In this document: positions 1 to 64,000 of the stretch, in pieces
Position numbering within the stretch: position 1 is the stretch's first letter
Layout: every line of letters starts with the position of its first letter
Source of the DNA: Pontibacter sp. G13
GTDB lineage: Bacteria; Bacteroidota; Bacteroidia; J057
Length of the DNA: 64,000 nt
Assembly: GCF_031851795.1 (NCBI RefSeq)
Contig: NZ_CP134698.1
Location: forward strand, 1-64,000
Direction of reading: 5' to 3'
Notes under the pieces: model-generated
Database searches by the model: none
What the model was told of the DNA's origin: nothing
The model's input: the letters and a program-made list of their open reading frames with translations, nothing else
Position numbers and translations under genes: made by a program

Positions 1-123
1 GATTGGATTTTGGAGGGAAGAACTGAGTCGGAGGGCTTTCACCCGAAATTACCGCAAACCCAAGTCCTCCCGATTTTTGCCTTCATTGACTGGTTTCCGC
101 GAAAAAAATTCAAACGCAAACGG

Positions 124-703
124 CTATTTTTGGTGGTTGACCTTCCTAACCGTCCCACCTTCCGGACCCGCGAAATCCACCGCCCATGGGATCACCTCCC
201 CGTTCTGGAGGTCATATGGTCAAAAAATGTGGCATCGGTCCGGAACGGGTTGCCCGCCTCGAACTTCACCCCCATGATCGGTCCCGATTGAGAAGCAGGA
301 CGGCTTTCCCTGCACCTCAATTTCCGAAATCTCCCGCACATGATTGTGGCCGAAGCACACGACATCATAGTGCCCAGACGCGGCGATATCCCGGGCGATA
401 ACCGTCGAAGTGCTGAAAGGCGATCCGCTTGCCCGCTCCTTCCCACACGCCACTTCCCCACATGCAGATGTACCCGCCCCTCAAACTGATGGGCGATCGA
501 GGTGATCCGAAACAGGTCGGCGGTCATTGTTTGCCGAACACCACGTGGATCTCTCCGTCAAATTCCCGGGCCAGCATGGCAATCACAAATGGGGCGCAGA
601 GGTCCCCCGCAGCAGATCAGCACTTCGCAGTCCCCGCAGTGAGCGAGGGCAGCGGAGAGGTTCCAGATCTGGTCGTGGACATCGAGAGGATGGCAATTTT
701 CAT
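124..703 (-). pseudogene. Broken metallophosphoesterase (YfcE/MJ0936-like)
   Basis: The protein can be rebuilt only by changing frame several times. Segments from different frames join into one phosphoesterase: MKIAILS then DVHDQIWNLSAALAHCGDCE, then APFVIAMLAREFDGEIHVVF, then ADLFRITSIAHQFEG, then YDVVCFGHNHVREISEIEV with the family's GHNH metal motif, then GVKFEAGNPFRTDATFF, then PWAVDFAGPEGGTV and a stop near 124. The start is the ATG at 703. The rebuilt length of about 190 residues fits a small calcineurin-like phosphatase of this family. At least five single-base indels are needed, several in short homopolymers (near 678, 608, 530 and 470-480). Either the gene is decaying or this end of the sequence has indel errors. 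The family assignment is fairly secure; the native substrate is unknown. Confidence 0.7.
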
Positions 704-882
704 ATCGGATATGGTCTATCGGGGCGAACTGATCCCCCTATTCGAGAAAAGCTTCCTGCTTGCGAACATACATCAATCGCCGTAATATTGTCGGATATAT
801 GCATGTTTAATTCAGGCTTTTTTTCGTATTTATAAGTATCAAAATCAGGCAAATACTTTTCCCCATTCCCATGTTGCTCTAA

Positions 883-1155
883 ACCTCGCCTTTTTCCTCC
901 TCGCCCCGGCAGCCTTCGCATCCGTATGTTTTCGCAGGCACACCCAGCAACCATCACCTATGCCAGCTCATCGAGCAGGCAGGGCTCCAGCTGCTTTCCA
1001 TCGAGCGTATCCACGTCTCCGGCAAACGCTGTCTCTTGCTGATCCGGATGCTCACTCCGCTCCGGCAGGAAGTCATCACCCATGTAAGACTCCATCCTTT
1101 CGGTCAGTCGCTTCCCCAGTTCTCGCAACTGCGGGCTCCGGTCAGCGCCAACTGA
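883..1155 (+). pseudogene. C-terminal gene fragment of unknown family
   Basis: An open frame runs from a stop at 880 to a TGA at 1153-1155 without a credible start codon. It encodes a protein-like stretch (for example LCQLIEQAGLQLLSIERIHV, then SGKRCLLLIRMLTPL) rather than random composition. It converges on the transporter gene that ends at 1168. It may be the tail of a gene whose 5' part was lost, or part of a gene broken by the same indels seen at 124-703. The family was not recognised, and the call rests on composition only. Confidence 0.25.
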
Positions 1156-1167
1156 CCCGGAATCCCG

Positions 1168-2277
1168 TCAAGCGTCTCTTTGGGCCTCTTCCTGAAGTTC
1201 GGGAGCAGTATTCTTGCCGCGCCACCAGGTCGCCAAGGTGGAACCGGTGATGTTCATCATCGGACCGAATACCGCAGGCGCCAACCCGAGGGTCGCGATA
1301 CGTCCCATCTCGATGGCGATTCCCGAAGCCAGTCCACTGTTCTGCATGCCCACTTCCAGCGAGATCGTGCGGCAATCCGCCTCGGGCATTCCGAGTAGGC
1401 GGCAGATGCCGTATCCCAGTCCATAGCCGAGCAGGTTGTGGACGAGGCACGCAACCATGAGCAGCAGGCCGATTTCCAGCAGATTGTCCCGGCCATTGCC
1501 GGTGATGACGGCGATGATCAGGGCGATCGCAGCCATCGACACCAGCGGCATCAGTTTCCGGAGCCACTCGGCGCGGTCCCTCAACAGGCGATTGAGCAGC
1601 AGCCCCACCGCAACCGGAAGGATGACCATGCGGAAGATGCTCTCCATCATCGCCCAGAAATCCACCGGGATGTATTCTCCCGCCAGATACCGCATCCAAA
1701 GCGGAGTCATCAGAGGCGCCAGTAGCGTGGCCACCGCTGTCAGGGTCACCGAAAGGGCGACATTGGCACGGGCGAGATAGGCCATGACATTCGAAGCGAG
1801 TCCACTGGGAGATGCGCCCACCAAGATGATCCCCGCGGCGATCTCAGGCGGAAATCCCGCCACCTTGGCCAGTCCCACCCCGATCAGCGGCATCAGGGTG
1901 AATTGGCACAATACCCCCACCAATACCCCCTTGGGCATCCGGGCGACACCTGCAAAGTCCTGCAGGCTCATCGTCGTCCCCATCCCGAACATGATCACCT
2001 GCAGCAAGGGCACGATCAGCTTCTTGAGCGGAAAGCCCCCGATCGAGACAAATGGAGCCGGCCAGATGAGCGAGGCCGCCACCGCCGCGAAAATGGTGAT
2101 GGTGAAGGAGAAGCCCTTCGTCTTGGGATGGAGCTGGGCACCGATCGACAGCGCCACGAGGCCACTCACCAACAAGATGCCGGCCGCCAGAGTCCAATCG
2201 GTCCAGAGGAACAAAGCCCCCGCCGCCAGCAAGGCGACAGGGGACAGCAACAGTCCAAGTTGTTGTATTCGTTTCAT
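1168..2277 (-). CDS. Bile acid:sodium symporter family protein (SLC10/ASBT fold)
   Basis: This is a 369-residue polytopic membrane protein with about ten hydrophobic segments spread over its whole length. It carries the family signature LEVGMQNSGLASGIAIEMGR near residues 315-335, and an earlier VGASPSGLASNVMAYLA segment near 155-175. Both correspond to the unwound crossed-helix regions that bind Na+ in ASBT-type transporters. The length is slightly above the usual 300-330 because of an extra N-terminal hydrophobic pair. It probably moves an organic anion with Na+ across the inner membrane; bile acids are only the family name. It lies just downstream of the SMP-30-like gene on the same strand (22 bp gap), which suggests a two-gene operon for a lactone or sugar acid. 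The substrate is inference. Confidence 0.85.
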   Translation of the reverse strand: MKRIQQLGLLLSPVALLAAGALFLWTDWTLAAGILLVSGLVALSIGAQLHPKTKGFSFTITIFAAVAASLIWPAPFVSIGGFPLKKLIVPLLQVIMFGMGTTMSLQDFAGVARMPKGVLVGVLCQFTLMPLIGVGLAKVAGFPPEIAAGIILVGASPSGLASNVMAYLARANVALSVTLTAVATLLAPLMTPLWMRYLAGEYIPVDFWAMMESIFRMVILPVAVGLLLNRLLRDRAEWLRKLMPLVSMAAIALIIAVITGNGRDNLLEIGLLLMVACLVHNLLGYGLGYGICRLLGMPEADCRTISLEVGMQNSGLASGIAIEMGRIATLGLAPAVFGPMMNITGSTLATWWRGKNTAPELQEEAQRDA

Positions 2278-2299
2278 TCAGTACGTACTAGCGATACAT

Positions 2300-3379
2300 T
2301 CAAGAACCTGCCACCAATGGGACACGCATCAGGGCATCGGCTGCCGTGATATAGAGGTACTGGCCGTCATTGCCGAAGCAGAGGTTGGCGATTCCGCGGC
2401 GTTCCGTACGGATCAACCCCAAAGGTTCTCCTGCTGCACTGAAGACCCAGACACCGCCCGGGCCGGTGGAGAAGATATTCCCGGTAGGATGGACGCGGAT
2501 TCCATCGGGTGCGCCCTTGTAGTCGGGCTGCCCACTCCATTCGGAGTAATCGAAGAATACCTTGCCACCGGTGATCGCTCCGGATTCGTCCAGATCGTAG
2601 GCCATCGTGACCGGATTCTCGCGATCGGAGTTGTTGACGTACAGGATGGATTCATCCAGAGACAGTACAATGCCATTGGGACGTGTGAGCTTGGGCGTGA
2701 CCAAGTGGACCTTACCTTCGGTATCGCGGCGGAATACCCCGCTGAAGTCGATCTCCTTGGACGGGTTTTCGTCCTGCTTCGGCAATCCGTAAGGAGGATC
2801 GGTGAAGTACATGTCCCCATTCTTGGCAAATACCAGATCGTTGGGGCTGTTGAAGCGCTTGCCATCATACAGATCCGCCAACGTGATAAAGTTCGGGGCA
2901 GGTTGGTCCAGTGGCGCATCCATGATCGCCACCCTCCGGTCGCCATGCTGGCAGATCACCAATCGGCCTTCGGCATCCAACAGGAGGCCATTGCCGCCCT
3001 GGTTGTAGTTGCTGTCGGGACCGGTGTATCCGGATGGTTCGAGATAGAGCGTCAGTCCGTCGGACTCGCTCCATTTGTGGATCTTGTTGTTCGGCACATC
3101 GGTGAAGAGCACCGCATCCAATGCAGGCACCCACACAGGGCCTTCAGACCACTTGAATCCTTCGGCGAGGATCTCCACCTGCGCATCGGCAGGTACGAGG
3201 GCATCCAGCGCATCGGACTTGCGCACCACGCTGGGCGCAATCTCCGCGGGCGCCTCGGCGGCGGTCTTCTCTACAGGTTCAGATTGGGCAGTTTGTTGGG
3301 GGGATCCACAGGCGGTCAGGCCAGCTGCGATTCCTGCCCCGGCTATCAAGGCTATCAAGGCTATCCAGTTAAAGGTCAT
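2300..3379 (-). CDS. SMP-30/gluconolactonase-like lipoprotein
   Basis: This is a 359-residue six-bladed propeller protein of the SMP-30/gluconolactonase/LRE type. Diagnostic pieces are KWSEGPVWVPALDAVLFTDV, RFNSPNDLVFAKNGDMYFTD, TRPNGIVLSLDESILYV and APDGIRVHPTGNIFSTGPGG. The Glu in the first and the Asn/Asp residues in the others form the family's metal site. The start at 3379 was chosen because it begins a lipoprotein signal (hydrophobic run, then GLTACGS), so the product should be lipid-anchored. A longer in-frame extension to 3526 lacks any such logic. The hydrophobic core is encoded by a 9-bp tandem repeat at 3341-3367. It probably hydrolyses a sugar lactone in the periplasm or at the outer membrane and passes the acid to the transporter that follows. 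Confidence 0.85.
   Translation of the reverse strand: MTFNWIALIALIAGAGIAAGLTACGSPQQTAQSEPVEKTAAEAPAEIAPSVVRKSDALDALVPADAQVEILAEGFKWSEGPVWVPALDAVLFTDVPNNKIHKWSESDGLTLYLEPSGYTGPDSNYNQGGNGLLLDAEGRLVICQHGDRRVAIMDAPLDQPAPNFITLADLYDGKRFNSPNDLVFAKNGDMYFTDPPYGLPKQDENPSKEIDFSGVFRRDTEGKVHLVTPKLTRPNGIVLSLDESILYVNNSDRENPVTMAYDLDESGAITGGKVFFDYSEWSGQPDYKGAPDGIRVHPTGNIFSTGPGGVWVFSAAGEPLGLIRTERRGIANLCFGNDGQYLYITAADALMRVPLVAGS
3341..3367. repeat. 9-bp tandem repeat inside a signal peptide
   Basis: Three adjacent copies of GGCTATCAA occur, the third with one mismatch. On the coding (minus) strand they encode the repeated Ile-Ala-Leu run of the SMP-30-like lipoprotein signal peptide. Copy-number change would lengthen or shorten the hydrophobic core in steps of three residues without a frameshift. 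Confidence 0.7.
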
Positions 3380-3605
3380 AAAATAGAGTGGATTGTTCAA
3401 CTTTCCCGAACTTACGGCAAAGATCGCGGGTTCACAATCCGGGACCGACAGAAAAGCGGGTTCAGGACGACACAGGACGGGATTTTCCTGCCAGACGACC
3501 ATTTTACCCCCGATATGTGCATCCACTCCTGCGAGATTTGCCTCGGTCAGCTGGAGGGTCGTACCTTTGCTCCCCGATGATTCCGGTCATCCCAATGTTT
3601 CGCCC

Positions 3606-4301
3606 ATGCCCAGATATTCCCCAGAAGGAAGCCTTCCCTGTATCACCATCGACTGCACCATCTTCGGATTCGACAACTTCGCGCTGAAGGTGCTGTTGGT
3701 CAAACGCGACATCGAACCGCAAAAGGGGATGTGGGCGCTGCCCGGTGGATGGGTCGGCGACCGGGAGGATCTCGACGATGCCGCACGCCGCATCCTGGAA
3801 GAGGCCACCAACCTCAAGGATATCTACATGGATCAGGTCAAGACCTTCGGCCGGGTGGACCGATTTCCGGACAACCGCATCCTCACCGTATCCTACGCAG
3901 CCCTCATCAATCCCCTCAGCCACCGCCTTCAACAAGGACCCGAGGTCAGCGATGTCAAGTGGATGGATGTCAAGGAAGTACCCCCCCTGACCTTCGACCA
4001 TGGGGAGATCCTACAAGCTTCCCTCAACCACCTCAAGCAGCAGGTCCGGATGGAGCCCATCTCTTTCGAACTCCTCCCCGCCAAGTTCACCATCCCCCAG
4101 ATCCTCGGACTCTACGAATCCATCCTCGACACCAAGCTCGATCGCCGAAACTTCCGCAAGAAGCTCCTCCGCATGAACATCCTCGAAAAGCTAGAGGAAA
4201 AGCAGACAGGCGGCGCGCACCGGGCAGCAGACCTCTATCGATTCGACCGGGCCAACTACGAGCGACTCATCGAAGAGGAGGGATTTGTCTATGACTTCTG
4301 A
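3606..4301 (+). CDS. Nudix-related transcriptional regulator (NrtR/AraR-like)
   Basis: This is a 231-residue protein with a Nudix domain (residues about 8-140) and a C-terminal winged helix (about 150-225, including PQILGLYESILDTKLDRRNF and KKLLRMNILEKLEEKQTGG). The ATG at 3606 was chosen because the Nudix domain starts right after it (PCITIDCTIFGFDNFALKVL); the frame stays open further upstream but has no domain content. The Nudix box reads GGWVGDREDLDDAARRILEEATNL: the usual R-E-U-x-E-E has become R-I-L-E-E-A and the following Gly is Asn. Hydrolysis is therefore unlikely and the fold probably senses a nucleotide or sugar ligand, as in known Nudix-type regulators of sugar and NAD genes in Bacteroidota. 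It may control the outer-membrane protein gene that follows. Confidence 0.85.
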   Translation: MPRYSPEGSLPCITIDCTIFGFDNFALKVLLVKRDIEPQKGMWALPGGWVGDREDLDDAARRILEEATNLKDIYMDQVKTFGRVDRFPDNRILTVSYAALINPLSHRLQQGPEVSDVKWMDVKEVPPLTFDHGEILQASLNHLKQQVRMEPISFELLPAKFTIPQILGLYESILDTKLDRRNFRKKLLRMNILEKLEEKQTGGAHRAADLYRFDRANYERLIEEEGFVYDF

Positions 4302-4448
4302 TCCCGGTTGGAGCGGACAGCTTCCAGCGGACAAAATTCCCCTTTCGGACCGTCCAGATCCCGTTTTCTACCCCAGAAAAACTATTTGATACTGTAAATG
4401 GAACGGTCAGGCCGGTAACAATGCTCCCAGTTGGCGAATTTTGCGCCA

Positions 4449-6971
4449 ATGAACCGTTACACTTTCTTGTCGCTATGTCTACTCGTGCTGGGCAATATGC
4501 TTCATGCACAGACCGCCCAACTCTCCGGGCAGGTAGTGGATTCCCTCGATCGCGTAGGCCTGGCGTATGCCAGCGTGGCCCTTTTCGACTTAGACACCCA
4601 ACAGCAAGTCACCGGAGTACTCGCCGATTCGACTGGCTCCTTCCGACTCACAGGGCTCTCCTCGGGTACCTACAGGCTCCAAGTCCGATTCATGGGATAC
4701 CGCACCTACGAGCTCACTCCCCTCGAACTCCCCCAAGGCGCCGCCCTCGATCTCCAGCAGATCCCCATCCAACCCACAACCCGGATACTCGACGAGATCG
4801 AAATCGCCGGAAGGCAGCGCAAAACCCTCCATCAAGTGGACCGGCAGGTCTTCGATGCCGAACAGTTCCAGCAGGCACAGGGAGGAACCGCCGTGGATGT
4901 CCTCCGCAATCTACCCGGTGTATCGGTCGATGCGCAGGGTCAGATCTCCATGCGCGGGAGTTCGGGATTTGTCGTGATGCTCGACGGCAGGCAGGTCCAG
5001 ATGGATGCGGCGACCCTATTGGCACAGCTCCCCGCCAATGCCATCGAGCACATCGAGATCCTCACCACCCCATCGGCCAAGTACGATCCGGACGGCACCG
5101 CGGGCATCATCAACATCACCACCCGCAAAGGCGCGGCCGATGGCTGGTTTGTACAGCTCAATGGCCTGATCGGAGCACCCAGCATCGAACCCTACGGCAA
5201 TGCCGAAGCCAGCCGTAGATGGGGCGGCGATGCCACCATCAACTACCGCAAGGGCGACTGGGATGTCTCTGCGGGATTGGACTACCGCCGCGATGACCTC
5301 GCCGGGCGACGCGTCGGCTATGTCAACAGTTATCTCGGTGGAGTACTCACCGAATTTCCCTCCGAGGGCGAGCGCAGTTTCGACAAGACCCGGTACTCCG
5401 GGAGGCTCTCCGCCACCTACAGTCCCAACAAGGATCACCAGCTCTCCATGAGTTTCCTCGTCGGGGACCGCACCCAATACCGCACGGCCGACATCCTCTA
5501 TGCGCCCCAGCAGCGACTCGCCATTTCCGAGGCGGATTTCCGGGGGGTAGAGGCATACTGGGATCTTTATCGGGAACAGGGCTCGATATTCACACAAGGG
5601 GATGTCGTGGACAGCCTGACCTACTACAATGAAAACCTCCGCGTCCGGGAGGGGGATTTCCTCATCGGGGGCATTGACTACACCTGGAAGCTAGACGGCC
5701 AAGGCACGCTCGCATTCTCCGCCCTGTACGAGCGTACCCTACTGGGCGGCCCCACCGAGAATGTCGTGCTCGGCGGGCCGGATCTCGCCGATTCCCTCCA
5801 GTTCCAGTACAACACCAACGACAATCCCCTCGACGGTCTCCGCGTCAAGGCAGACTACCGCCGCAAGCTCGGCGACGCCGATTGGGAGAGTGGGTACCAA
5901 TACCGCATGCTCTACCATCCGGGGGACTTCCTCTATCAGGATCGCGACTTCGCCAATGACGAGTGGGTCGACAATCCCGTATTCACCAATCGCATCGAGC
6001 TCCGCAGGCAGATTCACGGCGTCTACACCCAGCTCTCCGGCACCTGGCACAAACTCCAGTACGTGGCGGGCGTTCGGGTCGAGTACATGGACCGTCAAGT
6101 CACCATCGCCAAGCCCGACACGACCTATGCGTACCAGATCGTCCAGCCATTCCCCACACTCAACCTCCGATATCCCCTCGGCGAATCCACCGCCCTCAAA
6201 GCCGGATACAGCCGCCGGATACAGCGCACCACCACCTTCAAGATGACGCCATTTCCGGAGCGGGAGCACAACGAGACCCTCGAACAGGGAGATGCCGAGC
6301 TGCTGCCGGAATTCATCGATCTGGCCGAGATCGGCATCGTCCACAACTGGGGCGATCAGTCGGTATTCCTCAATACCTACTACCGACACGTCCAGAACGT
6401 CATCAACCGCGTCAACACCGTCTATAACGACTCCGTCCTCAACCGCATCTACACCAATGCCGGCAACGCACAGGCCATCGGCGCCGAAGCCGGAGCGGAT
6501 CTCTATCCCGCCAAGTGGTGCCAGCTGCATCTCGGCGGCAACGTCTACCAGTACCGCATTCAGGGCACGCTGTTCGGAGACGAAATCGACGTGGCCAACC
6601 TCATCTACTCGATCAATGCCAACGCACAATTCGACCTGACCGGCACCCTCAGCCTACAAGCCGGATTCAACTACCTCTCCGAGCGCGTGACGGCACAGGG
6701 ACGCGATTCTCGCTACTACAACCCCAGCCTCACCCTCCGCAAGACCTTCCTCGATGGCAAGCTGGCCGCATCGGTCCAGTGGCTCAGCATCGACATGGGA
6801 CTCCTCGAGAGCAACGAGCAACGCATCACCACTGTCCGCCCCGACTTCTTCACCACGACCAACTATATCTATGAAGTCGACCGCGTGATGTTCAGCATCC
6901 AGTACCGGTTCAACCAGCCCGCCGGCAAAGTCAAGTTCATCCAGAGTGAATTCGGCGAATCCGAGTACTAG
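4449..6971 (+). CDS. Outer-membrane beta-barrel protein with carboxypeptidase-regulatory and plug domains
   Basis: This is an 840-residue protein. It has a signal peptide (MNRYTFLSLCLLVLGNMLHA), a carboxypeptidase-regulatory-like domain at about 22-105, a TonB plug-like domain at about 110-215 (GGTAVDVLRNLPGVSVDAQG and DPDGTAGIINITTRKG), and then a long beta-barrel of the OMP_b-brl_3 type. The ATG at 4449 is preferred over an upstream TTG at 4431 because the signal peptide begins there. This family resembles SusC/TonB receptors but is shorter and usually lacks a SusD partner; none is present here. The ligand is unknown. The Nudix regulator lies 147 bp upstream in the same direction. A strong hairpin follows the stop. 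Confidence 0.85.
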   Translation: MNRYTFLSLCLLVLGNMLHAQTAQLSGQVVDSLDRVGLAYASVALFDLDTQQQVTGVLADSTGSFRLTGLSSGTYRLQVRFMGYRTYELTPLELPQGAALDLQQIPIQPTTRILDEIEIAGRQRKTLHQVDRQVFDAEQFQQAQGGTAVDVLRNLPGVSVDAQGQISMRGSSGFVVMLDGRQVQMDAATLLAQLPANAIEHIEILTTPSAKYDPDGTAGIINITTRKGAADGWFVQLNGLIGAPSIEPYGNAEASRRWGGDATINYRKGDWDVSAGLDYRRDDLAGRRVGYVNSYLGGVLTEFPSEGERSFDKTRYSGRLSATYSPNKDHQLSMSFLVGDRTQYRTADILYAPQQRLAISEADFRGVEAYWDLYREQGSIFTQGDVVDSLTYYNENLRVREGDFLIGGIDYTWKLDGQGTLAFSALYERTLLGGPTENVVLGGPDLADSLQFQYNTNDNPLDGLRVKADYRRKLGDADWESGYQYRMLYHPGDFLYQDRDFANDEWVDNPVFTNRIELRRQIHGVYTQLSGTWHKLQYVAGVRVEYMDRQVTIAKPDTTYAYQIVQPFPTLNLRYPLGESTALKAGYSRRIQRTTTFKMTPFPEREHNETLEQGDAELLPEFIDLAEIGIVHNWGDQSVFLNTYYRHVQNVINRVNTVYNDSVLNRIYTNAGNAQAIGAEAGADLYPAKWCQLHLGGNVYQYRIQGTLFGDEIDVANLIYSINANAQFDLTGTLSLQAGFNYLSERVTAQGRDSRYYNPSLTLRKTFLDGKLAASVQWLSIDMGLLESNEQRITTVRPDFFTTTNYIYEVDRVMFSIQYRFNQPAGKVKFIQSEFGESEY

Positions 6972-6998
6972 CCCACGATCATCCGGTACCTCCTTCAC

Positions 6999-7029
6999 GG
7001 GGACCGCTTCCGGCATGGAGGCGGTCCCC
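6999..7029 (+). terminator. Hairpin after the outer-membrane protein gene
   Basis: The arms GGGGACCGC and GCGGTCCCC pair perfectly around a 13-base loop that can extend the stem (TCC/GGA). It begins 28 bp after the stop at 6971. There is no long T-tract, so termination efficiency is uncertain. Confidence 0.6.
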
Positions 7030-7063
7030 GATTGTTGGATGCCTGCCTGAGCGGGATGCGCAT

Positions 7064-7235
7064 GATTTGGGCGTCCCCCGGCGTGCTGGGCTTGGGGGAT
7101 CCCGCTTGGCTCATCAGTCGCCGAGGCGGTCCCTTGCATGCTCGCTGGTCGCTCGGTCCCTCCGCCTATGGCTCCGGGACTTCGGCTACGCCTCACATTC
7201 CAGGCACCTGACGCCGCACGAGCCAGCCGCACCCA
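7064..7235 (+). repeat. Interspersed intergenic repeat, copy A
   Basis: This GC-rich intergenic block shares a clear sequence with the reverse complement of 13849-14017. Both contain GTCGCTCGGTCCCTCCGC followed by CTCCGGGACTTCGGCT, and both begin with TGGGCGT..CCCCGGCGTGCTGGGC. Copy A lies between the terminator of the outer-membrane protein gene and the terminator of the minus-strand lipoprotein gene. No protein coding is evident. Confidence 0.7.
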
Positions 7236-7274
7236 TGAGATTGGCTGACATCAGACCTCCTCTATACATCGAAA

Positions 7275-7303
7275 AAGCCCGCCATCGAGGGGATGGCAGG
7301 CTT
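7275..7303 (-). terminator. Rho-independent terminator of the lipoprotein gene pair
   Basis: On the minus strand AAGCC-t-GCCATC pairs with GATGGC-g-GGCTT and runs straight into TTTTT. It lies about 20 bp after the stop of the lipoprotein gene at 7323. Confidence 0.8.
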
Positions 7304-7322
7304 GGCATGTATATGATGAAGA

Positions 7323-7871
7323 TTACTCCCGGATCAGTTCGATGTCCATTCCGAATCCCCGATACATCCGGGCAAACTCTCCGGACATTCCGGGCAGGCT
7401 CGACAATCTGAGCCGATCCGCCCTCAACAGTTCATATTGGTACGTTCCATTCCAGGCCCGATTGTCGGGGGCCCCCACGTACGGATAGCTGAACGTAATC
7501 GTCGCTCCCTCCGAATCGTCATCCAGCATGAAGAAGTCATACTCCGAGACGAGACCATCCGGCCAGTTTTGCAGTACGGGACAGCCAATCCCCGCTGGAT
7601 GCTCCTGATCACGGAGGTCGCAAAACTGCAGGACCAAACTCCCCAAATCTCCCGTCAAGACCGTATCTGGCAAAGGCGCATTCGAGAATGTCCGTTCCTT
7701 GATGGTGATCGACGCTATCTGCCAAGTGGCATCAAACCGTTCGTATTCGCGCTTGGGGACCACCCCGGGCCTTCGGCATCCGGAGGCCAATAGAAACGAG
7801 ACCATCAGCATGCATGGAACCAAACGAAGGAAAAAGCTCCCGCGAGCGGGGTTTGGAGATTCGTGTATCAT
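7323..7871 (-). CDS. Lipoprotein of unknown function
   Basis: This is a 182-residue protein. Its signal ends in the lipobox LLASGC, so it should be a lipoprotein with the mature Cys near residue 31. The start is the ATG at 7871; a TTG two codons upstream is less likely. The mature part is polar, contains paired aromatic residues and a segment TFSYPYVGAPDNRAWNGTYQ, and resembles small lipocalin-like or jelly-roll lipoproteins of Bacteroidota only in general form. It starts 19 bp after the tiny lipoprotein gene 7891-8004, which suggests co-transcription. No family was recognised. Confidence 0.75.
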   Translation of the reverse strand: MIHESPNPARGSFFLRLVPCMLMVSFLLASGCRRPGVVPKREYERFDATWQIASITIKERTFSNAPLPDTVLTGDLGSLVLQFCDLRDQEHPAGIGCPVLQNWPDGLVSEYDFFMLDDDSEGATITFSYPYVGAPDNRAWNGTYQYELLRADRLRLSSLPGMSGEFARMYRGFGMDIELIRE

Positions 7872-7890
7872 GGTCAATTCATTTTGAAGT

Positions 7891-8004
7891 TTACTGTGCC
7901 TGTGTATCTACAGCAGGAAGATCGGTCGCAACTGGTTGGCAGGAAGTGGTCCAAATGGCAAGGCCAAAACCGACCAATCCTGCGAATAAAAATCTGAATT
8001 TCAT
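7891..8004 (-). CDS. Very small lipoprotein (37 residues)
   Basis: The ORF encodes MKFRFLFAGLVGFGLAIWTT followed by a Cys-containing lipobox (TTSC) and only about 16 more residues. The signal peptide is complete (basic start, hydrophobic core), so it looks like a real short gene rather than a chance ORF. It sits just upstream of another lipoprotein gene on the same strand. The function is unknown; it has the general form of entericidin-like or lysis-like mini-lipoproteins, but no specific similarity can be claimed. Confidence 0.5.
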   Translation of the reverse strand: MKFRFLFAGLVGFGLAIWTTSCQPVATDLPAVDTQAQ

Positions 8005-8120
8005 ACATAATGAAATGACTGGTTGAAATTTTCAATAAGCAATTATATATACTGAGATTTTATTTTCATACCATCAAAATGCATCATATTTACGGGGCCC
8101 AGATGACCCTCACAACAAAA

Positions 8121-8148
8121 CGGGGAATGCCCAACCGGACATTCCCCG
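8121..8148 (-). terminator. Terminator of the GH3 gene
   Basis: On the minus strand CGGGGAATG pairs with CATTCCCCG and is followed by TTTTGTTG. It lies 22 bp downstream of the GH3 stop codon. Confidence 0.8.
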
Positions 8149-8169
8149 CACCTAGCTTGAAGCTACCTC

Positions 8170-10404
8170 TCAATCCAATCTAAATCGGGCCTCCTGATCG
8201 CCCACCCACAGGCGGAAGTCCCCGGTCTCAAGTCGTTGTTGCCCCTCGGCATCCCAGAAGGCCAGATGATCGGCGGGGCGGATCTCGAATGACACCTCGC
8301 GGGATTCGCCGGGCTCGAGCCAGACGCGCGCCCATTCCCGGAGTTCGCGGACCGGGCGGGTGACACTTCCGATCTCGTCCTGCAAGAACCATAGGACGGT
8401 CTCGTATCCCGCGCGATCTCCGGTGTTGGAGACCCGCACGGTCGCGGTGAGTGAGCCGCCGACCGTCAACCGATCGGCACTCAACTCGAGATCTGCATAG
8501 GCAAAATTCGTGTAGCTCAATCCGTGGCCAAAGGTCGCCAAGTGGGTCTCATTGGCCACGAGTCCCTGATAGTGCCCCAGATCCATGAGCTTGTGGTTGT
8601 ACGGGTGCCAGTGTCCCGAATGCGCCGGGTAGGAAAACGGCAATTTGCCCGAGGGATTGATCGCGCCGGACAACAGCTCGGCAATCGCCTGCCCCCCCTC
8701 GAATCCGGGCAGTCCCGCCCATACCACCGCCGCACAATCTCCATACACCGCTGAAATCAGGCGCGGACGTCCGGCGATCACCACCAGTACCACCGGCTTG
8801 CCAGTGTCGATGGCGGCGCGCACAGCATCGAGCTGGGCACGCTCCAAGGTCATGTCGTAGATATTTCCGGAGCCTTCGGAGTAGGGCAATTCTCCCACCG
8901 CCATCACGATCGCATCGACATCGGCAGCCGCTCCGGCCCAGTCATCTCCACTGGCCAATATCACCTGATCCTCGCCCAACGATTCCTGCATGGCGGTGTA
9001 CAGGGTATGCATATCCTCGGGGTACAGTTGTTCCTCCCGATCCGGAATCCAGCGCAGCGTCCATCCCCCCGCCAAGACCTGCTTGGAGTCAGCCTGGGGT
9101 CCTCCCAACAAGACGCGCTTGCCGGAAGTCAAGGGCAGCGTGCCGTCATTCGTCATCAGGACGAGGGACTCGCGCGCGGCTTGCAACGACGCGGCCACAT
9201 GCTCGGGCGCCTTGATCCGGTCAAATCGGTCGTTGCGGGGATAGGGATGATCGAAGAGCCCCAGATCGAATTTCAACCGAAGGATACGGGCCACGGACAG
9301 GTCGATCCGTTCCATCGGAATCCGTCCCTCCTCGACCAGTTCCACCAACAGATCGCAGAACTCCGTCGTGAACGGGGTCATGGACATGTCCACACCCGCC
9401 ATGATGGCGATGTATACCGCCTCCTTGGGCGTCTCGGCCACGCGATGGACGGTGTGGAGCCGGATGACATCTTCCCAGTCGGTCACGGCCACGCCTTCAA
9501 ACCCGAGTTCCTCGCGGAGTAGTCCCGTCAGGAGTCGATATGAGGCATGCACGGGAATCCCGTTGATCTCTCCGCCATTGATCATAAAGGTCTTCACGCC
9601 CGCGTCCACGGCAGCGCGGAAGGGCGGCACGAAGAACTCGTAGAGCGTCTGGTCGGAGATCTCGGCAGGTCCGCGATCCCAGCCGGAGCGCGGATCGCTG
9701 TAACCGATGAAGTGCTTGGCGCAGGCCGCCTGCTTGTAGGGGGCGATATCGTCGTGGTCCTGTAGGGCCTCGACAAATGCGGCTCCCATACGGCTGCACA
9801 GGATCGGGTCCTCGCCATACGTCTCGTAGAATCGCGGGAAATGGGGATTGCGGCCGATGTCCAGCACGGGCGCGAAGATCCAAGGATGTCCCAGGTCCGC
9901 AGATTCGCGGCCGATCACCCGCGCCTCTGCCGCCGAGTGGGCGGGATCGAAGGTCGCCGCAAGGTTCAGGCGATGGGGGAAGATCGTGGCATTGTCGACG
10001 TAATTGGTGCCGTGCATGTGATCGATCCCGTAGATGATCGGGATCTGCAGGCGATGGGTGCGGAGATTGGTCTCCTGCACGGTCTGGGAATATGCGTACC
10101 ATTCCTCGGCCGATACGGCGATCCCGTTGAGGAACGAGCCGATGTGGTAGTCCCGCACCAAGGTCTCGACCTTGTTCGGATCGAGGGAAAAGTCGTCGCC
10201 GGGACTGCCGTCCTCATTGAGGATGACTTCCTCGAGCACGGCGGAATGGGTGATCTGGGTCATCTGCCCCACCTTCTCCGGCAGGGTCATCTGTTCGAGC
10301 AAGGATTGGACTCGGGCTTCTATTTCGGGGTGGGCTGCGGCCTCCCGCTGTCTCAGTTCAGTCATGCGTGTTGCTGCTTCATCGGGGATGAACTGATCAT
10401 TCAT
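8170..10404 (-). CDS. Glycoside hydrolase family 3 (beta-glycosidase)
   Basis: This is a 744-residue protein of the usual GH3 size. It has the N-terminal TIM-like domain (about 25-390), the alpha/beta sandwich (about 415-620) and a C-terminal fibronectin-like domain (about 640-744). The catalytic nucleophile is the Asp in GFEGVAVTDWEDV, and the substrate-binding KHFIGY and EARVIGRESADLGHPW motifs are present. There is no signal peptide, so it acts in the cytoplasm or periplasm by an unrecognised route; cytoplasmic is more likely. It is divergent from the symporter gene (187 bp apart) and belongs to the mannobiose cluster. It probably cleaves glucose or mannose from short beta-linked oligosaccharides. 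GH3 sequence alone does not separate beta-glucosidase from beta-mannosidase. Confidence 0.9.
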   Translation of the reverse strand: MNDQFIPDEAATRMTELRQREAAAHPEIEARVQSLLEQMTLPEKVGQMTQITHSAVLEEVILNEDGSPGDDFSLDPNKVETLVRDYHIGSFLNGIAVSAEEWYAYSQTVQETNLRTHRLQIPIIYGIDHMHGTNYVDNATIFPHRLNLAATFDPAHSAAEARVIGRESADLGHPWIFAPVLDIGRNPHFPRFYETYGEDPILCSRMGAAFVEALQDHDDIAPYKQAACAKHFIGYSDPRSGWDRGPAEISDQTLYEFFVPPFRAAVDAGVKTFMINGGEINGIPVHASYRLLTGLLREELGFEGVAVTDWEDVIRLHTVHRVAETPKEAVYIAIMAGVDMSMTPFTTEFCDLLVELVEEGRIPMERIDLSVARILRLKFDLGLFDHPYPRNDRFDRIKAPEHVAASLQAARESLVLMTNDGTLPLTSGKRVLLGGPQADSKQVLAGGWTLRWIPDREEQLYPEDMHTLYTAMQESLGEDQVILASGDDWAGAAADVDAIVMAVGELPYSEGSGNIYDMTLERAQLDAVRAAIDTGKPVVLVVIAGRPRLISAVYGDCAAVVWAGLPGFEGGQAIAELLSGAINPSGKLPFSYPAHSGHWHPYNHKLMDLGHYQGLVANETHLATFGHGLSYTNFAYADLELSADRLTVGGSLTATVRVSNTGDRAGYETVLWFLQDEIGSVTRPVRELREWARVWLEPGESREVSFEIRPADHLAFWDAEGQQRLETGDFRLWVGDQEARFRLD

Positions 10405-10591
10405 CGGGGACGAAACTATCAGGAATGCGTCTTAGAGGTATCCTGCTGTGTACTGAGCTATCCGACAGGTTGGGGCAGGATGGATCGGCCCCGTCCAAAC
10501 CGGATTTTCGTAGTATCCCGAAACCGTATTCCCCGGGCCTATATGGTGCGGTTCGGTCCGGATTTCACCCCAACAACACAAGCCGACCCCT

Positions 10592-12492
10592 ATGGAACTA
10601 GCGGCCCTAGACCTCAGTATTATCGTCCTCTACCTGATCGCCACGGTGCTGATCGGATTCTTCATATCGAAGCAAGCCTCCAAGAACATGGACTCCTACT
10701 TTCTGGGAGGCAAGAGCATCCCGTGGTATGTCCTCGGGGTATCGAATGCTTCGGGCATGTTCGACATCACCGGAACCATGTGGCTGGTGATGCTGATGGT
10801 GGTCTATGGCATCAAGAGTGCATGGATTCCGTGGCTGTGGCCGGTATTCAACCAGATCTTCCTGATGGTGTTCCTATCGGCATGGGTGCGACGCTCCAAT
10901 GTCATGACCGGTGCCGAATGGATGTACACGCGGTTTGGGGACGGTACGGGGGCCAAGCGTTCCAATATCATCGTCATCGCATTTGCCATCATCTCGGTGA
11001 TCGGCTTCCTCGCCTACGCCTTCAAGGGGACGGCAAATTCGCCTTCATCTTCCTGCCGCACGAGATCTCGATGGGCGGTAGCACCTTTGCCTTGTCCGAG
11101 AATTTCTATGGCCTGCTGTTCATCGGCTTGACGGCCATCTACGTCGTCAAGGGCGGGATGTACAGCGTCGTCATCACCGAGGTCCTGCAATTCCTCGTCA
11201 TGACCATCGCGGCCATTGCCGTGGGGGTGATCGCCCTCCAGACCGTCTCTCCCGAGACCTTGGCGGCGCTGGTTCCGGAAGACTGGACCAACCTCTTCTT
11301 CGGATGGGAACTGAGCATGGAATGGGACGGCGTCATGGCCGCGGCCAACACCAATATCGCCGACCACGGCTACAGCCTCTTCGGCTTGTTCTTCATGATG
11401 ATGGTCTTCAAGGGCATCCTCGTGTCGCTGGCGGGTCCGGCGCCCAACTACGACATGCAGCGCATCCTCTCCACGAGGTCTCCACGTGAGGCTTCGCTGA
11501 TGAGCGGCTTCGTCTCGCTGGTACTATTCGTGCCGCGCTACCTGATGATTGCGGGTATCGCCGTGCTGGGCATCGTGGGGTTGACCCAATTGGGCAATCT
11601 GGACCCGATCTCTTCCGAGGGCATCGCCGACTTCGAGCGCATCCTGCCCTTCGTGATCAAGGAATACGTGCCGAGTGGCCTATTGGGACTCCTGCTCGCG
11701 GGACTGCTGGCGGCCTTCATGTCCACCGTGGCCGCAACCGTCAATGCCGCTCCAGCCTATCTCGTCAACGACATCTACAAGAAATACATCAATCCCGGTG
11801 CCAGCGACAAGACCTATATCCGGATGAGCTACCTCGCCACGGTCGTGGTCGTGGTCGTGGGGGTCATCTTCGGGTACCTCACCGAATCGATCAACCAAGT
11901 CACCCAATGGATCGTGAACGCGCTCTGGGGGGGCTATGCCGTAGCCAATATCCTGAAATGGTACTGGTGGCGACTCAATGGCCACGGCTACTTCTGGGGC
12001 ATGCTCGCGGGCATCTTCGGGGCATTGTTCCTCTCCGATGGCTTCCTGCTCTCCAATGAAGCCCTATCCTTCATCGACCTGCAGCCCGACCTGTTGCGAT
12101 TCCCATTGATCATGGGCATCTCGCTGATCGGCTGTATCGTGGGGAGCTACCAATCCGAGCCACATGACATGGAGACCCTCAAGCAATTCTACAAGACCGT
12201 ACGTCCTTGGGGATTCTGGAAACCCGTGCATGAGGCTGTCGTGGCCGAGGACCCGGAATTCGTCAGCGACGCCAACTTCGGCATGGACATGCTCAACGTG
12301 GCCGTGGGCATCATCTGGCAGACCTCCATGGTCGCATTGGCCATGTTCTGGGTGGCAGGCCAACATACCGCTGCCATGATCTCCGCCGCCGTGATGATCG
12401 GGACCTCCTTCTTGCTGAAGAAAACCTGGTACGACCGGCTCGAACCCGCGGAGGAAACGCCTCAGGAGGCCTCCTCCATTCCCGTCAAGTAA
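10592..12492 (+). pseudogene. Sodium:solute symporter (SSS), single frameshift
   Basis: This is a Na+/sugar symporter of the SSS family. The first frame runs from the ATG at 10592 (ELAALDLSIIVLYLIATVLI, SYFLGGKSIPWYVLGVSNAS) to about residue 146. The second frame continues without loss (FAFIFLPHEISMGGSTFALS, GGMYSVVITEVLQFLVMTI, YDMQRILSTRSPREA, GLLGLLLAGLLAAFMSTVAA). The break lies near 11032, where GGGGACGGC appears to lack one base (a codon for Ile or similar after AAG GGG). The rebuilt protein is about 634 residues, normal for the family. In Bacteroides fragilis a related Na+/sugar symporter sits with mannosylglucose phosphorylase, and here the GH130 gene follows 90 bp downstream. It is either a fresh null allele or a sequencing indel. 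Confidence 0.85.
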
Positions 12493-12498
12493 TCTCCC

Positions 12499-12530
12499 TG
12501 TATCTGGGCCGATTGACAGGCCCAGATACA
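12499..12530 (+). terminator. Hairpin between symporter and GH130 genes
   Basis: A perfect 12-bp stem, TGTATCTGGGCC with GGCCCAGATACA, encloses an 8-base loop and is followed by GATTTTCG. It begins 6 bp after the symporter stop and may terminate or attenuate transcription into the GH130 gene. Confidence 0.7.
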
Positions 12531-12582
12531 GATTTTCGCATCATACATTCCATACAACTTGTATCCTGATTTTCTGAACACC

Positions 12583-13768
12583 ATGAGTCATTCCAGCAAA
12601 CTGACCCAGCTCCTTGCCGACCAAGAGGCCTTCCTCGCTCGTCCCAATCCCAAGGCCGAGGGCGGCAACGGCGTCTTTGACCGATATGCATATCCCATCC
12701 TGACCAAGGACCATGTACCCTTGTCCTGGCGATACGACTTCGATCCGGCGACCAATCCCTTCCTGATGGAGCGACAAGGGATCAATGCCGTCTTCAATGC
12801 CGGAGCCATCGAATATGGCGGCAAGATCTGCCTGGCAGCCCGGATCGAGGGCTACGATCGCAAGTCCTTCTTCGGGATCGCGGAGAGCGACAACGGGATC
12901 GATGGATTCCGATTTCGGGAGTTCCCCCTGCAGTTTCCGGAGACCGAGGACCCGGACATCAATGTCTACGACATGCGCCTCACCCAGCATGAAGACGGTT
13001 GGATCTACGGGGTGTTCTGCACCGAGCGCAGCGCAGGACCCGGATGCTCCTGCGGGCGACACCTCCTCGGCGATCGCCCAGTGCGGGATCATCCGCTCCA
13101 AGGATCTGGAAAGCTGGGAACGCCTCCCAGATCTGGTCACTCCTTCCAAACAGCAGCGCAACTGCGTCCTGCATCCGGAATTCGTGGACGGCCAGTACTT
13201 CTTCTATACCCGCCCACAGGATGACTTCATCAACCCCGGGTCGGGCGGCGGGATCGGCTGGGGGCTCGTGGCCGACATCGAACGCCCCGCCATCGAGGCG
13301 GAATATGTGATGGAGGAACGAGTCTACCACACCATCAAGGAACTCAAGAATGGCCAAGGTCCCGCTCCGATCAAGACCGAACGGGGATGGCTGCATATGG
13401 CCCATGGCGTGCGCAACACGGCAGCCGGCCTCCGATATGTCCTCTATCTCTTCATGACGGATCTAGCTGAACCCTGGAAGGTGACCCACCGTCCGGGCGG
13501 ATACTTCATCGCGCCGGAAGGGGCCGAGCGCGTGGGGGATGTCTCCAATGTGGCCTTCGCCAATGGATGGGTCGCCAAGGACAATGGGGAAGTATACATC
13601 TACTATGCCTCCTCCGACACACGCATGCACGTGGCCACCAGTACCATCGAGCAGCTGGTGGACTACACCGTCAATACGCCTGAGGATGGCCTGCGCTCCG
13701 CTGCGAGTGTGGCCCAGCGCATCGAGCTGATCAAGAAGAACCAACGGGCAATGGCCGCAGTGAAATAG
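12583..13768 (+). pseudogene. GH130 4-O-beta-mannosylglucose phosphorylase, single frameshift
   Basis: The protein matches the GH130_1 type over its full length of about 395 residues: [20 protein letters not shown], then [20 protein letters not shown], then (after the break) [51 protein letters not shown] and [16 protein letters not shown]130_1 enzymes split mannosyl-beta-1,4-glucose with phosphate into mannose-1-phosphate and glucose in the cytoplasm. The frame changes by one extra base between 13025 and 13045, just after the FCTER segment. The start is the ATG at 12583; an upstream TTG at 12559 is unlikely. The substrate would come from the 2-epimerase encoded at 55403-56605. It is otherwise intact, so the frameshift is recent or an artefact. 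Confidence 0.88.
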
Positions 13769-13795
13769 CGATTGAGTTGAGACTTCTCAAGAAGC

Positions 13796-13821
13796 GGGGC
13801 TGTACGACGCTGTACAGCCCC
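13796..13821 (+). terminator. Terminator after the GH130 gene
   Basis: GGGGCTGTAC pairs perfectly with GTACAGCCCC around a 6-base loop, followed by GTTGTGTATTT. It lies 28 bp after the GH130 stop. Confidence 0.75.
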
Positions 13822-13848
13822 GTTGTGTATTTGGGGGAATGGATCTCG

Positions 13849-14017
13849 CGGTGCGGATGGCCCTGCGGGGCGTGAAGTGTCTGGAAGGGGAGGCGCAGCC
13901 GAAGTCCCGGAGCTCGCGGAGGGACCGAGCGACTAGCGAGCCTGCAAGACGCTGACCCGGCGGCCGATCCTGTCGGGGAGGCATCAGATGCCCAGCACGC
14001 CGGGGCACGCCCAACTC
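13849..14017 (-). repeat. Interspersed intergenic repeat, copy B (inverted relative to copy A)
   Basis: Read on the minus strand this block aligns with 7064-7235, including GTCGCTCGGTCCCTCCGC, CTCCGGGACTTCGGCT and the leading GTGCCCCGGCGTGCTGGGC. The middle section (about 40 bases) differs between copies. Like copy A it occupies the space between two convergent transcription units and directly follows a terminator hairpin. Confidence 0.7.
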
Positions 14018-14031
14018 CTCATCCAAGCCCA

Positions 14032-15308
14032 TCAGCATCTCTGCCCTGCCCGGGACCTTTGCCCCAATTCTCGCTTGACAGCCGGAATGCCCCAGATCGC
14101 GATGACCAGTCCCGCCATGAGATATCCTGCCGCCAGCCATGCAATCCCGTTTCTCAGTCCGATATGCTCCTTCAAGATCCCGAGGACCCAGGGGGCGGTA
14201 CCTCCCAAGATGAATGCCGCGAATCCCATGAGTCCCGACAGGGTGGCCTGATATTGCCGGTCGATCACATCGAAGACGGCTGCGAATATATTGGTGTCGT
14301 AGATGCCGCGGAAGAATCCGAATCCCGCCAATCCGACGGCCATCCAGAAGAGGTTGCCGCCCAGTCCGGTGAGGAGGATGAAGGGCACGCCCAGCAACAA
14401 GGCCCACGCCTGTAGCACGGGGCGGATATGTGCCCGGCTCCGCACCCAGCGATCGGTGACCGCCCCACCGATCAGCACCCCGAGGAATGCCGCGACATGG
14501 TGCCAGAAATTGGCGTGAAACCCGGCCTTGCCCGCGGGAATCCCAGTTCTTCGTGGATCAGCGTGGGCATCCAGGTGAGGAATCCCACTCCGGTGAAGAC
14601 CATGCAGCTGAAGGCCAAGGTGAGCCAGCGTGCCGCGGGACTCGCCCAACAGGCGCGGACCGCTTCGGAGAGCTTCACGGAGACATGGGGTTGGGCGGGA
14701 ATGGATGGGGGTCGTTCCCGAAGGCGAAACGCCAGCACCACGGCCAGCAGGAGCGCCACCGATCCAAACAGCCAAAATGCCGGACGCCATCCCCAACGCT
14801 CTCCCACATAGCCCGCCAGCGTACCGGAGACGATCACGCCGACATACAGCGAGGTCTGGAAGATGGAGAAGGCGAGCGAACGGGTCCTGTCGTGCCAATC
14901 GGCCAACAGTGCCACCGCGGAGGGGCCGAATGGGGCTTCGCCGGTGGCCACGGCAATCGACCGGAACGCCACCAGCACCCAGATGTGCCCTGCAAATCCT
15001 GTGAGGATCGCCATGGAGGCCCATCCCACCACGCTCCATGCGATCACCTTGGAGCGCTGGAACCGATCTCCAAGATAGCCTGCCACGGGCACCGAAAGGG
15101 CCAGCACCCACAACAGGATCGTCGCCACCATGCCCATGTCCGCGTCGGTCAGTCCCAGATCGTCCCGCAGGGGCGTCAGGACGACATTGTAGACCTGCTT
15201 GTCCGCCTGCCCCAGAAAGTAGGCCCACCAGAGCCAGAAGAGCAGTTCCCATCGGTAGTTGCCCGCCCGAAGCGGGGCATGCGCGCGCTGTGCGAGTCGA
15301 TCATCCAT
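14032..15308 (-). pseudogene. MFS transporter, single frameshift
   Basis: This is a 12-helix major facilitator. The first frame starts at the ATG at 15308 and covers about the first 258 residues: AYFLGQADKQVYNVVLTPLR, the helix 2-3 loop motif GYLGDRFQRSK, and GEAPFGPSAVALLADW. The rest is in another frame: AGFHANFWHHVAAFLGVLIG, GGAVTDRWVRSRAH, GFFRGIYDTNIFAAVFDVID. The break is near 14537, where CCCGCGGG appears to lack one base. The rebuilt length of about 425 is normal. Context (GH130 gene convergent, GntR gene divergent) suggests a sugar or sugar-acid substrate, but which one is unknown. Confidence 0.82.
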
Positions 15309-15502
15309 GAATTATGCAGATTCGGCCCAGCTGAGGGACTGGGCAATAGGCCGCTAGATACCGCCATTTACAAGTACAGCCGTCCTGCCCTGTATCGCTT
15401 GTGGGCGGGAATGGGGGAGATTTTTTGGGGCGGCAGAAAACAAACCCGAAATCAACTGAAAAACAACGATTTACAGAACATGACGAGTAGTTGCACAAAT
15501 CC

Positions 15503-15523
15503 TTTGTGTAGAAAATACACAAA
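15503..15523. promoter_or_regulatory. GntR operator candidate 1
   Basis: A perfect palindrome, TTTGTGTA-gaaaa-TACACAAA, lies in the divergent region between the MFS and GntR genes. Its centre is 52 bp, about five helical turns, from the second site, so two bound dimers would sit on the same DNA face. Confidence 0.7.
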
Positions 15524-15554
15524 GATAATTGCAAAAATCGCGGACCACGCCTAT

Positions 15555-15575
15555 ATTGTGTAATAAGTACACAAT
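15555..15575. promoter_or_regulatory. GntR operator candidate 2, overlapping the likely promoter
   Basis: ATTGTGTA-ataag-TACACAAT has the same half-site (TTGTGTA-N5-TACACAA core) and the same 5-base spacer as the first site. It overlaps TATATTG at 15552-15558, which resembles the Bacteroidota -7 element (TAnnTTTG) and has a TTG 20 bases upstream at 15529-15531. Binding here would block transcription of the GntR gene itself, so autorepression is likely. Confidence 0.7.
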
Positions 15576-15623
15576 GAGACACGACACCGTCTAATTCCTC
15601 CTGACTACTAACCTACTGCGATC

Positions 15624-16655
15624 ATGCCTCAAATCCTCACCAGCAAACTGGACCGGATCGACCAGAATTCCCGGTTGCCCAAATATCGCCAAGTCATCAA
15701 CACCATCCTGTGCGACATCAACCAGGAGTTGTTCAAGCCCGGCGACCGGATTCCCTCCATCAACGAGACCAGCGAGGAGTACTACCTCTCCCGCGACACG
15801 GTCGAGAAGGCCTACAAGGAACTGAGCCGTCGGGGGATCATCACCTCCATTCCGGGCAAGGGCTACTACGTCAACGCCAATTCGGAGCTGGCCAAGCTCA
15901 AGGTGCTGGTTGCGGTAGATGAGCTGAGCGACACCAAGAAGGTCCTGTACCAATCATTTGTCAAGACGCTGGGCAAATATGCCAGTGTGACCCTGCATGT
16001 CCACCATGGGCAGTTCAAATGCTTCGAGCATCTGCTGCTGGACCATCTGGGTGAATACGACCACTACGTCGTGATGCCCCACTTCCGGGAGCCCGCATCG
16101 AAGGTCATGGAAGTCCTGCGAAAGATTCCCCGCAACAAGCTGTTGGTGCTGGACCGCATGGTCCCCGGCCTTCCTGACAACACCTCCGCCGTCTACCAGC
16201 GATTTTCGCAGGATATCTACGAGGCGCTTCATTCGGGAGCTTCCCTGCTGGAGAAATACCGAAAGTTCTACCTGGTCGCTCCTGCCGACAGTTCCTATCC
16301 GGAAGAGATCCAAGCGGGATTCACGACCTTCTGCCAATCCACCAAGCTCCCCTACGAAATCGTCCCCCATCTTCAAGGCCATGATGTCCAGGCTGGGTCG
16401 GCCTATTTCACCCTCAACCAGCGGGATCTCCTGCACCTGATCAAGACTTCCCGCAACCAAGGGCTCACCCCCGGACAGGAGCTGGGCGTGTTGGCATACG
16501 GGGACACCCCCGTCAACGAAGTGCTGGCAGGCGGTATCACCGCGCTGACCACCGACCAACAGCGCATGGGGCAGACCGCAGCCGATATGATCCTCAATAA
16601 GCGTCGGATACAGGTCCACAATCCTTTCTACCTCGTTGAACGCCATTCATTGTAG
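15624..16655 (+). CDS. GntR-family regulator with sugar-binding (LacI-like) effector domain
   Basis: This is a 343-residue protein. The N-terminal winged helix (about 15-85) shows the GntR pattern FKPGDRIPSINETSEEYYLS and SRDTVEKAYKELSRRGIITS with GKGYYV. Residues 90-340 form a periplasmic-binding-protein-like domain, ending LGVLAYGDTPVNEVLAGGIT and MGQTAADMILNKR, typical of Bacteroidota sugar-responsive GntR proteins. It is divergent from the MFS gene across a 315-bp region carrying two identical-type palindromes. It is probably a repressor of the mannobiose cluster and of itself. The inducer is probably a mannose-containing disaccharide, inferred from context only. Confidence 0.88.
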   Translation: MPQILTSKLDRIDQNSRLPKYRQVINTILCDINQELFKPGDRIPSINETSEEYYLSRDTVEKAYKELSRRGIITSIPGKGYYVNANSELAKLKVLVAVDELSDTKKVLYQSFVKTLGKYASVTLHVHHGQFKCFEHLLLDHLGEYDHYVVMPHFREPASKVMEVLRKIPRNKLLVLDRMVPGLPDNTSAVYQRFSQDIYEALHSGASLLEKYRKFYLVAPADSSYPEEIQAGFTTFCQSTKLPYEIVPHLQGHDVQAGSAYFTLNQRDLLHLIKTSRNQGLTPGQELGVLAYGDTPVNEVLAGGITALTTDQQRMGQTAADMILNKRRIQVHNPFYLVERHSL

Positions 16656-16799
16656 TCAGCGGTTTGCTACCCGATCTCTCTGTGGATGCGGCGCCGGAAA
16701 CATCTCGTCTGGAACCCCAGCTTGATTTTTCCTCCTCGCATCCGCCCTAGGTCTCTATGCAACACCATCAGTTTGAATATTGTAGTAGTCTGTTTAATC

Positions 16800-16831
16800 A
16801 AACGCGGGTCGCCTTGGGTGATTCCGCGTTT
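16800..16831 (+). terminator. Hairpin after the GntR gene
   Basis: AAACGCGG pairs with CCGCGTTT around a 16-base loop, followed by TTGG. It lies in the AT-rich 330-bp gap between the GntR gene and the secretion operon; nothing else was recognised in that gap. Confidence 0.55.
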
Positions 16832-16987
16832 TTGGCTTTGGGCGATTTTCGAGCCAGAAAAACACCTAATATCCTCATTTACAAAATATTACAATCTATT
16901 CCATTTCCTTTTTTCTGAGCAAATGGAAAATTTTGTGTTCCGATTTGGAGGTCTGTATCCCTAGCTTGATCAAAACGACCAAGCATC

Positions 16988-17521
16988 ATGTACAGACATT
17001 TCATTCTCACGGTGTCCTGCTGCGGCTGCATCTTCTCCCTACCGGAGGGGAGCATGGGATTCGGTCCACCTCCGATCTGCGTATCCCCCGAAATCCGTTC
17101 CCATGCGGAGTATCATCCCAACGGGCATCTCAAGCAACGATACCAATACTATCTCGACACTTGGTCCCGTCAGCACATCCTGCATGGCCGCTGGACCGCT
17201 TGGCGATCCGATGGGACGGTCAGGGAGGAACGGACCTACGAACATGGAGAGCTATCGGGCTCGACCCTCCAGTACGACCGGGCGGGTAGGCTCAGGCGGG
17301 AGATTTCCCACCGCGAGGATCAGAAGGATGGCACCGTGCGAACCTACGACAGCAAGGGCAGGCTGCGCGGCATCCGGCATTGGGAGCAAGGTCTACCGAC
17401 CGGTCCTCGCGAGCGATTCTCCAAGCAGGGGGAACTGAAGTCCCGCAAGCCCTGGGTGCGTCAGCGGATGCGCCGAATCGCCCAGCAGTCCCAAGACCCG
17501 AAAACCCCGTCGGAACCATGA
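16988..17521 (+). CDS. MORN-repeat exported protein, first gene of the secretin operon
   Basis: This 177-residue protein has a short N-terminal hydrophobic stretch (RHFILTVSCCGCIFSL) and then MORN/YwqK-like repeats: EYHPNGHLKQRYQYY, HGRWTAWRSDGTVREERTYE, GELSGSTLQYDRAGRLRREI and GTVRTYDSKGRLRGIRHWE. The C-terminus is very basic. Its stop overlaps the secretin start (ATGA at 17518-17521), so the two are translationally coupled. Such repeats often act as surface or scaffold modules; a role in assembling the secretin is possible but unproven. Confidence 0.7.
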   Translation: MYRHFILTVSCCGCIFSLPEGSMGFGPPPICVSPEIRSHAEYHPNGHLKQRYQYYLDTWSRQHILHGRWTAWRSDGTVREERTYEHGELSGSTLQYDRAGRLRREISHREDQKDGTVRTYDSKGRLRGIRHWEQGLPTGPRERFSKQGELKSRKPWVRQRMRRIAQQSQDPKTPSEP

Positions 17522-19548
17522 ACCGATACTTGCTGGTCATCAGTATCATGTGTTGGCTGGGGAATCCCCTTCTGCAGGCGCAGCGACCTCAAATCCCGCC
17601 TGCGGAAGTTTCCATTTTCCTCGATTCCCTAAGCCAGCACATTCCTCAGTTGGGAGACACGACCCGGCTTTCCCTGCACCATGTACAGGTCTCGGCCTAC
17701 ATCCGGGCCATCGGGCAGGCACATGGAATCAGTGTCTATCTGGCGGACACGCCAGATCAGCTCGTCACTTCCACACTGGTGGGAGAGCCTGTCGCCACGG
17801 TGTTCGCATTTGTCTGCAAGACGTTTGGCTACACGCTGGAAACCACTGGGGGCATCCTGCAATTCATCCCCTACACCCCGCCTGCCCCACCCCCGTCGGT
17901 ACCGCATGTGCGGGCATTGGATATCCGGTATGCCTCGGGGAAGCTGGCCTGTGACCTCCGCAACGACAGTCTCCATGCGGTCATCCGCACGCTCTCCGCC
18001 CTGACCGGGCGCAATATCCTCACCCAGCCGGGGACCCAGGGGCTCCTGACCGCCTACCTCCCCCCTACCCCCTTGGACACGGCTTTGGAGGCGCTTTTCC
18101 TCTCGAATGGGTATGTGCTCCAGCCGCGGGAAAAAGGCTATTACCTCGTGCAGGACCTATTTGTGGAACCGACCACGAATAATCGTCCCAAGCCTCGGGG
18201 GCGACTGGACTTCGAGGTGGCCAGTTTGACAGATGGTCAAATCTCCTATCTGGATATATCGGCCAGCCAATCGGATCTCGACGCATTGCTCAAGGAGATA
18301 TTCCGGAAGACGGGCAATGACTATCTATTCTATGGGGAATTGGCGGGAAAAATCACGCTGGAGACCTCCTTGACCCCATTGGATGAATTGCTGGGGATTC
18401 TGCTTCAGGGAACGTCCTACACCTTCCGCAAGCAGCAGGGAATCTATCTCTTGGGGCCGCAATCCCTCGAAGGCCTCAATACCTGCGAGGTCGTCACCCT
18501 CAAATACCGTCCTACCCATCAAGCCCTCGACCTGATCCCCGGAGCAACCGACCAGATGGAGGGGCGAACGCCTGCAATTAACGGCAGAACCCCCGCTCCC
18601 AGATCGATCCAGACATCCACGGGCTTTCCATCCCATCCTTCTACCCACTCCCTCGGCACCAGTCCGCCTCCCGACATCCGGAAAATCCAGATCCGGGATG
18701 TGGAGCTCGTCGAGTATCCCGAGCTGAATCGGATCATCTTACAGGGCCCGACTCAGCAAGTTTCCGCATTGAAAGCCTTCCTCGCAGAAGTGGACCGACC
18801 CGTACCCATGATCCGCGTGGATATGGTGGTGGTGGAAGTCAATCGGGATAAGCTCATCCAGACCGGCATACAAGCGGGATTGAGTTCCCGGGCCAATGGC
18901 GACACCACCTCGGGCAGCATCCTCCCGGGCATCGATTACCGATGGAACCCCCGCGAACTGAACGCCATATTGGGTTCGGTCCCCGCGCTCCGTCCGCTGG
19001 GATTGCTGGATGAGCGATTCTACCTGAGGCTGCATGCGCAGGAAAGTCGGGGCAACCTCAAGGTCCGGATGCAGCCGGTCCTCTCCATGCTCAACGGCCG
19101 AGAAGCCACCCTGACCATCGGCCAGACCCAATACTTCCTGCTGGAAAGCCAATCCCAGGGGACCGGAACCGTCAACAATTTCCAACAGACTACCCAACGG
19201 TTCGAGCAGATCGAGGCCAATGTCACCTTGACTATGCGGCCCTATGTCGCCGATGACGGGATGGTCACGCTGGAGGTTGCTCCGGACTTCACCACGCCCG
19301 TGGGAGGATTCAGTCCGGATGTCCCCCCCACCATCGCCACACGCCGATTTGTGTCGACCATCCGGGTACAGACAGGGGAAACCGTGGTACTGGGGGGACT
19401 CACCGAGGAGAGTCTCTCGGAAACCCATCAGGGCATCCCCTGGCTGAGCCGGGTTCCGATTCTGAAGTGGCTGACGGGGAATCGGCAAAAGAATCGCCAA
19501 CATTCCTCCCTGCTCATCTACCTCACCCCTACCGTCTACTATCACTGA
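17518..19548 (+). CDS. gspD: Type II secretion/type IV pilus secretin (GspD-like)
   Basis: This is a 676-residue protein. Residues 1-22 form a signal peptide (MNRYLLVISIMCWLGNPLLQ). The N-terminal half has several N-domain/STN-like modules (VQVSAYIRAIGQAHGISVYL, VIRTLSALTGRNILTQ, LDALLKEIFRKTGNDYLFYG), and the C-terminal half is the secretin barrel. Near the end the secretin signature ETVVLGGLTEESLSETHQGI is followed by PWLSRVPILKWL and LLIYLTPTVYY. The start overlaps the preceding stop by four bases. A linker at about 345-400 is rich in Thr, Pro and Ser. It forms the outer-membrane channel of the machine whose inner-membrane parts are encoded next door and at 24888-30988. Confidence 0.9.
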   Translation: MNRYLLVISIMCWLGNPLLQAQRPQIPPAEVSIFLDSLSQHIPQLGDTTRLSLHHVQVSAYIRAIGQAHGISVYLADTPDQLVTSTLVGEPVATVFAFVCKTFGYTLETTGGILQFIPYTPPAPPPSVPHVRALDIRYASGKLACDLRNDSLHAVIRTLSALTGRNILTQPGTQGLLTAYLPPTPLDTALEALFLSNGYVLQPREKGYYLVQDLFVEPTTNNRPKPRGRLDFEVASLTDGQISYLDISASQSDLDALLKEIFRKTGNDYLFYGELAGKITLETSLTPLDELLGILLQGTSYTFRKQQGIYLLGPQSLEGLNTCEVVTLKYRPTHQALDLIPGATDQMEGRTPAINGRTPAPRSIQTSTGFPSHPSTHSLGTSPPPDIRKIQIRDVELVEYPELNRIILQGPTQQVSALKAFLAEVDRPVPMIRVDMVVVEVNRDKLIQTGIQAGLSSRANGDTTSGSILPGIDYRWNPRELNAILGSVPALRPLGLLDERFYLRLHAQESRGNLKVRMQPVLSMLNGREATLTIGQTQYFLLESQSQGTGTVNNFQQTTQRFEQIEANVTLTMRPYVADDGMVTLEVAPDFTTPVGGFSPDVPPTIATRRFVSTIRVQTGETVVLGGLTEESLSETHQGIPWLSRVPILKWLTGNRQKNRQHSSLLIYLTPTVYYH

Positions 19549-19551
19549 ATC

Positions 19552-20754
19552 ATGGGCATCCACATACGCGCCCGACTGGGCTGGCAGGGCATCCAGTGCC
19601 TCATCGGACTACAATCCCATCCCGAATCCTCGGTTTTCCGAACCATGGTGGTGGAACTCAGACACGGCCATCTACACATCCGGGAATTCAACGAATGGGC
19701 GGATTTGGAGGCCTGTAGGAAGTACTTGACCAGATGGCCAGCCGTCCCCATCGTATGGGTGCCAGAGCTGGAACTTCCGCTGGAAGCGGTCATCCATACG
19801 GAGACAGAGCCACTCGCCCAGCTCTTGGGAGCTCCGCCTCAGCAACCTGCTTCCTTTGTGTGGCAAAGGTGGCCCGCAGCAGGAAGCTCCTACGCTACGC
19901 TTGCGAGGCGGGAGGCGCTCTTGCAGGCACAGGAAGCATTGGGACCGGTGGTGAACAGTCGCTTTTTCCGGATATCGCTCTTGAAATGCATCCAAGCCCT
20001 GCTCATTCCCTCGATTCCGGACTATTCACCCCAGAATCCCTACCTGTTGGAGGGGACCTTCGCATGGCGGGATGGGCTATTGGATGCGATTCCTGATTCG
20101 TGCCAACCCGTGACACACGCCGAACTCTCGGAGGCCATCGGCATTCCCACCGAATTCCTGAAGCTCTATGCAGGGCTGGTTCATTCCTTCCAGCAAGCTC
20201 CGGCGGATACATTCGGATGGCCATGTCCGTGGTCGGAACAGGAGATCGAGCAACGCAAGCGGGAGATCCGGATCGGCCTGATCGCAGGCGGGGTCTTCGC
20301 GGGAATCTGGCTATTGGCTTCCTCCATACAGCTGGCAGGAACGTATCGACACGCTGGACAGCTCGCCGAGTTGGCGGCCCATCAATCCGTATTGGACAGC
20401 CTCTCGGAATACGACCGGCATGTGGAATCGGCCGGGCAACTGCTCGGGCAATTGACCGGCAATCAACTCAAGGCTTCAGCTTGCGCATGGCGTATCGACC
20501 AATTGATGCTGGACATTCCGCATGAGATTCACCTGCAGGAATTGACCTATCCACCTGCCCCGGCCCCGAATTCGCCTACATCCGCCGATCTTGTCATGCA
20601 GGGGACCACCTCGCACACGGGCGCATTGGCCACCTATGCACAATCTCTCCGGAAATTGCCTTTCGTACATGCTGCCCAAATCCGGTCCGGCACCTTCGAC
20701 TTTGCCCAACAGACCCATCCATTCACCCTCCAGATCGAATTCGTCGATGAATGA
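19552..20754 (+). CDS. GspL-like (PilM/PilN-type) inner-membrane assembly protein
   Basis: This is a 400-residue protein with a cytoplasmic N-terminal part of about 240 residues, one membrane segment at about 243-262 (IGLIAGGVFAGIWLLASSIQ) and a periplasmic part. That is the layout of GspL, and of PilM fused to PilN. The periplasmic part includes a coiled region and a PilN-like fold (CAWRIDQLMLDIPHEIHLQE). It starts 3 bp after gspD and overlaps the next gene by 8 bp. Sequence conservation is low, so the assignment rests mainly on topology and gene order. Confidence 0.7.
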   Translation: MGIHIRARLGWQGIQCLIGLQSHPESSVFRTMVVELRHGHLHIREFNEWADLEACRKYLTRWPAVPIVWVPELELPLEAVIHTETEPLAQLLGAPPQQPASFVWQRWPAAGSSYATLARREALLQAQEALGPVVNSRFFRISLLKCIQALLIPSIPDYSPQNPYLLEGTFAWRDGLLDAIPDSCQPVTHAELSEAIGIPTEFLKLYAGLVHSFQQAPADTFGWPCPWSEQEIEQRKREIRIGLIAGGVFAGIWLLASSIQLAGTYRHAGQLAELAAHQSVLDSLSEYDRHVESAGQLLGQLTGNQLKASACAWRIDQLMLDIPHEIHLQELTYPPAPAPNSPTSADLVMQGTTSHTGALATYAQSLRKLPFVHAAQIRSGTFDFAQQTHPFTLQIEFVDE

Positions 20755-21286
20755 GCTCCTCACCTATTCCCGCATCAGGATAGTTGCCGCTGTCCTAATC
20801 CTCGTCATCGGATATGGCGCCTTCCAGCATATCTGGCACGTGGCGGCATCCATTCCTCACTGGCAACGGGCAGCCCTACAACTCCAACGTGCGCGCGCGG
20901 CTCCCGAGCTTCTGGCCGAGCAGCAACAATTATTGGCACAACACCAGACACATATCCGACAACTCCAGCGCCATCGGATCTCGCTCGGGGACGCATCCAC
21001 CAGTGGGGCCTACCTAGAGGCACTCGCCAGTCAGTACCACCTGCAGTTGGTGTCTTGGCCGTACGGGACCAGTGACACCCTCTCGGGACATATCCTATAC
21101 AAGGAGCAGTTTACGCTGGCGGGTCCATTCCGGCAGATCCTCGGCATGCTCAACCAGATCGAGCAGCACGACCGGATGGGACATGTGCATGCCATCCATT
21201 TCGAGTTGAAGCGTGTTCGGACCGGGCGGAAGATCCGGGAGGAATTGGTGGTGGAGATTGGATTGCGTCGACTGGGGGGAAACTAG
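20747..21286 (+). CDS. GspM/PilO-like inner-membrane protein
   Basis: This 179-residue protein has one N-terminal membrane helix (IRIVAAVLILVIGYGAFQHI), a short coiled-coil (LLAEQQQLLAQHQTHIRQLQ) and a C-terminal ferredoxin-like domain with FTLAGPFRQILGMLNQIEQH, which is the typical PilO/GspM pattern. The start at 20747 lies inside the end of the upstream gene (ATGA-type overlap). It is the last gene of the plus-strand secretion operon. The partner would be the GspL-like protein. Confidence 0.75.
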   Translation: MNELLTYSRIRIVAAVLILVIGYGAFQHIWHVAASIPHWQRAALQLQRARAAPELLAEQQQLLAQHQTHIRQLQRHRISLGDASTSGAYLEALASQYHLQLVSWPYGTSDTLSGHILYKEQFTLAGPFRQILGMLNQIEQHDRMGHVHAIHFELKRVRTGRKIREELVVEIGLRRLGGN

Positions 21287-21313
21287 AAACGTACATGCCC
21301 ACAGTCATTATTT

Positions 21314-21982
21314 CTATTTGGAACCCCCAGGAACATCTGGCGTTTTTGGGTCGCTTGTTGAAGAATATCCCAAAATTTCCAGGTCTGAATTGGCAAATCT
21401 GATCTTTTCAAGATCATAGTCAGTTGAATAGAAGTAATAAAGTGCATTGAGATTCAATCCTCGTTTTTCATTGATGAGGTCCAGCAGTTCCCATGAATAA
21501 TTGATTGCATTATTAGAGATAAGATATACCGCTTTCTTTACCCATCCTGACTCGGTTTGCAGATAAAGGGAAAGGTCTACGCCGAGGTCAATCACAGAGT
21601 ATATTGCGACATGGGATATTTCTGTTCGAGAAAGGCTTTTGGCTTCCTCCCGGTCATGTTTGGCGGTAAAAGCCACGATTTGGAATGTTGTGGCGCTTGC
21701 GACTCCGGGTTTCAAATCCAGCAGATCCATTACCCTGTCAAAATCTACCGTTCCCAGATCAACCCCCGAAAACACTCGACCATCGGGGTTTCGATCTGAA
21801 AAATAAGACTTCATGGAAATCTTAAGGGAGTCCTTGGCATGCTCCATGAGCAACGGCTCCAAGCTATAATTCACTTTGCAATATCCATCAGTGGGAATCT
21901 CGGATGAATCCTTACAGGAATTGATCCACAGACATATCATTGCAATAAATAAACCATAGCATAAATTTTTTTTGATATTCAT
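21314..21982 (-). CDS. AT-rich lipoprotein gene, function unknown
   Basis: The 222-residue product begins MNIKKNLCYGLFIAMICLWI and reaches the lipobox INSCKD, so it should be a lipoprotein. The ATG at 21982 was chosen for this; an open frame up to 22063 adds non-signal sequence. The coding sequence is clearly more AT-rich than the flanking secretion genes, which suggests recent acquisition. It converges on the GspM-like gene with only a 27-bp gap. No family was recognised. Confidence 0.7.
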   Translation of the reverse strand: MNIKKNLCYGLFIAMICLWINSCKDSSEIPTDGYCKVNYSLEPLLMEHAKDSLKISMKSYFSDRNPDGRVFSGVDLGTVDFDRVMDLLDLKPGVASATTFQIVAFTAKHDREEAKSLSRTEISHVAIYSVIDLGVDLSLYLQTESGWVKKAVYLISNNAINYSWELLDLINEKRGLNLNALYYFYSTDYDLEKIRFANSDLEILGYSSTSDPKTPDVPGGSK

Positions 21983-22436
21983 TATTTCATCTTTTAGGTT
22001 AAAATCTAGTGTTTTTTTCATAAAAAGTACAAAGTCAGCGAGTAGAAATATTTCCTCTTCCAAGCGGGGTACTGAATCATACTTTCACATACTGAAGCAC
22101 TCCGAGCATGTTTAGCCATATCATCTTTCTCAAAAAGAAGTTTATTCCTCGCGTCAATCGCAATATTGATTTTGGGTCAAAAAAATCATGACATAGCATA
22201 AATTTGTCACAAATTACTTTTCAGAGCTAAGGTTTTAAAGATTTGCAAATTTCAATTATTAGATGAATCAGGAAGAACCCCATCTGGAAATATCAGTAGG
22301 GATATGGCCTAAGTGTATACAACGATTAGCAATATATACTACTGCTCGATATATGTCGCAATACGCCATTATTACAATGAATAAAGCAAATATATCTTAG
22401 GGACCGGCACAGTAATCGGCCGCGTGAAGCCTTTAA

Positions 22437-22658
22437 AATTTTCCTTACAATCTAGCCACACTCTTATTCATAAGTGGCTGTAAGCCTGATTTTGACTTAC
22501 CTAGTAGTGAATCTACGAATGAAACGATAGCAGGAACCATGGCACCATCTGCTATTCTATTTTCTGATAATCAGTCATGTATGGATCAGCAACGACAAGA
22601 AAAATTTTCATACGGATTGGGGAATGGATCCATTTACAGAATTTTCGCTCAATACTAA
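22437..22658 (+). pseudogene. Lipoprotein gene remnant without a start codon
   Basis: The frame reads LATLLFISGCKPDFDLPSSE and continues to NGSIYRIFAQY before TAA. LFISGC is a textbook lipobox, followed by an acidic/Ser spacer, but no start codon precedes it in frame (TAA at 22434-22436). A GTG-initiated stretch VKPLK in another frame just upstream could be the true N-terminus after a one-base change. The rest of the 22064-22718 stretch is AT-rich with no other recognisable gene. Confidence 0.4.
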
Positions 22659-22718
22659 TTTCCAACAAATCAGGGAGCTTGTATTTGAAAAGATAGAAAC
22701 TCCCAAACTTCAATACTG

Positions 22719-23918
22719 ATGAGAGCATTTCTTTTTGCATCCCTTCCTCTTTTGCTGGCGTGTTCCTCCTGCCAGTCAGAACCAGAGTCACAACCCCGTC
22801 CGCTTCCAGAACTGGTATGGACTCGACCATTTCTCGAAAATCGACATTTGGTATCTACCCGAACACCCGTACTTTCCAGCAAAGGGGTGATATACAGTCC
22901 TCGTGAGGTATCGGAACGTACCAATCGACTCAGGTCCTATGGCAAGCAGACAGGGGATCTACGCTGGGAATTTACCGATTTTCATCCAGCCGCGACATAC
23001 TCATTAATCGACCGGACCACCCTACATCAAACAGGAGAGATCCTTGCCCTGACCATCGGTCCTGTGCGAATGGGGCTCAATATCGAAACAGGACAAAAAG
23101 TCTGGGAGGCATCGGAATTCGATAATAGTAATCCCTTAAATCAAACATTTGGGAATCATTTCATCCAAACACATACCACTACCTACCCCCAGCGAAACCC
23201 CGACTACCATTTGGGTCTATACGATGGGAACACCGGGGAAGGAGATATTATCTACCATTCCTATGGAGACTCAATTTGGAGGAATGGAATCGACTTCCCC
23301 TTGCTTGACGTTCATGCTTCGGGCGATACCATTCTATATGTAGCAGGATACTCATACCGACCGGACTCAATTCTAGCATTTCCATCTTTAAAGGCCATTA
23401 ACCTTACTCAAGACACCTTGATGTTTGCTCACACCAGTCAATCACTTCCAGGACTTGACCAAGGAGCACTTTACTTGGTCAACGGCAAGTTGATTCTCGC
23501 TGGGAGCCAACTGAGGGCATTTGACCCTGAAACCGGAGCCCAACTCTGGTTTCGAGATGAATCAACCTCGGGCAGATTCTGCCACGTTGTAGGAAACCAC
23601 CTGCTCACCTACACCGGGTATCAGGGAGAAACCCTCTCTCGCATCGATCTAGAAACAGGCAATGTCATCTGGCGTACCGAGGCACAAGGAGAATTATTCG
23701 AGTCCAGAATCGAAATCTATGAAGGGACAGTGTATCTCACTGGATGGCAAAAGCTCTACGCATTCGATCTCCTGGACGGGTCCAAACACTGGGAGATCTC
23801 TTCTCCACACCAACGCACAGATTCTGATGCTTACTTTGCCGATGTTCTCGCCATCGACCAAGAAACCGGAAGGATCTACCTCTCCGACTACCGATATGCC
23901 CTATGTTTTCAATTGTAG
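22719..23918 (+). CDS. PQQ-like beta-propeller lipoprotein
   Basis: This is a 399-residue protein. The signal peptide ends in LLLACSSC, a lipobox. Repeated propeller motifs of the PQQ type follow: LRSYGKQTGDLRWEFTDF, GLNIETGQKVWEASEF, LRAFDPETGAQLWFRDE, RIDLETGNVIWRTEAQG, LYAFDLLDGSKHWEISSP and AIDQETGRIYLSDY. There is no evidence of PQQ binding or catalysis; such proteins often serve as assembly scaffolds or binding proteins (BamB-like fold). It lies within the AT-rich island between the two secretion operons and just before the resolvase res site. Confidence 0.8.
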   Translation: MRAFLFASLPLLLACSSCQSEPESQPRPLPELVWTRPFLENRHLVSTRTPVLSSKGVIYSPREVSERTNRLRSYGKQTGDLRWEFTDFHPAATYSLIDRTTLHQTGEILALTIGPVRMGLNIETGQKVWEASEFDNSNPLNQTFGNHFIQTHTTTYPQRNPDYHLGLYDGNTGEGDIIYHSYGDSIWRNGIDFPLLDVHASGDTILYVAGYSYRPDSILAFPSLKAINLTQDTLMFAHTSQSLPGLDQGALYLVNGKLILAGSQLRAFDPETGAQLWFRDESTSGRFCHVVGNHLLTYTGYQGETLSRIDLETGNVIWRTEAQGELFESRIEIYEGTVYLTGWQKLYAFDLLDGSKHWEISSPHQRTDSDAYFADVLAIDQETGRIYLSDYRYALCFQL

Positions 23919-23936
23919 GTATCAATCCTACCACCT

Positions 23937-23962
23937 TTCTCAAAAACGGATGTTTTTGAGAA
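23937..23962. other. Putative res subsite (perfect palindrome)
   Basis: TTCTCAAAAAC-ggat-GTTTTTGAGAA is a 26-bp palindrome built from the TTCTCAAAA motif that recurs just upstream of the serine resolvase gene. A terminator role is possible too (19 bp after the propeller gene), but the shared motif favours a recombinase site. Confidence 0.5.
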
Positions 23963-24006
23963 GGATTCCTATTTGGGAAAATCGGGGCATTTTTAGGGGG
24001 GAAATA

Positions 24007-24069
24007 TTCTCAAAACTGTCTCTTGAAACTATCATTCTCAAAACTTATCTTTACCATGAGTTTTGAGAA
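24007..24069. other. Putative res subsites upstream of the resolvase
   Basis: The element TTCTCAAAACT occurs at 24007-24017 and 24035-24045, and inverted (AGTTTTGAGAA) at 24059-24069. The spacing of about 28 bp, and the position immediately before the resolvase start at 24081, match the architecture of resolution sites recognised by Tn3-type resolvases. The same motif forms the palindrome at 23937. Confidence 0.6.
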
Positions 24070-24080
24070 ACAGGAACACC

Positions 24081-24653
24081 ATGCTTGTAGGATATGCCCG
24101 GGTATCGACCAAGGACCAAGACCCAGCCCTCCAACTGGATGCGCTTCGGGAGGCGGGATGCGGTCGGATTTTCGAGGAGCAGGCTTCCGGGGCACAACGC
24201 GATCGTCCCCAACTTCGGGCGGCCCTGGACTATCTGAGGCCGGGGGACACCCTTGTGGTCTGGAAACTGGATCGGCTGGCCCGTTCCCTCAAGCAGTTGA
24301 TCGAGACCGTGGAAATGCTGGGCGAGCGGGAGATTGGGTTCCGATCCCTCACCGAGACCATCGACACGCAATCCCCGGGAGGCAAGCTCATCTTCCATCT
24401 ATTTGCGAGTTTGGCGGAGTTTGAGCGGGAGATGACGCGTGAACGTACCCGTGCGGGTCTGGAGGCAGCCCGTCGCCGAGGCAAGTTTGGAGGTAGACCC
24501 CCGGCATTGGGAGCCAAGGAAATCGAGATGGCCAAGACCCTGCTCCAGAATCCGGACCTGAGCATTTCGGATATTGCCGAGCAGCTCGGGGTATCGCAAG
24601 CCACCCTGTACCGCTACCTGCCGGGTGGGAGAAGCAACCTTGACGAATCCTGA
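24081..24653 (+). CDS. Serine recombinase (resolvase/invertase family)
   Basis: This is a 190-residue protein. The catalytic domain begins MLVGYARVSTKDQDPALQLD with the nucleophile Ser in YARVST, continues with LVVWKLDRLARSLKQLIET and SLAEFEREMTRERTRAGLEA, and ends in a C-terminal helix-turn-helix (DLSISDIAEQLGVSQATLYR). The length is that of Tn3-type resolvases. The start codon at 24081 follows the putative res site directly, an arrangement that lets the protein repress itself. No transposase is visible in the window, so it may be a solo resolvase or a relic of a larger element. It is far more GC-rich than the lipoprotein genes to its left. Confidence 0.92.
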   Translation: MLVGYARVSTKDQDPALQLDALREAGCGRIFEEQASGAQRDRPQLRAALDYLRPGDTLVVWKLDRLARSLKQLIETVEMLGEREIGFRSLTETIDTQSPGGKLIFHLFASLAEFEREMTRERTRAGLEAARRRGKFGGRPPALGAKEIEMAKTLLQNPDLSISDIAEQLGVSQATLYRYLPGGRSNLDES

Positions 24654-24655
24654 CC

Positions 24656-25045
24656 ATGCATACCTATCTCGAACATATCCAACCCGGCCGGAACATGGCC
24701 CGATTCTATTCCGTGCAAGTGCTGCCCACCCTGTTCGGGACCTGGCATGTCATCCGGACTTGGGGACGGATCGGTTCCAAACGGGGGCAATCGATTCGGC
24801 GGGAATTTGCGGACATGGCAACTGCCATCCGTGAGCATGACAAATGGATCCAATCCAAGCGGAAGCGGGGCTATCAAGCCAAGGGGGTCAGCCCATCAGC
24901 ATCGTCGAGAGCTCTTCCAGCGACGTTTCCCCCTGTATCACCAGCTTTGCGAGATTTTCCTCGAATGTCGGGATTTCAAATTGACTCAGGTAGCCCTCGG
25001 GCTGCACACCCCGGTCCCGGATCCGGCTCGCCAATTCGGCATTGA
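24656..25045 (+). CDS. WGR-domain protein with runaway C-terminus
   Basis: The start lies 2 bp after the resolvase stop. Residues about 1-75 form a WGR domain: GRNMARFYSVQVLPTLFGTW, then VIRTWGRIGSKRGQSIRREF, then a lysine/arginine-rich helix ending KRKRGYQ. Small WGR proteins normally stop about here. This frame instead continues about 50 residues antisense to the end of gspE, giving low-complexity nonsense (Ser/Pro/Ala), and stops at 25045. The native stop was probably lost at an insertion or deletion junction near 24880. WGR domains bind nucleic acids or partner proteins; the role here is unknown. Confidence 0.75.
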   Translation: MHTYLEHIQPGRNMARFYSVQVLPTLFGTWHVIRTWGRIGSKRGQSIRREFADMATAIREHDKWIQSKRKRGYQAKGVSPSASSRALPATFPPVSPALRDFPRMSGFQIDSGSPRAAHPGPGSGSPIRH

Positions 25046-26312
25046 CCGGCATCAGTTCGAAGACCGCCTTTCGTCCGGAGTAGCCTGTAAAATGGCATTT
25101 CGGACATCCCACTGCCGTGTAGTGCTGCACAATCCCATACATATCCTGCAATCCGGGAACCCGCACATCGTGACTGGCTTCTCGGCAGTGCCTGCACAAT
25201 AGGCGAATGAGCCGTTGGGAAATCACCAGACGTAGCGCGGCAGAAACCTGATAGGGTTCCACCCCCATTTCGCAGAGTCGGGAGACCGATTCCCAGGTGC
25301 TGTTGGTGTGCAGGGTCGAAAAGACCATGTGCCCCGTCATCGCCGCGCGGAAAGCCACCTTGGCGGTTTCCGGATCTCGGATTTCGCCCAACATGATGAT
25401 ATCCGGGTCTTGCCGCAGGAAATGCTTGAGGCCAGTCGCGAAGTCGAAGCCGATTTCCGAATGTACTTGGGTCTGATTGATTCCGGGGAAATTGTACTCG
25501 ATGGGGTCCTCGAGCGTCAGGATATTCTTGGAGGATACATTGAGGTCCTTGAGGGTCGCATACAAGGTCGTGGTCTTGCCGCTGCCAGTAGGCCCGGTAA
25601 TGAGGATGATGCCATTGGGGTTGCGGATAGTCTTCCGGTACATTTGGAGTTCGATCTTTTCCATTCCGATCCGATCGAGCTCCAGCAATTCATCCGACCG
25701 TACGAGCAGTCGAAGGACCACCTTCTCGCCAAACTTGGCGGGCATCGTGGAGACCCGGGAATCCACCTCTACCCCGTCCACCTCGAATGGAATCCTGCCA
25801 TCTTGGGGCAGGCGTTTTTCGGCAATATCCAATTCGGCGAGGATCTTGATCCGGCTGACAATGGCATTGTATTGTTCGAGCGCCAATTCATATTTCTCGA
25901 TCAATTGGCCCTGCCACCGGAAACGCACCCGGGCCTTTGTTGCATAGCGCTCAATATGGATATCGCTGGCCCCAATCTTGACCGCCTCCGATACGGCCTG
26001 TTGCACAATATGCGCCACATCCGAATCCGCGACCTGGCTGACTGGTTCGACCTTGGGCATGGGAACTTCCAGCTCTTCCCAGATGTAGTGGCGCGCTAGG
26101 AGTTCGTCCATTTCTTCCGGAGAAACGAGATCAAATTCCAGACTATCTCCAAACAGCATACTCAGCTGGGAAGCATGAGGATGCGGGAGTTCCTGAACGA
26201 TCATTCGGAGTTCTGTATCGCTTTCCCGGCTACAGGGAATGGCCCGATACGTGTATGCCTGCTGGGGAGTCAGCAACGAAAGCCACTTGATGTCAATGTC
26301 GGCTACCATCAT
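24888..26312 (-). CDS. gspE: Type II secretion/type IV pilus assembly ATPase GspE
   Basis: This is a 474-residue protein, typical GspE/PilB. The N-terminal region (about 1-105) is short. The ATPase part has the Walker A GPTGSGKTTTL, Asp box, Walker B with PDIIMLGEIRDPETA, His box GHMVFSTLHTNS, and the zinc-binding C-M domain CRHC...CPKC near residues 395-430. ATP hydrolysis drives pseudopilus growth from the cytoplasmic face. The ATG at 26312 is chosen over a TTG at 26345 that would overlap the previous stop. It is the last gene of the minus-strand secretion operon; the end of the WGR frame overlaps it on the other strand. Confidence 0.95.
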   Translation of the reverse strand: MMVADIDIKWLSLLTPQQAYTYRAIPCSRESDTELRMIVQELPHPHASQLSMLFGDSLEFDLVSPEEMDELLARHYIWEELEVPMPKVEPVSQVADSDVAHIVQQAVSEAVKIGASDIHIERYATKARVRFRWQGQLIEKYELALEQYNAIVSRIKILAELDIAEKRLPQDGRIPFEVDGVEVDSRVSTMPAKFGEKVVLRLLVRSDELLELDRIGMEKIELQMYRKTIRNPNGIILITGPTGSGKTTTLYATLKDLNVSSKNILTLEDPIEYNFPGINQTQVHSEIGFDFATGLKHFLRQDPDIIMLGEIRDPETAKVAFRAAMTGHMVFSTLHTNSTWESVSRLCEMGVEPYQVSAALRLVISQRLIRLLCRHCREASHDVRVPGLQDMYGIVQHYTAVGCPKCHFTGYSGRKAVFELMPVNAELASRIRDRGVQPEGYLSQFEIPTFEENLAKLVIQGETSLEELSTMLMG

Positions 26313-26341
26313 GTCAAGGGTATTGCAAGGTGAATGGTCAG

Positions 26342-26806
26342 TCAAATCCAGTGAATCGCCACAAGCCAGCCCAAGGCCAGAATCCCTGCAAGCGGAATGG
26401 CGAAATCCGCATCCAGTCGCCTCAAAATCCGGCAGATCGTCACGCCCAACACAGACAGAAAGGTCATCAGGGCGTAGAATGACAAAAACTGGTAGGAGTC
26501 AAACCACGACGCCAATGCCCCCAGCATGACTACATCTCCCCATCCCATCAGGCGATCCATCACTTGCCGTTCCCCCTTGAGCCGAAAAAAGGCCACTACC
26601 ATGACCGTCATCAGGGCAGTCAGGAGCAGGTTGAATCCACATTCCACCCACCAACCCGATTGGCCATACCTCCAGCCCACTCCAGCCACGCCCAGTCCCA
26701 CCAGCCATGCCAAGTGAATCCTGCGCTCGCGGAAGTCCTGCCAGGCGATTCCCAGCGCACACAGACCTCCTCCCACAAGCCAAACTTGCGCTGCGGTTAT
26801 CTCCAT
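26342..26806 (-). CDS. Prepilin peptidase (A24 family), short form
   Basis: This 154-residue membrane protein with about five helices carries the two active-site aspartates of A24 peptidases: the D in AWQDFRERRI near residue 24 and the D in MGWGDVV (GxGD) near residue 89. The N-terminal cysteine-rich methylase domain of full-length PilD/GspO is missing, so it may only cleave and not N-methylate. It lies between gspG and gspE, and would process the pseudopilins of this operon. Confidence 0.85.
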   Translation of the reverse strand: MEITAAQVWLVGGGLCALGIAWQDFRERRIHLAWLVGLGVAGVGWRYGQSGWWVECGFNLLLTALMTVMVVAFFRLKGERQVMDRLMGWGDVVMLGALASWFDSYQFLSFYALMTFLSVLGVTICRILRRLDADFAIPLAGILALGWLVAIHWI

Positions 26807-26819
26807 CTGTCTATTAGGC

Positions 26820-27224
26820 TTAGTCCGGAGTTACCTCCCGGGGTACTCCCTGAGAATCTATTTCCCAGACATTGAAGACTCCATCTCCATCAAAGTCCGT
26901 CACGGAAGTCGCCCGAGCCACAAAATCGCTCCGATCCACCCTGACCAATTCAATTTGGTAGTGGGCAGTCCCGGAATGGGTGACCAAGGCAGCTTGCTCG
27001 AATCCCACAGCCGAAAAGTCAGGGCCATAGGTCCGTCGTTCCAGGTGGTACATCTCCTGTAGTTCGGCCAAGTGGCGGAGATTGAATTTGGCCTCCATCG
27101 CATGCGTCCGGGCAAACAATGGCTGGAGCGCCGGAAACGCCATGAGCAGCAAAATGCCCAAGATGGCCAGGACCACCAGCAGTTCGGTGAGGGTCATCCC
27201 TCGGAGTTTGGATAAGTTGTTCAT
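26820..27224 (-). CDS. gspG: Major pseudopilin GspG-like
   Basis: This 134-residue protein starts at the ATG at 27224 with a short basic leader and the class III signal RGMTLTELLVVLAILGILLL, cleaved after Gly with the conserved Glu at +5. The C-terminal part contains DFDGDGVFNVWEID, a calcium-loop-like segment as in GspG. It is the only pseudopilin here with that feature, so it is the best candidate for the major subunit. It lies between gspF and the peptidase gene. Confidence 0.88.
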   Translation of the reverse strand: MNNLSKLRGMTLTELLVVLAILGILLLMAFPALQPLFARTHAMEAKFNLRHLAELQEMYHLERRTYGPDFSAVGFEQAALVTHSGTAHYQIELVRVDRSDFVARATSVTDFDGDGVFNVWEIDSQGVPREVTPD

Positions 27225-27271
27225 CGATACATGGGCGTCAAGGTGCGGGAGCATCCGGCCGGACCCTCCCG

Positions 27272-28408
27272 TCACCCAATGGCACTACTCAACTCAAACA
27301 TGGGCAGGTACATCGCCACCAAGATCACGGCGACCATGGAACCCAGCATGACGATCAGGACCGGTTCCAGCAATTGGGTCAGCTGCTGGACCAAGGTCTG
27401 GGTTTCAGTTTCATATTGCTGTCCCATCCGCTCGAACATCAGGGCCAGCGAGGCGGTGCGTTCACCGACTGCCACCAACTGGATCCATGAGGGCGGAAAG
27501 ACATCGTGACGGGCTAGTGCCTCATGCAACGGCATCCCCTGGATGACCAATTGCCGAGACATTTCGAGCGCATCCCGCATCCGCCACATCGAAAGGGCAT
27601 GTGCCCCCTGGACCAATGCGGCATCCAAATGCATGCTCGCTCCCAGCATCATGCCCAATGCTTGGGACAATCGGGTCAATTGTAATTGGACGTACAGACC
27701 GCCCAGCACAGGAAGCCGTTCCAGCAACCGCTGGCCCATCCGGATCACAGCGGGTTGTTGGCTGCCTTTCCAGATCCCGAGAACCCAGACGAACACAGCG
27801 ATGAATATTACCCAGCGATAGGCGATCAAGCCATCGGAAACCATCAGCATGAATTGGGTGATCTTCGGCAGTTCCGCATCGAATCGTGCAAATATGTCCT
27901 TGAACATGGGCACCACCACTCCCAGCATAAAGCCCAGCACCACCACGGACATGCCCACTACCGCAACTGGATAGGTCAAGGCCTGCTTGAGGGTCCGCTG
28001 TAGATTCAGCTGACGCTGGAACCATTGCCCCAAACGCTCAAGTACCGCCCCCATCTCTCCGGTATGTTCGCCGACCTGAATCGTACTGATCTCGAAATCG
28101 GAGAACATCCCCTGGGCACGCTTCATCGATTCGGACAGGGACATTCCCGCCGCCAGATCCGCTTTCATCCGCTGGACCATCGTCCGGGTCTCAGGACGGG
28201 GAAGCTGTCCTTCGATCATGTCCAGAGATTCGATCAAGCCCGGTCCTGCTCCCAACAAGGCGCTCAGCTGTACATAGAATCGTTGCCGATCCTTCAGGGG
28301 GAGTTTCCTGCGTCTCGGGCGTATGGCTGCGCCCCTCGCGATCGACCTTTGAGGGTTGACGGGGTCATGATTCCCGAAGCTTGCCGGGAGCTGCATGCCC
28401 CTGCTCAT
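27272..28408 (-). CDS. gspF: Inner-membrane platform protein GspF-like
   Basis: This 378-residue protein has two GspF/PilC repeats: FYVQLSALLGAGPGLIESLD with GEHTGEMGAVLERLGQWFQR, then LTRLSQALGMMLGASMHLDA with VGERTASLALMFERMGQQYE. Three membrane segments are present near residues 150-170, 200-220 and 350-372. It connects the ATPase to the pseudopilus. The start at 28408 overlaps the preceding stop (ATGA), so it is translationally coupled. Confidence 0.92.
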   Translation of the reverse strand: MSRGMQLPASFGNHDPVNPQRSIARGAAIRPRRRKLPLKDRQRFYVQLSALLGAGPGLIESLDMIEGQLPRPETRTMVQRMKADLAAGMSLSESMKRAQGMFSDFEISTIQVGEHTGEMGAVLERLGQWFQRQLNLQRTLKQALTYPVAVVGMSVVVLGFMLGVVVPMFKDIFARFDAELPKITQFMLMVSDGLIAYRWVIFIAVFVWVLGIWKGSQQPAVIRMGQRLLERLPVLGGLYVQLQLTRLSQALGMMLGASMHLDAALVQGAHALSMWRMRDALEMSRQLVIQGMPLHEALARHDVFPPSWIQLVAVGERTASLALMFERMGQQYETETQTLVQQLTQLLEPVLIVMLGSMVAVILVAMYLPMFELSSAIG

Positions 28409-28839
28409 CTCACTTTCCCATAGGAAGTAGCCGCGAACGTATACTTCAGCCTCATCAGGGAATCTTCCAGTATCCACCGATCTTGGTGAATGCTGAGGAG
28501 ATTTCCGGACAGGGTATCCCCTTCATCTTGTGTCCACCTCACCATTCCGGCAGGCGTACTTTCATATCGAATCCCGACAGGGAGGCCGTTTCGTTCCAAT
28601 TCCCACAACTCCGGCTCTATGGCCTGCCACGATTGCGCTTCCTTCATGTCCTGCCCGACGATGTGCCAAAGGTCCATGAATCGCCATGTGCGTTCCATCT
28701 GCTCATGGTATCGGGCCTGGGCCCCGAATGTACTCCGGATCAGGAAAGCCCCCGTCAGGGATACCATTCCCATCAGGGCCATGGCCACGAGGGTTTCGGT
28801 CAAGGTGAAGGCACGTAGATTAGGTTGAATCTGCTTCAT
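28405..28839 (-). CDS. Minor pseudopilin
   Basis: The 144-residue product carries the class III signal RAFTLTETLVAMALMGMVSL (cleavage before Phe is unusual: the residue before FT is Ala rather than Gly; the Glu at +5 is present). It has a short hydrophobic helix followed by a globular domain rich in Trp. The ATG at 28839 is chosen over a GTG at 28845. By position it would be GspI- or GspJ-like; which one cannot be decided. Confidence 0.75.
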   Translation of the reverse strand: MKQIQPNLRAFTLTETLVAMALMGMVSLTGAFLIRSTFGAQARYHEQMERTWRFMDLWHIVGQDMKEAQSWQAIEPELWELERNGLPVGIRYESTPAGMVRWTQDEGDTLSGNLLSIHQDRWILEDSLMRLKYTFAATSYGKVR

Positions 28840-28861
28840 AACCACGTATGTTAATGGGGAA

Positions 28862-29221
28862 TCACTCCCCGTATGATCTGATCAATCGGGTCCTTTGGAC
28901 CACCAGACGATTTCCCCGCCACACCTCAACCCGATATTCCTGGAGGGATCTATGGACCAAGCTGGGAGTCGTCTGGATGATGATTCGATGTCCATCCACC
29001 TCCCATTCCACTGGGTCCCAGGCGGTGTACGCATCGTCCCTTTCGAGCCATTCGCAGACCACTAAACTGGACTGCAGATAACGGTGGGGTGCCAATGGTC
29101 CCATCATGGTGCCCATGAGTTCCATTCCGAGCATCCCCACGAGTGCCAATACCGACAAGCTCGTCAGTACCTCCATCAGGGTTTGGCCTCGCAGGGTCTC
29201 GAACCTTCCATGTTTGAACAT
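28862..29221 (-). CDS. Minor pseudopilin
   Basis: This 119-residue protein has a leader ending RGQTLMEVLTSLSVLALVGM, with Gly before the cleavage site and Glu at +5 of the mature form. A small beta-rich domain (EWEVDGHRIIIQTTPSLV, YRVEVWRGNRLVVQRTRLI) resembles GspH/GspI-type subunits. It lies 22 bp upstream of the next pseudopilin gene. Confidence 0.75.
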   Translation of the reverse strand: MFKHGRFETLRGQTLMEVLTSLSVLALVGMLGMELMGTMMGPLAPHRYLQSSLVVCEWLERDDAYTAWDPVEWEVDGHRIIIQTTPSLVHRSLQEYRVEVWRGNRLVVQRTRLIRSYGE

Positions 29222-29237
29222 CAGAATCTGTACTTGC

Positions 29238-30488
29238 TTATTCGTATCGGGCCACTACTGCCCAGTCTTCCATGCCCATTCCCATCGGCCCCACAAACTC
29301 CGGACTGAGTGCCGTCGCTTCATATTGCCCCCCGATCATGGCATTTCGGATCGTCCGGTCGGGCAGCCACACCACTGGGGTCCCCATCACTACCGGGCCA
29401 TAGGCCTTGCCCCTCATATCCAGTCCTTCAGGGACCGATATGAGGCCCCAGATCTCGGCACCTTCAGCCACCCTTACCTGATCTCGCTGCAACACACGGG
29501 CATTCAGCAGACCGTAATCCACCAAGAGGGCACCTTCCAGCCTACTCCCCACTTCTAAGGTCACCGAAACAGGTGCTTCACCGGAGGCGTGGACTGCGAG
29601 TATGGAAGGGTATTGCAACTGAACCCCCGATTCCAGCAGGACCGACCCCGAGACGATTGCCTGAATCTGGCCCCGGAAACCGGAATGAATCCGGAGATGT
29701 CTCGCCAACAGGATCACCTGATCCAATCGGCAGTCTCCATAAATCTCCAAGGTGTCGGCACACCAGATCAGCTGCTTTCCGGACAGCGAATCTTCCTTGA
29801 GGATCAGATTGCCCGGACATCCCCATGATCTAGCCGGATTGCGCCAGCCGTGATCCACCCGTTCCTTTCGCCATTCATAGTCCTTGCCATTGGAACGCGG
29901 AAGCCCGAGCAGCCAACTCCTTCCCTTGTACCCGCTTGGCAAGCCAAACTGAACAATGTGATCTCGACTTCGGAGGTCTCGTTCATCTTTTTGCTGACTG
30001 TCGGGATAAATCCGCCCATGCACGAACTCTTCACGCACACCGGCTTCGGGCAGGTAAATCCTGCCACTCCATGAAGTCCGGCCGATTAGGGAAATGGGTA
30101 CGCCCCGGTCTGCGATATGAAGGGAGAACCTCCATTCATCCACCAATGGCTGTCCCACCAGGAACGTACCTGTATCTCTATATCCAATATGTATTCCCAC
30201 GATATGGGCCAATCGAAACCACCCCCATTGCTCATCCCACCCCTCCGTACTGTCCCTTGGCGTCCCAAATAATGGATAGGCCCATCGCCCTGTGTCCTTC
30301 CGGGCGAGATAAGCAGTCAATCCACTGCGCATATTCTGCGCGGCGTACCGAGGCATCAAGGCCTTCCGGACTCGCCGGCTCTGGAAGTTTCCCAAGAGGA
30401 CAAAACCTCCCAGCACTGCGCCAACCATCATCGACACCCCCAGGGCATACATCAAGCTTCCTCCTTTCAGAGATACACGCCATTTCAT
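29238..30488 (-). CDS. GspK/PilX-position exported protein of the secretion operon
   Basis: This 416-residue protein has one N-terminal membrane helix (SLMYALGVSMMVGAVLGGFV) and a long extracytoplasmic part with a right-handed-helix-like region of short beta strands (LIWCADTLEIYGDCRLDQVI, LARHLRIHSGFRGQIQAI, GSVLLESGVQLQYPSIL). The ATG at 30488 overlaps the preceding stop by four bases; the long upstream extension is out of context. Its position between the GspC-like gene and the minor pseudopilins and its size fit GspK, but the sequence is not clearly GspK and it lacks a canonical prepilin Glu. Confidence 0.55.
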   Translation of the reverse strand: MKWRVSLKGGSLMYALGVSMMVGAVLGGFVLLGNFQSRRVRKALMPRYAAQNMRSGLTAYLARKDTGRWAYPLFGTPRDSTEGWDEQWGWFRLAHIVGIHIGYRDTGTFLVGQPLVDEWRFSLHIADRGVPISLIGRTSWSGRIYLPEAGVREEFVHGRIYPDSQQKDERDLRSRDHIVQFGLPSGYKGRSWLLGLPRSNGKDYEWRKERVDHGWRNPARSWGCPGNLILKEDSLSGKQLIWCADTLEIYGDCRLDQVILLARHLRIHSGFRGQIQAIVSGSVLLESGVQLQYPSILAVHASGEAPVSVTLEVGSRLEGALLVDYGLLNARVLQRDQVRVAEGAEIWGLISVPEGLDMRGKAYGPVVMGTPVVWLPDRTIRNAMIGGQYEATALSPEFVGPMGMGMEDWAVVARYE

Positions 30489-30988
30489 GGCCGACTCCCC
30501 TTTCGCATCGAATGCGGAATTCGGAATGTTGTACCCGCCACATCTACCGTCATCCATTCCGAACTCAAATCCGTCAAGCGCACGCCTAAGATCGAGTCGC
30601 CAGCTCGGACAAAACGCTCCTGGCCTCCCGCCCGGACGATCCCGAGCAGCTCCCCGATTCCAGCGGCATCCACGAACCCCATATACTCCCAAGCAGGAGG
30701 TTCCGGGGCTCTATCCGAAGCAGGAAAAAGGGAATGAGACAGTCCGGGGGCCGGTCGGGATTTGCGGGAAAGTTGATGCCTGTTTCCATTTCCATAAAAA
30801 GGGTCCCAACCCTGTTCCGACAGCTTGCGGGGCCCTTTAACTCCCGCCTGTACCACCTGCAGGTCGTACGCCTCCCCACGCTGTGTGTCGGGGAGCTGTC
30901 GACCGTTGCCCAACCACTGGATTATCACCCAGATCCAGATCAGGGCAACTCCCGGCAACAACCATCTATTCAGCGGTTTCTGTCTCAT
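30485..30988 (-). CDS. GspC-like clamp protein
   Basis: The 167-residue product has an N-terminal membrane segment (WLLPGVALIWIWVIIQWL), a proline-rich linker and a C-terminal HR-like domain: WEYMGFVDAAGIGELLGIVR, then ERFVRAGDSILGVRLTDLSS and WMTVDVAGTTFRIP. This is the layout of GspC/PilP proteins that join the inner-membrane platform to the secretin. It is the first gene of the minus-strand secretion operon. Confidence 0.72.
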   Translation of the reverse strand: MRQKPLNRWLLPGVALIWIWVIIQWLGNGRQLPDTQRGEAYDLQVVQAGVKGPRKLSEQGWDPFYGNGNRHQLSRKSRPAPGLSHSLFPASDRAPEPPAWEYMGFVDAAGIGELLGIVRAGGQERFVRAGDSILGVRLTDLSSEWMTVDVAGTTFRIPHSMRKGSRP

Positions 30989-31162
30989 TCCTTGTCGTTG
31001 ATGTACCCAAAGTAGGTTTAGGGGGAATGGGGGCCAACCACAATATTTTGCATTTGCTCAGGTGGTGTTTCGCACCGCTTGGCCATATCAGCCTTCCCGT
31101 GAATTGGGCGTGTACAGATGAAATTATTTGCTCAGAAAACAGGGGGGAAATACAAGCAAAAA

Positions 31163-31190
31163 TCCCCCGAGATATATCCATCTCGGGGGA
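31163..31190 (-). terminator. Terminator of the Spy-like gene
   Basis: TCCCCCGAGA pairs perfectly with TCTCGGGGGA around 8 bases. On the minus strand it is followed by TTTTTGCTTG. It lies about 50 bp after the stop at 31242. Confidence 0.85.
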
Positions 31191-31241
31191 CTCTATGAGA
31201 GTTTGGCGACTGTGATCGCCTATCTAACCGTCAGTTCAAGG

Positions 31242-31637
31242 CTATTGTCCATCGGACTTTTGGTGACCTTTCATCTTCTCGTGACGATCCTGTACCATCT
31301 TTTCGTACTTGTTGTACTGGTCATCATTGAGTACCTGCTTGAACTCTGCACTTTTTTGGCTTTGCAGGGTCTTGAGCTGTTGTCCTTTTGCTTCGCGGTC
31401 CGCATCACTCGCTGCGATGTTATTCACACGCTCGGCATAGCGTTGGTTGATTTCACCAACTTTAGCGGCCTGATCATCGGACAATCCCAATTGAGAGGTC
31501 AGTTCGGTGGTTTGCATTTTGGCCCGTTGAGCGGGATCCTTGATCTTTTCTGCATCTTGTGCCTGAAGGGACATCGACATTCCCACTGTGAACAGCATCA
31601 TCATCGCTGCGCACATCAGTTTTTTCAAAGTTGCCAT
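31242..31637 (-). CDS. Spy/CpxP-like periplasmic protein (LTxxQ type)
   Basis: This 131-residue protein has a signal peptide (MATLKKLMCAAMMMLFTVGM ... LQAQ) and a helical, highly charged mature part. ELTSQLGLSDDQAAKVGEIN and LQSQKSAEFKQVLNDDQYNK match the L-T-x-x-Q-like helices of periplasmic chaperones common in Bacteroidota. The ATG at 31637 was chosen for the signal peptide. It probably helps buffer envelope stress. It has its own terminator downstream. Confidence 0.8.
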   Translation of the reverse strand: MATLKKLMCAAMMMLFTVGMSMSLQAQDAEKIKDPAQRAKMQTTELTSQLGLSDDQAAKVGEINQRYAERVNNIAASDADREAKGQQLKTLQSQKSAEFKQVLNDDQYNKYEKMVQDRHEKMKGHQKSDGQ

Positions 31638-31806
31638 ATGCTTGTTGTTTTTTAGTTCCAAGAATATGAGCATGAAGACCGGATCTATCCTCTGCGAGCA
31701 TCCCGTGTATGGAAGCTTGAAAAGAATATGACAGGAAGACCAACGACAAACCGATATTGTTCCCAAAATTTTGTCATCAACCGCAAAAAAGTCTTCCCAA
31801 AAAGCG

Positions 31807-31837
31807 AAAACCGGACCGCCAACGGCAGTCCGGTTTT
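31807..31837 (-). terminator. Terminator of the giant T9SS gene
   Basis: AAAACCGGAC pairs with GTCCGGTTTT around an 11-base loop. On the minus strand the exit side reads CGCTTTTTGGG. It lies about 30 bp after the stop codon at 31866. Confidence 0.8.
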
Positions 31838-31865
31838 CTATTAAAATCCTCTAGGAGGAAGTTCA

Positions 31866-34800
31866 TTACTTGCTGACCATCACGCGTTTCACTGCGACTT
31901 TAGCGCCATCAGTGATGCGGATGATGTACACGCCTTCAGCCATGTTGGTGAGATCCAGACGCTCGTTGAAATCTCCGTAGACATGGTCGCGGGAAATTTG
32001 CTGAACGGCACGTCCTTGGGCATCCAACACGTCGATGCGCAACTGCTCGGCCTCTACGCCCTCAGCCACAACGAATACTTCGCCAGTGGTTGGGTTCGGG
32101 TAGACCTGGAGGGCACCGCCGAAGAGTTCTTCGTCGATATCCACACCGCCGACGATGAATTCGTAGGTGCTGACACCACACTCATTCACAGCAGTCAAGA
32201 CGACTGGGAAGGAACCTCCGAAGGCGTAGGTATAGACAGGATGTACATCCGTGCTGATACCGCCATCCCCAAAGTCCCACTCGAAGTCCGTACCCGCAAT
32301 TGGGCTGGACAAGTTGGAGAATTCGATGGTGAAGTCGCCGTCGTTGTTGTCGTAGGTAGCGTCGGCCACCGGTGTGAAGTTCAGTGCAACGTCTACGCTG
32401 TCCGTAGCTTCACAACCATCGGTGTTCACGACTGTCAAGGATACCATTCCGGAAGTGGAAACCATGACATCGGTTCCGGTTGCTCCATTGGACCAAGTGT
32501 ATGTGTATCCGGCCTCAGGAGCTACGCCCAATGCCACACTATCACAGCCAGTCGTGTCAGCTCCGAGGTCTACAGTAGGCGCTACACCTGCTGCGATTAC
32601 CACCTCGTCAGAAGCGACACAACCATCAACGGAGGTTACGGTGACGGAGATCGTGTCCGCTCCAACTGTAGGCGCCATCACGTTGATCTGCTGGGAAGTT
32701 GCCCCATTGGACCAGTCGTACGTGTAGCCAGTACCTGCACCTGCATCGAGGGTCACGTCCATACATGTCTCCATGTCGTTGCCCAAGTCCACCATTGGGG
32801 TTGGGTTGATCATGATTTCGATGGTGTCGGTAGAAGTACATCCGTTGGCAGTAACGGCTACCCAGTAGGTACCGGACTGAGTTGCGGTGTACGTCTGGGA
32901 TACTGCACTTGGATCAGACCATACGTAGAGTGCGCCAGGGTTTCCGGCATCCAATTCGTATTCCTCACAAGCGTCGGCATCTGCACCCAAGTCTACAGCT
33001 GGGGATGGAGTTACGAAGAATACCACGGTGTCAGCACCGGTACATCCATTCATATCCACAACGTCTACTGTGTACATACCCGTCTGGTCAACCGCATAGG
33101 TAGATCCAGTCAAGGTAGAATCGCCATTCCAAACGTAGGAGACGATAGATGGCAAGTACGCGTCCAGCTCGAATCCGGAGCACACAGTTCCATCTGCACC
33201 CAAGTCTACCGGTACATCACTGAGGAATTTGGCCACAGCCTTGGTAGGCTCGGAGATACATCCCAAAGTGGTCACGTTCCAGTCGTAGAAGAAGTAGTAA
33301 TAGCCAAAGCTCTGACCAAGACCATTGTCGGTGTCCTTGATGGTCAATGCGTTGCCTACAGACATCGGATAGGTTGCCCCATTGAAGTTGTAACCCGGTC
33401 CGGTGAATCCAGCAAACAGAGAGCCGTCAGCAGTGATGAGATAGTCGTCCCCGATCGGAATATCCCAATCCAAGGTGAAGACGGTGTCATTCACAGTTCC
33501 ATAGAACAGGTAAGTCGTGTCATTCACGATGTTACCGGCATTGTCCCGGATGGTGATACCGACAGTACCTGGAGCTGGCAAGAACATTCTGAGCGTGTTC
33601 AGACGGAATGGCTGATGCGCATCGAATACCAGACCACGGAAGGTCGCACTGGTGAAGCTACCGCTACCGATGGATTGGTCCGCAGGGGTGAATCCAGTCT
33701 GGAGAGCAGGATTGGCTGCCGCTGCATAGTATGCACGATCTTCAGTCAATACCCCTGTGTAGAGGGTATCTCCCAATTGCAACACGTTCATTGCAGAGTC
33801 ATACCAGAGGATGGTTCCAGCAGCGGGCTGCTGAGCTACCAACATGAACTCGGCAGAGTCAGTCGCACAGGTGGAATCACCGAAGGTGATCGGCGCATCC
33901 GGAGTCTGGTTGACCAAGACGGAGAATACCGTCGTGTCGCCGAGGGTCAAGGTATCACCCGCCAATGTGGTGTAGGCAGTCAAGGTATAGGTTCCCGGCA
34001 TAGACGCGTTAAACGTTCCTGCGGAGAAGGTTACCGTGTCATTTACTGCCAAGGTATCGGTGTAGGAGAAGTTCACGGTGCTGTTGACAGGACCGGTCAC
34101 GTCTACCACAACAGGGACGGTGTATTGGGTATCCAATCCGTAGTTGGCTACGGAAAGCATGATTTCCAAAGAGTCGGTGGTACAAGTCTGGATGCCTGGG
34201 TAGTCCACAGAGATCACGCCTACGTTGTCGGTAGGACGATCGTAGATCACCACGTCATCGAAGGCAAATCCTTCTGTCTGGGAGAAGGTGTTGGAACCGA
34301 AGGCCACACGGAGCTTCACGCTCGCCTGTCCACCCAAGCCAGTCAAGTCATGGGATGCCTTGATCCAGCCACCGGAGTTGTCATACCATCCATCTCCTTG
34401 GCCACCTGGGTTTCCGGACATGTTGGCAGTGTTGAACCAGTTGACAGCATCGCCTACAGATCCGACATTCTGCCAGGTAGTTCCACCATCGATGGAGGAC
34501 TGGAGTACAGCACCATCGCCGAAGAACGTCTCGTAGTTGATCATCAAGTCGATCACCGGATTGGTCAATGCGGTGAAGTCGAAACATGGGCTGATCACGG
34601 CACTCTGCTCAGACGTGTAGTAGTCGGAAGAATCTCCGGTTACCCACGCATTCACACCTGATGCAGCACCTTGGATAAATTGCCCACCTGGTGTACCGAT
34701 TTCCCAAGAGCTTGGAGATCCGTCGCTCAACCAACCTTCAGCACCGTTTTCGAAGTCCTGAACGTATGGGTAGTTGGAAATGGTCGGTACAGACACGACC

Positions 34801-37800
34801 TCGTAAGTCAAGGTGTCATTGGCCACGTTGATATCACCCGCAACGCCAGAAGTCCACACGGAGACGGTATAGGTACCGGCATTGGCAAACGGCTGGTTGT
34901 TGATGAAGAATGGCGCAAAGCTACCCGGAGCGATGGTATCGGTAGAAGCAACAGAACCACTGGAGACGGTGTTACCGCCCATTTCGATGTGGTAGTTGAC
35001 AGTCATGCCACCATTCAAGGTATCGAGACCGAGGTTGGCCAGTGCCACTACGATGTCTTCTTGGTTGGTCAATCCACAACCGGTCTCAGGCAGGAAGTTC
35101 AGGGCGATACCTGCATCCTGTGGGATCAAGTTGAGGATGTTCACGTCATCGATTGCGATATCGTGGCCCCAGCTAGTGGATCCCTCGCCACGGAAGCGGA
35201 TGGAGATCACTCCTGTGTAGGCACTCAAATCTACCTGTACGAAGGTCCAGTCATTGACACCTGTGCTGCCCAATGCAGGGATTACATCTTGGTATACAAC
35301 GCCATTCTCCTCGATATCTACGTGCAAGATATTGTCCGCAGAGAAGGTAGATGGGTTCAGAGAGTGATACCAGAAGGTCAACATCGCCTGGTTGGTGTAG
35401 CTCAGGTCGAAACATGGGGAAACAACTGTTACCGCAGTATCGCTGAAGCCACCATCCTCGAGGTAGATGTAGCGGCCATTGCCAGTGGTATGGTCAGCCA
35501 AAGGTCCTGTACCGGAGCTCGGCGTATTGAATTCGGTTACGGTCCAATCGTGTCCGTCTCCCTGAAGGTTTTCCCAGCCGTTGGACAAGGCGATGACAGG
35601 ATCTCCATCGTTGAAGATGGTGCCGTTCATCGGGATGGTGAAGTTGTCGAAGTTCTCCGTCCATGGGAAAGAGGTGATCGCAGGCTTGTGGATCACGATG
35701 GTATGGAGGGTGTCATTCCCCGCATCTGGATCAGATGGGTGGGAAGTGAACATGGAGATGTTGTAGGTACCCTGAGCACTCAAGTCCAATGGAGTGTTGA
35801 ATACGTAGGTAACGGTATCTCCAACCGCCAAGGTATCACCATAAGCTTCGATGACCGCAGTACCGCCATTCACTTGGTATCCAAGGTTTAGGCCGATCAG
35901 GTCTTGTGCGCCTTTGTTGGTCATGACGAAGGAAACGATGCTGCTGTCGGACAAACCACATCCGGAAGCAGGAGACAGTACTTCAAGTGCCGCAGCGTTG
36001 TAGGCTGGAAGCTCGAAGATCTCCACATCATCGAATGCAAATCCGTCATATCCATTGACAGAACCATCGGAACCGAAGGCCACTCGCAACTGTACGCTAG
36101 GCTGACCGCCCAAGCCTACCAGCTCATGCTCGGCCACTACCCATCCATTGGAACCATTGTTGTTGTTTCCTGTCCAAGCTTCCTGAGATCCACCTGGGCT
36201 ACCGTTGACTGTGTTGTCATTGTACCAGTTGTCAGGATCGCCATAGGAACCTACGTTCTGCCAAGTCAATCCACCATCGATGGAAGTTTGCAGAACCGCG
36301 CCATCCCAGCTCCACTCAGAATGCCACCAGATTTTCATCCGGACATAAGGGACAGTCAAGGAGGTGAAGTCGAAACACGGTCCCAAGACATAAGAGTCTT
36401 CGGAGTTGTTGTAGTTGCCAGTTCCAAGACCGCCTGTTACCCAAGCGCTGTCGCCGGAAGCCGCACCGATGATGGTGGATTTCGCAGGTGTACCAAACGC
36501 CCAAGAGGTATTGGTACCCATATCGGTCCAACCGCCTTTTCCGTTCTCGAATGTCTCCAGGTATGGATAGCTGGAAACGGAGGTGGAGAAGGTGTACAGG
36601 GTGATTTCAGTCGTGTCGTTGGTAGGCACGGTGTCGCCAGTCACTTCGGTCACCACTTGGATCGTGTGGTAGCCCGGAGCGGACAAGTCAGCCGTTGCGG
36701 AGAACGTAAAGCTCGTGGTATCACAAGCGTTCAAGGTTCCAGGAACCGTCTCTGCAGTGGAGAATGCACCACCGTCAACGGAGAAGGAAGCGGTGATGCC
36801 AGTCAGTGCCTGAGCACCGAAGTTGATCACATCTACCGTGATATTCTCGGATGCACCCAAGGAACAAGTCTGCTCAGGAGAAGTGATGTCTCCTGCTGCA
36901 ACGTCCACGGGAATCGGCGTGATGATGTTCACGTCGTCGATGGCGATATCACCAAAGGTGGAACATCCATATACGCGGAACACGAGATTGAAGGAACCTG
37001 TGATGCCGGAAAGGTCGGCCACAGCCTTCAGGTATGCATCAGCAGAAGAGGACTGCTGTTGACCGGTGACGGACCACAGAGAAATCTCTCCTGTCGGAGT
37101 AACCGCAATCAGTTCGAGTGTACCGATGTCATTTCCATACATGTGGTAGTAGAAGCTCACCTTAGGGCAAGACAAGCTGGATACGTCCAAGCATGGAGAC
37201 ATCAAGTCAAAGGTATCGGCAGGTACAACCCCAGAAGCTTCCACATGCATGTAGAGGGCTCCGTTTGGCGTGTTGTTGCCAGAAGGACCGGTGTTGGAAG
37301 AAGTGGTAGCACCCGTACGAGCTCTCCATCCCTCAAAAGCAGAGGTAGAAGTGGAGAATGCCTGCCATCCGTTTGGATACAGGGTCTGTGGGTTACCAGA
37401 AGTGAAGGTCTCGAAGTCTTCGTTGAATCCGTTGGAGTACAAAGGAAGCGCATCGACAGTCCCACTGGTGGAGTCGTTGAATGCATTCGGGTCGGCTACG
37501 ATAGAGGTGTATGCCGTGAAGGTATGGGTACCCGCAGCGGACAAGTCCACGTTGTTGGAAACCACAACATTCATGGTGCTGTCCACATCCAAAGTACCAC
37601 TAGTCAAAACGGTGGAAACACTCTGGGTGCTCGCGCCGCTGACATCGAGATGTACAGTCACGTTGTTTTGGGAGAAGTCCATCATGGAGCTACCCAAGTT
37701 CTTGACCTCGACGGTTACAGACTCATTGGGTCCGTAGCAAGATGGGTCAAGCGGAGATACGATGGCAGTTGCGCCCATATCTACCGGTACCGCTTGGAAC

Positions 37801-39137
37801 AACATCACGTCGTCGATCGCCATATCGCCAGTGTAGCTGGTACCACGTGTACCTACAAACTGGATCTGGATGGTCTGACCGTTCCAGTAGCTGACATCGA
37901 TAGATGCCTCCATCCATGGATCGGAGCTCGCAGTCTGCTGCTGCCCAGTCAAGGTCCACACCAAAGAATCCTGTCCACCGGACAAGATATGCACTTCGAG
38001 GGTTCCCATCGTGGCACCGTACATGTGGTACCAGAAGTTGAGCTGGGAAGAACCCGTAGCTGCAGACATGTCCACACATGGAGAAGTCAGGTACTTGGCA
38101 TCGCCAGTGGAACCGGAAGAAGTCTCGGTGAACATGTAGTTGGAACCACCTTGAGTGTGGTTGCCATCAGGTCCAGTACTGGAAGAAGGCGTACCGGAAG
38201 CGTCCACATACCATGCGAATGGCGTACCGTTGCTGGTCCAGCCATTGGCCAATGTCCCTGGAGTTCCGGTCGTGAAGGACTCGAAATCCTCGAACATGGG
38301 GAAAGTGATAGCGGCAGGTGTAGTGACCGTGATGCTTGTCGTGTCATTCGAAGCATTCACATCGCCAGTCACCTCAGTCCACACATCGATGGTGTAAACC
38401 GTGTTCGGGTTTGGCAGTACGATTGGAGTCGCGAAGGAAACCGTGTCCTGAATTCCTCCCAGCAGAGACGCCAGGGTTGTCATGACAGGGGTGCCACCAT
38501 TTACAGCGTAGTACACATCGAGGTTGGAAAGGGAGTTGGCTCCGAAGTTGCCCACGACCGCATCGAGGGTAACACCTGAGCCAAATACGCTACAGTCGCT
38601 GGCCAATGGCAGCACTGCAGTCACACCCGCATCGTCACCAGTGGCAGCTGCCAAGGTGACCGAGTAGTCCTCAGTCTCACCATAGGAGGTGGATGAACAA
38701 GGACCTGTAGGAATGGAGAACGAACGGCTCATCATACGAAGGCGCGTCGTAGTCAAGATCGCAGTAGCAGGTACCGTGAAGGTAATGCTCTTGGTCTCTC
38801 CTCCTAGCAGGGTCTCGCTACCGAGTAGCTCGTCATCCGTGAATACCTGGTCGTTGTTGTAATCGATCCAAGCGGATACTCCCATCGTTTCCGTCGGGTT
38901 GTTGACGATCGTCGCCGTGTAGGTTTGTCCACGGTGCAGGGTCGTCGTGTCGTTCCCGGTGTAGTCATTGTAGCCGCTTGTCGCGCCGGGATAGGTGCCC
39001 GTGATCGTCCCGACGGAAAAACTCGAAATCGAGTCTCCGAGGGTCGTTCCGGTAAAGTACGTAGGGGTACAATACTGCCCGTACATACTGCCTACCCACA
39101 TGACCGACAAACAAAGAAGGGTCAATAATTGCTTCAT
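31866..39137 (-). CDS. Giant modular T9SS-secreted surface protein (GEVED/MAM/CARDB/PKD)
   Basis: This is a 2423-residue protein. Order: signal peptide (MKQLLTLLCLSVMWVGSMYG); GEVED domain at about 22-165; five MAM-like modules, each beginning with a variant of F-x-E-x-F-E-x-F/N-G and containing the pattern SPC-x-D-x-S/T, alternating with CARDB-like spacer domains, at about 170-1640; a two-part ligand-type module at about 1640-1880; four short Ig-like repeats starting VDLGAD/VDLGND with a Cys each, at about 1885-2210; a PKD domain (FEWDFGDGGISTDVHPVYTY); and the T9SS type A tail (LQVYPNPTTGEVFVVAEGVE to VAVKRVMVSK). It is an adhesin-like or matrix protein exported through T9SS and anchored or released at the surface. 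No catalytic domain was recognised. Confidence 0.9.
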   Translation of the reverse strand: MKQLLTLLCLSVMWVGSMYGQYCTPTYFTGTTLGDSISSFSVGTITGTYPGATSGYNDYTGNDTTTLHRGQTYTATIVNNPTETMGVSAWIDYNNDQVFTDDELLGSETLLGGETKSITFTVPATAILTTTRLRMMSRSFSIPTGPCSSTSYGETEDYSVTLAAATGDDAGVTAVLPLASDCSVFGSGVTLDAVVGNFGANSLSNLDVYYAVNGGTPVMTTLASLLGGIQDTVSFATPIVLPNPNTVYTIDVWTEVTGDVNASNDTTSITVTTPAAITFPMFEDFESFTTGTPGTLANGWTSNGTPFAWYVDASGTPSSSTGPDGNHTQGGSNYMFTETSSGSTGDAKYLTSPCVDMSAATGSSQLNFWYHMYGATMGTLEVHILSGGQDSLVWTLTGQQQTASSDPWMEASIDVSYWNGQTIQIQFVGTRGTSYTGDMAIDDVMLFQAVPVDMGATAIVSPLDPSCYGPNESVTVEVKNLGSSMMDFSQNNVTVHLDVSGASTQSVSTVLTSGTLDVDSTMNVVVSNNVDLSAAGTHTFTAYTSIVADPNAFNDSTSGTVDALPLYSNGFNEDFETFTSGNPQTLYPNGWQAFSTSTSAFEGWRARTGATTSSNTGPSGNNTPNGALYMHVEASGVVPADTFDLMSPCLDVSSLSCPKVSFYYHMYGNDIGTLELIAVTPTGEISLWSVTGQQQSSSADAYLKAVADLSGITGSFNLVFRVYGCSTFGDIAIDDVNIITPIPVDVAAGDITSPEQTCSLGASENITVDVINFGAQALTGITASFSVDGGAFSTAETVPGTLNACDTTSFTFSATADLSAPGYHTIQVVTEVTGDTVPTNDTTEITLYTFSTSVSSYPYLETFENGKGGWTDMGTNTSWAFGTPAKSTIIGAASGDSAWVTGGLGTGNYNNSEDSYVLGPCFDFTSLTVPYVRMKIWWHSEWSWDGAVLQTSIDGGLTWQNVGSYGDPDNWYNDNTVNGSPGGSQEAWTGNNNNGSNGWVVAEHELVGLGGQPSVQLRVAFGSDGSVNGYDGFAFDDVEIFELPAYNAAALEVLSPASGCGLSDSSIVSFVMTNKGAQDLIGLNLGYQVNGGTAVIEAYGDTLAVGDTVTYVFNTPLDLSAQGTYNISMFTSHPSDPDAGNDTLHTIVIHKPAITSFPWTENFDNFTIPMNGTIFNDGDPVIALSNGWENLQGDGHDWTVTEFNTPSSGTGPLADHTTGNGRYIYLEDGGFSDTAVTVVSPCFDLSYTNQAMLTFWYHSLNPSTFSADNILHVDIEENGVVYQDVIPALGSTGVNDWTFVQVDLSAYTGVISIRFRGEGSTSWGHDIAIDDVNILNLIPQDAGIALNFLPETGCGLTNQEDIVVALANLGLDTLNGGMTVNYHIEMGGNTVSSGSVASTDTIAPGSFAPFFINNQPFANAGTYTVSVWTSGVAGDINVANDTLTYEVVSVPTISNYPYVQDFENGAEGWLSDGSPSSWEIGTPGGQFIQGAASGVNAWVTGDSSDYYTSEQSAVISPCFDFTALTNPVIDLMINYETFFGDGAVLQSSIDGGTTWQNVGSVGDAVNWFNTANMSGNPGGQGDGWYDNSGGWIKASHDLTGLGGQASVKLRVAFGSNTFSQTEGFAFDDVVIYDRPTDNVGVISVDYPGIQTCTTDSLEIMLSVANYGLDTQYTVPVVVDVTGPVNSTVNFSYTDTLAVNDTVTFSAGTFNASMPGTYTLTAYTTLAGDTLTLGDTTVFSVLVNQTPDAPITFGDSTCATDSAEFMLVAQQPAAGTILWYDSAMNVLQLGDTLYTGVLTEDRAYYAAAANPALQTGFTPADQSIGSGSFTSATFRGLVFDAHQPFRLNTLRMFLPAPGTVGITIRDNAGNIVNDTTYLFYGTVNDTVFTLDWDIPIGDDYLITADGSLFAGFTGPGYNFNGATYPMSVGNALTIKDTDNGLGQSFGYYYFFYDWNVTTLGCISEPTKAVAKFLSDVPVDLGADGTVCSGFELDAYLPSIVSYVWNGDSTLTGSTYAVDQTGMYTVDVVDMNGCTGADTVVFFVTPSPAVDLGADADACEEYELDAGNPGALYVWSDPSAVSQTYTATQSGTYWVAVTANGCTSTDTIEIMINPTPMVDLGNDMETCMDVTLDAGAGTGYTYDWSNGATSQQINVMAPTVGADTISVTVTSVDGCVASDEVVIAAGVAPTVDLGADTTGCDSVALGVAPEAGYTYTWSNGATGTDVMVSTSGMVSLTVVNTDGCEATDSVDVALNFTPVADATYDNNDGDFTIEFSNLSSPIAGTDFEWDFGDGGISTDVHPVYTYAFGGSFPVVLTAVNECGVSTYEFIVGGVDIDEELFGGALQVYPNPTTGEVFVVAEGVEAEQLRIDVLDAQGRAVQQISRDHVYGDFNERLDLTNMAEGVYIIRITDGAKVAVKRVMVSK

Positions 39138-39442
39138 GTTGGGTTGAAATTGAGGAGCTTACACGTTTTGGCGTTGAGAGGTAAGAAAAGCCAATCCGAA
39201 AGGGGTCGGTATCCTTTGCTGGAAATTATTGCCGGATGCCGCCATCCCTACAGAAGGGCGTATTATGAATCAATGATGTCAAGACTATACCGGGAGCGGA
39301 GCAGGTGCCGAAAGGGAATCCAAACCCTCCCTGAACTGATACAAGAATTTCATACCAGTTTGATAACTTACAAATATACTATTTTTTAAAAAATGGTCAA
39401 TTCTGTAAATAAATATTGCATATATTGTACTAATGTGACAAA

Positions 39443-39474
39443 AAAGCGAATCTGCGTGTCCACAGATTCGCTTT
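39443..39474. terminator. Hairpin in the gap, possible bidirectional terminator
   Basis: AAAGCGAATCTG pairs perfectly (12 bp) with CAGATTCGCTTT around 8 bases, with A-rich DNA on the left side and GCATAATTTT on the right. No gene ends directly at it on the plus strand. On the minus strand it could act as a second terminator 330 bp beyond the 39801 stop. Confidence 0.5.
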
Positions 39475-39706
39475 GCATAATTTTCGAAAAAGGAATTTTA
39501 TCAAACATTGATATTCAACCTATTCACATCTCCAGATGCTAGATCATTTGCGAATTGATTTCAACGGCAAAACTGTTTGCAGTTTGGTTATTGCCGGCAC
39601 TCATCCGAGGTTACAATTTCTTTATCTGCCAAAAATCGCCCGAAACATGGGTAGGAATTGGGGAAAAACAGATACGTCTAGCGTCCGGAACTTCAGTAAA
39701 ACCAAA

Positions 39707-39730
39707 ACGGCCCTCCGATTGGAGGGCCGT
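39707..39730 (-). terminator. Terminator of the RHS/small-protein operon
   Basis: ACGGCCCTCC pairs perfectly with GGAGGGCCGT around a 4-base loop. On the minus strand it is followed by TTTGGTTTT. It lies about 70 bp after the stop at 39801. Confidence 0.85.
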
Positions 39731-39800
39731 CTGGGCAGTCCATACCACTGGGACCATTTGGCGGTCTGCCGCGCTTGATCTTGCAGAGCGGGAAAGGGGA

Positions 39801-40310
39801 TTAGGGGTTTTCTACCAAAGAAATCTTGGCAATGAAATCCTCTTTCAAGAAAAAGAGGAAAATCTCTCCGTCCGATATATCACCATTCTCCAGCAAAAGG
39901 AGAACTCTAACAACTTCGAAATTCTCATTTCCCCATGGGTATCTGTTATTATAGGAATTGGGAAACCTAGACTTCACTTCCCTAGCATGGTCTCCAACCT
40001 TTAAATCCAGAATACTGAATCTAGTATCTAGCAGGTAAAAACCTGTGATAATCTTCCCTTGCTCAATGAATTTGGTCTTCCCGTAGTAAATCTCTCTAAG
40101 ATTTAACTCTTCCATTTCCGCATAAGAATACTCAACAACTGAATCAGGAGCCCCAAAAGCTTCGTGCAGCATTTCGACTTTAGGGAATAAAGGCACTTCA
40201 TCAGAAATCAGAATACCTTGCTGGGGATAGGAGTCAAACCTCTCGGTTTGTCCCACGGAGTAATTCATGAAAAGAATTACCGAACCAAAAAACATTAGCG
40301 ACTTTAGCAT
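39801..40310 (-). CDS. Small exported protein, candidate immunity protein of the RHS-M23 toxin
   Basis: This 169-residue protein begins with a signal peptide (MLKSLMFFGSVILFMNYSVG, then Q) and has no transmembrane segment afterwards. The mature part is acidic and beta-rich (EEGIL-type strands, LREIYYGKTKFIEQGKII, EIFLFFLKEDFIAKISLV). It lies 27 bp downstream of the RHS gene, on the same strand and just before the operon terminator, in equally AT-rich DNA. Immunity proteins sit in this place after polymorphic toxin genes. Because the toxin tip is a peptidoglycan peptidase, a periplasmic location would be required, and the signal peptide provides it. No family was recognised, so immunity is an inference from position and localisation. 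Confidence 0.6.
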   Translation of the reverse strand: MLKSLMFFGSVILFMNYSVGQTERFDSYPQQGILISDEVPLFPKVEMLHEAFGAPDSVVEYSYAEMEELNLREIYYGKTKFIEQGKIITGFYLLDTRFSILDLKVGDHAREVKSRFPNSYNNRYPWGNENFEVVRVLLLLENGDISDGEIFLFFLKEDFIAKISLVENP

Positions 40311-40337
40311 AATGGTCGATTGAAATAATCAAATGGT

Positions 40338-43300
40338 TTATCCTTCCACTTTCAATGCAACATCCTCACATCCCCCCATTACCGGAGTTGGATTCTCCTT
40401 TTGAGCTTGAGGATTCGGAGTAGCTTGAGGATTTCCACTTTCGTCAAACGCCGTATCAAAAAATTGAAGTGGGTCTACAAACCGAGAATCTCGATATCGC
40501 CCACTTTGACTGACTTTTGCGTAAATGTGGACATGCTCCTGATCCTTTGCTATACCGACTGAATTACCCGTAGTTCCTGCTTTCCCAATTTCTGCTCCCT
40601 CTTCAATCAGTCCCCCAATTTGAAAGTCTCCTATTTCACTTAAATGCCCATAGGCAATGAATAGCGTTTCTCCCTCCTCACTGGTGGATTTCACAACTAC
40701 GTAGTTTCCCAAATTCCCATGATAGCCGACATTGAAAACAGTTCCTCCTTTGATGCTCTGAATAGGCGAACCCTCCGGTGCGAGGATATCGACTCCATTA
40801 TGGTACTTGGTTCCGCTATATCTCGTCCATCCGAACATTCCCCCCCGGACGCCACTTCCATTGGTTGGGCGAATACGGGGATCCTTGACCGGATCACCAT
40901 CCAGTCCCACGACCCTCCTGCCATCGGGATCGACAAACCGCACGGGATTGCCCAGCGTGAACGCATAGGGGCTCCAAGGCTCGTAGTCGGCCGCCAGCGG
41001 GTCCACCCCGCCCCATCGCCCGATCGTCGGCAGATAGCTCCGGGCGCCGAAATCGTACCACCCGCTCCATCGTCCGCGCTCCTTCCCGCTGTAGAGGTAC
41101 CGGTTGTCCGGCAGCGGATGCTGCTCCGGCGAACGGGGCATCTCCAGCCCCATCGGATAGTACGCGCTGACCTGCCCGACATCCTCCCCCGACTCCGGGT
41201 CGGGATTGACGAAGCCGTCCCCGTCGCGGTCCCCGAACAGCACACGCACATTCCCCAGATGGTCGCGGATCATGTACTCGTGCCGCCACCCGTCGGCCTC
41301 CGGCACCACGCGGCCCTCACGGGTCATCACATGCGACAGCACCGGAACCAGACCCGTGCCGTCGTCCACCCCCCGGTAGCGGAAATCCCCCACCCGGTCC
41401 TCCCGCCATTCCTCCTCGTCCATCGGCACCAGCACCGTCCCGCCGTTGCCGTCGGACTGCGCCACCAGGCCGCTCTGGACCCCGCGGGAGCGCAAACGCC
41501 TGCCGTCGGCCGCATAAATATGGCGAATCGATTTATTATTGTAAAATAAATATTCCACAGGATTGTCCAGCACATCGTAGGTAATCGACAGGATCCCCCC
41601 ATCGAGGTCCTGCGTCAGGTTGCCGTTGGCGTCGTACCCGAAGTCGGCCCCCGCATGGGACCCGTCCGCGAACGAGGGCCACCCCGATGGGACGCCCGAC
41701 ACGGCGTCGGACACCCCCTGCAGCCGGTTCCCCGCCCCCCCGTAGGTGTAGGACAGGTCGTCCATCAGGCCCGTGGCGGGACTGGCGTACGTACCCCCGG
41801 TCAGTCCGTACCGACGCAGCGAGGTCAGGTTCCCGTTGCCGTCGTACGCATACGACGCGTCGAAGCGCCCCAGATCCCCCCAGATCCCCGACGTGTCGGA
41901 CAGGCGCCCGTACTCCGCGGACACCAGGCGGTCCATCGGGTCGAACGAGAAGCCGTACCCGCACACCGCCGCCCCATGGGGCGTGCTCCAACGCACCCCG
42001 GAGGGATTGCCGTTGTACTGGCCCGTGGCCTGACCCGCGAAGGGAGGCCCCCCCGTCTCGTAGGACACCGACTCGGCGAACAGGTCGATGTTCTCCCCGC
42101 TCCCGAACCCCTGCGCCCACAGCGTAGCCAGCCGGAGGACCGTCGTCTGCACCACCGACGTGCGCTGGGCGGCACTCAGCCCGCTGGTGGACAGCGCCTG
42201 GTACAGCCCCGACTCCACCACCGTACGCCAGTCCCCCTGTCCCTGCCGCAGCACCCGTGCGGGAACGGCCAGCGGAACCGTGACAGACGTCGGCAGCTTG
42301 CCCGCGTCGAAGCTCCCCGGCACGTCATGGGAGATGGAGATCGACGTATCCGCCGGCACCGCATCCGAATCGCCCGTGGAACGGACGAAACGGACCCGCT
42401 TCTGCCCCAGCGAGACCTGGTACTTGAAGTCCCCGAAGCCCTGGGACACGTTGCCGCCCCCCTTCCCCGAAGACGGCTGGGACACCCAGCTCAGCGTCAT
42501 CATCGACAGCGAGTTCAGCTGGTAGGCCGTCGTCAGGTCCGGCTCGCCGCCGAGGCCCGCCGTGGACGCCGGGTCGTTGAGCGAATGGAACTGGCCCGAC
42601 AGCGTGTAGCGCCGGTCCAGCGTCTGCAGGAACGTCCCGCCCCCGGTCCCGTGCAGGGACTCCCGGACCGGCTGCCCCAGCTCGTTGTACCCATGCAGGG
42701 CCACCATCACCTCGGGGCCGTCCCCGATCCGGAGGTGCCGCTCCAGCGGACGGCCCCGGTGGTCGTGGACATACCGCGCACGGAGCGTGTCGCCCTGTCC
42801 GTTGGCGGTGTGCACCCGCACCTCCCGGACCAGTTCCCCCGTGAAGGCGTACTCGCGGGACACCTCGTCCTGCCCGCCCAGGTGGTGGTCCGAGACCGTC
42901 TGCACCTCCCGCCCGAACTTGTCGTAGTACGACCGCGTCGACAGCCACTCCGGCATGTCCGGATCGGGGTCCATGATCCGGATCTTCACCCCGGTCGGAA
43001 GCCCCGAAGCACGCGGGGAGATCCCACCCGGCAGGGACGGCATCTCCGGCAGGGGCCGCGGGACCTCCCAGGCGTCCAGCTGCCCGTTGCGGTCGAAGTC
43101 GTAGCCGTCGAAATAGGCCACCGTCAGGAGCTCCGTCCCGGGGGCCGACACGTCCGGATACGCCTGGTTGCCGTACCCGTGCAGTCCCGTGCCCGGGGAT
43201 TCATCCGGCGAGAACGTCCCCGACGCCCAGTGCTGCGCCAGTTCGGCCGACAGCGCCTCCGGCGTCACGGCCGGATGCGCGCAGGTACCCGTCATCACCA

Positions 43301-44363
43301 CCCGGCCCAGACCGTCGTATTTCCGGAAGGACCACTTCCCCGAGAGCCGCTGGTTCCCGTCCTGGCTCAGGATCGGGCGGTCCCCCGGATCGTACACCTG
43401 GAAGACCCAGTCGGCTCCCGGCACCTTCCGCCCCGATACACGCCCACGGTGGTCGTACCGGTACCGGAGCGACCAGTTGTCCAGCAGCGCCGCATCCGCC
43501 ACCCAGCCATTCTGCCGGAGCGCCCCGACCCCCTCGGGCTGGATCACCGCACGCAGGCGCCCCAGCTCGTCGAAGATCCGGTAGGTGCTCGCCCAGTCCT
43601 CCAGACCGCCGGCAGCCGACGGGTCGGCCGACGGATCGAGCTGGACCCGCACCAGCACCGTGCGACCGAAACGGTCCACGTATTCGCAGGATCGGTGGCC
43701 GTTGGGGTCCGTCGTGGTCAGGACCTCCAGCTCCCCAGCGGCATAGGTCCCCGCAGTCGAGATCCCAGCGGGATGCACCTCCCACTTCCGCACACCGTCG
43801 ATCCCGTACCCCGAAGGGTCCAGGGTCCGGTACGCATGGTCCGTGGTGTGCCCCTGCGAAAGACCGCCCGCATGCCCGGGACGCCCCGAAGAGGTCGGCC
43901 GAGACAACGGGGAGGACTCCCACGCCCGGTCGGCGAAGGCCGACTGGCGGTCTACAGCCGGAAGGTGGCCCAACTGCTGCCACGAGTCCTGGACGAAGCA
44001 CGCAGAATGACCGCCAACCGGATCGGACACGAACTCCCCGTCGGGACTACCCGCGTCCACATGCGGAAGCCACTGGCGGGGCTCAAGCCCCCAGGCGTCG
44101 TATGCGTGCCATTCCACCAGCGCATGCTGACCTGGCGTCGACTTGGGAAGCACATGCTGTACCGCACGGCCCAGCCCGTCGTAGTACGTCACCGCATCCT
44201 CCGTGCTCTGGAGGTTGTCCAACGCTTCCAGCGCCACGGCCGAGGGAATCTCGGTCCGGGCCGTACGCACACGGACGTGGTTGCGATCCAAGGACTGGGA
44301 TCGCAGATCGAGGGGAAGGACGAGGCAACACGCCAACGTACATCCCATGAAAAAATATCTCAT
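40338..44363 (-). CDS. RHS-repeat protein (DUF6443-type) with C-terminal M23 peptidase tip
   Basis: This is a 1341-residue protein. Signal peptide (RYFFMGCTLACCLVLPLDLR); DUF6443-like N-terminal region with VTYYDGLGRAVQHVLPKSTP; many YD repeats (GLGRVVMTGTCAHP, DKFGREVQTVSDHH, YDHRGRVSG); and the RHS core ending RYLYSGKERGRWSGWYDFGA, GRWGGVDPLAADYEPWSPYA and NPVRFVDPDGR at about residue 1145. The remaining 195 residues carry a peptidase M23 domain with HNGVD and HVHIYAK, the metal and catalytic residues of LytM endopeptidases. The ATG at 44363 gives the signal peptide. The core is very GC-rich while the tip (40338 to about 40860) is AT-rich. It is probably a contact toxin that cleaves peptidoglycan. 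Confidence 0.88.
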   Translation of the reverse strand: MRYFFMGCTLACCLVLPLDLRSQSLDRNHVRVRTARTEIPSAVALEALDNLQSTEDAVTYYDGLGRAVQHVLPKSTPGQHALVEWHAYDAWGLEPRQWLPHVDAGSPDGEFVSDPVGGHSACFVQDSWQQLGHLPAVDRQSAFADRAWESSPLSRPTSSGRPGHAGGLSQGHTTDHAYRTLDPSGYGIDGVRKWEVHPAGISTAGTYAAGELEVLTTTDPNGHRSCEYVDRFGRTVLVRVQLDPSADPSAAGGLEDWASTYRIFDELGRLRAVIQPEGVGALRQNGWVADAALLDNWSLRYRYDHRGRVSGRKVPGADWVFQVYDPGDRPILSQDGNQRLSGKWSFRKYDGLGRVVMTGTCAHPAVTPEALSAELAQHWASGTFSPDESPGTGLHGYGNQAYPDVSAPGTELLTVAYFDGYDFDRNGQLDAWEVPRPLPEMPSLPGGISPRASGLPTGVKIRIMDPDPDMPEWLSTRSYYDKFGREVQTVSDHHLGGQDEVSREYAFTGELVREVRVHTANGQGDTLRARYVHDHRGRPLERHLRIGDGPEVMVALHGYNELGQPVRESLHGTGGGTFLQTLDRRYTLSGQFHSLNDPASTAGLGGEPDLTTAYQLNSLSMMTLSWVSQPSSGKGGGNVSQGFGDFKYQVSLGQKRVRFVRSTGDSDAVPADTSISISHDVPGSFDAGKLPTSVTVPLAVPARVLRQGQGDWRTVVESGLYQALSTSGLSAAQRTSVVQTTVLRLATLWAQGFGSGENIDLFAESVSYETGGPPFAGQATGQYNGNPSGVRWSTPHGAAVCGYGFSFDPMDRLVSAEYGRLSDTSGIWGDLGRFDASYAYDGNGNLTSLRRYGLTGGTYASPATGLMDDLSYTYGGAGNRLQGVSDAVSGVPSGWPSFADGSHAGADFGYDANGNLTQDLDGGILSITYDVLDNPVEYLFYNNKSIRHIYAADGRRLRSRGVQSGLVAQSDGNGGTVLVPMDEEEWREDRVGDFRYRGVDDGTGLVPVLSHVMTREGRVVPEADGWRHEYMIRDHLGNVRVLFGDRDGDGFVNPDPESGEDVGQVSAYYPMGLEMPRSPEQHPLPDNRYLYSGKERGRWSGWYDFGARSYLPTIGRWGGVDPLAADYEPWSPYAFTLGNPVRFVDPDGRRVVGLDGDPVKDPRIRPTNGSGVRGGMFGWTRYSGTKYHNGVDILAPEGSPIQSIKGGTVFNVGYHGNLGNYVVVKSTSEEGETLFIAYGHLSEIGDFQIGGLIEEGAEIGKAGTTGNSVGIAKDQEHVHIYAKVSQSGRYRDSRFVDPLQFFDTAFDESGNPQATPNPQAQKENPTPVMGGCEDVALKVEG

Positions 44364-44388
44364 GTGTCTGTTTGTTCTTGCAGGATGG

Positions 44389-47300
44389 TCAATGCGTGAG
44401 ATGGTAATCGTAGCCCAAGCGGAAATCGCCATTGTCGTCGATCACATAGCGGATTCGTCCCAATTCGTCATATTGGTAATAGGTGCAGAATCCGTTGGCG
44501 TCAGTCACGGTGTGGACGAGGTTGCGCGCATCGTAGCTCAGGGAAGTAAGCTGCGCACCCTCTGGCATCCATCGGAGTTCGTCGATCAACGAGCCAGCTG
44601 GTCCTGAGATGGAGACTCCATTGTTCGATCCGGTCAGCTCCACGAGATAGGATCGGAAGGTCCAGCCCTGAGCGTCGGGTCCATCGACCGTGGGTGAGCC
44701 GATGATATTCCCTCCGGATATGGAGATACTCGGGGTTCCCAATTTGTGGTAGAATCCAAGCTGGTAGGTCCCGGGAGGCATAGTTCCGAGATCCAGCTGG
44801 AGGTTATTGCTCCACACATAGGCATATTCTCCTGCCCGGGCGTCCGTACTCAGCGTGGGCAAACTACCCGCTAGAGACAGGCACTCCCATCTGGCCTGAT
44901 CACATGCCGCTCGGTCCGAGGCGCTCCCCGCTCCCTGTACACATCCTGCCCAAGTGGTCCGGCAAGTAGGGAGATAGGTCACATCCCAATTCCCCAATAC
45001 CCATCCATCGAAGCCTGTGTAGGCCACCTCATCAGCCGAGGCACCTACCACCTTGCCGATGGGAAGTCGCTGTCCATACCCCCACAGGTAACTCTCGGAG
45101 GCCGTAAAGTCAGCTTGTTGCCCCAGTAGGTTCCCATGAAAGTCGAAAGCCTCATACAGCAATCGGGATTCGTAGAAGGAGGTATCCGGCAACAGGCCGA
45201 CCCCATTCACCGATCGGACGAATGAGGATTCATCGACGGGATCGGCCACGGAAAATGCAAGTACCTCTTGGGGAAGGATAGCTCCCTCAAGTCCAACTTC
45301 CGGCCAATAGCCATAGGCATGATACTCCCCACCTGCCAACTCCAATTGGCCGGAATTCCCGACCAGTCCCACCTTCTCAATGACGGGATTGAGCATATTG
45401 CGCGCCTGCATGGTGTCAATGACCGGGTTCTGTCCCGAAGCGAAATCCCCTGCCCGGAATTGCTCCTCGACCTGCTCCTCTCCATCGATCCCGACCATGA
45501 CCGTGCCGGTACGCTGATGGAGATCATTGTACAGATACCGGAAGGCCTGCGTATGCGCCGGAGAATTGCCCTCGCCATACCTCAGGACCTTCATGGAATC
45601 CAGCCGCATCCATCCGCTCTGTCGCTCGAATCGCTTGAATTCGTATTGACTGAGGTCGTACAAGCCCGCGGTCAATACCTCCTCCCACATATCCGCCAGC
45701 AAGCCGGGGATCGTATGTACCAGAACACCCGTGTGATAGTATTGGTCCACTTGTACGGTATCTCCGACCGCATTCAGGATATATTGGGCCTTCATATTGC
45801 CCCGTGCCCAGTCCATGCTGGTATTGGCCAAATAGGGATATTCCAGCAGTCCTCCATCGGCATAGTTCTGGCAGGAGATGAAGTCCGTCACGGTCTTTCC
45901 GCGGTCGTTGCCGTTTTCGTCCAATTTCCGTCTCGTGACCTGTCGATAGCCCACATGACTGCCTTGGGTCAATCCGATGGGGATCTGCGAATGTGTGGCC
46001 CGGGAGGTATAGCGACAATCCAATTCGTCCGAATCCAACTCGAATTCCCACAGATCGCAGGTGAGATGCCAGATATTGCGGCTGGGATAGCTGTATTTGA
46101 TAGGGGAAACCAATTCGCCCGAAGAGAGCGAATCTTCTAGGCGATACTCGAAGACTTCCCTGCCGACCGCTCCTCCCCAGCCATCATGGGTGGCGATTTC
46201 AGCCACTCGGAGTCCCCCTGCCATTCGTTCACGGGTAAATACCTGCTGGCCATTCTGGAGGACGGGCACCCGATACAGTAGACCGATCGAAGCCTCGTCT
46301 CCGGAGAAATGGTTCTCGGCCCGTAGCTCGTAGGAGCCGGGGCCCAATTTGATTCGGGGGGATAGGTTTTCCCATTCCTCCGCATCCCCAGAGGCTCGAT
46401 GTTCAAAGACAATTTTCCCTTTGGAATCATAGACGCCTGCAGCAGGTCGCCATTTGTGAGTGGGAAGACAGGCCTTTTTAAGCCGGATATGGACCTCGAC
46501 CCACTGGGAGTCCGCCAAGGAGAACCAAGTACTGACCACTTCCTTGTTTTTGAGGAGCCCATTGCAGGTGTAGGTTTCCTCCTTGCCAGCCTTGGCAGTC
46601 GCAGCCGATGCACTATGCTGGGCGTATTGGGGTTCCTTTAGCCACGTACTGCCGATCCAACTATAGTCATGGGGTTCGAAGGTAAACTCACTCCAGCCCC
46701 CCGTGGGAAACGTGATGCGCTTGAGCGTTCCGATCTTCATGTGCTGCTCGCTGGGCTCGCGATCTGCTCCGGGCAACATCATGCCCAGCTCTTCGACAAA
46801 CAGCTCCGGCATGAGGCTGGAGTTGGTATATTCTCCATTGAAAAAGCCCCAGTGATCCTGAGCCACCGAATTGCGGGGCGGGAGCCAGCCCTCTCCTGCG
46901 CCTTCCCGGTACTCCAGATAGGTGGCCGGTTGAGCCGTGGCCCATTGTCCATCTTGCACCCCCACTTGCCGCACACTGTCCAGTCTGAGGCGCTTGTTCA
47001 TGGTCGGATCGTCAGGGTCGGGATGGTCCGTCTGGAAATATCCATGAAACAGCTCAACGGATTCCACCCAGATGTCTCCGACATACCGGCGAACCTCTGC
47101 GAGGGCATGATCTCCAGGGAAGTCCGCCCGGCCCGCTCCGTAGATGAAATCTACCCATTGGCCTTGGGCGAGGATTCGATCTAGTCGCTTGCCCACCTGC
47201 ATCTCATTGACATTCCGGATATAGACTGAGTAATCTCCACAATAGGCAGTTTCCGTTGTCTGGGTGGCACTGCCGTCATTGGCTTGATCGGTACACTGGA

Positions 47301-48264
47301 CCGTTCCCTCATCTTCCGCCAGCAGGTGATGGTCATGGGCATAGAAGGTCTCGTTGATGACCGATGGGGATGGCGTGAAATCCTCATACTCGAACACCAG
47401 GCTATCGGTTCGATTGGCGGTCACCACCTTGGTCAAGTACCAAGCCGTAATCATATATCGCTTCATTCCGGGGACCGATCCTCCTCCGGAACCAGACGAG
47501 GGGGTAGCATCATAGGTGATCTGCCGGGAAGACACCTCCTCATATTCCCGGAATACATACCGAGTACCGTCCCCATCCACCAGTTCCCATGCGACGATAT
47601 CGTCATTGATGAATTCGGGGGAGAATTGAAGGACCTGATCGCCATTTCCGACATGGATCATCGTATCTCGGTCGAGGGAGAATGTGCCCGAATGTCCCAT
47701 GACATTGAAGGCAAATGCATCCGGCTGGCCATCCAGTACGCCTGTTGCCACCTGTCTGAGCAGCGAATTGTTGTACAAATTATAGGGCGCAGCCGTGGGG
47801 TTGGCCAAGTCCATATCGGGCGCTACGGACAAATAGCCAAATTCCATGTTGGAAGCTTCGTCCTTGGGGCCACGGACCGTACGCGTGATCGCACCTCCCG
47901 CAAGCAATGACCAGCCTAGGCCAATCCTCGATGCCATTTCCTCAACCCGAATTCCCCCACCATGGTAGCTGAGGGACATGGGGAGTTCCAGTTGCCGGGA
48001 AGTCATGGTGAACAAGGGAATGGATATGTCCGGAATCCCCGTATAGAGGTTCACGGGGATGTGTCCGTATTTTCCGAGTGAGGCAGCCTCGGGAGATGGG
48101 GCCACGAATCTCGATAATACCGGGGGGTCGATTTCGGCCGCGTTGTATTGAGCCTCGACCTTAGCGGTACCGGCCAGAAGCCATAAGATTCCCAATAGGA
48201 ATCGGCCATAGCCTTCCAACCACCGATCCTGACGGATGGGTGGAAAATCCTTTTTGGCGAACAT
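44389..48264 (-). CDS. RHS-family partner protein without core or tip
   Basis: This is a 1291-residue protein. After an N-terminal signal-like stretch (GRFLLGILWLLAGTAKVEAQ) comes the conserved segment VNLYTGIPDISIPLFTMTSR and LPMSLSYHGGGIRVEEMASR, typical of the first gene of Bacteroidota RHS pairs. A large shell-like middle region follows, and the protein ends in a single YD motif (YYQYDELGRIRYVIDDNGDF). It lacks the RHS core, the DPxG cleavage site and any tip. It lies 25 bp upstream of the RHS-M23 gene and is likely co-translated with it; the two may form one shell or carrier complex. Confidence 0.8.
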   Translation of the reverse strand: MFAKKDFPPIRQDRWLEGYGRFLLGILWLLAGTAKVEAQYNAAEIDPPVLSRFVAPSPEAASLGKYGHIPVNLYTGIPDISIPLFTMTSRQLELPMSLSYHGGGIRVEEMASRIGLGWSLLAGGAITRTVRGPKDEASNMEFGYLSVAPDMDLANPTAAPYNLYNNSLLRQVATGVLDGQPDAFAFNVMGHSGTFSLDRDTMIHVGNGDQVLQFSPEFINDDIVAWELVDGDGTRYVFREYEEVSSRQITYDATPSSGSGGGSVPGMKRYMITAWYLTKVVTANRTDSLVFEYEDFTPSPSVINETFYAHDHHLLAEDEGTVQCTDQANDGSATQTTETAYCGDYSVYIRNVNEMQVGKRLDRILAQGQWVDFIYGAGRADFPGDHALAEVRRYVGDIWVESVELFHGYFQTDHPDPDDPTMNKRLRLDSVRQVGVQDGQWATAQPATYLEYREGAGEGWLPPRNSVAQDHWGFFNGEYTNSSLMPELFVEELGMMLPGADREPSEQHMKIGTLKRITFPTGGWSEFTFEPHDYSWIGSTWLKEPQYAQHSASAATAKAGKEETYTCNGLLKNKEVVSTWFSLADSQWVEVHIRLKKACLPTHKWRPAAGVYDSKGKIVFEHRASGDAEEWENLSPRIKLGPGSYELRAENHFSGDEASIGLLYRVPVLQNGQQVFTRERMAGGLRVAEIATHDGWGGAVGREVFEYRLEDSLSSGELVSPIKYSYPSRNIWHLTCDLWEFELDSDELDCRYTSRATHSQIPIGLTQGSHVGYRQVTRRKLDENGNDRGKTVTDFISCQNYADGGLLEYPYLANTSMDWARGNMKAQYILNAVGDTVQVDQYYHTGVLVHTIPGLLADMWEEVLTAGLYDLSQYEFKRFERQSGWMRLDSMKVLRYGEGNSPAHTQAFRYLYNDLHQRTGTVMVGIDGEEQVEEQFRAGDFASGQNPVIDTMQARNMLNPVIEKVGLVGNSGQLELAGGEYHAYGYWPEVGLEGAILPQEVLAFSVADPVDESSFVRSVNGVGLLPDTSFYESRLLYEAFDFHGNLLGQQADFTASESYLWGYGQRLPIGKVVGASADEVAYTGFDGWVLGNWDVTYLPTCRTTWAGCVQGAGSASDRAACDQARWECLSLAGSLPTLSTDARAGEYAYVWSNNLQLDLGTMPPGTYQLGFYHKLGTPSISISGGNIIGSPTVDGPDAQGWTFRSYLVELTGSNNGVSISGPAGSLIDELRWMPEGAQLTSLSYDARNLVHTVTDANGFCTYYQYDELGRIRYVIDDNGDFRLGYDYHLTH

Positions 48265-48468
48265 GATATTTGATTAGATGAATCGTGGGAGACCCAGCTT
48301 GGTTCCCATCATGCCAGTCAACCTATCGCCTATCTACCTGAACTTCAAACACAAAGCAATTCATTTGCTCGACACGTTTATTTCATTCAAGTGTATAAAT
48401 TGTTATATTGAAATTACTCGCGCATAATTTGACTGAAATTTGCTCAAAATCTAACGCCAAAAAATCAC

Positions 48469-49854
48469 ATGGAAGGAAGAAATGTGTGGGAACTATTCCA
48501 GCTTCTCACAACCAAGGAGCGTAAGGATCTGGGGCCCTGGCTTCAGGCAATCCTGAATGGCAAGCAACGCGAAACCCTGGCATTGTACCGTGCCCTCTGC
48601 AGGACCCAACGGCCCCAGCGGCTATTCGCGGCCGTATTTCCCAATCGCAAGATGCCCAAGTATCCCCTGAAGGATTCGATGTTCCGGAGGGTCGAGTACC
48701 AACTGGCCAGTATGCTCGAGCGATATCTCAGCTGGATTCACCTGCAAAACCACGCTTCCCATGGCAACCTGTTCCTGATGCGCGAACTCAACCGCAGAAA
48801 TGCCCGGGGCCAATTCATGGCCAAGTACAATCGGTTTACACGGGATGAAGAGCGGTTTCCCACACGGGATGCCCATTATTACGAATACCTCTTCCAGCTC
48901 GAACGGGAGCTCCACTTCTGCATGCTCAAGGAGCATCGGAGGCCCAATCCGAGTAAGTTCAATGAGACGTTCAAGCTCTGGTCTCTTCACGAACAGATGT
49001 TCCACATATTGGCACACCTCTCCATGGACAAACCCCAGCAGCTTCCCCAAGCGGGCAGTCTTCCCCACTTGATCCATGAATCAGCCAGTCAGGTATGTCG
49101 TCAAGGCGATTATCCAATCCTCGAGATCTATTGTGTCATCTACCGAATGATCCTAGGGGCCGAAATTCCTTGGGAAACCCTCAAACCCCAGATTGCCAAA
49201 GTCATCCCCTTGGGCAGTCCTTCGACCGTCCGGGATATATTCACCCTGGTATTCAACTACTACATCCACGTTCACCTCGAAACTGAATCCGTCAGGGCCA
49301 AGCAGATCCTGCACGAGTTGTACAGATGGTCGATCGGAGCAGGCCTCCTTCTCTCGGATGGTATTCTCGCATGGGGCCATTTCAAGAACCTCCTGACGGT
49401 GGGACTTACCACGGGTCGTCAAACCAATCTGTGGGGCAATATGCATGGCCTCAAGGATCTATTGCCTGATTTTCAGCAAGAGGAAGCTTTTCGGTTTGGA
49501 CTGGCCAACTACTTCTTCCTCTTGGACGACCGCTCCTCGGCCGCACGCATGCTGAGTCGGAAATTCTCCCATGTCTACTACGAGGCTTCCAGCAGGCTCC
49601 TCATGCTCAAGATCCGGTTTTCCAATGGCCATAGAACCGAAATGGAGCCTGAGATCAGGTCTATGCGATTATTCCTCTATCGCCACCCAGAGCTCTCCCT
49701 GATCCATAGGAAATCCCTCATCAATGCATTGGTTTCCTTGGAATTGCTCATCAAATGCCGCCCCGGAACCTCCCGGGAAACGCTTGAGGTCAAACTTGCG
49801 GGAATTCGCCCGCTCATCAACCGTGAATGGTATCTGGATGTCATCCGGAAGTGA
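48469..49854 (+). CDS. Helical protein of unknown function
   Basis: The 461-residue protein starts MEGRNVWELFQLLTTKERKD and is almost wholly alpha-helical by composition, with a high Leu/Arg/His content and no signal peptide or membrane segment. The N-terminal helix pair resembles a family of Bacteroidota proteins of this size that open with a 'LF..L...E...F...' motif, but no function is known to me. It is divergent from the RHS pair across 204 bp. No catalytic residues can be named. Confidence 0.8.
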   Translation: MEGRNVWELFQLLTTKERKDLGPWLQAILNGKQRETLALYRALCRTQRPQRLFAAVFPNRKMPKYPLKDSMFRRVEYQLASMLERYLSWIHLQNHASHGNLFLMRELNRRNARGQFMAKYNRFTRDEERFPTRDAHYYEYLFQLERELHFCMLKEHRRPNPSKFNETFKLWSLHEQMFHILAHLSMDKPQQLPQAGSLPHLIHESASQVCRQGDYPILEIYCVIYRMILGAEIPWETLKPQIAKVIPLGSPSTVRDIFTLVFNYYIHVHLETESVRAKQILHELYRWSIGAGLLLSDGILAWGHFKNLLTVGLTTGRQTNLWGNMHGLKDLLPDFQQEEAFRFGLANYFFLLDDRSSAARMLSRKFSHVYYEASSRLLMLKIRFSNGHRTEMEPEIRSMRLFLYRHPELSLIHRKSLINALVSLELLIKCRPGTSRETLEVKLAGIRPLINREWYLDVIRK

Positions 49855-49877
49855 ACTCATCCAGCAGCCAGCAAAAA

Positions 49878-49900
49878 GGGACCACCCAACGGGCAGTCCC
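49878..49900 (-). terminator. Terminator of the small membrane-protein gene
   Basis: On the minus strand GGGAC..CCC-gtt-GGG..GTCCC forms a nested hairpin followed by TTTTTGC. It lies 41 bp after the stop at 49942. Confidence 0.65.
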
Positions 49901-49941
49901 ACAGCCAATTACAAGCATAAACAATTCATTTCGACGGTCGC

Positions 49942-50178
49942 CTAAAACGACCACCTTCCCCCTTTTTTCCTCCGGACCATCTCTCTGATTCCTTGGACCA
50001 CCACGATTGCCGTGATCAATGCCCAAGGAAGCAGGATATCTATGCCCGTAAAGGCGGGTACATCGTCCACCACGATTTGGGCTTCGGCCTGCAACGGAGA
50101 TCCCATCCACACGAGAAAGGCCATCGCATACGGGACGAACGGATAGATTCGGACGAACACCTTGTGTACTGGTAGCAT
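49942..50178 (-). CDS. Small membrane protein (78 residues)
   Basis: The ORF begins MLPVHKVFVRIYPFVPYAMA and has a signal-peptide-like N-terminus ending near PLQAEAQ. A second membrane helix follows (GIDILLPWALITAIVVVQGI), then a basic tail REMVRRKKGGRWSF. The arrangement and the dedicated terminator support a real gene. The region 50179-50440 upstream is AT-rich with no other gene. The function is unknown. Confidence 0.6.
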   Translation of the reverse strand: MLPVHKVFVRIYPFVPYAMAFLVWMGSPLQAEAQIVVDDVPAFTGIDILLPWALITAIVVVQGIREMVRRKKGGRWSF

Positions 50179-50445
50179 GAGCTTGTGATTTATTGGTTAA
50201 ACATGAGTGATTCAGCAGAATCGATTGAATAGGAAGTAAGTGTGTGATCATATACCCAAGGTGAAAAGGTCTTTTTTTCTATCCCAACATAAATTTTCGG
50301 CGTTGTTCCAAAAAATCACATTCACACATTGAAACTAACAACATTTTAACAACTGATAATCAGCAACTAATACAAGTCAAGTGTTGTAAATTTGTTCCAA
50401 AAATCGCCCTGTAAAAAATTTTCAACTAATTGACATAAAAACAGA

Positions 50446-50476
50446 AATCGGCCCATACGCGCTGTACAGGCCGATT
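50446..50476 (-). terminator. Terminator of the TonB receptor gene
   Basis: AATCGGCC pairs with GGCCGATT around a 15-base loop. On the minus strand TCTGTTTTTA follows, and on the plus strand GCATTTTTAT, so it may work in both directions. Confidence 0.7.
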
Positions 50477-50546
50477 GCATTTTTATACGAAAAACGAAAC
50501 AAAACGTGGTTTCGAAAAAGTTATCCACATTTCGCTCCAATCATGA

Positions 50547-52844
50547 TCAAAGATGGAGCTTGATTCCGGCATTTGCCACAAATCCGTCTGTCGGTGCCCA
50601 GATCTCCCTGAAGTTGGGCTGACTCGGGGTGCCACTCACAAAGTCCGACTCGAACCGGGATTGGCGCGTATCTGTGAAGTTCTCGAAATTGGCATATACG
50701 CCGAACCGCTTCCAGTTCTTCTCCATCATCAATCCCACGATCCAGAATGGCCGCGTCTCGGTGCCATCGGTGCGGAATTGCTGGCCCGTGTAGTAGGCTT
50801 CCAATCCGATCCGGACCTTCCCATGTACCTCATACATCAGCATGGAACCGATTTTGTGGGCGGGTGTCAACGGAATCTGAGATTCTGGTCCTCCCACATG
50901 TCCGGTCCCGGGATCGATGTCCCCATAATGCCGACGGGTGTTGAGGAAGGTATATCCGACATACAGATGGAAATCGCGATACCCCAGACGGACATTGGTT
51001 TCCGATCCCTGCGAATCAAAATGACCATCTGCCGTGCGGAACTCATAGAGCCCCGGAAAATCGGTGGACGATTCCAACAGCAATGGCTGGGCAATCCGGG
51101 TGTAGAAGAACAGCTGGTTGATCGAGAAGGAAATCTGATCGAAGATCGTCGTACGGTAATTGACATCCCAGTTTACCCCGGCAGATTGCTCGGCATCGAC
51201 CTCGGCCGGATTGGGTGGCAGCACATTCCGGAAACTCAGGGCCTCGGCATCTTGGATGAAAACCGTCGGGGTGGTATATCCCATCCCCCCTCCTAGGCGG
51301 GAAGTCCACTTGTCTCCCATCCGGAACAGCGCCGAAACACGTGGCAAGACAAACCATCCGTATTCATTCTGGCCATCGACCCGCAAGCCAGATTCGAGGG
51401 CAAACCAAGGCAACGGGTCCCAAGTATGCTGGCCAAATGCGCCCAAGGTCGTGTGCTGGTAGCTCCGGTCTAGATCGGCAAGAGCCTCTCCCTCTTCGAA
51501 CTGGTCTGTACGAACGTTCACTCCGACAATCCAGTCCGCCTTCTCCCCTTTACCCGACAGGCTCGCCTCGGAGAAGGTGGATACCTGATCGCCGCCAAAG
51601 CGATAGTTGGGAAGCTCGAGTGTCCGGGAAAACAGGTTGACGCTATTGCGGATATTGAGATGTAGCCGATCGCCCATTTCCTGATCCAGCTCGATCTGGG
51701 AGACGATGCGGTCAGATTGGTTGAGTTCTGTATAGGCATCTTCCCCAGCGGGAATCTCGCCCGTGAGCGCATCCATGTATCCCCCCTCGCGAGTCTCGGT
51801 ACTTCCGAAGACCCCGAAATTGATCTTGGTCCGCTCGGAAGGATACCAGAAGAGCCTTGGATTGACCGTGATCCGATTCACGCCGGGCAGGTCGGACCAA
51901 GCCGCTCCCCCATCACCGGCATCGTAGGGACGCTGATGGTTGTAAGCCCCGAGGAAGGTCATGCCCCACTTTCCCCATTTCTCCGAATAAAACGCACTGG
52001 CGTCCATGCCACCTGCCGTAGTTCCATTGAACATGAACTCCAGCTCCCGTTCATCCTCCGGCACCTTGCTCACGAGGTTGACGAGGCCGGCAATCGCTCC
52101 GCCGCCATACAAGGTAGACGAGCTACCCTTGATGACTTCCACCTGCCGCAAATCCAGCGGGAGGGTCTGCATCAAACTCAAGCCTCCGGAGAATCCGGCA
52201 TAGAGCGGGAATCCATCCTTGAGAAGCTGTGTATAGCGACCATCCAGGCCTTGGATACGGAATCCCGAAGTAGCGGAAGGACCCGAAGTCTGCTGCACGA
52301 TAATGCCCGTACTTTCACTCAACAGCATGGCAATGCTGGAAGGATCCATATTGACCTTCTCGCCGATCTCCTCGCCGGAAATGGCCTCTACCCGTGTCGG
52401 CACATCGTCGATGCTCCGGCTAGTTCGGGTAGCTGCGATCAAAACTTCCTCGTGGCCATGCCCATGACCGTGACCGTGTTCGTCATGATCATCATGTCCA
52501 TGGTGATCATGCTCGTCGTGGTGGTCGTCATGATGTCCCTCATGGCCAGCATGCTCCAATTCCACCCGAATCGCCGACGACAAGGGGAAGGTCAGGGTAT
52601 CTGTCCAATCGGCGAATCCGACCAGTTTCACTGCCACAATCTGCGCTCCCGCAGGAATGCCCGAGATCGTCACATGTCCGGCCTCATCCGTCATATCGCC
52701 CAAACTCAGGGCTGGCAAACTCACCGAAGCCCCGATCAGGGGTTGATGCTCGTCGTGATCGACGACTTCAAGTTCAAGCGTATGTTGAGCCCATCCGGAT
52801 GCAGGCAGCATCAGGACGATCAACATCAATTTCCAGATTTTCAT
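50547..52844 (-). CDS. TonB-dependent receptor with histidine-rich metal-binding segment
   Basis: This is a 765-residue protein. Signal peptide (MKIWKLMLIVLMLPASGWAQ); a carboxypeptidase-regulatory-like domain at about 22-98; a histidine/aspartate-rich stretch at about 100-135 (HDDHHDEHDHHGHDDHDEHG, then GHGHGHGHEE); a TonB plug (VPTRVEAISGEEIGEKVNMD, QGLDGRYTQLLKDGFPLYAG, KGSSSTLYGGGAIAGLVNLV); and a 22-strand-type barrel ending in a hydrophobic residue (FVANAGIKLHL). The His-rich run strongly suggests binding of Zn2+, Cu2+, Ni2+ or Co2+ before import. The ATG at 52844 gives the signal peptide. It is followed by its own terminator and preceded by the DUF6660-like gene. Confidence 0.9.
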   Translation of the reverse strand: MKIWKLMLIVLMLPASGWAQHTLELEVVDHDEHQPLIGASVSLPALSLGDMTDEAGHVTISGIPAGAQIVAVKLVGFADWTDTLTFPLSSAIRVELEHAGHEGHHDDHHDEHDHHGHDDHDEHGHGHGHGHEEVLIAATRTSRSIDDVPTRVEAISGEEIGEKVNMDPSSIAMLLSESTGIIVQQTSGPSATSGFRIQGLDGRYTQLLKDGFPLYAGFSGGLSLMQTLPLDLRQVEVIKGSSSTLYGGGAIAGLVNLVSKVPEDERELEFMFNGTTAGGMDASAFYSEKWGKWGMTFLGAYNHQRPYDAGDGGAAWSDLPGVNRITVNPRLFWYPSERTKINFGVFGSTETREGGYMDALTGEIPAGEDAYTELNQSDRIVSQIELDQEMGDRLHLNIRNSVNLFSRTLELPNYRFGGDQVSTFSEASLSGKGEKADWIVGVNVRTDQFEEGEALADLDRSYQHTTLGAFGQHTWDPLPWFALESGLRVDGQNEYGWFVLPRVSALFRMGDKWTSRLGGGMGYTTPTVFIQDAEALSFRNVLPPNPAEVDAEQSAGVNWDVNYRTTIFDQISFSINQLFFYTRIAQPLLLESSTDFPGLYEFRTADGHFDSQGSETNVRLGYRDFHLYVGYTFLNTRRHYGDIDPGTGHVGGPESQIPLTPAHKIGSMLMYEVHGKVRIGLEAYYTGQQFRTDGTETRPFWIVGLMMEKNWKRFGVYANFENFTDTRQSRFESDFVSGTPSQPNFREIWAPTDGFVANAGIKLHL

Positions 52845-53002
52845 GAATAGGTTTTGTTGTTGCGAACAAGTTTCAGGTTGTGTGAAATGGGATACCCCCC
52901 ATGACGATGAGCGGTACCGATGACCAGAACGGGATGTATATGACCAACTATGGCCCAAGCTGGGACATATCCAGATCAAACTCCGTCATGTGGGGAAATA
53001 GG

Positions 53003-53323
53003 TCAGGAATGGCAGGGGGGGTGCCAAATAGGAGGAGAAAATGCAGACGGGGCTCCTGGCTCCATTTCCGCGATCCTAGGCGGATCAATCTTGAGGAATG
53101 GAGGCAATTCCAGCCAGGTATAGCATACCTTGGGGCTGCAATCGCAGGTGCAGAAAGGGGAACAGGCTTCCGGATCTTCGGATTCTTCGTGGTCGTGCCC
53201 CTCGTGCTCGCACAACTCGAACCCGAAGAGCTCTGCCGTCTCTTCCATTCCGCAGTCATGCAGGCAAGGGCCGATCGCCAATAGCGCCACGTAGCATAGC
53301 CATATGAGTCTTCCCAAATGCAT
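53003..53323 (-). CDS. Small Cys/His-rich exported protein (DUF6660-like)
   Basis: This 106-residue protein starts at the ATG at 53323, with a hydrophobic leader (LGRLIWLCYVALLAIGPCLH). The sequence EHEGHDHEESEDPEACSPFC followed by TCDCS matches the Cys-rich centre of DUF6660 proteins, which lie next to TonB-dependent receptors in Bacteroidota heavy-metal loci. It is 159 bp upstream of the His-rich receptor on the same strand and is probably a periplasmic or surface metal-binding partner. The longer open frame to 53449 adds non-signal sequence. Confidence 0.75.
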   Translation of the reverse strand: MHLGRLIWLCYVALLAIGPCLHDCGMEETAELFGFELCEHEGHDHEESEDPEACSPFCTCDCSPKVCYTWLELPPFLKIDPPRIAEMEPGAPSAFSPPIWHPPCHS

Positions 53324-53469
53324 CGCTGCAAAAGTATGCCCTATGTTTTTCAAACACAAATTATATATTAGACGAATATTTCGCCAAAACGCAACGAAGA
53401 TGCAGGTGCAACGAAATGACAGGGGTGGATTCCTCGGTTCTCGTCGCATGCCCCCTAATTAACACGCCC

Positions 53470-54675
53470 ATGGAAGACCTCTACCAATGGATCAAGCAGC
53501 ATATCGATCTCGCCCAATATGCCCAGCAGGTATACGGCTATCAGCTAGACAAATCTCGGTCTTCCAAGAACAGTAAAGTCCTGATCCATCCATCGGAATC
53601 CCATCGGATCGTCGTATCGAGACGCGAGCAAAATGGCCACTTCTGCTATTTCAATCCCATGGACGAGCAGGACAAGGGCACCATTGTGGATTTTCTGGTC
53701 TACCGGGAGGGAAGTTGGGACAAGGTGGTCGACAAACTCTCCAACCTGTCGGACACCTCGCAAGCAGTCCAGTATCCCGTCTTTCCAGAAGAAGAGCTGG
53801 ACCCAGATGAAGAACAGGTAGAATCCCTCTCCCATCGAGACTTCCTGCATGATCGAGGACTCTCTGACCGGACGCTCGATCACCCTTGGTTTGCCGGCCG
53901 CATCTTGACCCACAAGCGGCTCATCGACGACAAGACCATGGTCAACACCGCCTTTCCGCTATTTGGCCTGAAGCAACCCATGGGATACGAACTGAAGAAC
54001 CACGGCTTTCATGGCTACAGTACCGGATCCAAAAAGTCCCGTGCTTGCTGGATGTCCATGACGCCTCCTGCCGATTCCATATACGACCTCTTCCTGTTCG
54101 AAAGCGCCATAGATGCCCTCTCCTACCACCAGCTGCATCCTCCCATGGAGGACCATTTCCGGCAATACATGAGTTTCGGCGGACAAATCTCAGATGGTCA
54201 AATCACCCTCCTCCAGACCTTGGTGGACCGTCATCCTCCCCAGCGGATATTCCTCTGCATGGACCGGGACAATTCCGGCCAATTCTATGCCCTCTCGATT
54301 GCCGGAAAACTCCAATCTCCCATCAAGCTCTCCAGCATCTTGGCCGTTTCCCATCGACGGGACAACCTATGCCTACTGGAGTTCCACCTGTCTGGGACAT
54401 TCGCAGAGCCCTTCAGGGTACAGGCATTTCAGGAAACCATTCGACATGCGCAGCGCCTAGCTGCTCCGGCGCTTGCAGATCGCCTCCCGCTCTATATCGA
54501 AGCACCCTACCCGGATTATCAGATCCTCCATTCGGGATTTCCCATCAACAACCACACCCTGTCAATTTGCGTCAGAACCGTGCTGGCATCCCGTGGTCTT
54601 AAGGATTGGATGATCCTAGTGCTCCCTCAAGGCAAGGATTTCAACGATGACCTGATGGATCACATGAACAAATAG
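53470..54675 (+). CDS. Orphan TOPRIM/DUF3991-like primase-related protein
   Basis: This is a 401-residue protein. The N-terminal half resembles the DUF3991/primase-like region seen in plasmid and transposon proteins (YGYQLDKSRSSKNSKVLIHP, HFCYFNPMDEQDKGTIVDFL, and a following SHRDFLHDRGLSDRTLDHPW). The middle holds a TOPRIM-like core: FLFESAIDALSYHQL carries the conserved Glu, and IFLCMDRDNSG the Asp-x-Asp motif. No CHC2 zinc finger is visible. The start at 53470 follows the first Met with a plausible domain start. Such genes normally belong to mobile elements; here no relaxase, integrase or Tra gene is nearby. It converges on trmN6 with a 16-bp overlap. Confidence 0.75.
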   Translation: MEDLYQWIKQHIDLAQYAQQVYGYQLDKSRSSKNSKVLIHPSESHRIVVSRREQNGHFCYFNPMDEQDKGTIVDFLVYREGSWDKVVDKLSNLSDTSQAVQYPVFPEEELDPDEEQVESLSHRDFLHDRGLSDRTLDHPWFAGRILTHKRLIDDKTMVNTAFPLFGLKQPMGYELKNHGFHGYSTGSKKSRACWMSMTPPADSIYDLFLFESAIDALSYHQLHPPMEDHFRQYMSFGGQISDGQITLLQTLVDRHPPQRIFLCMDRDNSGQFYALSIAGKLQSPIKLSSILAVSHRRDNLCLLEFHLSGTFAEPFRVQAFQETIRHAQRLAAPALADRLPLYIEAPYPDYQILHSGFPINNHTLSICVRTVLASRGLKDWMILVLPQGKDFNDDLMDHMNK

Positions 54676-55370
54676 AATGGATGGGTCAATGTCCGGAATT
54701 CTTCGCTGTACTCGTTGGCTCCTCCCGACTGGATCGTCAATTCCTGAAAATCAGGTTCTTTTAGTACCTGCCGCCCTAGCTCCACCAAGATTCGAAATGG
54801 GGGTTTGTGGGCGATGGGTTTTACCTCGACCATTCTACGGAGCTTCCAACCATCGGCTTCGGCCAAGGACAGCAAGGGAGATCGTTGGTCAATCGGGAGA
54901 ATCAAGCTGAGCATTCCGGATTCGTCCAGCAGTCGTTCCGAATGTCTCAAAAGTGCCTGTAGCGGAAGCCCATCCATGTGCCTCGCAGCTGCACGTCGGT
55001 CATCGGCAGATCTGATTCCGGTAGGGAAATAGGGGGGATTGGAGAGGATGCAATCGTATTGGATATCTGGTTGCCAATCTTGAAGTCGCACATTTTCTAC
55101 GGCAAGGCGTCCTGCCCACGGACTCCCTTCCATGTTCTGGCGGGCTTGGTCTGCCGCATCCGGGTCCGGTTCAATCCCCATCAACGATGCCTCCCCATTG
55201 CGCTGGGCAGCCATCAAGGCAATGAGGCCGGTCCCGGTCCCTACGTCCAAGATCCGTTTCCGATCAGACACATTTGCCCATGCCCCCAGTAGGATGCCAT
55301 CGGTTCCGATCTTCATCGCACACCGGTCCTGTTCAATCTCGAACTCCTTGAAACGAAAAACGCCAGCCAT
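54660..55370 (-). CDS. trmN6: tRNA1(Val) adenine(37)-N6-methyltransferase
   Basis: This 236-residue class I SAM methyltransferase has motif I ILDVGTGTGLIALMAAQ, the acidic residue in LMGIEPDPDAADQA, and the catalytic motif IV LSNPPYFPTG typical of N6-adenine enzymes. The opening FRFKEFEIEQDRCAMKIGTD is diagnostic of the YfiC/TrmN6 family. It methylates A37 of tRNA-Val. The start codon (55368-55370) lies inside a terminator-like hairpin of the upstream epimerase gene (see 55356-55390). Its 3' end overlaps the TOPRIM gene, which is on the other strand. Confidence 0.92.
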   Translation of the reverse strand: MAGVFRFKEFEIEQDRCAMKIGTDGILLGAWANVSDRKRILDVGTGTGLIALMAAQRNGEASLMGIEPDPDAADQARQNMEGSPWAGRLAVENVRLQDWQPDIQYDCILSNPPYFPTGIRSADDRRAAARHMDGLPLQALLRHSERLLDESGMLSLILPIDQRSPLLSLAEADGWKLRRMVEVKPIAHKPPFRILVELGRQVLKEPDFQELTIQSGGANEYSEEFRTLTHPFYLFM

Positions 55371-55390
55371 GGGACAAAGCTAGCGTTTTT
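55356..55390 (-). terminator. Terminator of the epimerase gene that contains the trmN6 start codon
   Basis: On the minus strand AAAAACGCTAGC pairs along 12 bases (one G-T pair) with GCTGGCGTTTTT, around the 11-base loop TTTGTCCCATG. The loop carries the ATG of trmN6. It lies about 13 bp after the epimerase stop. Any transcript that reads through would expose the start codon in the loop of the hairpin. Confidence 0.75.
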
Positions 55391-55402
55391 CAATCCGATC
55401 CC

Positions 55403-56605
55403 CTACCCCACCGGTAGGGACATTCGCTCGATCAATTCCAGACAGGCGCGGACATTGTGGTAGGGGCCTTTCCAGGGGCCTGCAAGCTCGACTTGGGAAA
55501 TCTCGCCCTCCAAGGTGATCCAGTCATGCCATTGGCCTGTGCGAGGTTCTATGAGATGTTTTCGCACAAATCTCCAGGTGCGCTGTGCATCTTGAAGATA
55601 TCGGGCATTTCCGGACAGTTGCCACGCATTGACCAGCCCGACCAGCGCCTCGGCCTGAGGCCACCAGTATCTTCTGCTGTCGATCAAGCCTGCAGGACCG
55701 GCTTCATAGACCCAGCCTCCGTCCTCCAACAAAGCCCGATCTATGCACATATCCATCATCTGGAGCGCCACGCGCCCAACCTCCTCGATCAGCGATTTGT
55801 CCCCAAGAACCTCCGCGGCCTCGAATAGGAGCCAACTGGCCTCGACATCGTGCCCGTAGGAAATCTCCTCGGCGATCGGTCTCCATTCGCGGTCAAAGAA
55901 CAGGCGCATGTGCCTCGTTTCAGGATCGATGATATGATCCAAAAAACTCCGGATGAGTCGACGCTGCACCCCTCGGAGCTCCTCATCCTCCCACACCCTG
56001 AGCAGATTGGTGAATGCTTCCAAAATATGGAGGTGGGTATTCATACTTCTGGGAGCATCCAGATCCTTGGGACTGAGCCGTTGTTCGGGCAGGAGTATCC
56101 ATTCCCTATTGAATGCCTCGTCAAATGCTCCCAGATCCTCATGCCATGCAGCTTTGAGGATCTGGCGGGTCAAATCCACAGCACGTCCCAAGGCATCCTG
56201 ATCTCCGGTGAGGCGTACATATTCGGCCCAAGCGTAGATCGCAAAAGCCTGCGCGTACAAATGCTTGCGATCATCTTGGGGGGTTCCCTCCGCATCCAAC
56301 ATCCAATACACACCTCCATGTGTGTGATCGGACACACTATGGGAAAGGAAATGGTTGGCGTGATCGGCCAGCGACCTGTATGCCTCGTTCCCGGTCACCC
56401 GGGCAGCGGCCGACCAAGTCCACAAAAGTCGAGCATGCAGAATGCCCCCCTTCTCCGCTTCCGGTTCGACCATTCCGGAAGCATCCGCCCGGCCGAAAAA
56501 TCCGCCCCGGGCCCCATCCTTCATCTGGTTGGCCCAGAATGGCAGGATCTCATCATCCATGCAGGACCTCAATTCCTGCATCCAGCTAAATTCATTCATG
56601 TCCAT
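55403..56605 (-). CDS. Cellobiose/mannobiose 2-epimerase (AGE superfamily)
   Basis: This 400-residue (alpha/alpha)6-barrel protein belongs to the N-acylglucosamine 2-epimerase superfamily. The three catalytic or substrate histidines of cellobiose 2-epimerases are visible in MNTHLHILEA (about 190), SYGHDVEASW (about 245) and GPWKGPYHNVRAC (about 385). Other matches are GGILHARLLWTWSAAARVTG and DRKHLYAQAFAIYAW. There is no signal peptide. It converts the reducing-end mannose of beta-1,4-mannobiose to glucose, giving the substrate for the GH130 phosphorylase at 12583-13768. It starts 5 bp after the GH26 gene, clearly an operon. A strong terminator follows. Confidence 0.92.
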   Translation of the reverse strand: MDMNEFSWMQELRSCMDDEILPFWANQMKDGARGGFFGRADASGMVEPEAEKGGILHARLLWTWSAAARVTGNEAYRSLADHANHFLSHSVSDHTHGGVYWMLDAEGTPQDDRKHLYAQAFAIYAWAEYVRLTGDQDALGRAVDLTRQILKAAWHEDLGAFDEAFNREWILLPEQRLSPKDLDAPRSMNTHLHILEAFTNLLRVWEDEELRGVQRRLIRSFLDHIIDPETRHMRLFFDREWRPIAEEISYGHDVEASWLLFEAAEVLGDKSLIEEVGRVALQMMDMCIDRALLEDGGWVYEAGPAGLIDSRRYWWPQAEALVGLVNAWQLSGNARYLQDAQRTWRFVRKHLIEPRTGQWHDWITLEGEISQVELAGPWKGPYHNVRACLELIERMSLPVG

Positions 56606-56610
56606 GCTTC

Positions 56611-57759
56611 TTATCCCCGTTGTCGCTTTCGTTTGTAGAGCTTGGGTAAATCGTCTTCGAATAGGGTCATCGGGCTCTGGCGGAACTTCACAAAGTCCTC
56701 AGAACTAGGATGCCCGGGAAATGGCGCATAATGGTGATCCTCTCGGTCATTTCGCCAAACCAATACATAGACAATTTTTCGGGCTAAGCTATCCTGTGCA
56801 ATCCCTTCCAACAGCATATCCGTCCACCAAGACGCATGGGGGACCTTCTCAAGTCCCGTTTCCGTCAATGCGGCCACTTTGCCCTTCTCTTCCGCAAGCT
56901 TCACCACCATGCCCAGTCTATGGGTGAGATCCTGGAGGCGTTCTGGACTTTTCATATCATGGTAATCATCTAATCCCAGGATATCGACAAACTCATCCCC
57001 CGGATAGCATCTCAGGTATTCCGATTCGTCCGAAAACACATCGGGAGAATAAACATATAGGAGGTTGTGGACCCCTCGGACATCCCGAAGATACATCAGG
57101 GTAAAGTGCCAAAGTTGGCGATACTGCGCTGGACTGCAATTACCCTTCCCCCACCAGAACCAACTCCCGGTATGCTCATGGAAAGGCCGGAAAAGTACCG
57201 GGATGGGACGCCCCCACCGAGTCTTGAGCCCCAAGAAGAAATCCGCAACGGCATCGAGTTTGGCGAGGTAATCGGCATGCAGATCCCCTCCGGGCAATAT
57301 ACGCCCCACCACTTTGGTGGTATCCCAAGATCCTCCCCCAGTGGCCAGATTGCGAATATGCCAACTGTAGGTATTCACTCCGCCTCTGCGAAAGACTTGC
57401 CTCGCCCATCGCTGCATATCCTTGAATTCGACCGAATCGATGTTGTGGGAATCTCCGATATGCCCCAAGTCCCAGCCATACACGGCAGGATATGACCCGC
57501 AGACATCCCGCACATCCGATCTTCCGCGCTGACGGGTCCATTCCACACCATAAGCCAGATCATCCTGATGGCCGAACATGATCCCCTCGGGGGCAATCTG
57601 GTGGAGACTGGCATACAAGGCCCGAGTTTCCGGAGTGGCATCCGGATCGGCCAACTTCGGCCCGATATCTAGAGGGGCTGAAAATCCCAGGACCAGCCCC
57701 AAGGCAGTCCCGATCACGATCCCAACGGATCGCCGCAAGCAAACAGCAGTATTCATCAT
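56611..57759 (-). CDS. GH26 endo-1,4-beta-mannanase
   Basis: This 382-residue protein has an N-terminal hydrophobic signal (VGIVIGTALGLVLGFSAPLD) and a GH26 domain: IMFGHQDDLAYGVEW, YPAVYGWDLGHIGDSHNIDS, the acid/base Glu in PVLFRPFHEHTGSWFWWGKG and the nucleophile Glu in AALTETGLEKVPHASWWTD. It is exported and cleaves beta-1,4-mannan to mannobiose and longer oligomers. The 2-epimerase gene directly downstream handles the mannobiose. In Bacteroides fragilis the same three enzymes (mannanase, epimerase, phosphorylase) form one pathway; here they are split into two loci about 43 kb apart. Confidence 0.93.
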   Translation of the reverse strand: MMNTAVCLRRSVGIVIGTALGLVLGFSAPLDIGPKLADPDATPETRALYASLHQIAPEGIMFGHQDDLAYGVEWTRQRGRSDVRDVCGSYPAVYGWDLGHIGDSHNIDSVEFKDMQRWARQVFRRGGVNTYSWHIRNLATGGGSWDTTKVVGRILPGGDLHADYLAKLDAVADFFLGLKTRWGRPIPVLFRPFHEHTGSWFWWGKGNCSPAQYRQLWHFTLMYLRDVRGVHNLLYVYSPDVFSDESEYLRCYPGDEFVDILGLDDYHDMKSPERLQDLTHRLGMVVKLAEEKGKVAALTETGLEKVPHASWWTDMLLEGIAQDSLARKIVYVLVWRNDREDHHYAPFPGHPSSEDFVKFRQSPMTLFEDDLPKLYKRKRQRG

Positions 57760-57966
57760 GAAAACGATCTAGTCGTAACGATTCCCTTATGGGTGGTCCA
57801 AATTGTCCAGTGGGGACGGAATGGGTGCGGGACAATTCCCCCATTGGGAAGGGGCAAATGTACCCATTCGCGACAAAACCCCCTCCAAGCCCCGAATCGC
57901 GCAGCATTCGATCTATTCGAATCGTCTCTTTTCCCTATATTCTGCCCACAAACCCATCAACCCATT

Positions 57967-60681
57967 ATGACTTTCACAATCGCCCGCATGGGGATCATGG
58001 CCCTGATCTGGGGGCTCCTATCCCTGTCTGCCCTGTCCGGACAGACCCTTCGCCCCGGCACACTCCCCTATTACGAATCATCCTTTGAACAATGGCGCTC
58101 CGGCCGCTCCCTCGATTCCCTCAAGGGGTGGAAGTGGTACAAGCGTTGGGAGAACCGAATGCAGATATCCGCACAACCCGATGGTAGTATTCCTACCTCC
58201 CAGACGTATTTCCAAGGACTGTCGGAAGCCCAATCCATAAAGCTCGCCGCCCGAAGTGCCTCTTCCTCCGGCTGGACCCCTGTGGGTCCGGATCTGCTCG
58301 CCACCCCCAGCCCGAGTATGGGACTGATCACCGGAATCGGGCGGATCAATTGTATTGCCTTCCACCCTTCCGACTCCGCGATCTTTTGGGTGGGAGTCGC
58401 CCAAGGAGGTGTTTGGAAGACCTCTGATCACGGCCAATCCTGGACGCCCCTGACAGATGAGCTTCCCATGCTGCGGATCAGCGACATCGCCGTCAATCCG
58501 CAAAACGCCGACGAACTCTATATTTCGGTAGGAGATTACGCCTATCTAGGCGTGGCCCTTGAAACCGATGGCAGGAAACGCCATACCTACTACGGACTTG
58601 GCGTCTACAAGACCACCAATGGCGGCATTTCCTGGCAGCCCACGGGATTGAGCCTTGCCGCCACCCAACTGGACGAATCGCTCATCCGACGCGTGATCAT
58701 TCATCCCAATCAACCCCAACAACTCGTGGCCGCGGGCATTCAGGGAATATGGACCTCTTCGGACGGGGGAAATATGTGGAATCAGACCCTCGACAGTATG
58801 ATCTGGGATATCGAGCAGGATCCCAGCGCCCCCAATACACTCTATGCATCCACAGCCCATGTCCTGAACCTAGGTGCTGGATCGGCCGGGGTATGGAAAT
58901 CAGTAGATTTCGGACAGACCTGGCAAGTGCTCCCCACTGGCATTCCCGCCAAGGCGGTCCAGCGTGTAGAACTCAGTATCTCCGCCGCTGATCCGCAGTA
59001 CATCTATGCCGTTTGCTGCGATTCCCAAAGAGGATTCTATGGCTGCTATCGTTCCACCAATGGTGGAGCGAACTGGACCCTCCAATCGACGGCAAGCTCA
59101 TCCTACAATATCCTCAATTGGTACCTATATGCTCAAGGGCAAGGCGGCCAAGGAACCTATGACCTCGCCGTACTGGCCGATCCTCACGATCCCGACCGAA
59201 TTACGGTAGGAGGAATCAATCTCTGGGTATCCACCAATGGCGGAGCTAGCTGGGAGGCAGCTTCCTATTGGACCCGGGCTTACGGCGAAAGCGTACATGC
59301 GGATCAACACATGCTCTCATACAATCCTCTGGATGAGAAGACTTACCTCTGTAATGACGGAGGCGTGGTACGGACCGACTCGATCGAGTCCCATTCCGAA
59401 GTGGCGATCCTGACCCCCGGCTTCGAATGGACAACCCAATGGGAACAGATTTCCCAAGGCATGGCTGTCACCTCATTCTATCGGCTGGGAGTAGGCCCCG
59501 CAGGAACCGATCTTCTTATGGCGGGCGCGCAGGACAATTCCACCTTCCTGTACAATGGACAGAAATGGACCAATGTCATTGGCGGGGACGGTATGGAATG
59601 CATTGTCGACCCCACTCTGCCGCAGCACCTATTTGGCTCCTACCAGTACGGAACGCTGTTCGAATCCTTCGACGGGGGCAATTCCTTTTCCTACATCTCC
59701 TCTCCCCCAAATGCGGCAGGTGATGCCGGTGGCTGGACAACCCCCATGATGCTTCATCCTGTCCAATCTTCCCAGCTGTGGGCGGCATTCGGGGATCTCT
59801 GGGAATATCAATCAGGTGGCTGGACGGCGCATTCAACCTTTGCAGACGTTCCAGAACTTGGGCACCCTGCAGTGGCCTCTGCCCTGGCCATTTCTCCGAT
59901 TTCCCCTCACCGAATCTATATCGCCAAACGACCCTATCATGCATGGGGAGTTCCTTCATCCGTACACCGTACAGACGACGGCGGTAGCACATGGGCCCAA
60001 ATTTCGGATTCTCTCCCAACCGGTCTCTACGTCACGTACTTGGCGACATCCCAATCAGAGGCAGACGGGATCTGGGCTTCATTCGGGGGGCAAGTCGCCG
60101 GGGAGAAAGTATACTTCTCGGCGGATGGAGGAAACACGTGGGAAAATCGATCCTTCAACCTCCCCAATCTCCCAGTCAACTGTCTGGCGACCCAAGGAAC
60201 TGCCAATGGGGATATCATGTATGCGGGAACCGATGCGGGGATATTCTATCTACCCACGGGAAGTCAATCGTGGCTTCCCTTCTCGGATGGGCTGCCCAAT
60301 GTGATCGTCAGTGAGCTGGAAATTGACACGGCACAGGGTAAGCTCCTCGCCGCTACCTTCGGTCGTGGGATCTGGCAATCGGACCTCATTCAGCCCATTG
60401 TATCCTCGATCTCTCCTACTGCCCACAACATCCGGATTTCAGTTTCCCCCAGTCCTGTTCCCGCCGATGCGCCAATCCGTGTCAAACTGGAGAACTCACC
60501 TATCAACGAGCTGGATATCAGCCTAATCAACATTCAAGGGCGTCTCATCTTCCGTCGAAGGCTTATGGCAACGGACTCGGTCATTGAGCTGAACATTCCC
60601 CATCATATGGCTCCGGGAATCTATTATCTGGTCGTGCACTCGGGCCAGTCGAGCAAGTCACTTCCCCTCCGCGTGGAATAG
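57967..60681 (+). CDS. Sortilin/BNR-like propeller protein with T9SS tail
   Basis: This is a 904-residue protein. Signal peptide (MTFTIARMGIMALIWGLLSL, then GQ). Large BNR/VPS10-like propeller: recurrent S-x-D-x-G-x-x-W elements (KTSDHGQSWTPL, KTTNGGISWQPT, SSDGGNMWNQT, KSVDFGQTWQVL, STNGGANWTL, STNGGASWEA, HRTDDGGSTWAQ, SADGGNTWEN). The C-terminal domain, with SISLINIQGRL-like strands and the end HMAPGIYYLVVHSGQSSKSL, is of T9SS type A. The start at 57967 was chosen for the signal peptide; the open frame further upstream lacks one. It is probably a secreted binding protein or a glycosidase-like fold. No sialidase catalytic set was identified. It is divergent from the GH26 gene. Confidence 0.85.
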   Translation: MTFTIARMGIMALIWGLLSLSALSGQTLRPGTLPYYESSFEQWRSGRSLDSLKGWKWYKRWENRMQISAQPDGSIPTSQTYFQGLSEAQSIKLAARSASSSGWTPVGPDLLATPSPSMGLITGIGRINCIAFHPSDSAIFWVGVAQGGVWKTSDHGQSWTPLTDELPMLRISDIAVNPQNADELYISVGDYAYLGVALETDGRKRHTYYGLGVYKTTNGGISWQPTGLSLAATQLDESLIRRVIIHPNQPQQLVAAGIQGIWTSSDGGNMWNQTLDSMIWDIEQDPSAPNTLYASTAHVLNLGAGSAGVWKSVDFGQTWQVLPTGIPAKAVQRVELSISAADPQYIYAVCCDSQRGFYGCYRSTNGGANWTLQSTASSSYNILNWYLYAQGQGGQGTYDLAVLADPHDPDRITVGGINLWVSTNGGASWEAASYWTRAYGESVHADQHMLSYNPLDEKTYLCNDGGVVRTDSIESHSEVAILTPGFEWTTQWEQISQGMAVTSFYRLGVGPAGTDLLMAGAQDNSTFLYNGQKWTNVIGGDGMECIVDPTLPQHLFGSYQYGTLFESFDGGNSFSYISSPPNAAGDAGGWTTPMMLHPVQSSQLWAAFGDLWEYQSGGWTAHSTFADVPELGHPAVASALAISPISPHRIYIAKRPYHAWGVPSSVHRTDDGGSTWAQISDSLPTGLYVTYLATSQSEADGIWASFGGQVAGEKVYFSADGGNTWENRSFNLPNLPVNCLATQGTANGDIMYAGTDAGIFYLPTGSQSWLPFSDGLPNVIVSELEIDTAQGKLLAATFGRGIWQSDLIQPIVSSISPTAHNIRISVSPSPVPADAPIRVKLENSPINELDISLINIQGRLIFRRRLMATDSVIELNIPHHMAPGIYYLVVHSGQSSKSLPLRVE

Positions 60682-60694
60682 CCTCTCAAAAACA

Positions 60695-60722
60695 AACAGG
60701 TCGTCCACATGGACGACCTGTT
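60695..60722 (+). terminator. Terminator of the propeller gene
   Basis: AACAGGTCGTCC pairs perfectly with GGACGACCTGTT around ACAT, followed by TTCC. It begins 14 bp after the stop. Confidence 0.85.
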
Positions 60723-60744
60723 TTCCTAAACCTCTCAACTCGCT

Positions 60745-60792
60745 ATGAAAAAACCTCTACTTGTCATGATGTCTTTTGTCGGTCAGCGATAA
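60745..60792 (+). other. 15-codon signal-peptide-like ORF
   Basis: The ORF reads MKKPLLVMMSFVGQR and stops. It looks like the beginning of an exported-protein gene cut off after its first 15 codons, and lies 22 bp after the terminator of the propeller gene. It may be a decay relic or chance. The 60793-60883 stretch after it shows nothing. Confidence 0.2.
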
Positions 60793-60883
60793 CGCTTGCG
60801 CCAACAGTATTCTATACGATAACCATCTATCTATCAGGGGTATAATAAACCTGAATTGGTGGATACGCTTTTATCGGTCGGAC

Positions 60884-60911
60884 AAAAAAAAGGGAACGAC
60901 CCGTCGCTCCC
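60884..60911 (-). terminator. Minus-strand terminator without an upstream gene
   Basis: On the minus strand GGGAGCGAC pairs with GTCGTTCCC (one mismatch) and is followed by TTTTTTTT. The structure is a strong intrinsic terminator for a leftward transcript, but no convincing ORF lies to its right on the minus strand up to 62139. The transcript may be a non-coding RNA starting between about 60950 and 61250. Confidence 0.6.
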
Positions 60912-61314
60912 TCATCTAAATTCCGCTCTGCAAAAAATGTCTAGTGCGGTTCCCTACACAGGGAAAAATTCAGCAAAATTCCAGCGGGGCAGTACACCCT
61001 TGGTTTAGTTCCGGTTCATTCTAGTAATTCCCAAACTCGAGTCTCTGGGGGATTAGCCCTACTCGCTTGGCTTCTTCGGGGGTGAAGAAGCATAACAAAT
61101 ATACGCTTGGTACCCTGGCCAGCGCCTATACTTTTTCCCGAAACGGAGATGATTTGCCAATATATTGATCGGAGTTTGCTCCAAACTCCCGGTTTCGTGG
61201 GATTTCTGGGTGAAAATTTCGCCTTATCCAGACCCAAAATTCACCTGACTATACACCTTATATATATAGTACATTTTCAAGGGTCTGGATAAGTCCGTAT
61301 TTATGCATAAGTAA

Positions 61315-61333
61315 ACATTTAAATACTTAAATG
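61315..61333 (+). repeat. AT-rich direct repeat, copy 1
   Basis: ACATTTAAATACTTAAATG is identical to 61479-61497 and nearly palindromic (CATTTAA-ATAC-TTAAATG). The copies are 164 bp apart. Confidence 0.65.
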
Positions 61334-61478
61334 GCACAATATATAAACTCCCAGAGTGACTCCTAAGCTTCTGCCAATTTCACAATTGATACATTTATAC
61401 ATAAACACCTCTATACTTATATACACATAAAATTAAAAAGCCTACTAAACTAAAACCTTAAAACACCATAAGCCCAAA

Positions 61479-61497
61479 ACATTTAAATACTTAAATG
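61479..61497 (+). repeat. AT-rich direct repeat, copy 2
   Basis: Identical to the copy at 61315-61333. It is likely to be a binding site for a small DNA-binding protein, given the parA gene downstream. Confidence 0.65.
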
Positions 61498-62139
61498 CTC
61501 AAGCTTAAAAGATCTGCAATATTTATACTCAAACAAGCAGCTACTCTTAAATATTGCTACATTTACACATTGTCGTATTTAGAGCAATAAAAATATATTA
61601 TATATATTTACTTATTTAAGGTTAAACGTATTATTCATATAAACACTTTCATACAAAAATATCCTTATGTTTAATAAAGATTTACACCTAAATATCTAAA
61701 CATAGAAATATTAGAGCATACAAAATCCTGAATTTTTATATATTTAATATAAATTGGTATAATTACTTATCAATTTATTTCCATTTATAAGTAGTTAATT
61801 ATTTTACACTAAAATGTTTAAGCGCAAACATACTTATATAGCAAAGAATCTAAATATTGAAGTGTAAATAGATTTAATATATCTTAGATTAAAGACATCT
61901 ATATTTTTATAAATAATCATGTATTTAATGTAAATACCTTTAAGCTTAAAAGCATTTGCAGGTTAAAATCTCATAAATATATAAAAGGTTAAATATTGAT
62001 ATATAAAAAGGTCAAAAAGCTAAAACATGTGTACATATATATTTTGTTACATTCAGATGTTTTGGTATTTTTGAATTGAAAGGTAAAAGGGTATAAGCAT
62101 TTCAGTATTTAGGCATTTAAACCCTGCTAAGAACGGATC

Positions 62140-62733
62140 ATGGCAAGAGTCATCGTCATTGCAAACAGTAAGGGAGGCACAGGCAAGAGCACGATTACGC
62201 TCAACCTGTACCAGTACTTCATCGCAAACGGAGCGAGCTGCGGAATTCTGGACACAGACCTCCAGCAGAGCATCACCCTCCTCGACACGAACTACGAAAA
62301 GAACATCGCGCTGGTGGATCCACACACGAGTCCCGAGGCGCTGAAAGATATCGACTACGAGATTGTCCTGGTCGACACGCCACCATACCGGACCGGAGCT
62401 GGTGGATTCATGTCGGTGGCGGATTTCGTCCTGATTCCCGTGAACCCATCCCCCATGGATGCGATGGCGATCCACTCGATCCTTGCGGACGTTCAGGAAG
62501 CTGGCGTGAAACATGCGGTCGTGCTGAACCGTGTAGCTCCCAAAACCTCCCTGACCGATGAGATCCGGAAAACCATCGAGGCATTTGGATGCAAGGTATT
62601 GCAGACCCAGATCAACAACCGGGTGGCTTACTCCAGATCCCTGATCTATGACGACCTCGATTCGGAGGCCAATGCGAAAGCTTCGGTAGAACTTTCCTCA
62701 CTCGCAAACGAAGTGCTAAGACTAATGCTATAA
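62140..62733 (+). CDS. parA: ParA-type partition ATPase (short, type Ib)
   Basis: This is a 197-residue protein with the deviant Walker A (ANSKGGTGKSTITLNLYQYF), a Walker A' aspartate in LDTDLQQS, and Walker B-like IVLVDTPPYRT. It lacks the N-terminal helix-turn-helix of type Ia ParA proteins, so it belongs with the short ParA/ParF group that works with a small ribbon-helix-helix partner. Such a partner gene follows 8 bp downstream, and the AT-rich repeat block lies directly upstream, where type Ib partition sites normally lie. It may serve a plasmid, an integrated element or positioning of another cargo. Confidence 0.88.
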   Translation: MARVIVIANSKGGTGKSTITLNLYQYFIANGASCGILDTDLQQSITLLDTNYEKNIALVDPHTSPEALKDIDYEIVLVDTPPYRTGAGGFMSVADFVLIPVNPSPMDAMAIHSILADVQEAGVKHAVVLNRVAPKTSLTDEIRKTIEAFGCKVLQTQINNRVAYSRSLIYDDLDSEANAKASVELSSLANEVLRLML

Positions 62734-62741
62734 CACAAATC

Positions 62742-63125
62742 ATGGCGAAGAACAAGAACACGATGGATCTGCTGGGCAAGTTGGGAAAGACAGAAGTTCC
62801 CCCAGCCAAGATGGTAGCACCGATTCAGGAGATCAAGGAAGTGCAGCCGGCACCACAGCCAGAGCCGCAACCTGTCAAGCCCAAACGGAGGCCGACTCCC
62901 AAGGCCACCAAGCAGGAAGCCGCAGAACCAACTCCCAAACGAATGGGCAGGAAGCCGGACTGGGAAGAGGACGTGGCCTTGGTGAAGACCACCTTGCAGA
63001 TTCCGGAGGACACCTTCTTCGCCATGAAGTTGGCCATGGCCAGTACCCATCGGGACTACAAATCCCAAAACAAGTTCATCAACGACGCCCTCCAGCACTT
63101 CATCCAGAGCAGGAAACGGAAGTAG
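62742..63125 (+). CDS. Ribbon-helix-helix-like partner of ParA
   Basis: This is a 127-residue protein. Residues 1-80 are Pro/Lys/Gln-rich and probably disordered (PEPQPVKPKRRPTPKATKQE). Residues 82-127 form a small DNA-binding domain: VKTTLQIPEDTFFAMKLAMA, a beta strand followed by two helices, then NKFINDALQHFIQSRKRK. This fits ParG-type or DUF3408-type partners encoded with short ParA proteins. It probably binds the repeats upstream of parA and regulates the operon. Confidence 0.75.
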   Translation: MAKNKNTMDLLGKLGKTEVPPAKMVAPIQEIKEVQPAPQPEPQPVKPKRRPTPKATKQEAAEPTPKRMGRKPDWEEDVALVKTTLQIPEDTFFAMKLAMASTHRDYKSQNKFINDALQHFIQSRKRK

Positions 63126-63176
63126 CAGGCCCCTCCGCAACGTTCCAACGTTCGACGGGAGGTTCCTCCCATCTCA

Positions 63177-63229
63177 CACTGTGTCACCCGTCACGAGGCT
63201 CCTCTAAGCCTGTGACGGGTGACGCAGTG
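63177..63229. terminator. Large dyad after the ParA-RHH operon
   Basis: CACTGTGTCACCCGTCAC and GTGACGGGTGACGCAGTG pair along 18 bases with one mismatch. The loop contains a further inner pair (AGGCT/AGCCT). It ends in GAAACCCC, with no T-tract, so it may be a terminator or a protein-binding dyad of the element. It lies about 52 bp after the RHH stop. Confidence 0.55.
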
Positions 63230-63285
63230 AAACCCCGTAGGGGAAGAGGCGTATATGAGATTGTTACATATTAAAACTTTATAAT

Positions 63286-63609
63286 ATGACCGAACGTACA
63301 CGATCCATGATTCTCGGCCTCGACCAATCTCCAGAGCGGATGCGCAAGGTCAGCCAGATGATGCGAGCGCTGTCCCATCCGGACCGGCTCATGATCGTGG
63401 ACTTCCTGTTTGCCCAGGGACCGCTTCCAGTTTCGGAACTGGCGGCGGAACTCGGATTGAGCCAGTCCCAGACTTCTCAGCATCTCCGGAAACTGGAGAC
63501 CCTCGGGTATCTGTGGGCCGAACGGTCAGGCAAGCAGATTTACTATTCGGTCAGGCACGCAGGCCTCAAGCAACTGCTGAAATGCCTGCAGGTGTGTACA
63601 GAGTGTTGA
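63286..63609 (+). CDS. ArsR-family winged-helix regulator
   Basis: The 107-residue protein has the usual ArsR fold: [20 protein letters not shown], then [20 protein letters not shown] (recognition helix) and [20 protein letters not shown]. The C-terminus has a Cys pair (LQVCTEC) that could bind metal or sense thiols, but the classic ELCVCDL metal site is absent. It lies 22 bp upstream of thioredoxin, so it probably controls a redox or sulfur operon that continues beyond the window. Confidence 0.85.
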
Positions 63610-63631
63610 ACCCAAAAAGAGAGAAACCCAT

Positions 63632-63946
63632 ATGTCCAATTCTAGCAAACCCACATTCCAGGAATTGATTCAGTCCGACAAGCCAGTCCTCGTGGACTTC
63701 TTCGCCACATGGTGCGGTCCTTGTAAGGCCATGACCCCGATCTTGCAGGAAGTCGCCACCGAGATCGGTGACAAAGCCAAGATCGTGAAGATAGACGTCG
63801 ACAAGAATCAGGCACTCGCCCAGAAATTCCAGGTACGCGGTGTGCCGACCTTCGTCCTGTTCAAGGGGGGCCATGCCGTCTGGCAACAGTCGGGCATGAT
63901 ACCCAAGAGCCAGATCAAGGAAGTGATCGAGCACTACGGGGCCTAG
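63632..63946 (+). CDS. trxA: Thioredoxin
   Basis: This 104-residue protein has the active site [20 protein letters not shown] and the conserved cis-Pro segment [13 protein letters not shown]. There is no signal peptide, so it is cytoplasmic. It reduces disulfides in client proteins. It follows the ArsR gene in the same direction, which suggests a regulated stress or sulfur operon rather than the housekeeping copy. AAAGAGAGAAA just upstream of the ATG may act as a ribosome-binding element. Confidence 0.92.
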
Positions 63947-64000
63947 CCATCGGATGGACCATGCAAGCGGGTCCCCCATCTCCCGGTTTCACCGGTGGGG

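Follow-up and report, generated by a model that had tools for sequence, protein, structure and literature searches.

The RHS polymorphic toxins, and among them the DUF6443 subtype of Bacteroidota, have a signal-peptide-like start, RHS repeats, a core that ends in DPDGR, a variable C-terminal tip, and a small gene immediately after it (Zhang et al. 2012, PMC3482391). All of these features are common to the locus described here, which lies in a 64,000-nt stretch of DNA (the window, the whole sequence analysed); it differs in that the neighbour of its tip, an M23 peptidase domain, fits no named immunity family. The term M23 is absent from those parts of the 2012 survey's text that were available to us.

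M23 peptidoglycan peptidases have been described as toxins among T6SS effectors: 162 WHIX effectors carry M23 domains and most genes adjoining WHIX toxic domains encode signal-peptide proteins (PMC12135965), and an M23 T6SS effector of Enterobacter bugandensis has a small downstream ORF (PMC10763514). Our locus has in common with them the M23 peptidase as the putative toxin and the exported or small neighbour. In contrast, those effectors lack an RHS carrier and are delivered by the T6SS, whereas here the carrier is an RHS protein predicted to be exported by Sec, and no match to the sheath family PF05943, a model that may miss the Bacteroidota type, was found in the genome. The TANFOR toxins of Bacteroidetes (PMC7073777) are alike in their phylum, in mostly having a signal peptide, in a possible link to the T9SS, and in a downstream immunity gene; they differ in their N-terminal domain, which is TANFOR rather than DUF6443/RHS, and in their tips.

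Results

An RHS operon with an M23 tip

The operon appears to comprise, in order, a gene for a 1291-aa RHS-type exported protein (44389..48264, minus strand; RHS_repeat E=0.00055), which is single copy in an own-genome search, the RHS toxin gene (40338..44363, minus strand), the gene for a small exported protein (39801..40310, minus strand), and a terminator. Between the toxin gene and the small gene there are 27 nt (40311-40337). About 70 nt 3' of the small gene lies an intrinsic terminator-like hairpin of 12 pairs, 8 of them GC, with a T-rich tail (39705..39732, minus strand), so the operon appears to close there. The count of terminator-like sites in the region is not above that in shuffled sequences; the stem at 39705-39732 is the one with the most GC pairs, and it sits at the operon end. 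Adjoining the operon on the same strand is a gene for a 2423-aa protein (31866-39137) with GEVED, repeated MAM-like domains, and a T9SS sorting tail.

The RHS toxin protein has a signal-peptide-like start (signal peptides at all loci were called by eye), followed by DUF6443 (E=9e-23), YD/RHS repeats (RHS_repeat E=3.2e-6), the RHS core, and the M23 tip; the ORF list allows an alternative start at an ATG at 44432. The RHS-associated core domain (40920..41162, minus strand; residues 1068-1148) matches TIGR03696 (Rhs_assc_core) with E=5e-14 and has the DPDGR motif at its end, with the tip next. The variable tip (40341..40905, minus strand) matches Peptidase_M23 (PF01551) over residues 1187-1282 with 55.8 bits against a cut-off of 28.7 (E=5.5e-15), and its motifs are intact: HNGVD at 40802-40788, GHLS, and HVH at 40535-40527. 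The domain searches thus agree with the first-pass annotation of this DNA, which had read by eye a core ending in DPDGR and then an M23 domain with HNGVD and HVH. In phmmer the tip gave a LytM-type alignment, aligning to LytM, ShyA, DipM, zoocin A, and lysostaphin. The tip has the M23 fold, complete in its metal-binding and catalytic motifs, and we predict that it would act as a zinc-dependent peptidoglycan endopeptidase. The only matches to the tip in a scan of genome contigs were remote M23 domains in unrelated phyla. An M23 gene in another genome (G284), 39% identical to the tip, was rejected as an RHS-M23 relative because its product is not an RHS protein.

Base composition changes sharply along the operon. 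The RHS core has 68.4% GC, the tip 47.3%, and the small gene 39.6%. The contrast between an AT-rich tip and small gene and a GC-rich core, which the first-pass annotation had taken as the mark of a swapped cassette, is real; but the core is itself an outlier, given a GC content of 55.2% for the window as a whole and of 55.8% for the upstream RHS gene, so that an AT-rich tip accounts for only half of the contrast.

A near-identical carrier with another tip

Our search of the organism's own genome (G000) revealed a second copy of the RHS gene at C1:5496992, with 99% amino acid identity up to residue 1156. In blastn the two copies have in common 3538 bp at 99.3% (window 40906..44443, minus strand; the C1 copy lies in L017), with 21 mismatches and one 3-nt indel, and the identity breaks directly after the codons for DPDGRRVVG (window 40906). 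The combination that the first-pass annotation had proposed to look for in other strains, this core with another tip and neighbour, therefore occurs in the genome itself. The C1 tip is about 226 aa, is unlike the M23 tip, and carries the motif LLRVHPDGGQLGTRGCIGL; 18 nt after it comes a gene for a different protein of 200 aa, also with a signal-peptide-like start. Searches of Pfam, PHROGs, and NCBIfam returned no match to the C1 tip. By inspection, from an H...GC motif read by eye and conserved in the two relatives of this tip (G084, G041), it looks LD-transpeptidase-like and is probably cell-wall-active. In function it is best compared with the T6SS effector Tlde1, which is an altered LD-transpeptidase (PMC9638812), and the resemblance is one of motif only.

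Few coding changes separate the two RHS copies (7 silent, 11 replacement, and one codon), so the duplication and the tip exchange look recent. On C1 the common stretch takes in, at its start, the last 55 nt of the window's upstream gene. Given that C1 keeps these 55 nt and that the full upstream gene has no second copy, the window arrangement is probably parental, or nearer to parental than that on C1.

About 12 kb before the C1 RHS copy, short orphan fragments of RHS cores form an array (C1:5473700-5484700; L016:11730-20000 and L017:55-2628) and have the leader SRLPSTPGYAQNCPLVGIIWIFVHLLCG in common. Each fragment has a different tip, most are followed by a small exported or lipoprotein-like gene, and one tip matches the SA1320 family; the array constitutes a reservoir of tips. 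Between it and the RHS copy is an IS200/Y1-type (REP-associated-like) transposase gene with a Pfam Y1_Tnp match (L017:6322-6867). An identical 153-aa gene occurs twice on C1 (L016:9301-9762 and 15809-16270).

Tips and their neighbours in other genomes

Relatives of the C1 tip sit on other RHS cores in two further genomes, with 45% (G084) and 48% (G041) identity. In both, the gene after the tip is a relative of the C1 neighbour (phmmer E=6.8e-23 and 3.8e-21, respectively, among the ORFs of the compared loci), and both of these relatives are lipoprotein-like. As far as gene order can tell, this establishes that the C1 tip and its exported neighbour move as one unit, in three genomes including the organism's own. 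Because this sister pair occurs on other cores, tip and exported neighbour appear to form the exchangeable unit for the core common to C1 and the window. Together with the break after DPDGRRVVG, the different tip and exported neighbour behind the C1 core, and the joint travel of the sister pair, this strongly supports the earlier reading of a swapped cassette.

For the M23 tip and the 169-aa protein, we infer the pairing from slot and position. No second copy of this pair was found over several hundred Bacteroidota genomes, and no relative of the small protein was found beside another M23 tip, so the window pair rests on position. RHS-M23 tips in three other genomes (G067, G232, G036) are followed by a lipoprotein-like gene, in families that differ from the small protein: one is a DUF4738 protein, one is unnamed, and one has Sel1 repeats. 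An exported neighbour thus recurs beside M23 tips, while its family varies. In G067 a further RHS-M23 gene (L058) is not followed by any small exported gene. Among plasmids, tblastn with the RHS protein found only DUF6443 cores at <60% identity, and with the small protein it found no match.

Several loci in these and other genomes are worth recording. Directly after the RHS-M23 gene on L058 of G067 is an IS200/Y1-type (REP-associated-like) transposase gene (L058:7527-8081), here without a Pfam Y1_Tnp match. In G232, five consecutive orphan RHS tips, the third of them M23, each have behind them a small gene of membrane or lipoprotein-like type (L060:1-9000). A locus in G156 with a VgrG-like gene, a large protein, an exported M23 protein, and further genes downstream (L064:2320-6001) looks like a Bacteroidota T6SS M23 effector locus. 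In G010, of the same family, the tip of an RHS protein with a similar core is DUF5675 (H...EGCLLPG), and a gene for a lipoprotein-like product of 245 aa comes next (L033:1-3150); this is another possible wall-active RHS tip with an exported neighbour.

The candidate immunity protein

The small gene encodes 169 aa, with a signal-peptide-like stretch at residues 1-21 (40248-40310), and Pfam, NCBIfam, PADLOC, and PHROGs contain no family that the protein meaningfully matches. It was described at first as a small exported protein of no known family 27 bp from the toxin gene, and so it stands; within the libraries searched, its sequence family appears to be undescribed. Sequence and profile searches of several hundred Bacteroidota genomes yielded a handful of relatives, most with a signal-peptide-like or lipoprotein-like start, and a scan of genome contigs yielded none. 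In the stretches read around these relatives there is no RHS or M23 gene beside them; among the relatives found, the small protein is thus not conserved next to RHS genes with unrelated tips, a pattern that the first-pass annotation had named as counting against its reading. In one genome, G067, a relative of the small protein occurs on its own, within a series of small secreted proteins, and RHS-M23 genes are present as well. The neighbours in L017 and L063 were considered as further relatives, but hhalign did not support them.

An AF2 model of the small protein built from eight trimmed sequences has a mean pLDDT of 79.9 and a pTM of 0.68 and consists of two successive alpha-plus-beta units; a model from three sequences was poor (pLDDT 40.6). 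The best PDB match of the eight-sequence profile is 3d4e, a putative beta-lactamase inhibitor protein, at a weak E=0.0064. In Foldseek the best interpretable match was 9uu1, an immunity protein of the Bacteroides fragilis T6SS (probability 0.96, E=0.24); BtiO, BamE, and BLIP-I were also listed, all of them weak, with best E-values of about 0.2; no PDB match had E <0.001, and the fold search against viral structures gave no significant match. The model has two alpha-plus-beta units in common with the beta-lactamase-inhibitor-like and BamE-like exported proteins; it differs from them in having no significant Foldseek match and in that a profile comparison shows no match between its two halves, hhalign giving no support to the idea that they are matching repeats. 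The model and the weak profile match suggest a BLIP/BamE-like build, which we take as a lead and not as a result.

Discussion

We regard 40338-44363 together with 39801-40310 as a genuine toxin-immunity cassette of the polymorphic type, belonging to a kind already known, in which the small protein is the putative immunity component. On the evidence of sequence and gene order, we think it quite probable that the locus is an RHS polymorphic toxin operon with an exchangeable M23 tip and an exported inhibitor for the producer, tip and small gene being swapped as one cassette. The RHS protein would be exported via Sec and probably displayed or released. The M23 tip, as a zinc endopeptidase, would cut peptidoglycan cross-links in the periplasm of a competitor, and the small protein, exported to the producer's own periplasm, would bind and block the tip, so that producer and kin would be protected. 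Since the RHS protein has to cross the producer's own periplasm, an exported inhibitor would be needed there, which could explain the signal peptide of the neighbour. Tip and small gene would have come in as one cassette behind the conserved core, right after the DPDGRRVVG codons. We infer the tip's role as toxin, its substrate in competitor peptidoglycan, the delivery route, and inhibition by direct binding. As for that route, the T9SS component SprA is present in the genome; the RHS protein itself has no match to the T9SS sorting tail (Por_Secre_tail, PF18962), and the adjacent 31866-39137 protein has one.

The small protein might instead have nothing to do with inhibiting the tip: it could be an unrelated exported protein, a chaperone, or a delivery helper carried with the cassette. 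Its relatives occur singly, as exported proteins at a distance from RHS and M23 genes, and among several hundred genomes none is linked to M23, as would be expected if this were so. However, the same slot on C1 holds a different exported protein that travels with its tip in three genomes, a hallmark of immunity, and the slot, spacing, and terminator of the window gene suit an immunity gene; the lone relatives, for their part, may be orphan immunity genes. We therefore consider a non-inhibitor role unlikely. Less likely still, and in our judgment improbable, is that the RHS-M23 protein is a surface protein that remodels the cell's own wall or takes part in digesting prey or dead cells, the small protein being its regulator. 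M23 domains are common in housekeeping wall remodelling, and the genome, a large one of the Bacteroidota, encodes many secreted proteins. In contrast, exchange of the tip behind a near-identical core, a separate neighbour for each tip, and the orphan RHS tips arrayed at another site in the genome are all traits of polymorphic toxins and not of a housekeeping hydrolase.

With the small protein taken as the producer's inhibitor, we propose tentatively, and with some doubt, that it is a periplasmic M23 endopeptidase inhibitor of BLIP/BamE-like build from a sparse family of exported Bacteroidota proteins, whose lone members may represent orphan immunity genes directed at wall-cutting toxins, M23 or others. 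The first-pass annotation had proposed that tip and neighbour would be a new pair. This holds for the neighbour, whose family is apparently undescribed; the wider combination is less novel, given that RHS-M23 proteins with exported neighbours recur in Bacteroidota and that M23 T6SS cases have been published.

The exchange of tips within this genome is unusually clean, with two carriers that differ almost only in tip and neighbour. The two-copy carrier is a natural experiment on the specificity of toxin and immunity, in which the protection given by each antidote should extend to its own tip and to no other. M23 peptidases remodel bacterial walls, and protein inhibitors of them are therefore of general interest; a natural binder would be a tool for their control.

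Elsewhere in the window, at 17380-28477, there are type II secretion-type genes (secretin, T2SSE, T2SSF). Contig C3 (92.9 kb) carries them and may for that reason be a chromid or belong to the chromosome, instead of being a small plasmid. Two clusters of mannan-type carbohydrate genes, at 8173-13765 and 55406-57759, include genes for GH3, a sodium symporter, and GH130, and for GH26 and a GlcNAc 2-epimerase family protein.

Follow-up and report, generated by a model that had tools for sequence, protein, structure and literature searches.

The window analysed here, 64,000 bases long in all, corresponds to bases 1-64000 of contig C3 (92,894 bp), which belongs to a 7.67-Mb genome in three contigs together with C1 (7.54 Mb) and C2 (43 kb). 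What we see directly near the end of this window and further along the contig is the gene order of a par cassette, the homologies of its proteins, an 8-bp array upstream of it that recurs in relatives, and a rep gene with iterons on the same replicon. The features are as follows:

61283-62128, + strand: centromere-like array with the degenerate 8-bp unit WAWAYNTW (consensus) in about 95 complete copies
61313-61333: first copy of a 21-bp exact direct repeat (element 61315 of the sequence-only reading)
61477-61497: second copy of the 21-bp exact direct repeat (element 61479 of the same reading)
62043-62073, + strand: possible Bacteroidota-type parA promoter, with TTTG at 62043, a 19-bp spacer, and TATTTTTG (TAnnTTTG) at 62066
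62140-62733, + strand: parA, encoding a 197-aa ParF-type Walker ATPase with the deviant Walker A motif KGGTGKST
62742-63125, + strand: gene of a ParG-like predicted centromere-binding protein of 127 aa, with PIQEI (Q29) in its N-tail and a C-terminal ribbon-helix-helix (RHH) at about 81-125
C3:67620-68305 (to 68319; L003:3620-4319): iteron array of Rep_3, 11 copies of GACTTN5TGAAG on one strand
C3:68381-69658: Rep_3 initiator gene (PF01051 3.6e-12, PF21205 9.7e-10)

A sequence-only reading of this DNA had recognised an AT-rich block immediately followed by the genes of a short ParA and a small partner, and this order was confirmed. That reading had called the block almost pure A/T, but its measured G+C is 24% over 910 bp and 23% in the core. 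It had also drawn attention to two identical near-palindromes, and here the identity stands, as an exact 21-bp direct repeat of a length reached by 0 of 300 dinucleotide shuffles (shuffle maximum, 18), but the palindromicity does not: the longest palindrome, with one mismatch, is of 18 bp, a length equalled in 139 of 300 shuffles, and the emphasis on two palindromes is therefore unsupported. Hardly any short words in the block were distinct from those of the shuffles. Read as a set of palindromes, the block had concealed its dominant signal, an 8-bp periodicity that extends across its whole length and is the strongest on the replicon.

Each unit of the array is a tetramer, AYNT or AYNC, set in A/T spacers; the count of about 95 takes in 2 outlying units at 61200-61215, the longest unbroken run covers 222 bp or 27.8 units (61359-61580), and the orientation flips in the final 101 bp (62028-62128), at the parA end, where the array stops 12 bp or less before the start of parA. 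Over the 1000 bp upstream of parA, the autocorrelation at 8, 16, 24, and 32 bp reached z values of 6.7, 6.5, 5.4, and 3.9 against dinucleotide shuffles, the observed values at lags 8, 16, and 24 were attained by 0 Markov sequences (orders 1-4, 500 trials each), and the 8-bp signal persisted with one copy of the 21-mer removed. A cyclic HMM working in both orientations gained 128 log units at period 8, compared with 8-52 at periods 7, 9, and 10 and with at most 23.7 in 30 shuffles, and in a scan of the whole of C3, the top 5 of 370 scan windows by 8-bp signal all overlapped the AT-rich block. The 61283-62128 array thus provides the repeat array upstream of the par genes that is typical of a type Ib centromere. 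The Bacteroidota-type promoter has the consensus TTTG plus TAnnTTTG, and the possible parA promoter of this type sits inside the array; this candidate is weak because about 0.2 TAnnTTTG occurrences are expected by chance in the scanned stretch, and its location is only faintly suggestive of autoregulation. A sigma-70 promoter scan stayed at chance level, and no terminator was found.

The ParA protein, at 197 aa, has the short length (about 200 residues) of type Ib ParA proteins. It matched the NCBIfam ParA partition model NF041546 at 2.1e-36, under the curated cut-off, and its best solved match was ParF of TP228 (4dzz) over residues 3-195, that is, full length, with an E of 3.8e-15, and it shares 29% identity with a ParF-type protein from an IncX1 plasmid of E. 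coli. This ParA family is present in 2660 plasmid records. Among its closest relatives, identity is 30-38%; many of these are encoded on Bacteroidota plasmids adjoining a small hypothetical gene, a replication initiator is often found near this pair, and several of the homologous par loci are on complete circular plasmids. Searching genome contigs with ParA as a single query found nothing, and with an alignment as the query mostly distant relatives; no nucleotide-level relatives of the locus were found in plasmids, nor any relatives among viral contigs.

The partner was harder to place, and its earlier description as an RHH protein holds through its relatives and a structure model, but not through Pfam, where the 127-aa protein alone had no RHH match and no other match. 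A pairwise search in plasmids returned one weak match only, pM02_c5. In contrast, a profile of 20 partners matched RHH structures in the PDB, including omega (weakly), and a profile built from 19 of them, without the window partner, gave that protein 32.9 bits, when the top score among 2000 shuffles was 11.3. Against the 16 typical relatives alone, with three divergent long-loop relatives dropped, the score was 11.1 vs. 10.6 bits, which equals chance, and so the RHH match leans on these three. The single-sequence structure model had low confidence and no ribbon, whereas a model from a five-sequence alignment showed an extended segment followed by two helices at 82-125, giving an RHH-like C-terminus, with low pLDDT outside it. 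The best structural match of model residues 82-127 was ParB of pCXC100, with a modest Z of 4.0 (3.0 A, 46 residues), and a profile-profile comparison of the partner family with annotated ParG proteins reached 95% probability (E 2.5e-8). With moderate strength, these profiles and the model point to a small protein with a C-terminal RHH and a flexible N-tail, and hence to the small RHH DNA-binding partner that type Ib systems encode directly downstream of parA. Partners of this type usually have 100 or fewer residues (PMC5389482), and the present one, with 127, is longer. Within its N-tail, in the stretch PxQ(E/K)(V/I)xP(V/I), Q29 is the only residue that is invariant across the 20 partner sequences (alignment A4). 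The tail of TP228 ParG stimulates the ATPase via an arginine finger-like motif (PMC7308502), and by likeness to it, the PxQ motif may be considered a candidate ParA-activating motif.

The 8-bp pitch is not confined to this locus. We pooled the 250 bp upstream of parA from 19 homologous loci, leaving the window out, and the strongest lags were 16 (Z 9.4), 8 (7.9), and 24 (5.8); 57 AT-rich control stretches from the same loci gave -1.0 at lag 8 and -1.8 at lag 16. Lags 8, 24, and 16 also emerged in 12 loci mostly from other phyla, while individually some relatives, such as G245 and G218b, have no 8-bp signal. The same periodicity test was applied, as a positive control, to plasmids on which ParG is annotated, and the pooled lags were 8 (Z 6.2), 16 (5.5), and 24 (5.1). 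From the E. coli IncX1 ParG plasmid, the unit WWACTCAT was recovered without prior input, and ACTC is the box of TP228 parH. This unit is consistent with the tetramer boxes published for TP228, the ACTC box having been produced independently by the control; in parH, the tetramer boxes are degenerate and their spacers AT-rich, and ParG is an RHH protein with flexible tails (PMC7308502). The unit models of C3 and of pHALHY03, a plasmid of Haliscomenobacter hydrossis, each score the other's block above all 100 shuffles, but the window-trained model fits the sequence of most other relatives poorly; in most relatives, as judged from these sequences, the pitch appears to be conserved and the letters mostly not. 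On a contig of 2.5 Mb (L041, G218), a ParF-type parA was also preceded by a very regular 8/16-bp array; this locus may belong to a chromosomal system or represent an integrated element.

Among the known systems, TP228 parFGH is like C3 in that a short ParA precedes a small RHH protein and boxes in AT-rich spacers lie upstream, and the 8-bp pitch is common to the C3 array and the ParG plasmids in the same test. They differ in that the C3 array alone is about 850 bp, compared with about 1.2 kb for the whole TP228 module (PMC5389482), in the unit (AYNT/AYNC in C3, ACTC in TP228), and in the longer N-tail with the PxQ motif of the C3 partner, whose link with ParG is through the family profile only. 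Plasmid pHALHY03, of 92,189 bp and therefore close to C3 in size, also has a ParA with a long-tailed small protein and a rep gene nearby, and its upstream stretch (17-25% G+C over 600 bp) carries an 8-bp array with the unit TAWANKTW, similar to that of C3; its ParA, however, is only 33% identical, and its partner is annotated as a hypothetical protein. We found no characterisation of the pHALHY03 par locus and, within partial literature coverage, no Bacteroidota plasmid whose type Ib partition locus has been characterised. The delta/omega system of pSM19035 shares with C3 an RHH protein and contiguous short repeats overlapping promoters (PMC9499535), binding being predicted here, but it has 7-bp heptads WATCACW, 7-10 per site in six sites, instead of 8-bp units in one long array. 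ParB of pCXC100, the best structural match mentioned above, is an RHH centromere binder with direct repeats in its centromere (PMC5016525), although its identity with the C3 partner is low (22% over 46 residues).

As to the replicon, the sequence-only reading had rightly noted the lack of a rep gene in the window, where none is present among the annotated genes, and had pointed beyond 64 kb, where the Rep_3 gene indeed lies about 5 kb downstream of the par cassette on the same contig. This gene is the sole Rep3 match in the whole genome, and it is preceded by 10 copies of a 19-bp repeat; the GACTTN5TGAAG core, spaced mostly by 32-33 bp in the main cluster, has 0 copies on C3 outside 67620-68305. 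Iteron plasmids are laid out in this way, and with iterons and Rep_3 at about 68 kb, the likely origin is some 5 kb from the par cassette. A separate contig of 92.9 kb with its own Rep_3 gene and iterons supports C3 as a plasmid replicon, and the cassette is, of course, off the main chromosome contig. The G+C of C3 is 55.8%, and a 20-kb stretch sampled from C1 has 47.1%. Since no terminal overlap or inverted repeats were found at the C3 ends, its circularity is unproven. C3 additionally carries a serine resolvase/invertase gene at 24063-24653 of the window (PF00239 3.5e-46), possibly a multimer-resolution system or a transposon remnant; next to it, at 21-24 kb, the G+C dips locally. It also encodes a second ParA at C3:92101-92859 (L004:8101-8859, minus strand), beside a KilA-N domain protein (C3:90873-91874), for which no ParB and, checking across the contig ends, no AT-rich or periodic DNA upstream were found. 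A ParB_N-domain partner, as in type Ia or canonical ParABS systems, is absent from C3, the only PF02195 match of the genome being on C1.

With a ParF match over residues 3-195, a ParG profile alignment at 95%, and the 8-bp pitch of ParG plasmids, the proposal of a ParF/ParG-type cassette is borne out, and we regard the locus as very probably a type Ib partition system of plasmid C3, with a mechanism like that of TP228 parFGH. The array could instead be no more than a long operator through which the par operon regulates itself, the centromere being elsewhere on C3, given that the array overlaps the likely promoter, that it comes as close as 12 bp to the start of parA, and that a type Ib centromere binder doubles as a repressor (PMC5016525); nevertheless, some 95 units far exceed the needs of an operator, no C3 stretch elsewhere has an equal 8-bp signal, and the TP228 centromere also lies upstream of its par genes (PMC5389482), so that we consider this improbable. 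Even less probable is a chromosomal positioning system or the remnant of an integrated element; the sequence-only reading had left standing an integrated plasmid, a replicon end, and a chromosomal positioning system. The window itself yielded no rep gene, chromosome-like genes such as a SpoU methylase are present on C3, and circularity is unproven, but Rep_3 and iterons are present on C3 itself, a contig of its own, and several homologues are on complete circular plasmids; on this evidence, the cassette does not belong to an integrated plasmid, and among those options, a plasmid replicon is supported. A role of the AT-rich block mostly as a replication origin or DNA-unwinding region, with incidental periodicity, would suit its composition and its place near parA on a plasmid, yet this strikes us as scarcely credible, because the Rep_3 gene with its own iterons is 5.5-6 kb away from the block and because relatives too have the 8-bp pitch before parA, and it matches that of ParG plasmids.

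Type Ib centromere binders are RHH dimers on upstream repeats that repress their own operon (PMC5016525), and in TP228, ParG coats parH, while a nucleoid ParF meshwork captures and moves the complex (PMC7308502, PMC5389482). By analogy, partition of C3 would involve dimers of the 127-aa RHH protein binding successive 8-bp boxes over 61283-62128, thus coating the array, with their disordered N-tails, probably via the conserved PxQ(E/K)(V/I) motif, touching ATP-bound ParA on the nucleoid. This contact would trigger ATP hydrolysis by ParA, and the resulting cycles may pull or relay sister plasmids apart, sharing the copies between daughter cells. Because no more than 12 bp separate the array from the parA start, binding of the RHH protein should also repress transcription of the par operon. 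DNA binding, ATPase stimulation, autoregulation, and an effect on plasmid stability are accordingly what we infer for the C3 locus.

The ParF/ParG-type cassette is of a kind already known; three features appear to be new, namely the array length, the 8-bp pitch shared by diverged relatives, and the conserved tail motif. On contig C2, a second ParA (273 aa) and a 138-aa long-tailed small protein are encoded on the minus strand (L007:1077-1493 and 1465-2286), with no rep gene among the C2 proteins scanned, and the AT-rich stretch upstream of these par genes, to the contig end, has a 7-bp and not an 8-bp pitch. This suggests that two RHH systems could coexist in one cell through distinct spacings, 7 bp on C2 and 8 bp on C3. 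The pitch test also offers a simple, alignment-free means to recognise centromeres where ordinary repeat finders fail, and it works on Bacteroidota plasmids, while the array reading predicts the binding pitch, the orientation changes, and the candidate ParA-activating motif. In summary, we are inclined to believe that ParF-type centromeres of several phyla keep an exact 8-bp pitch of degenerate boxes whose letters drift freely, that this design has been scaled to many tens of units in C3 and pHALHY03, and that it would be read by RHH proteins with a PxQ(E/K)(V/I) tail motif, which may be the trigger of ParA in Bacteroidota.
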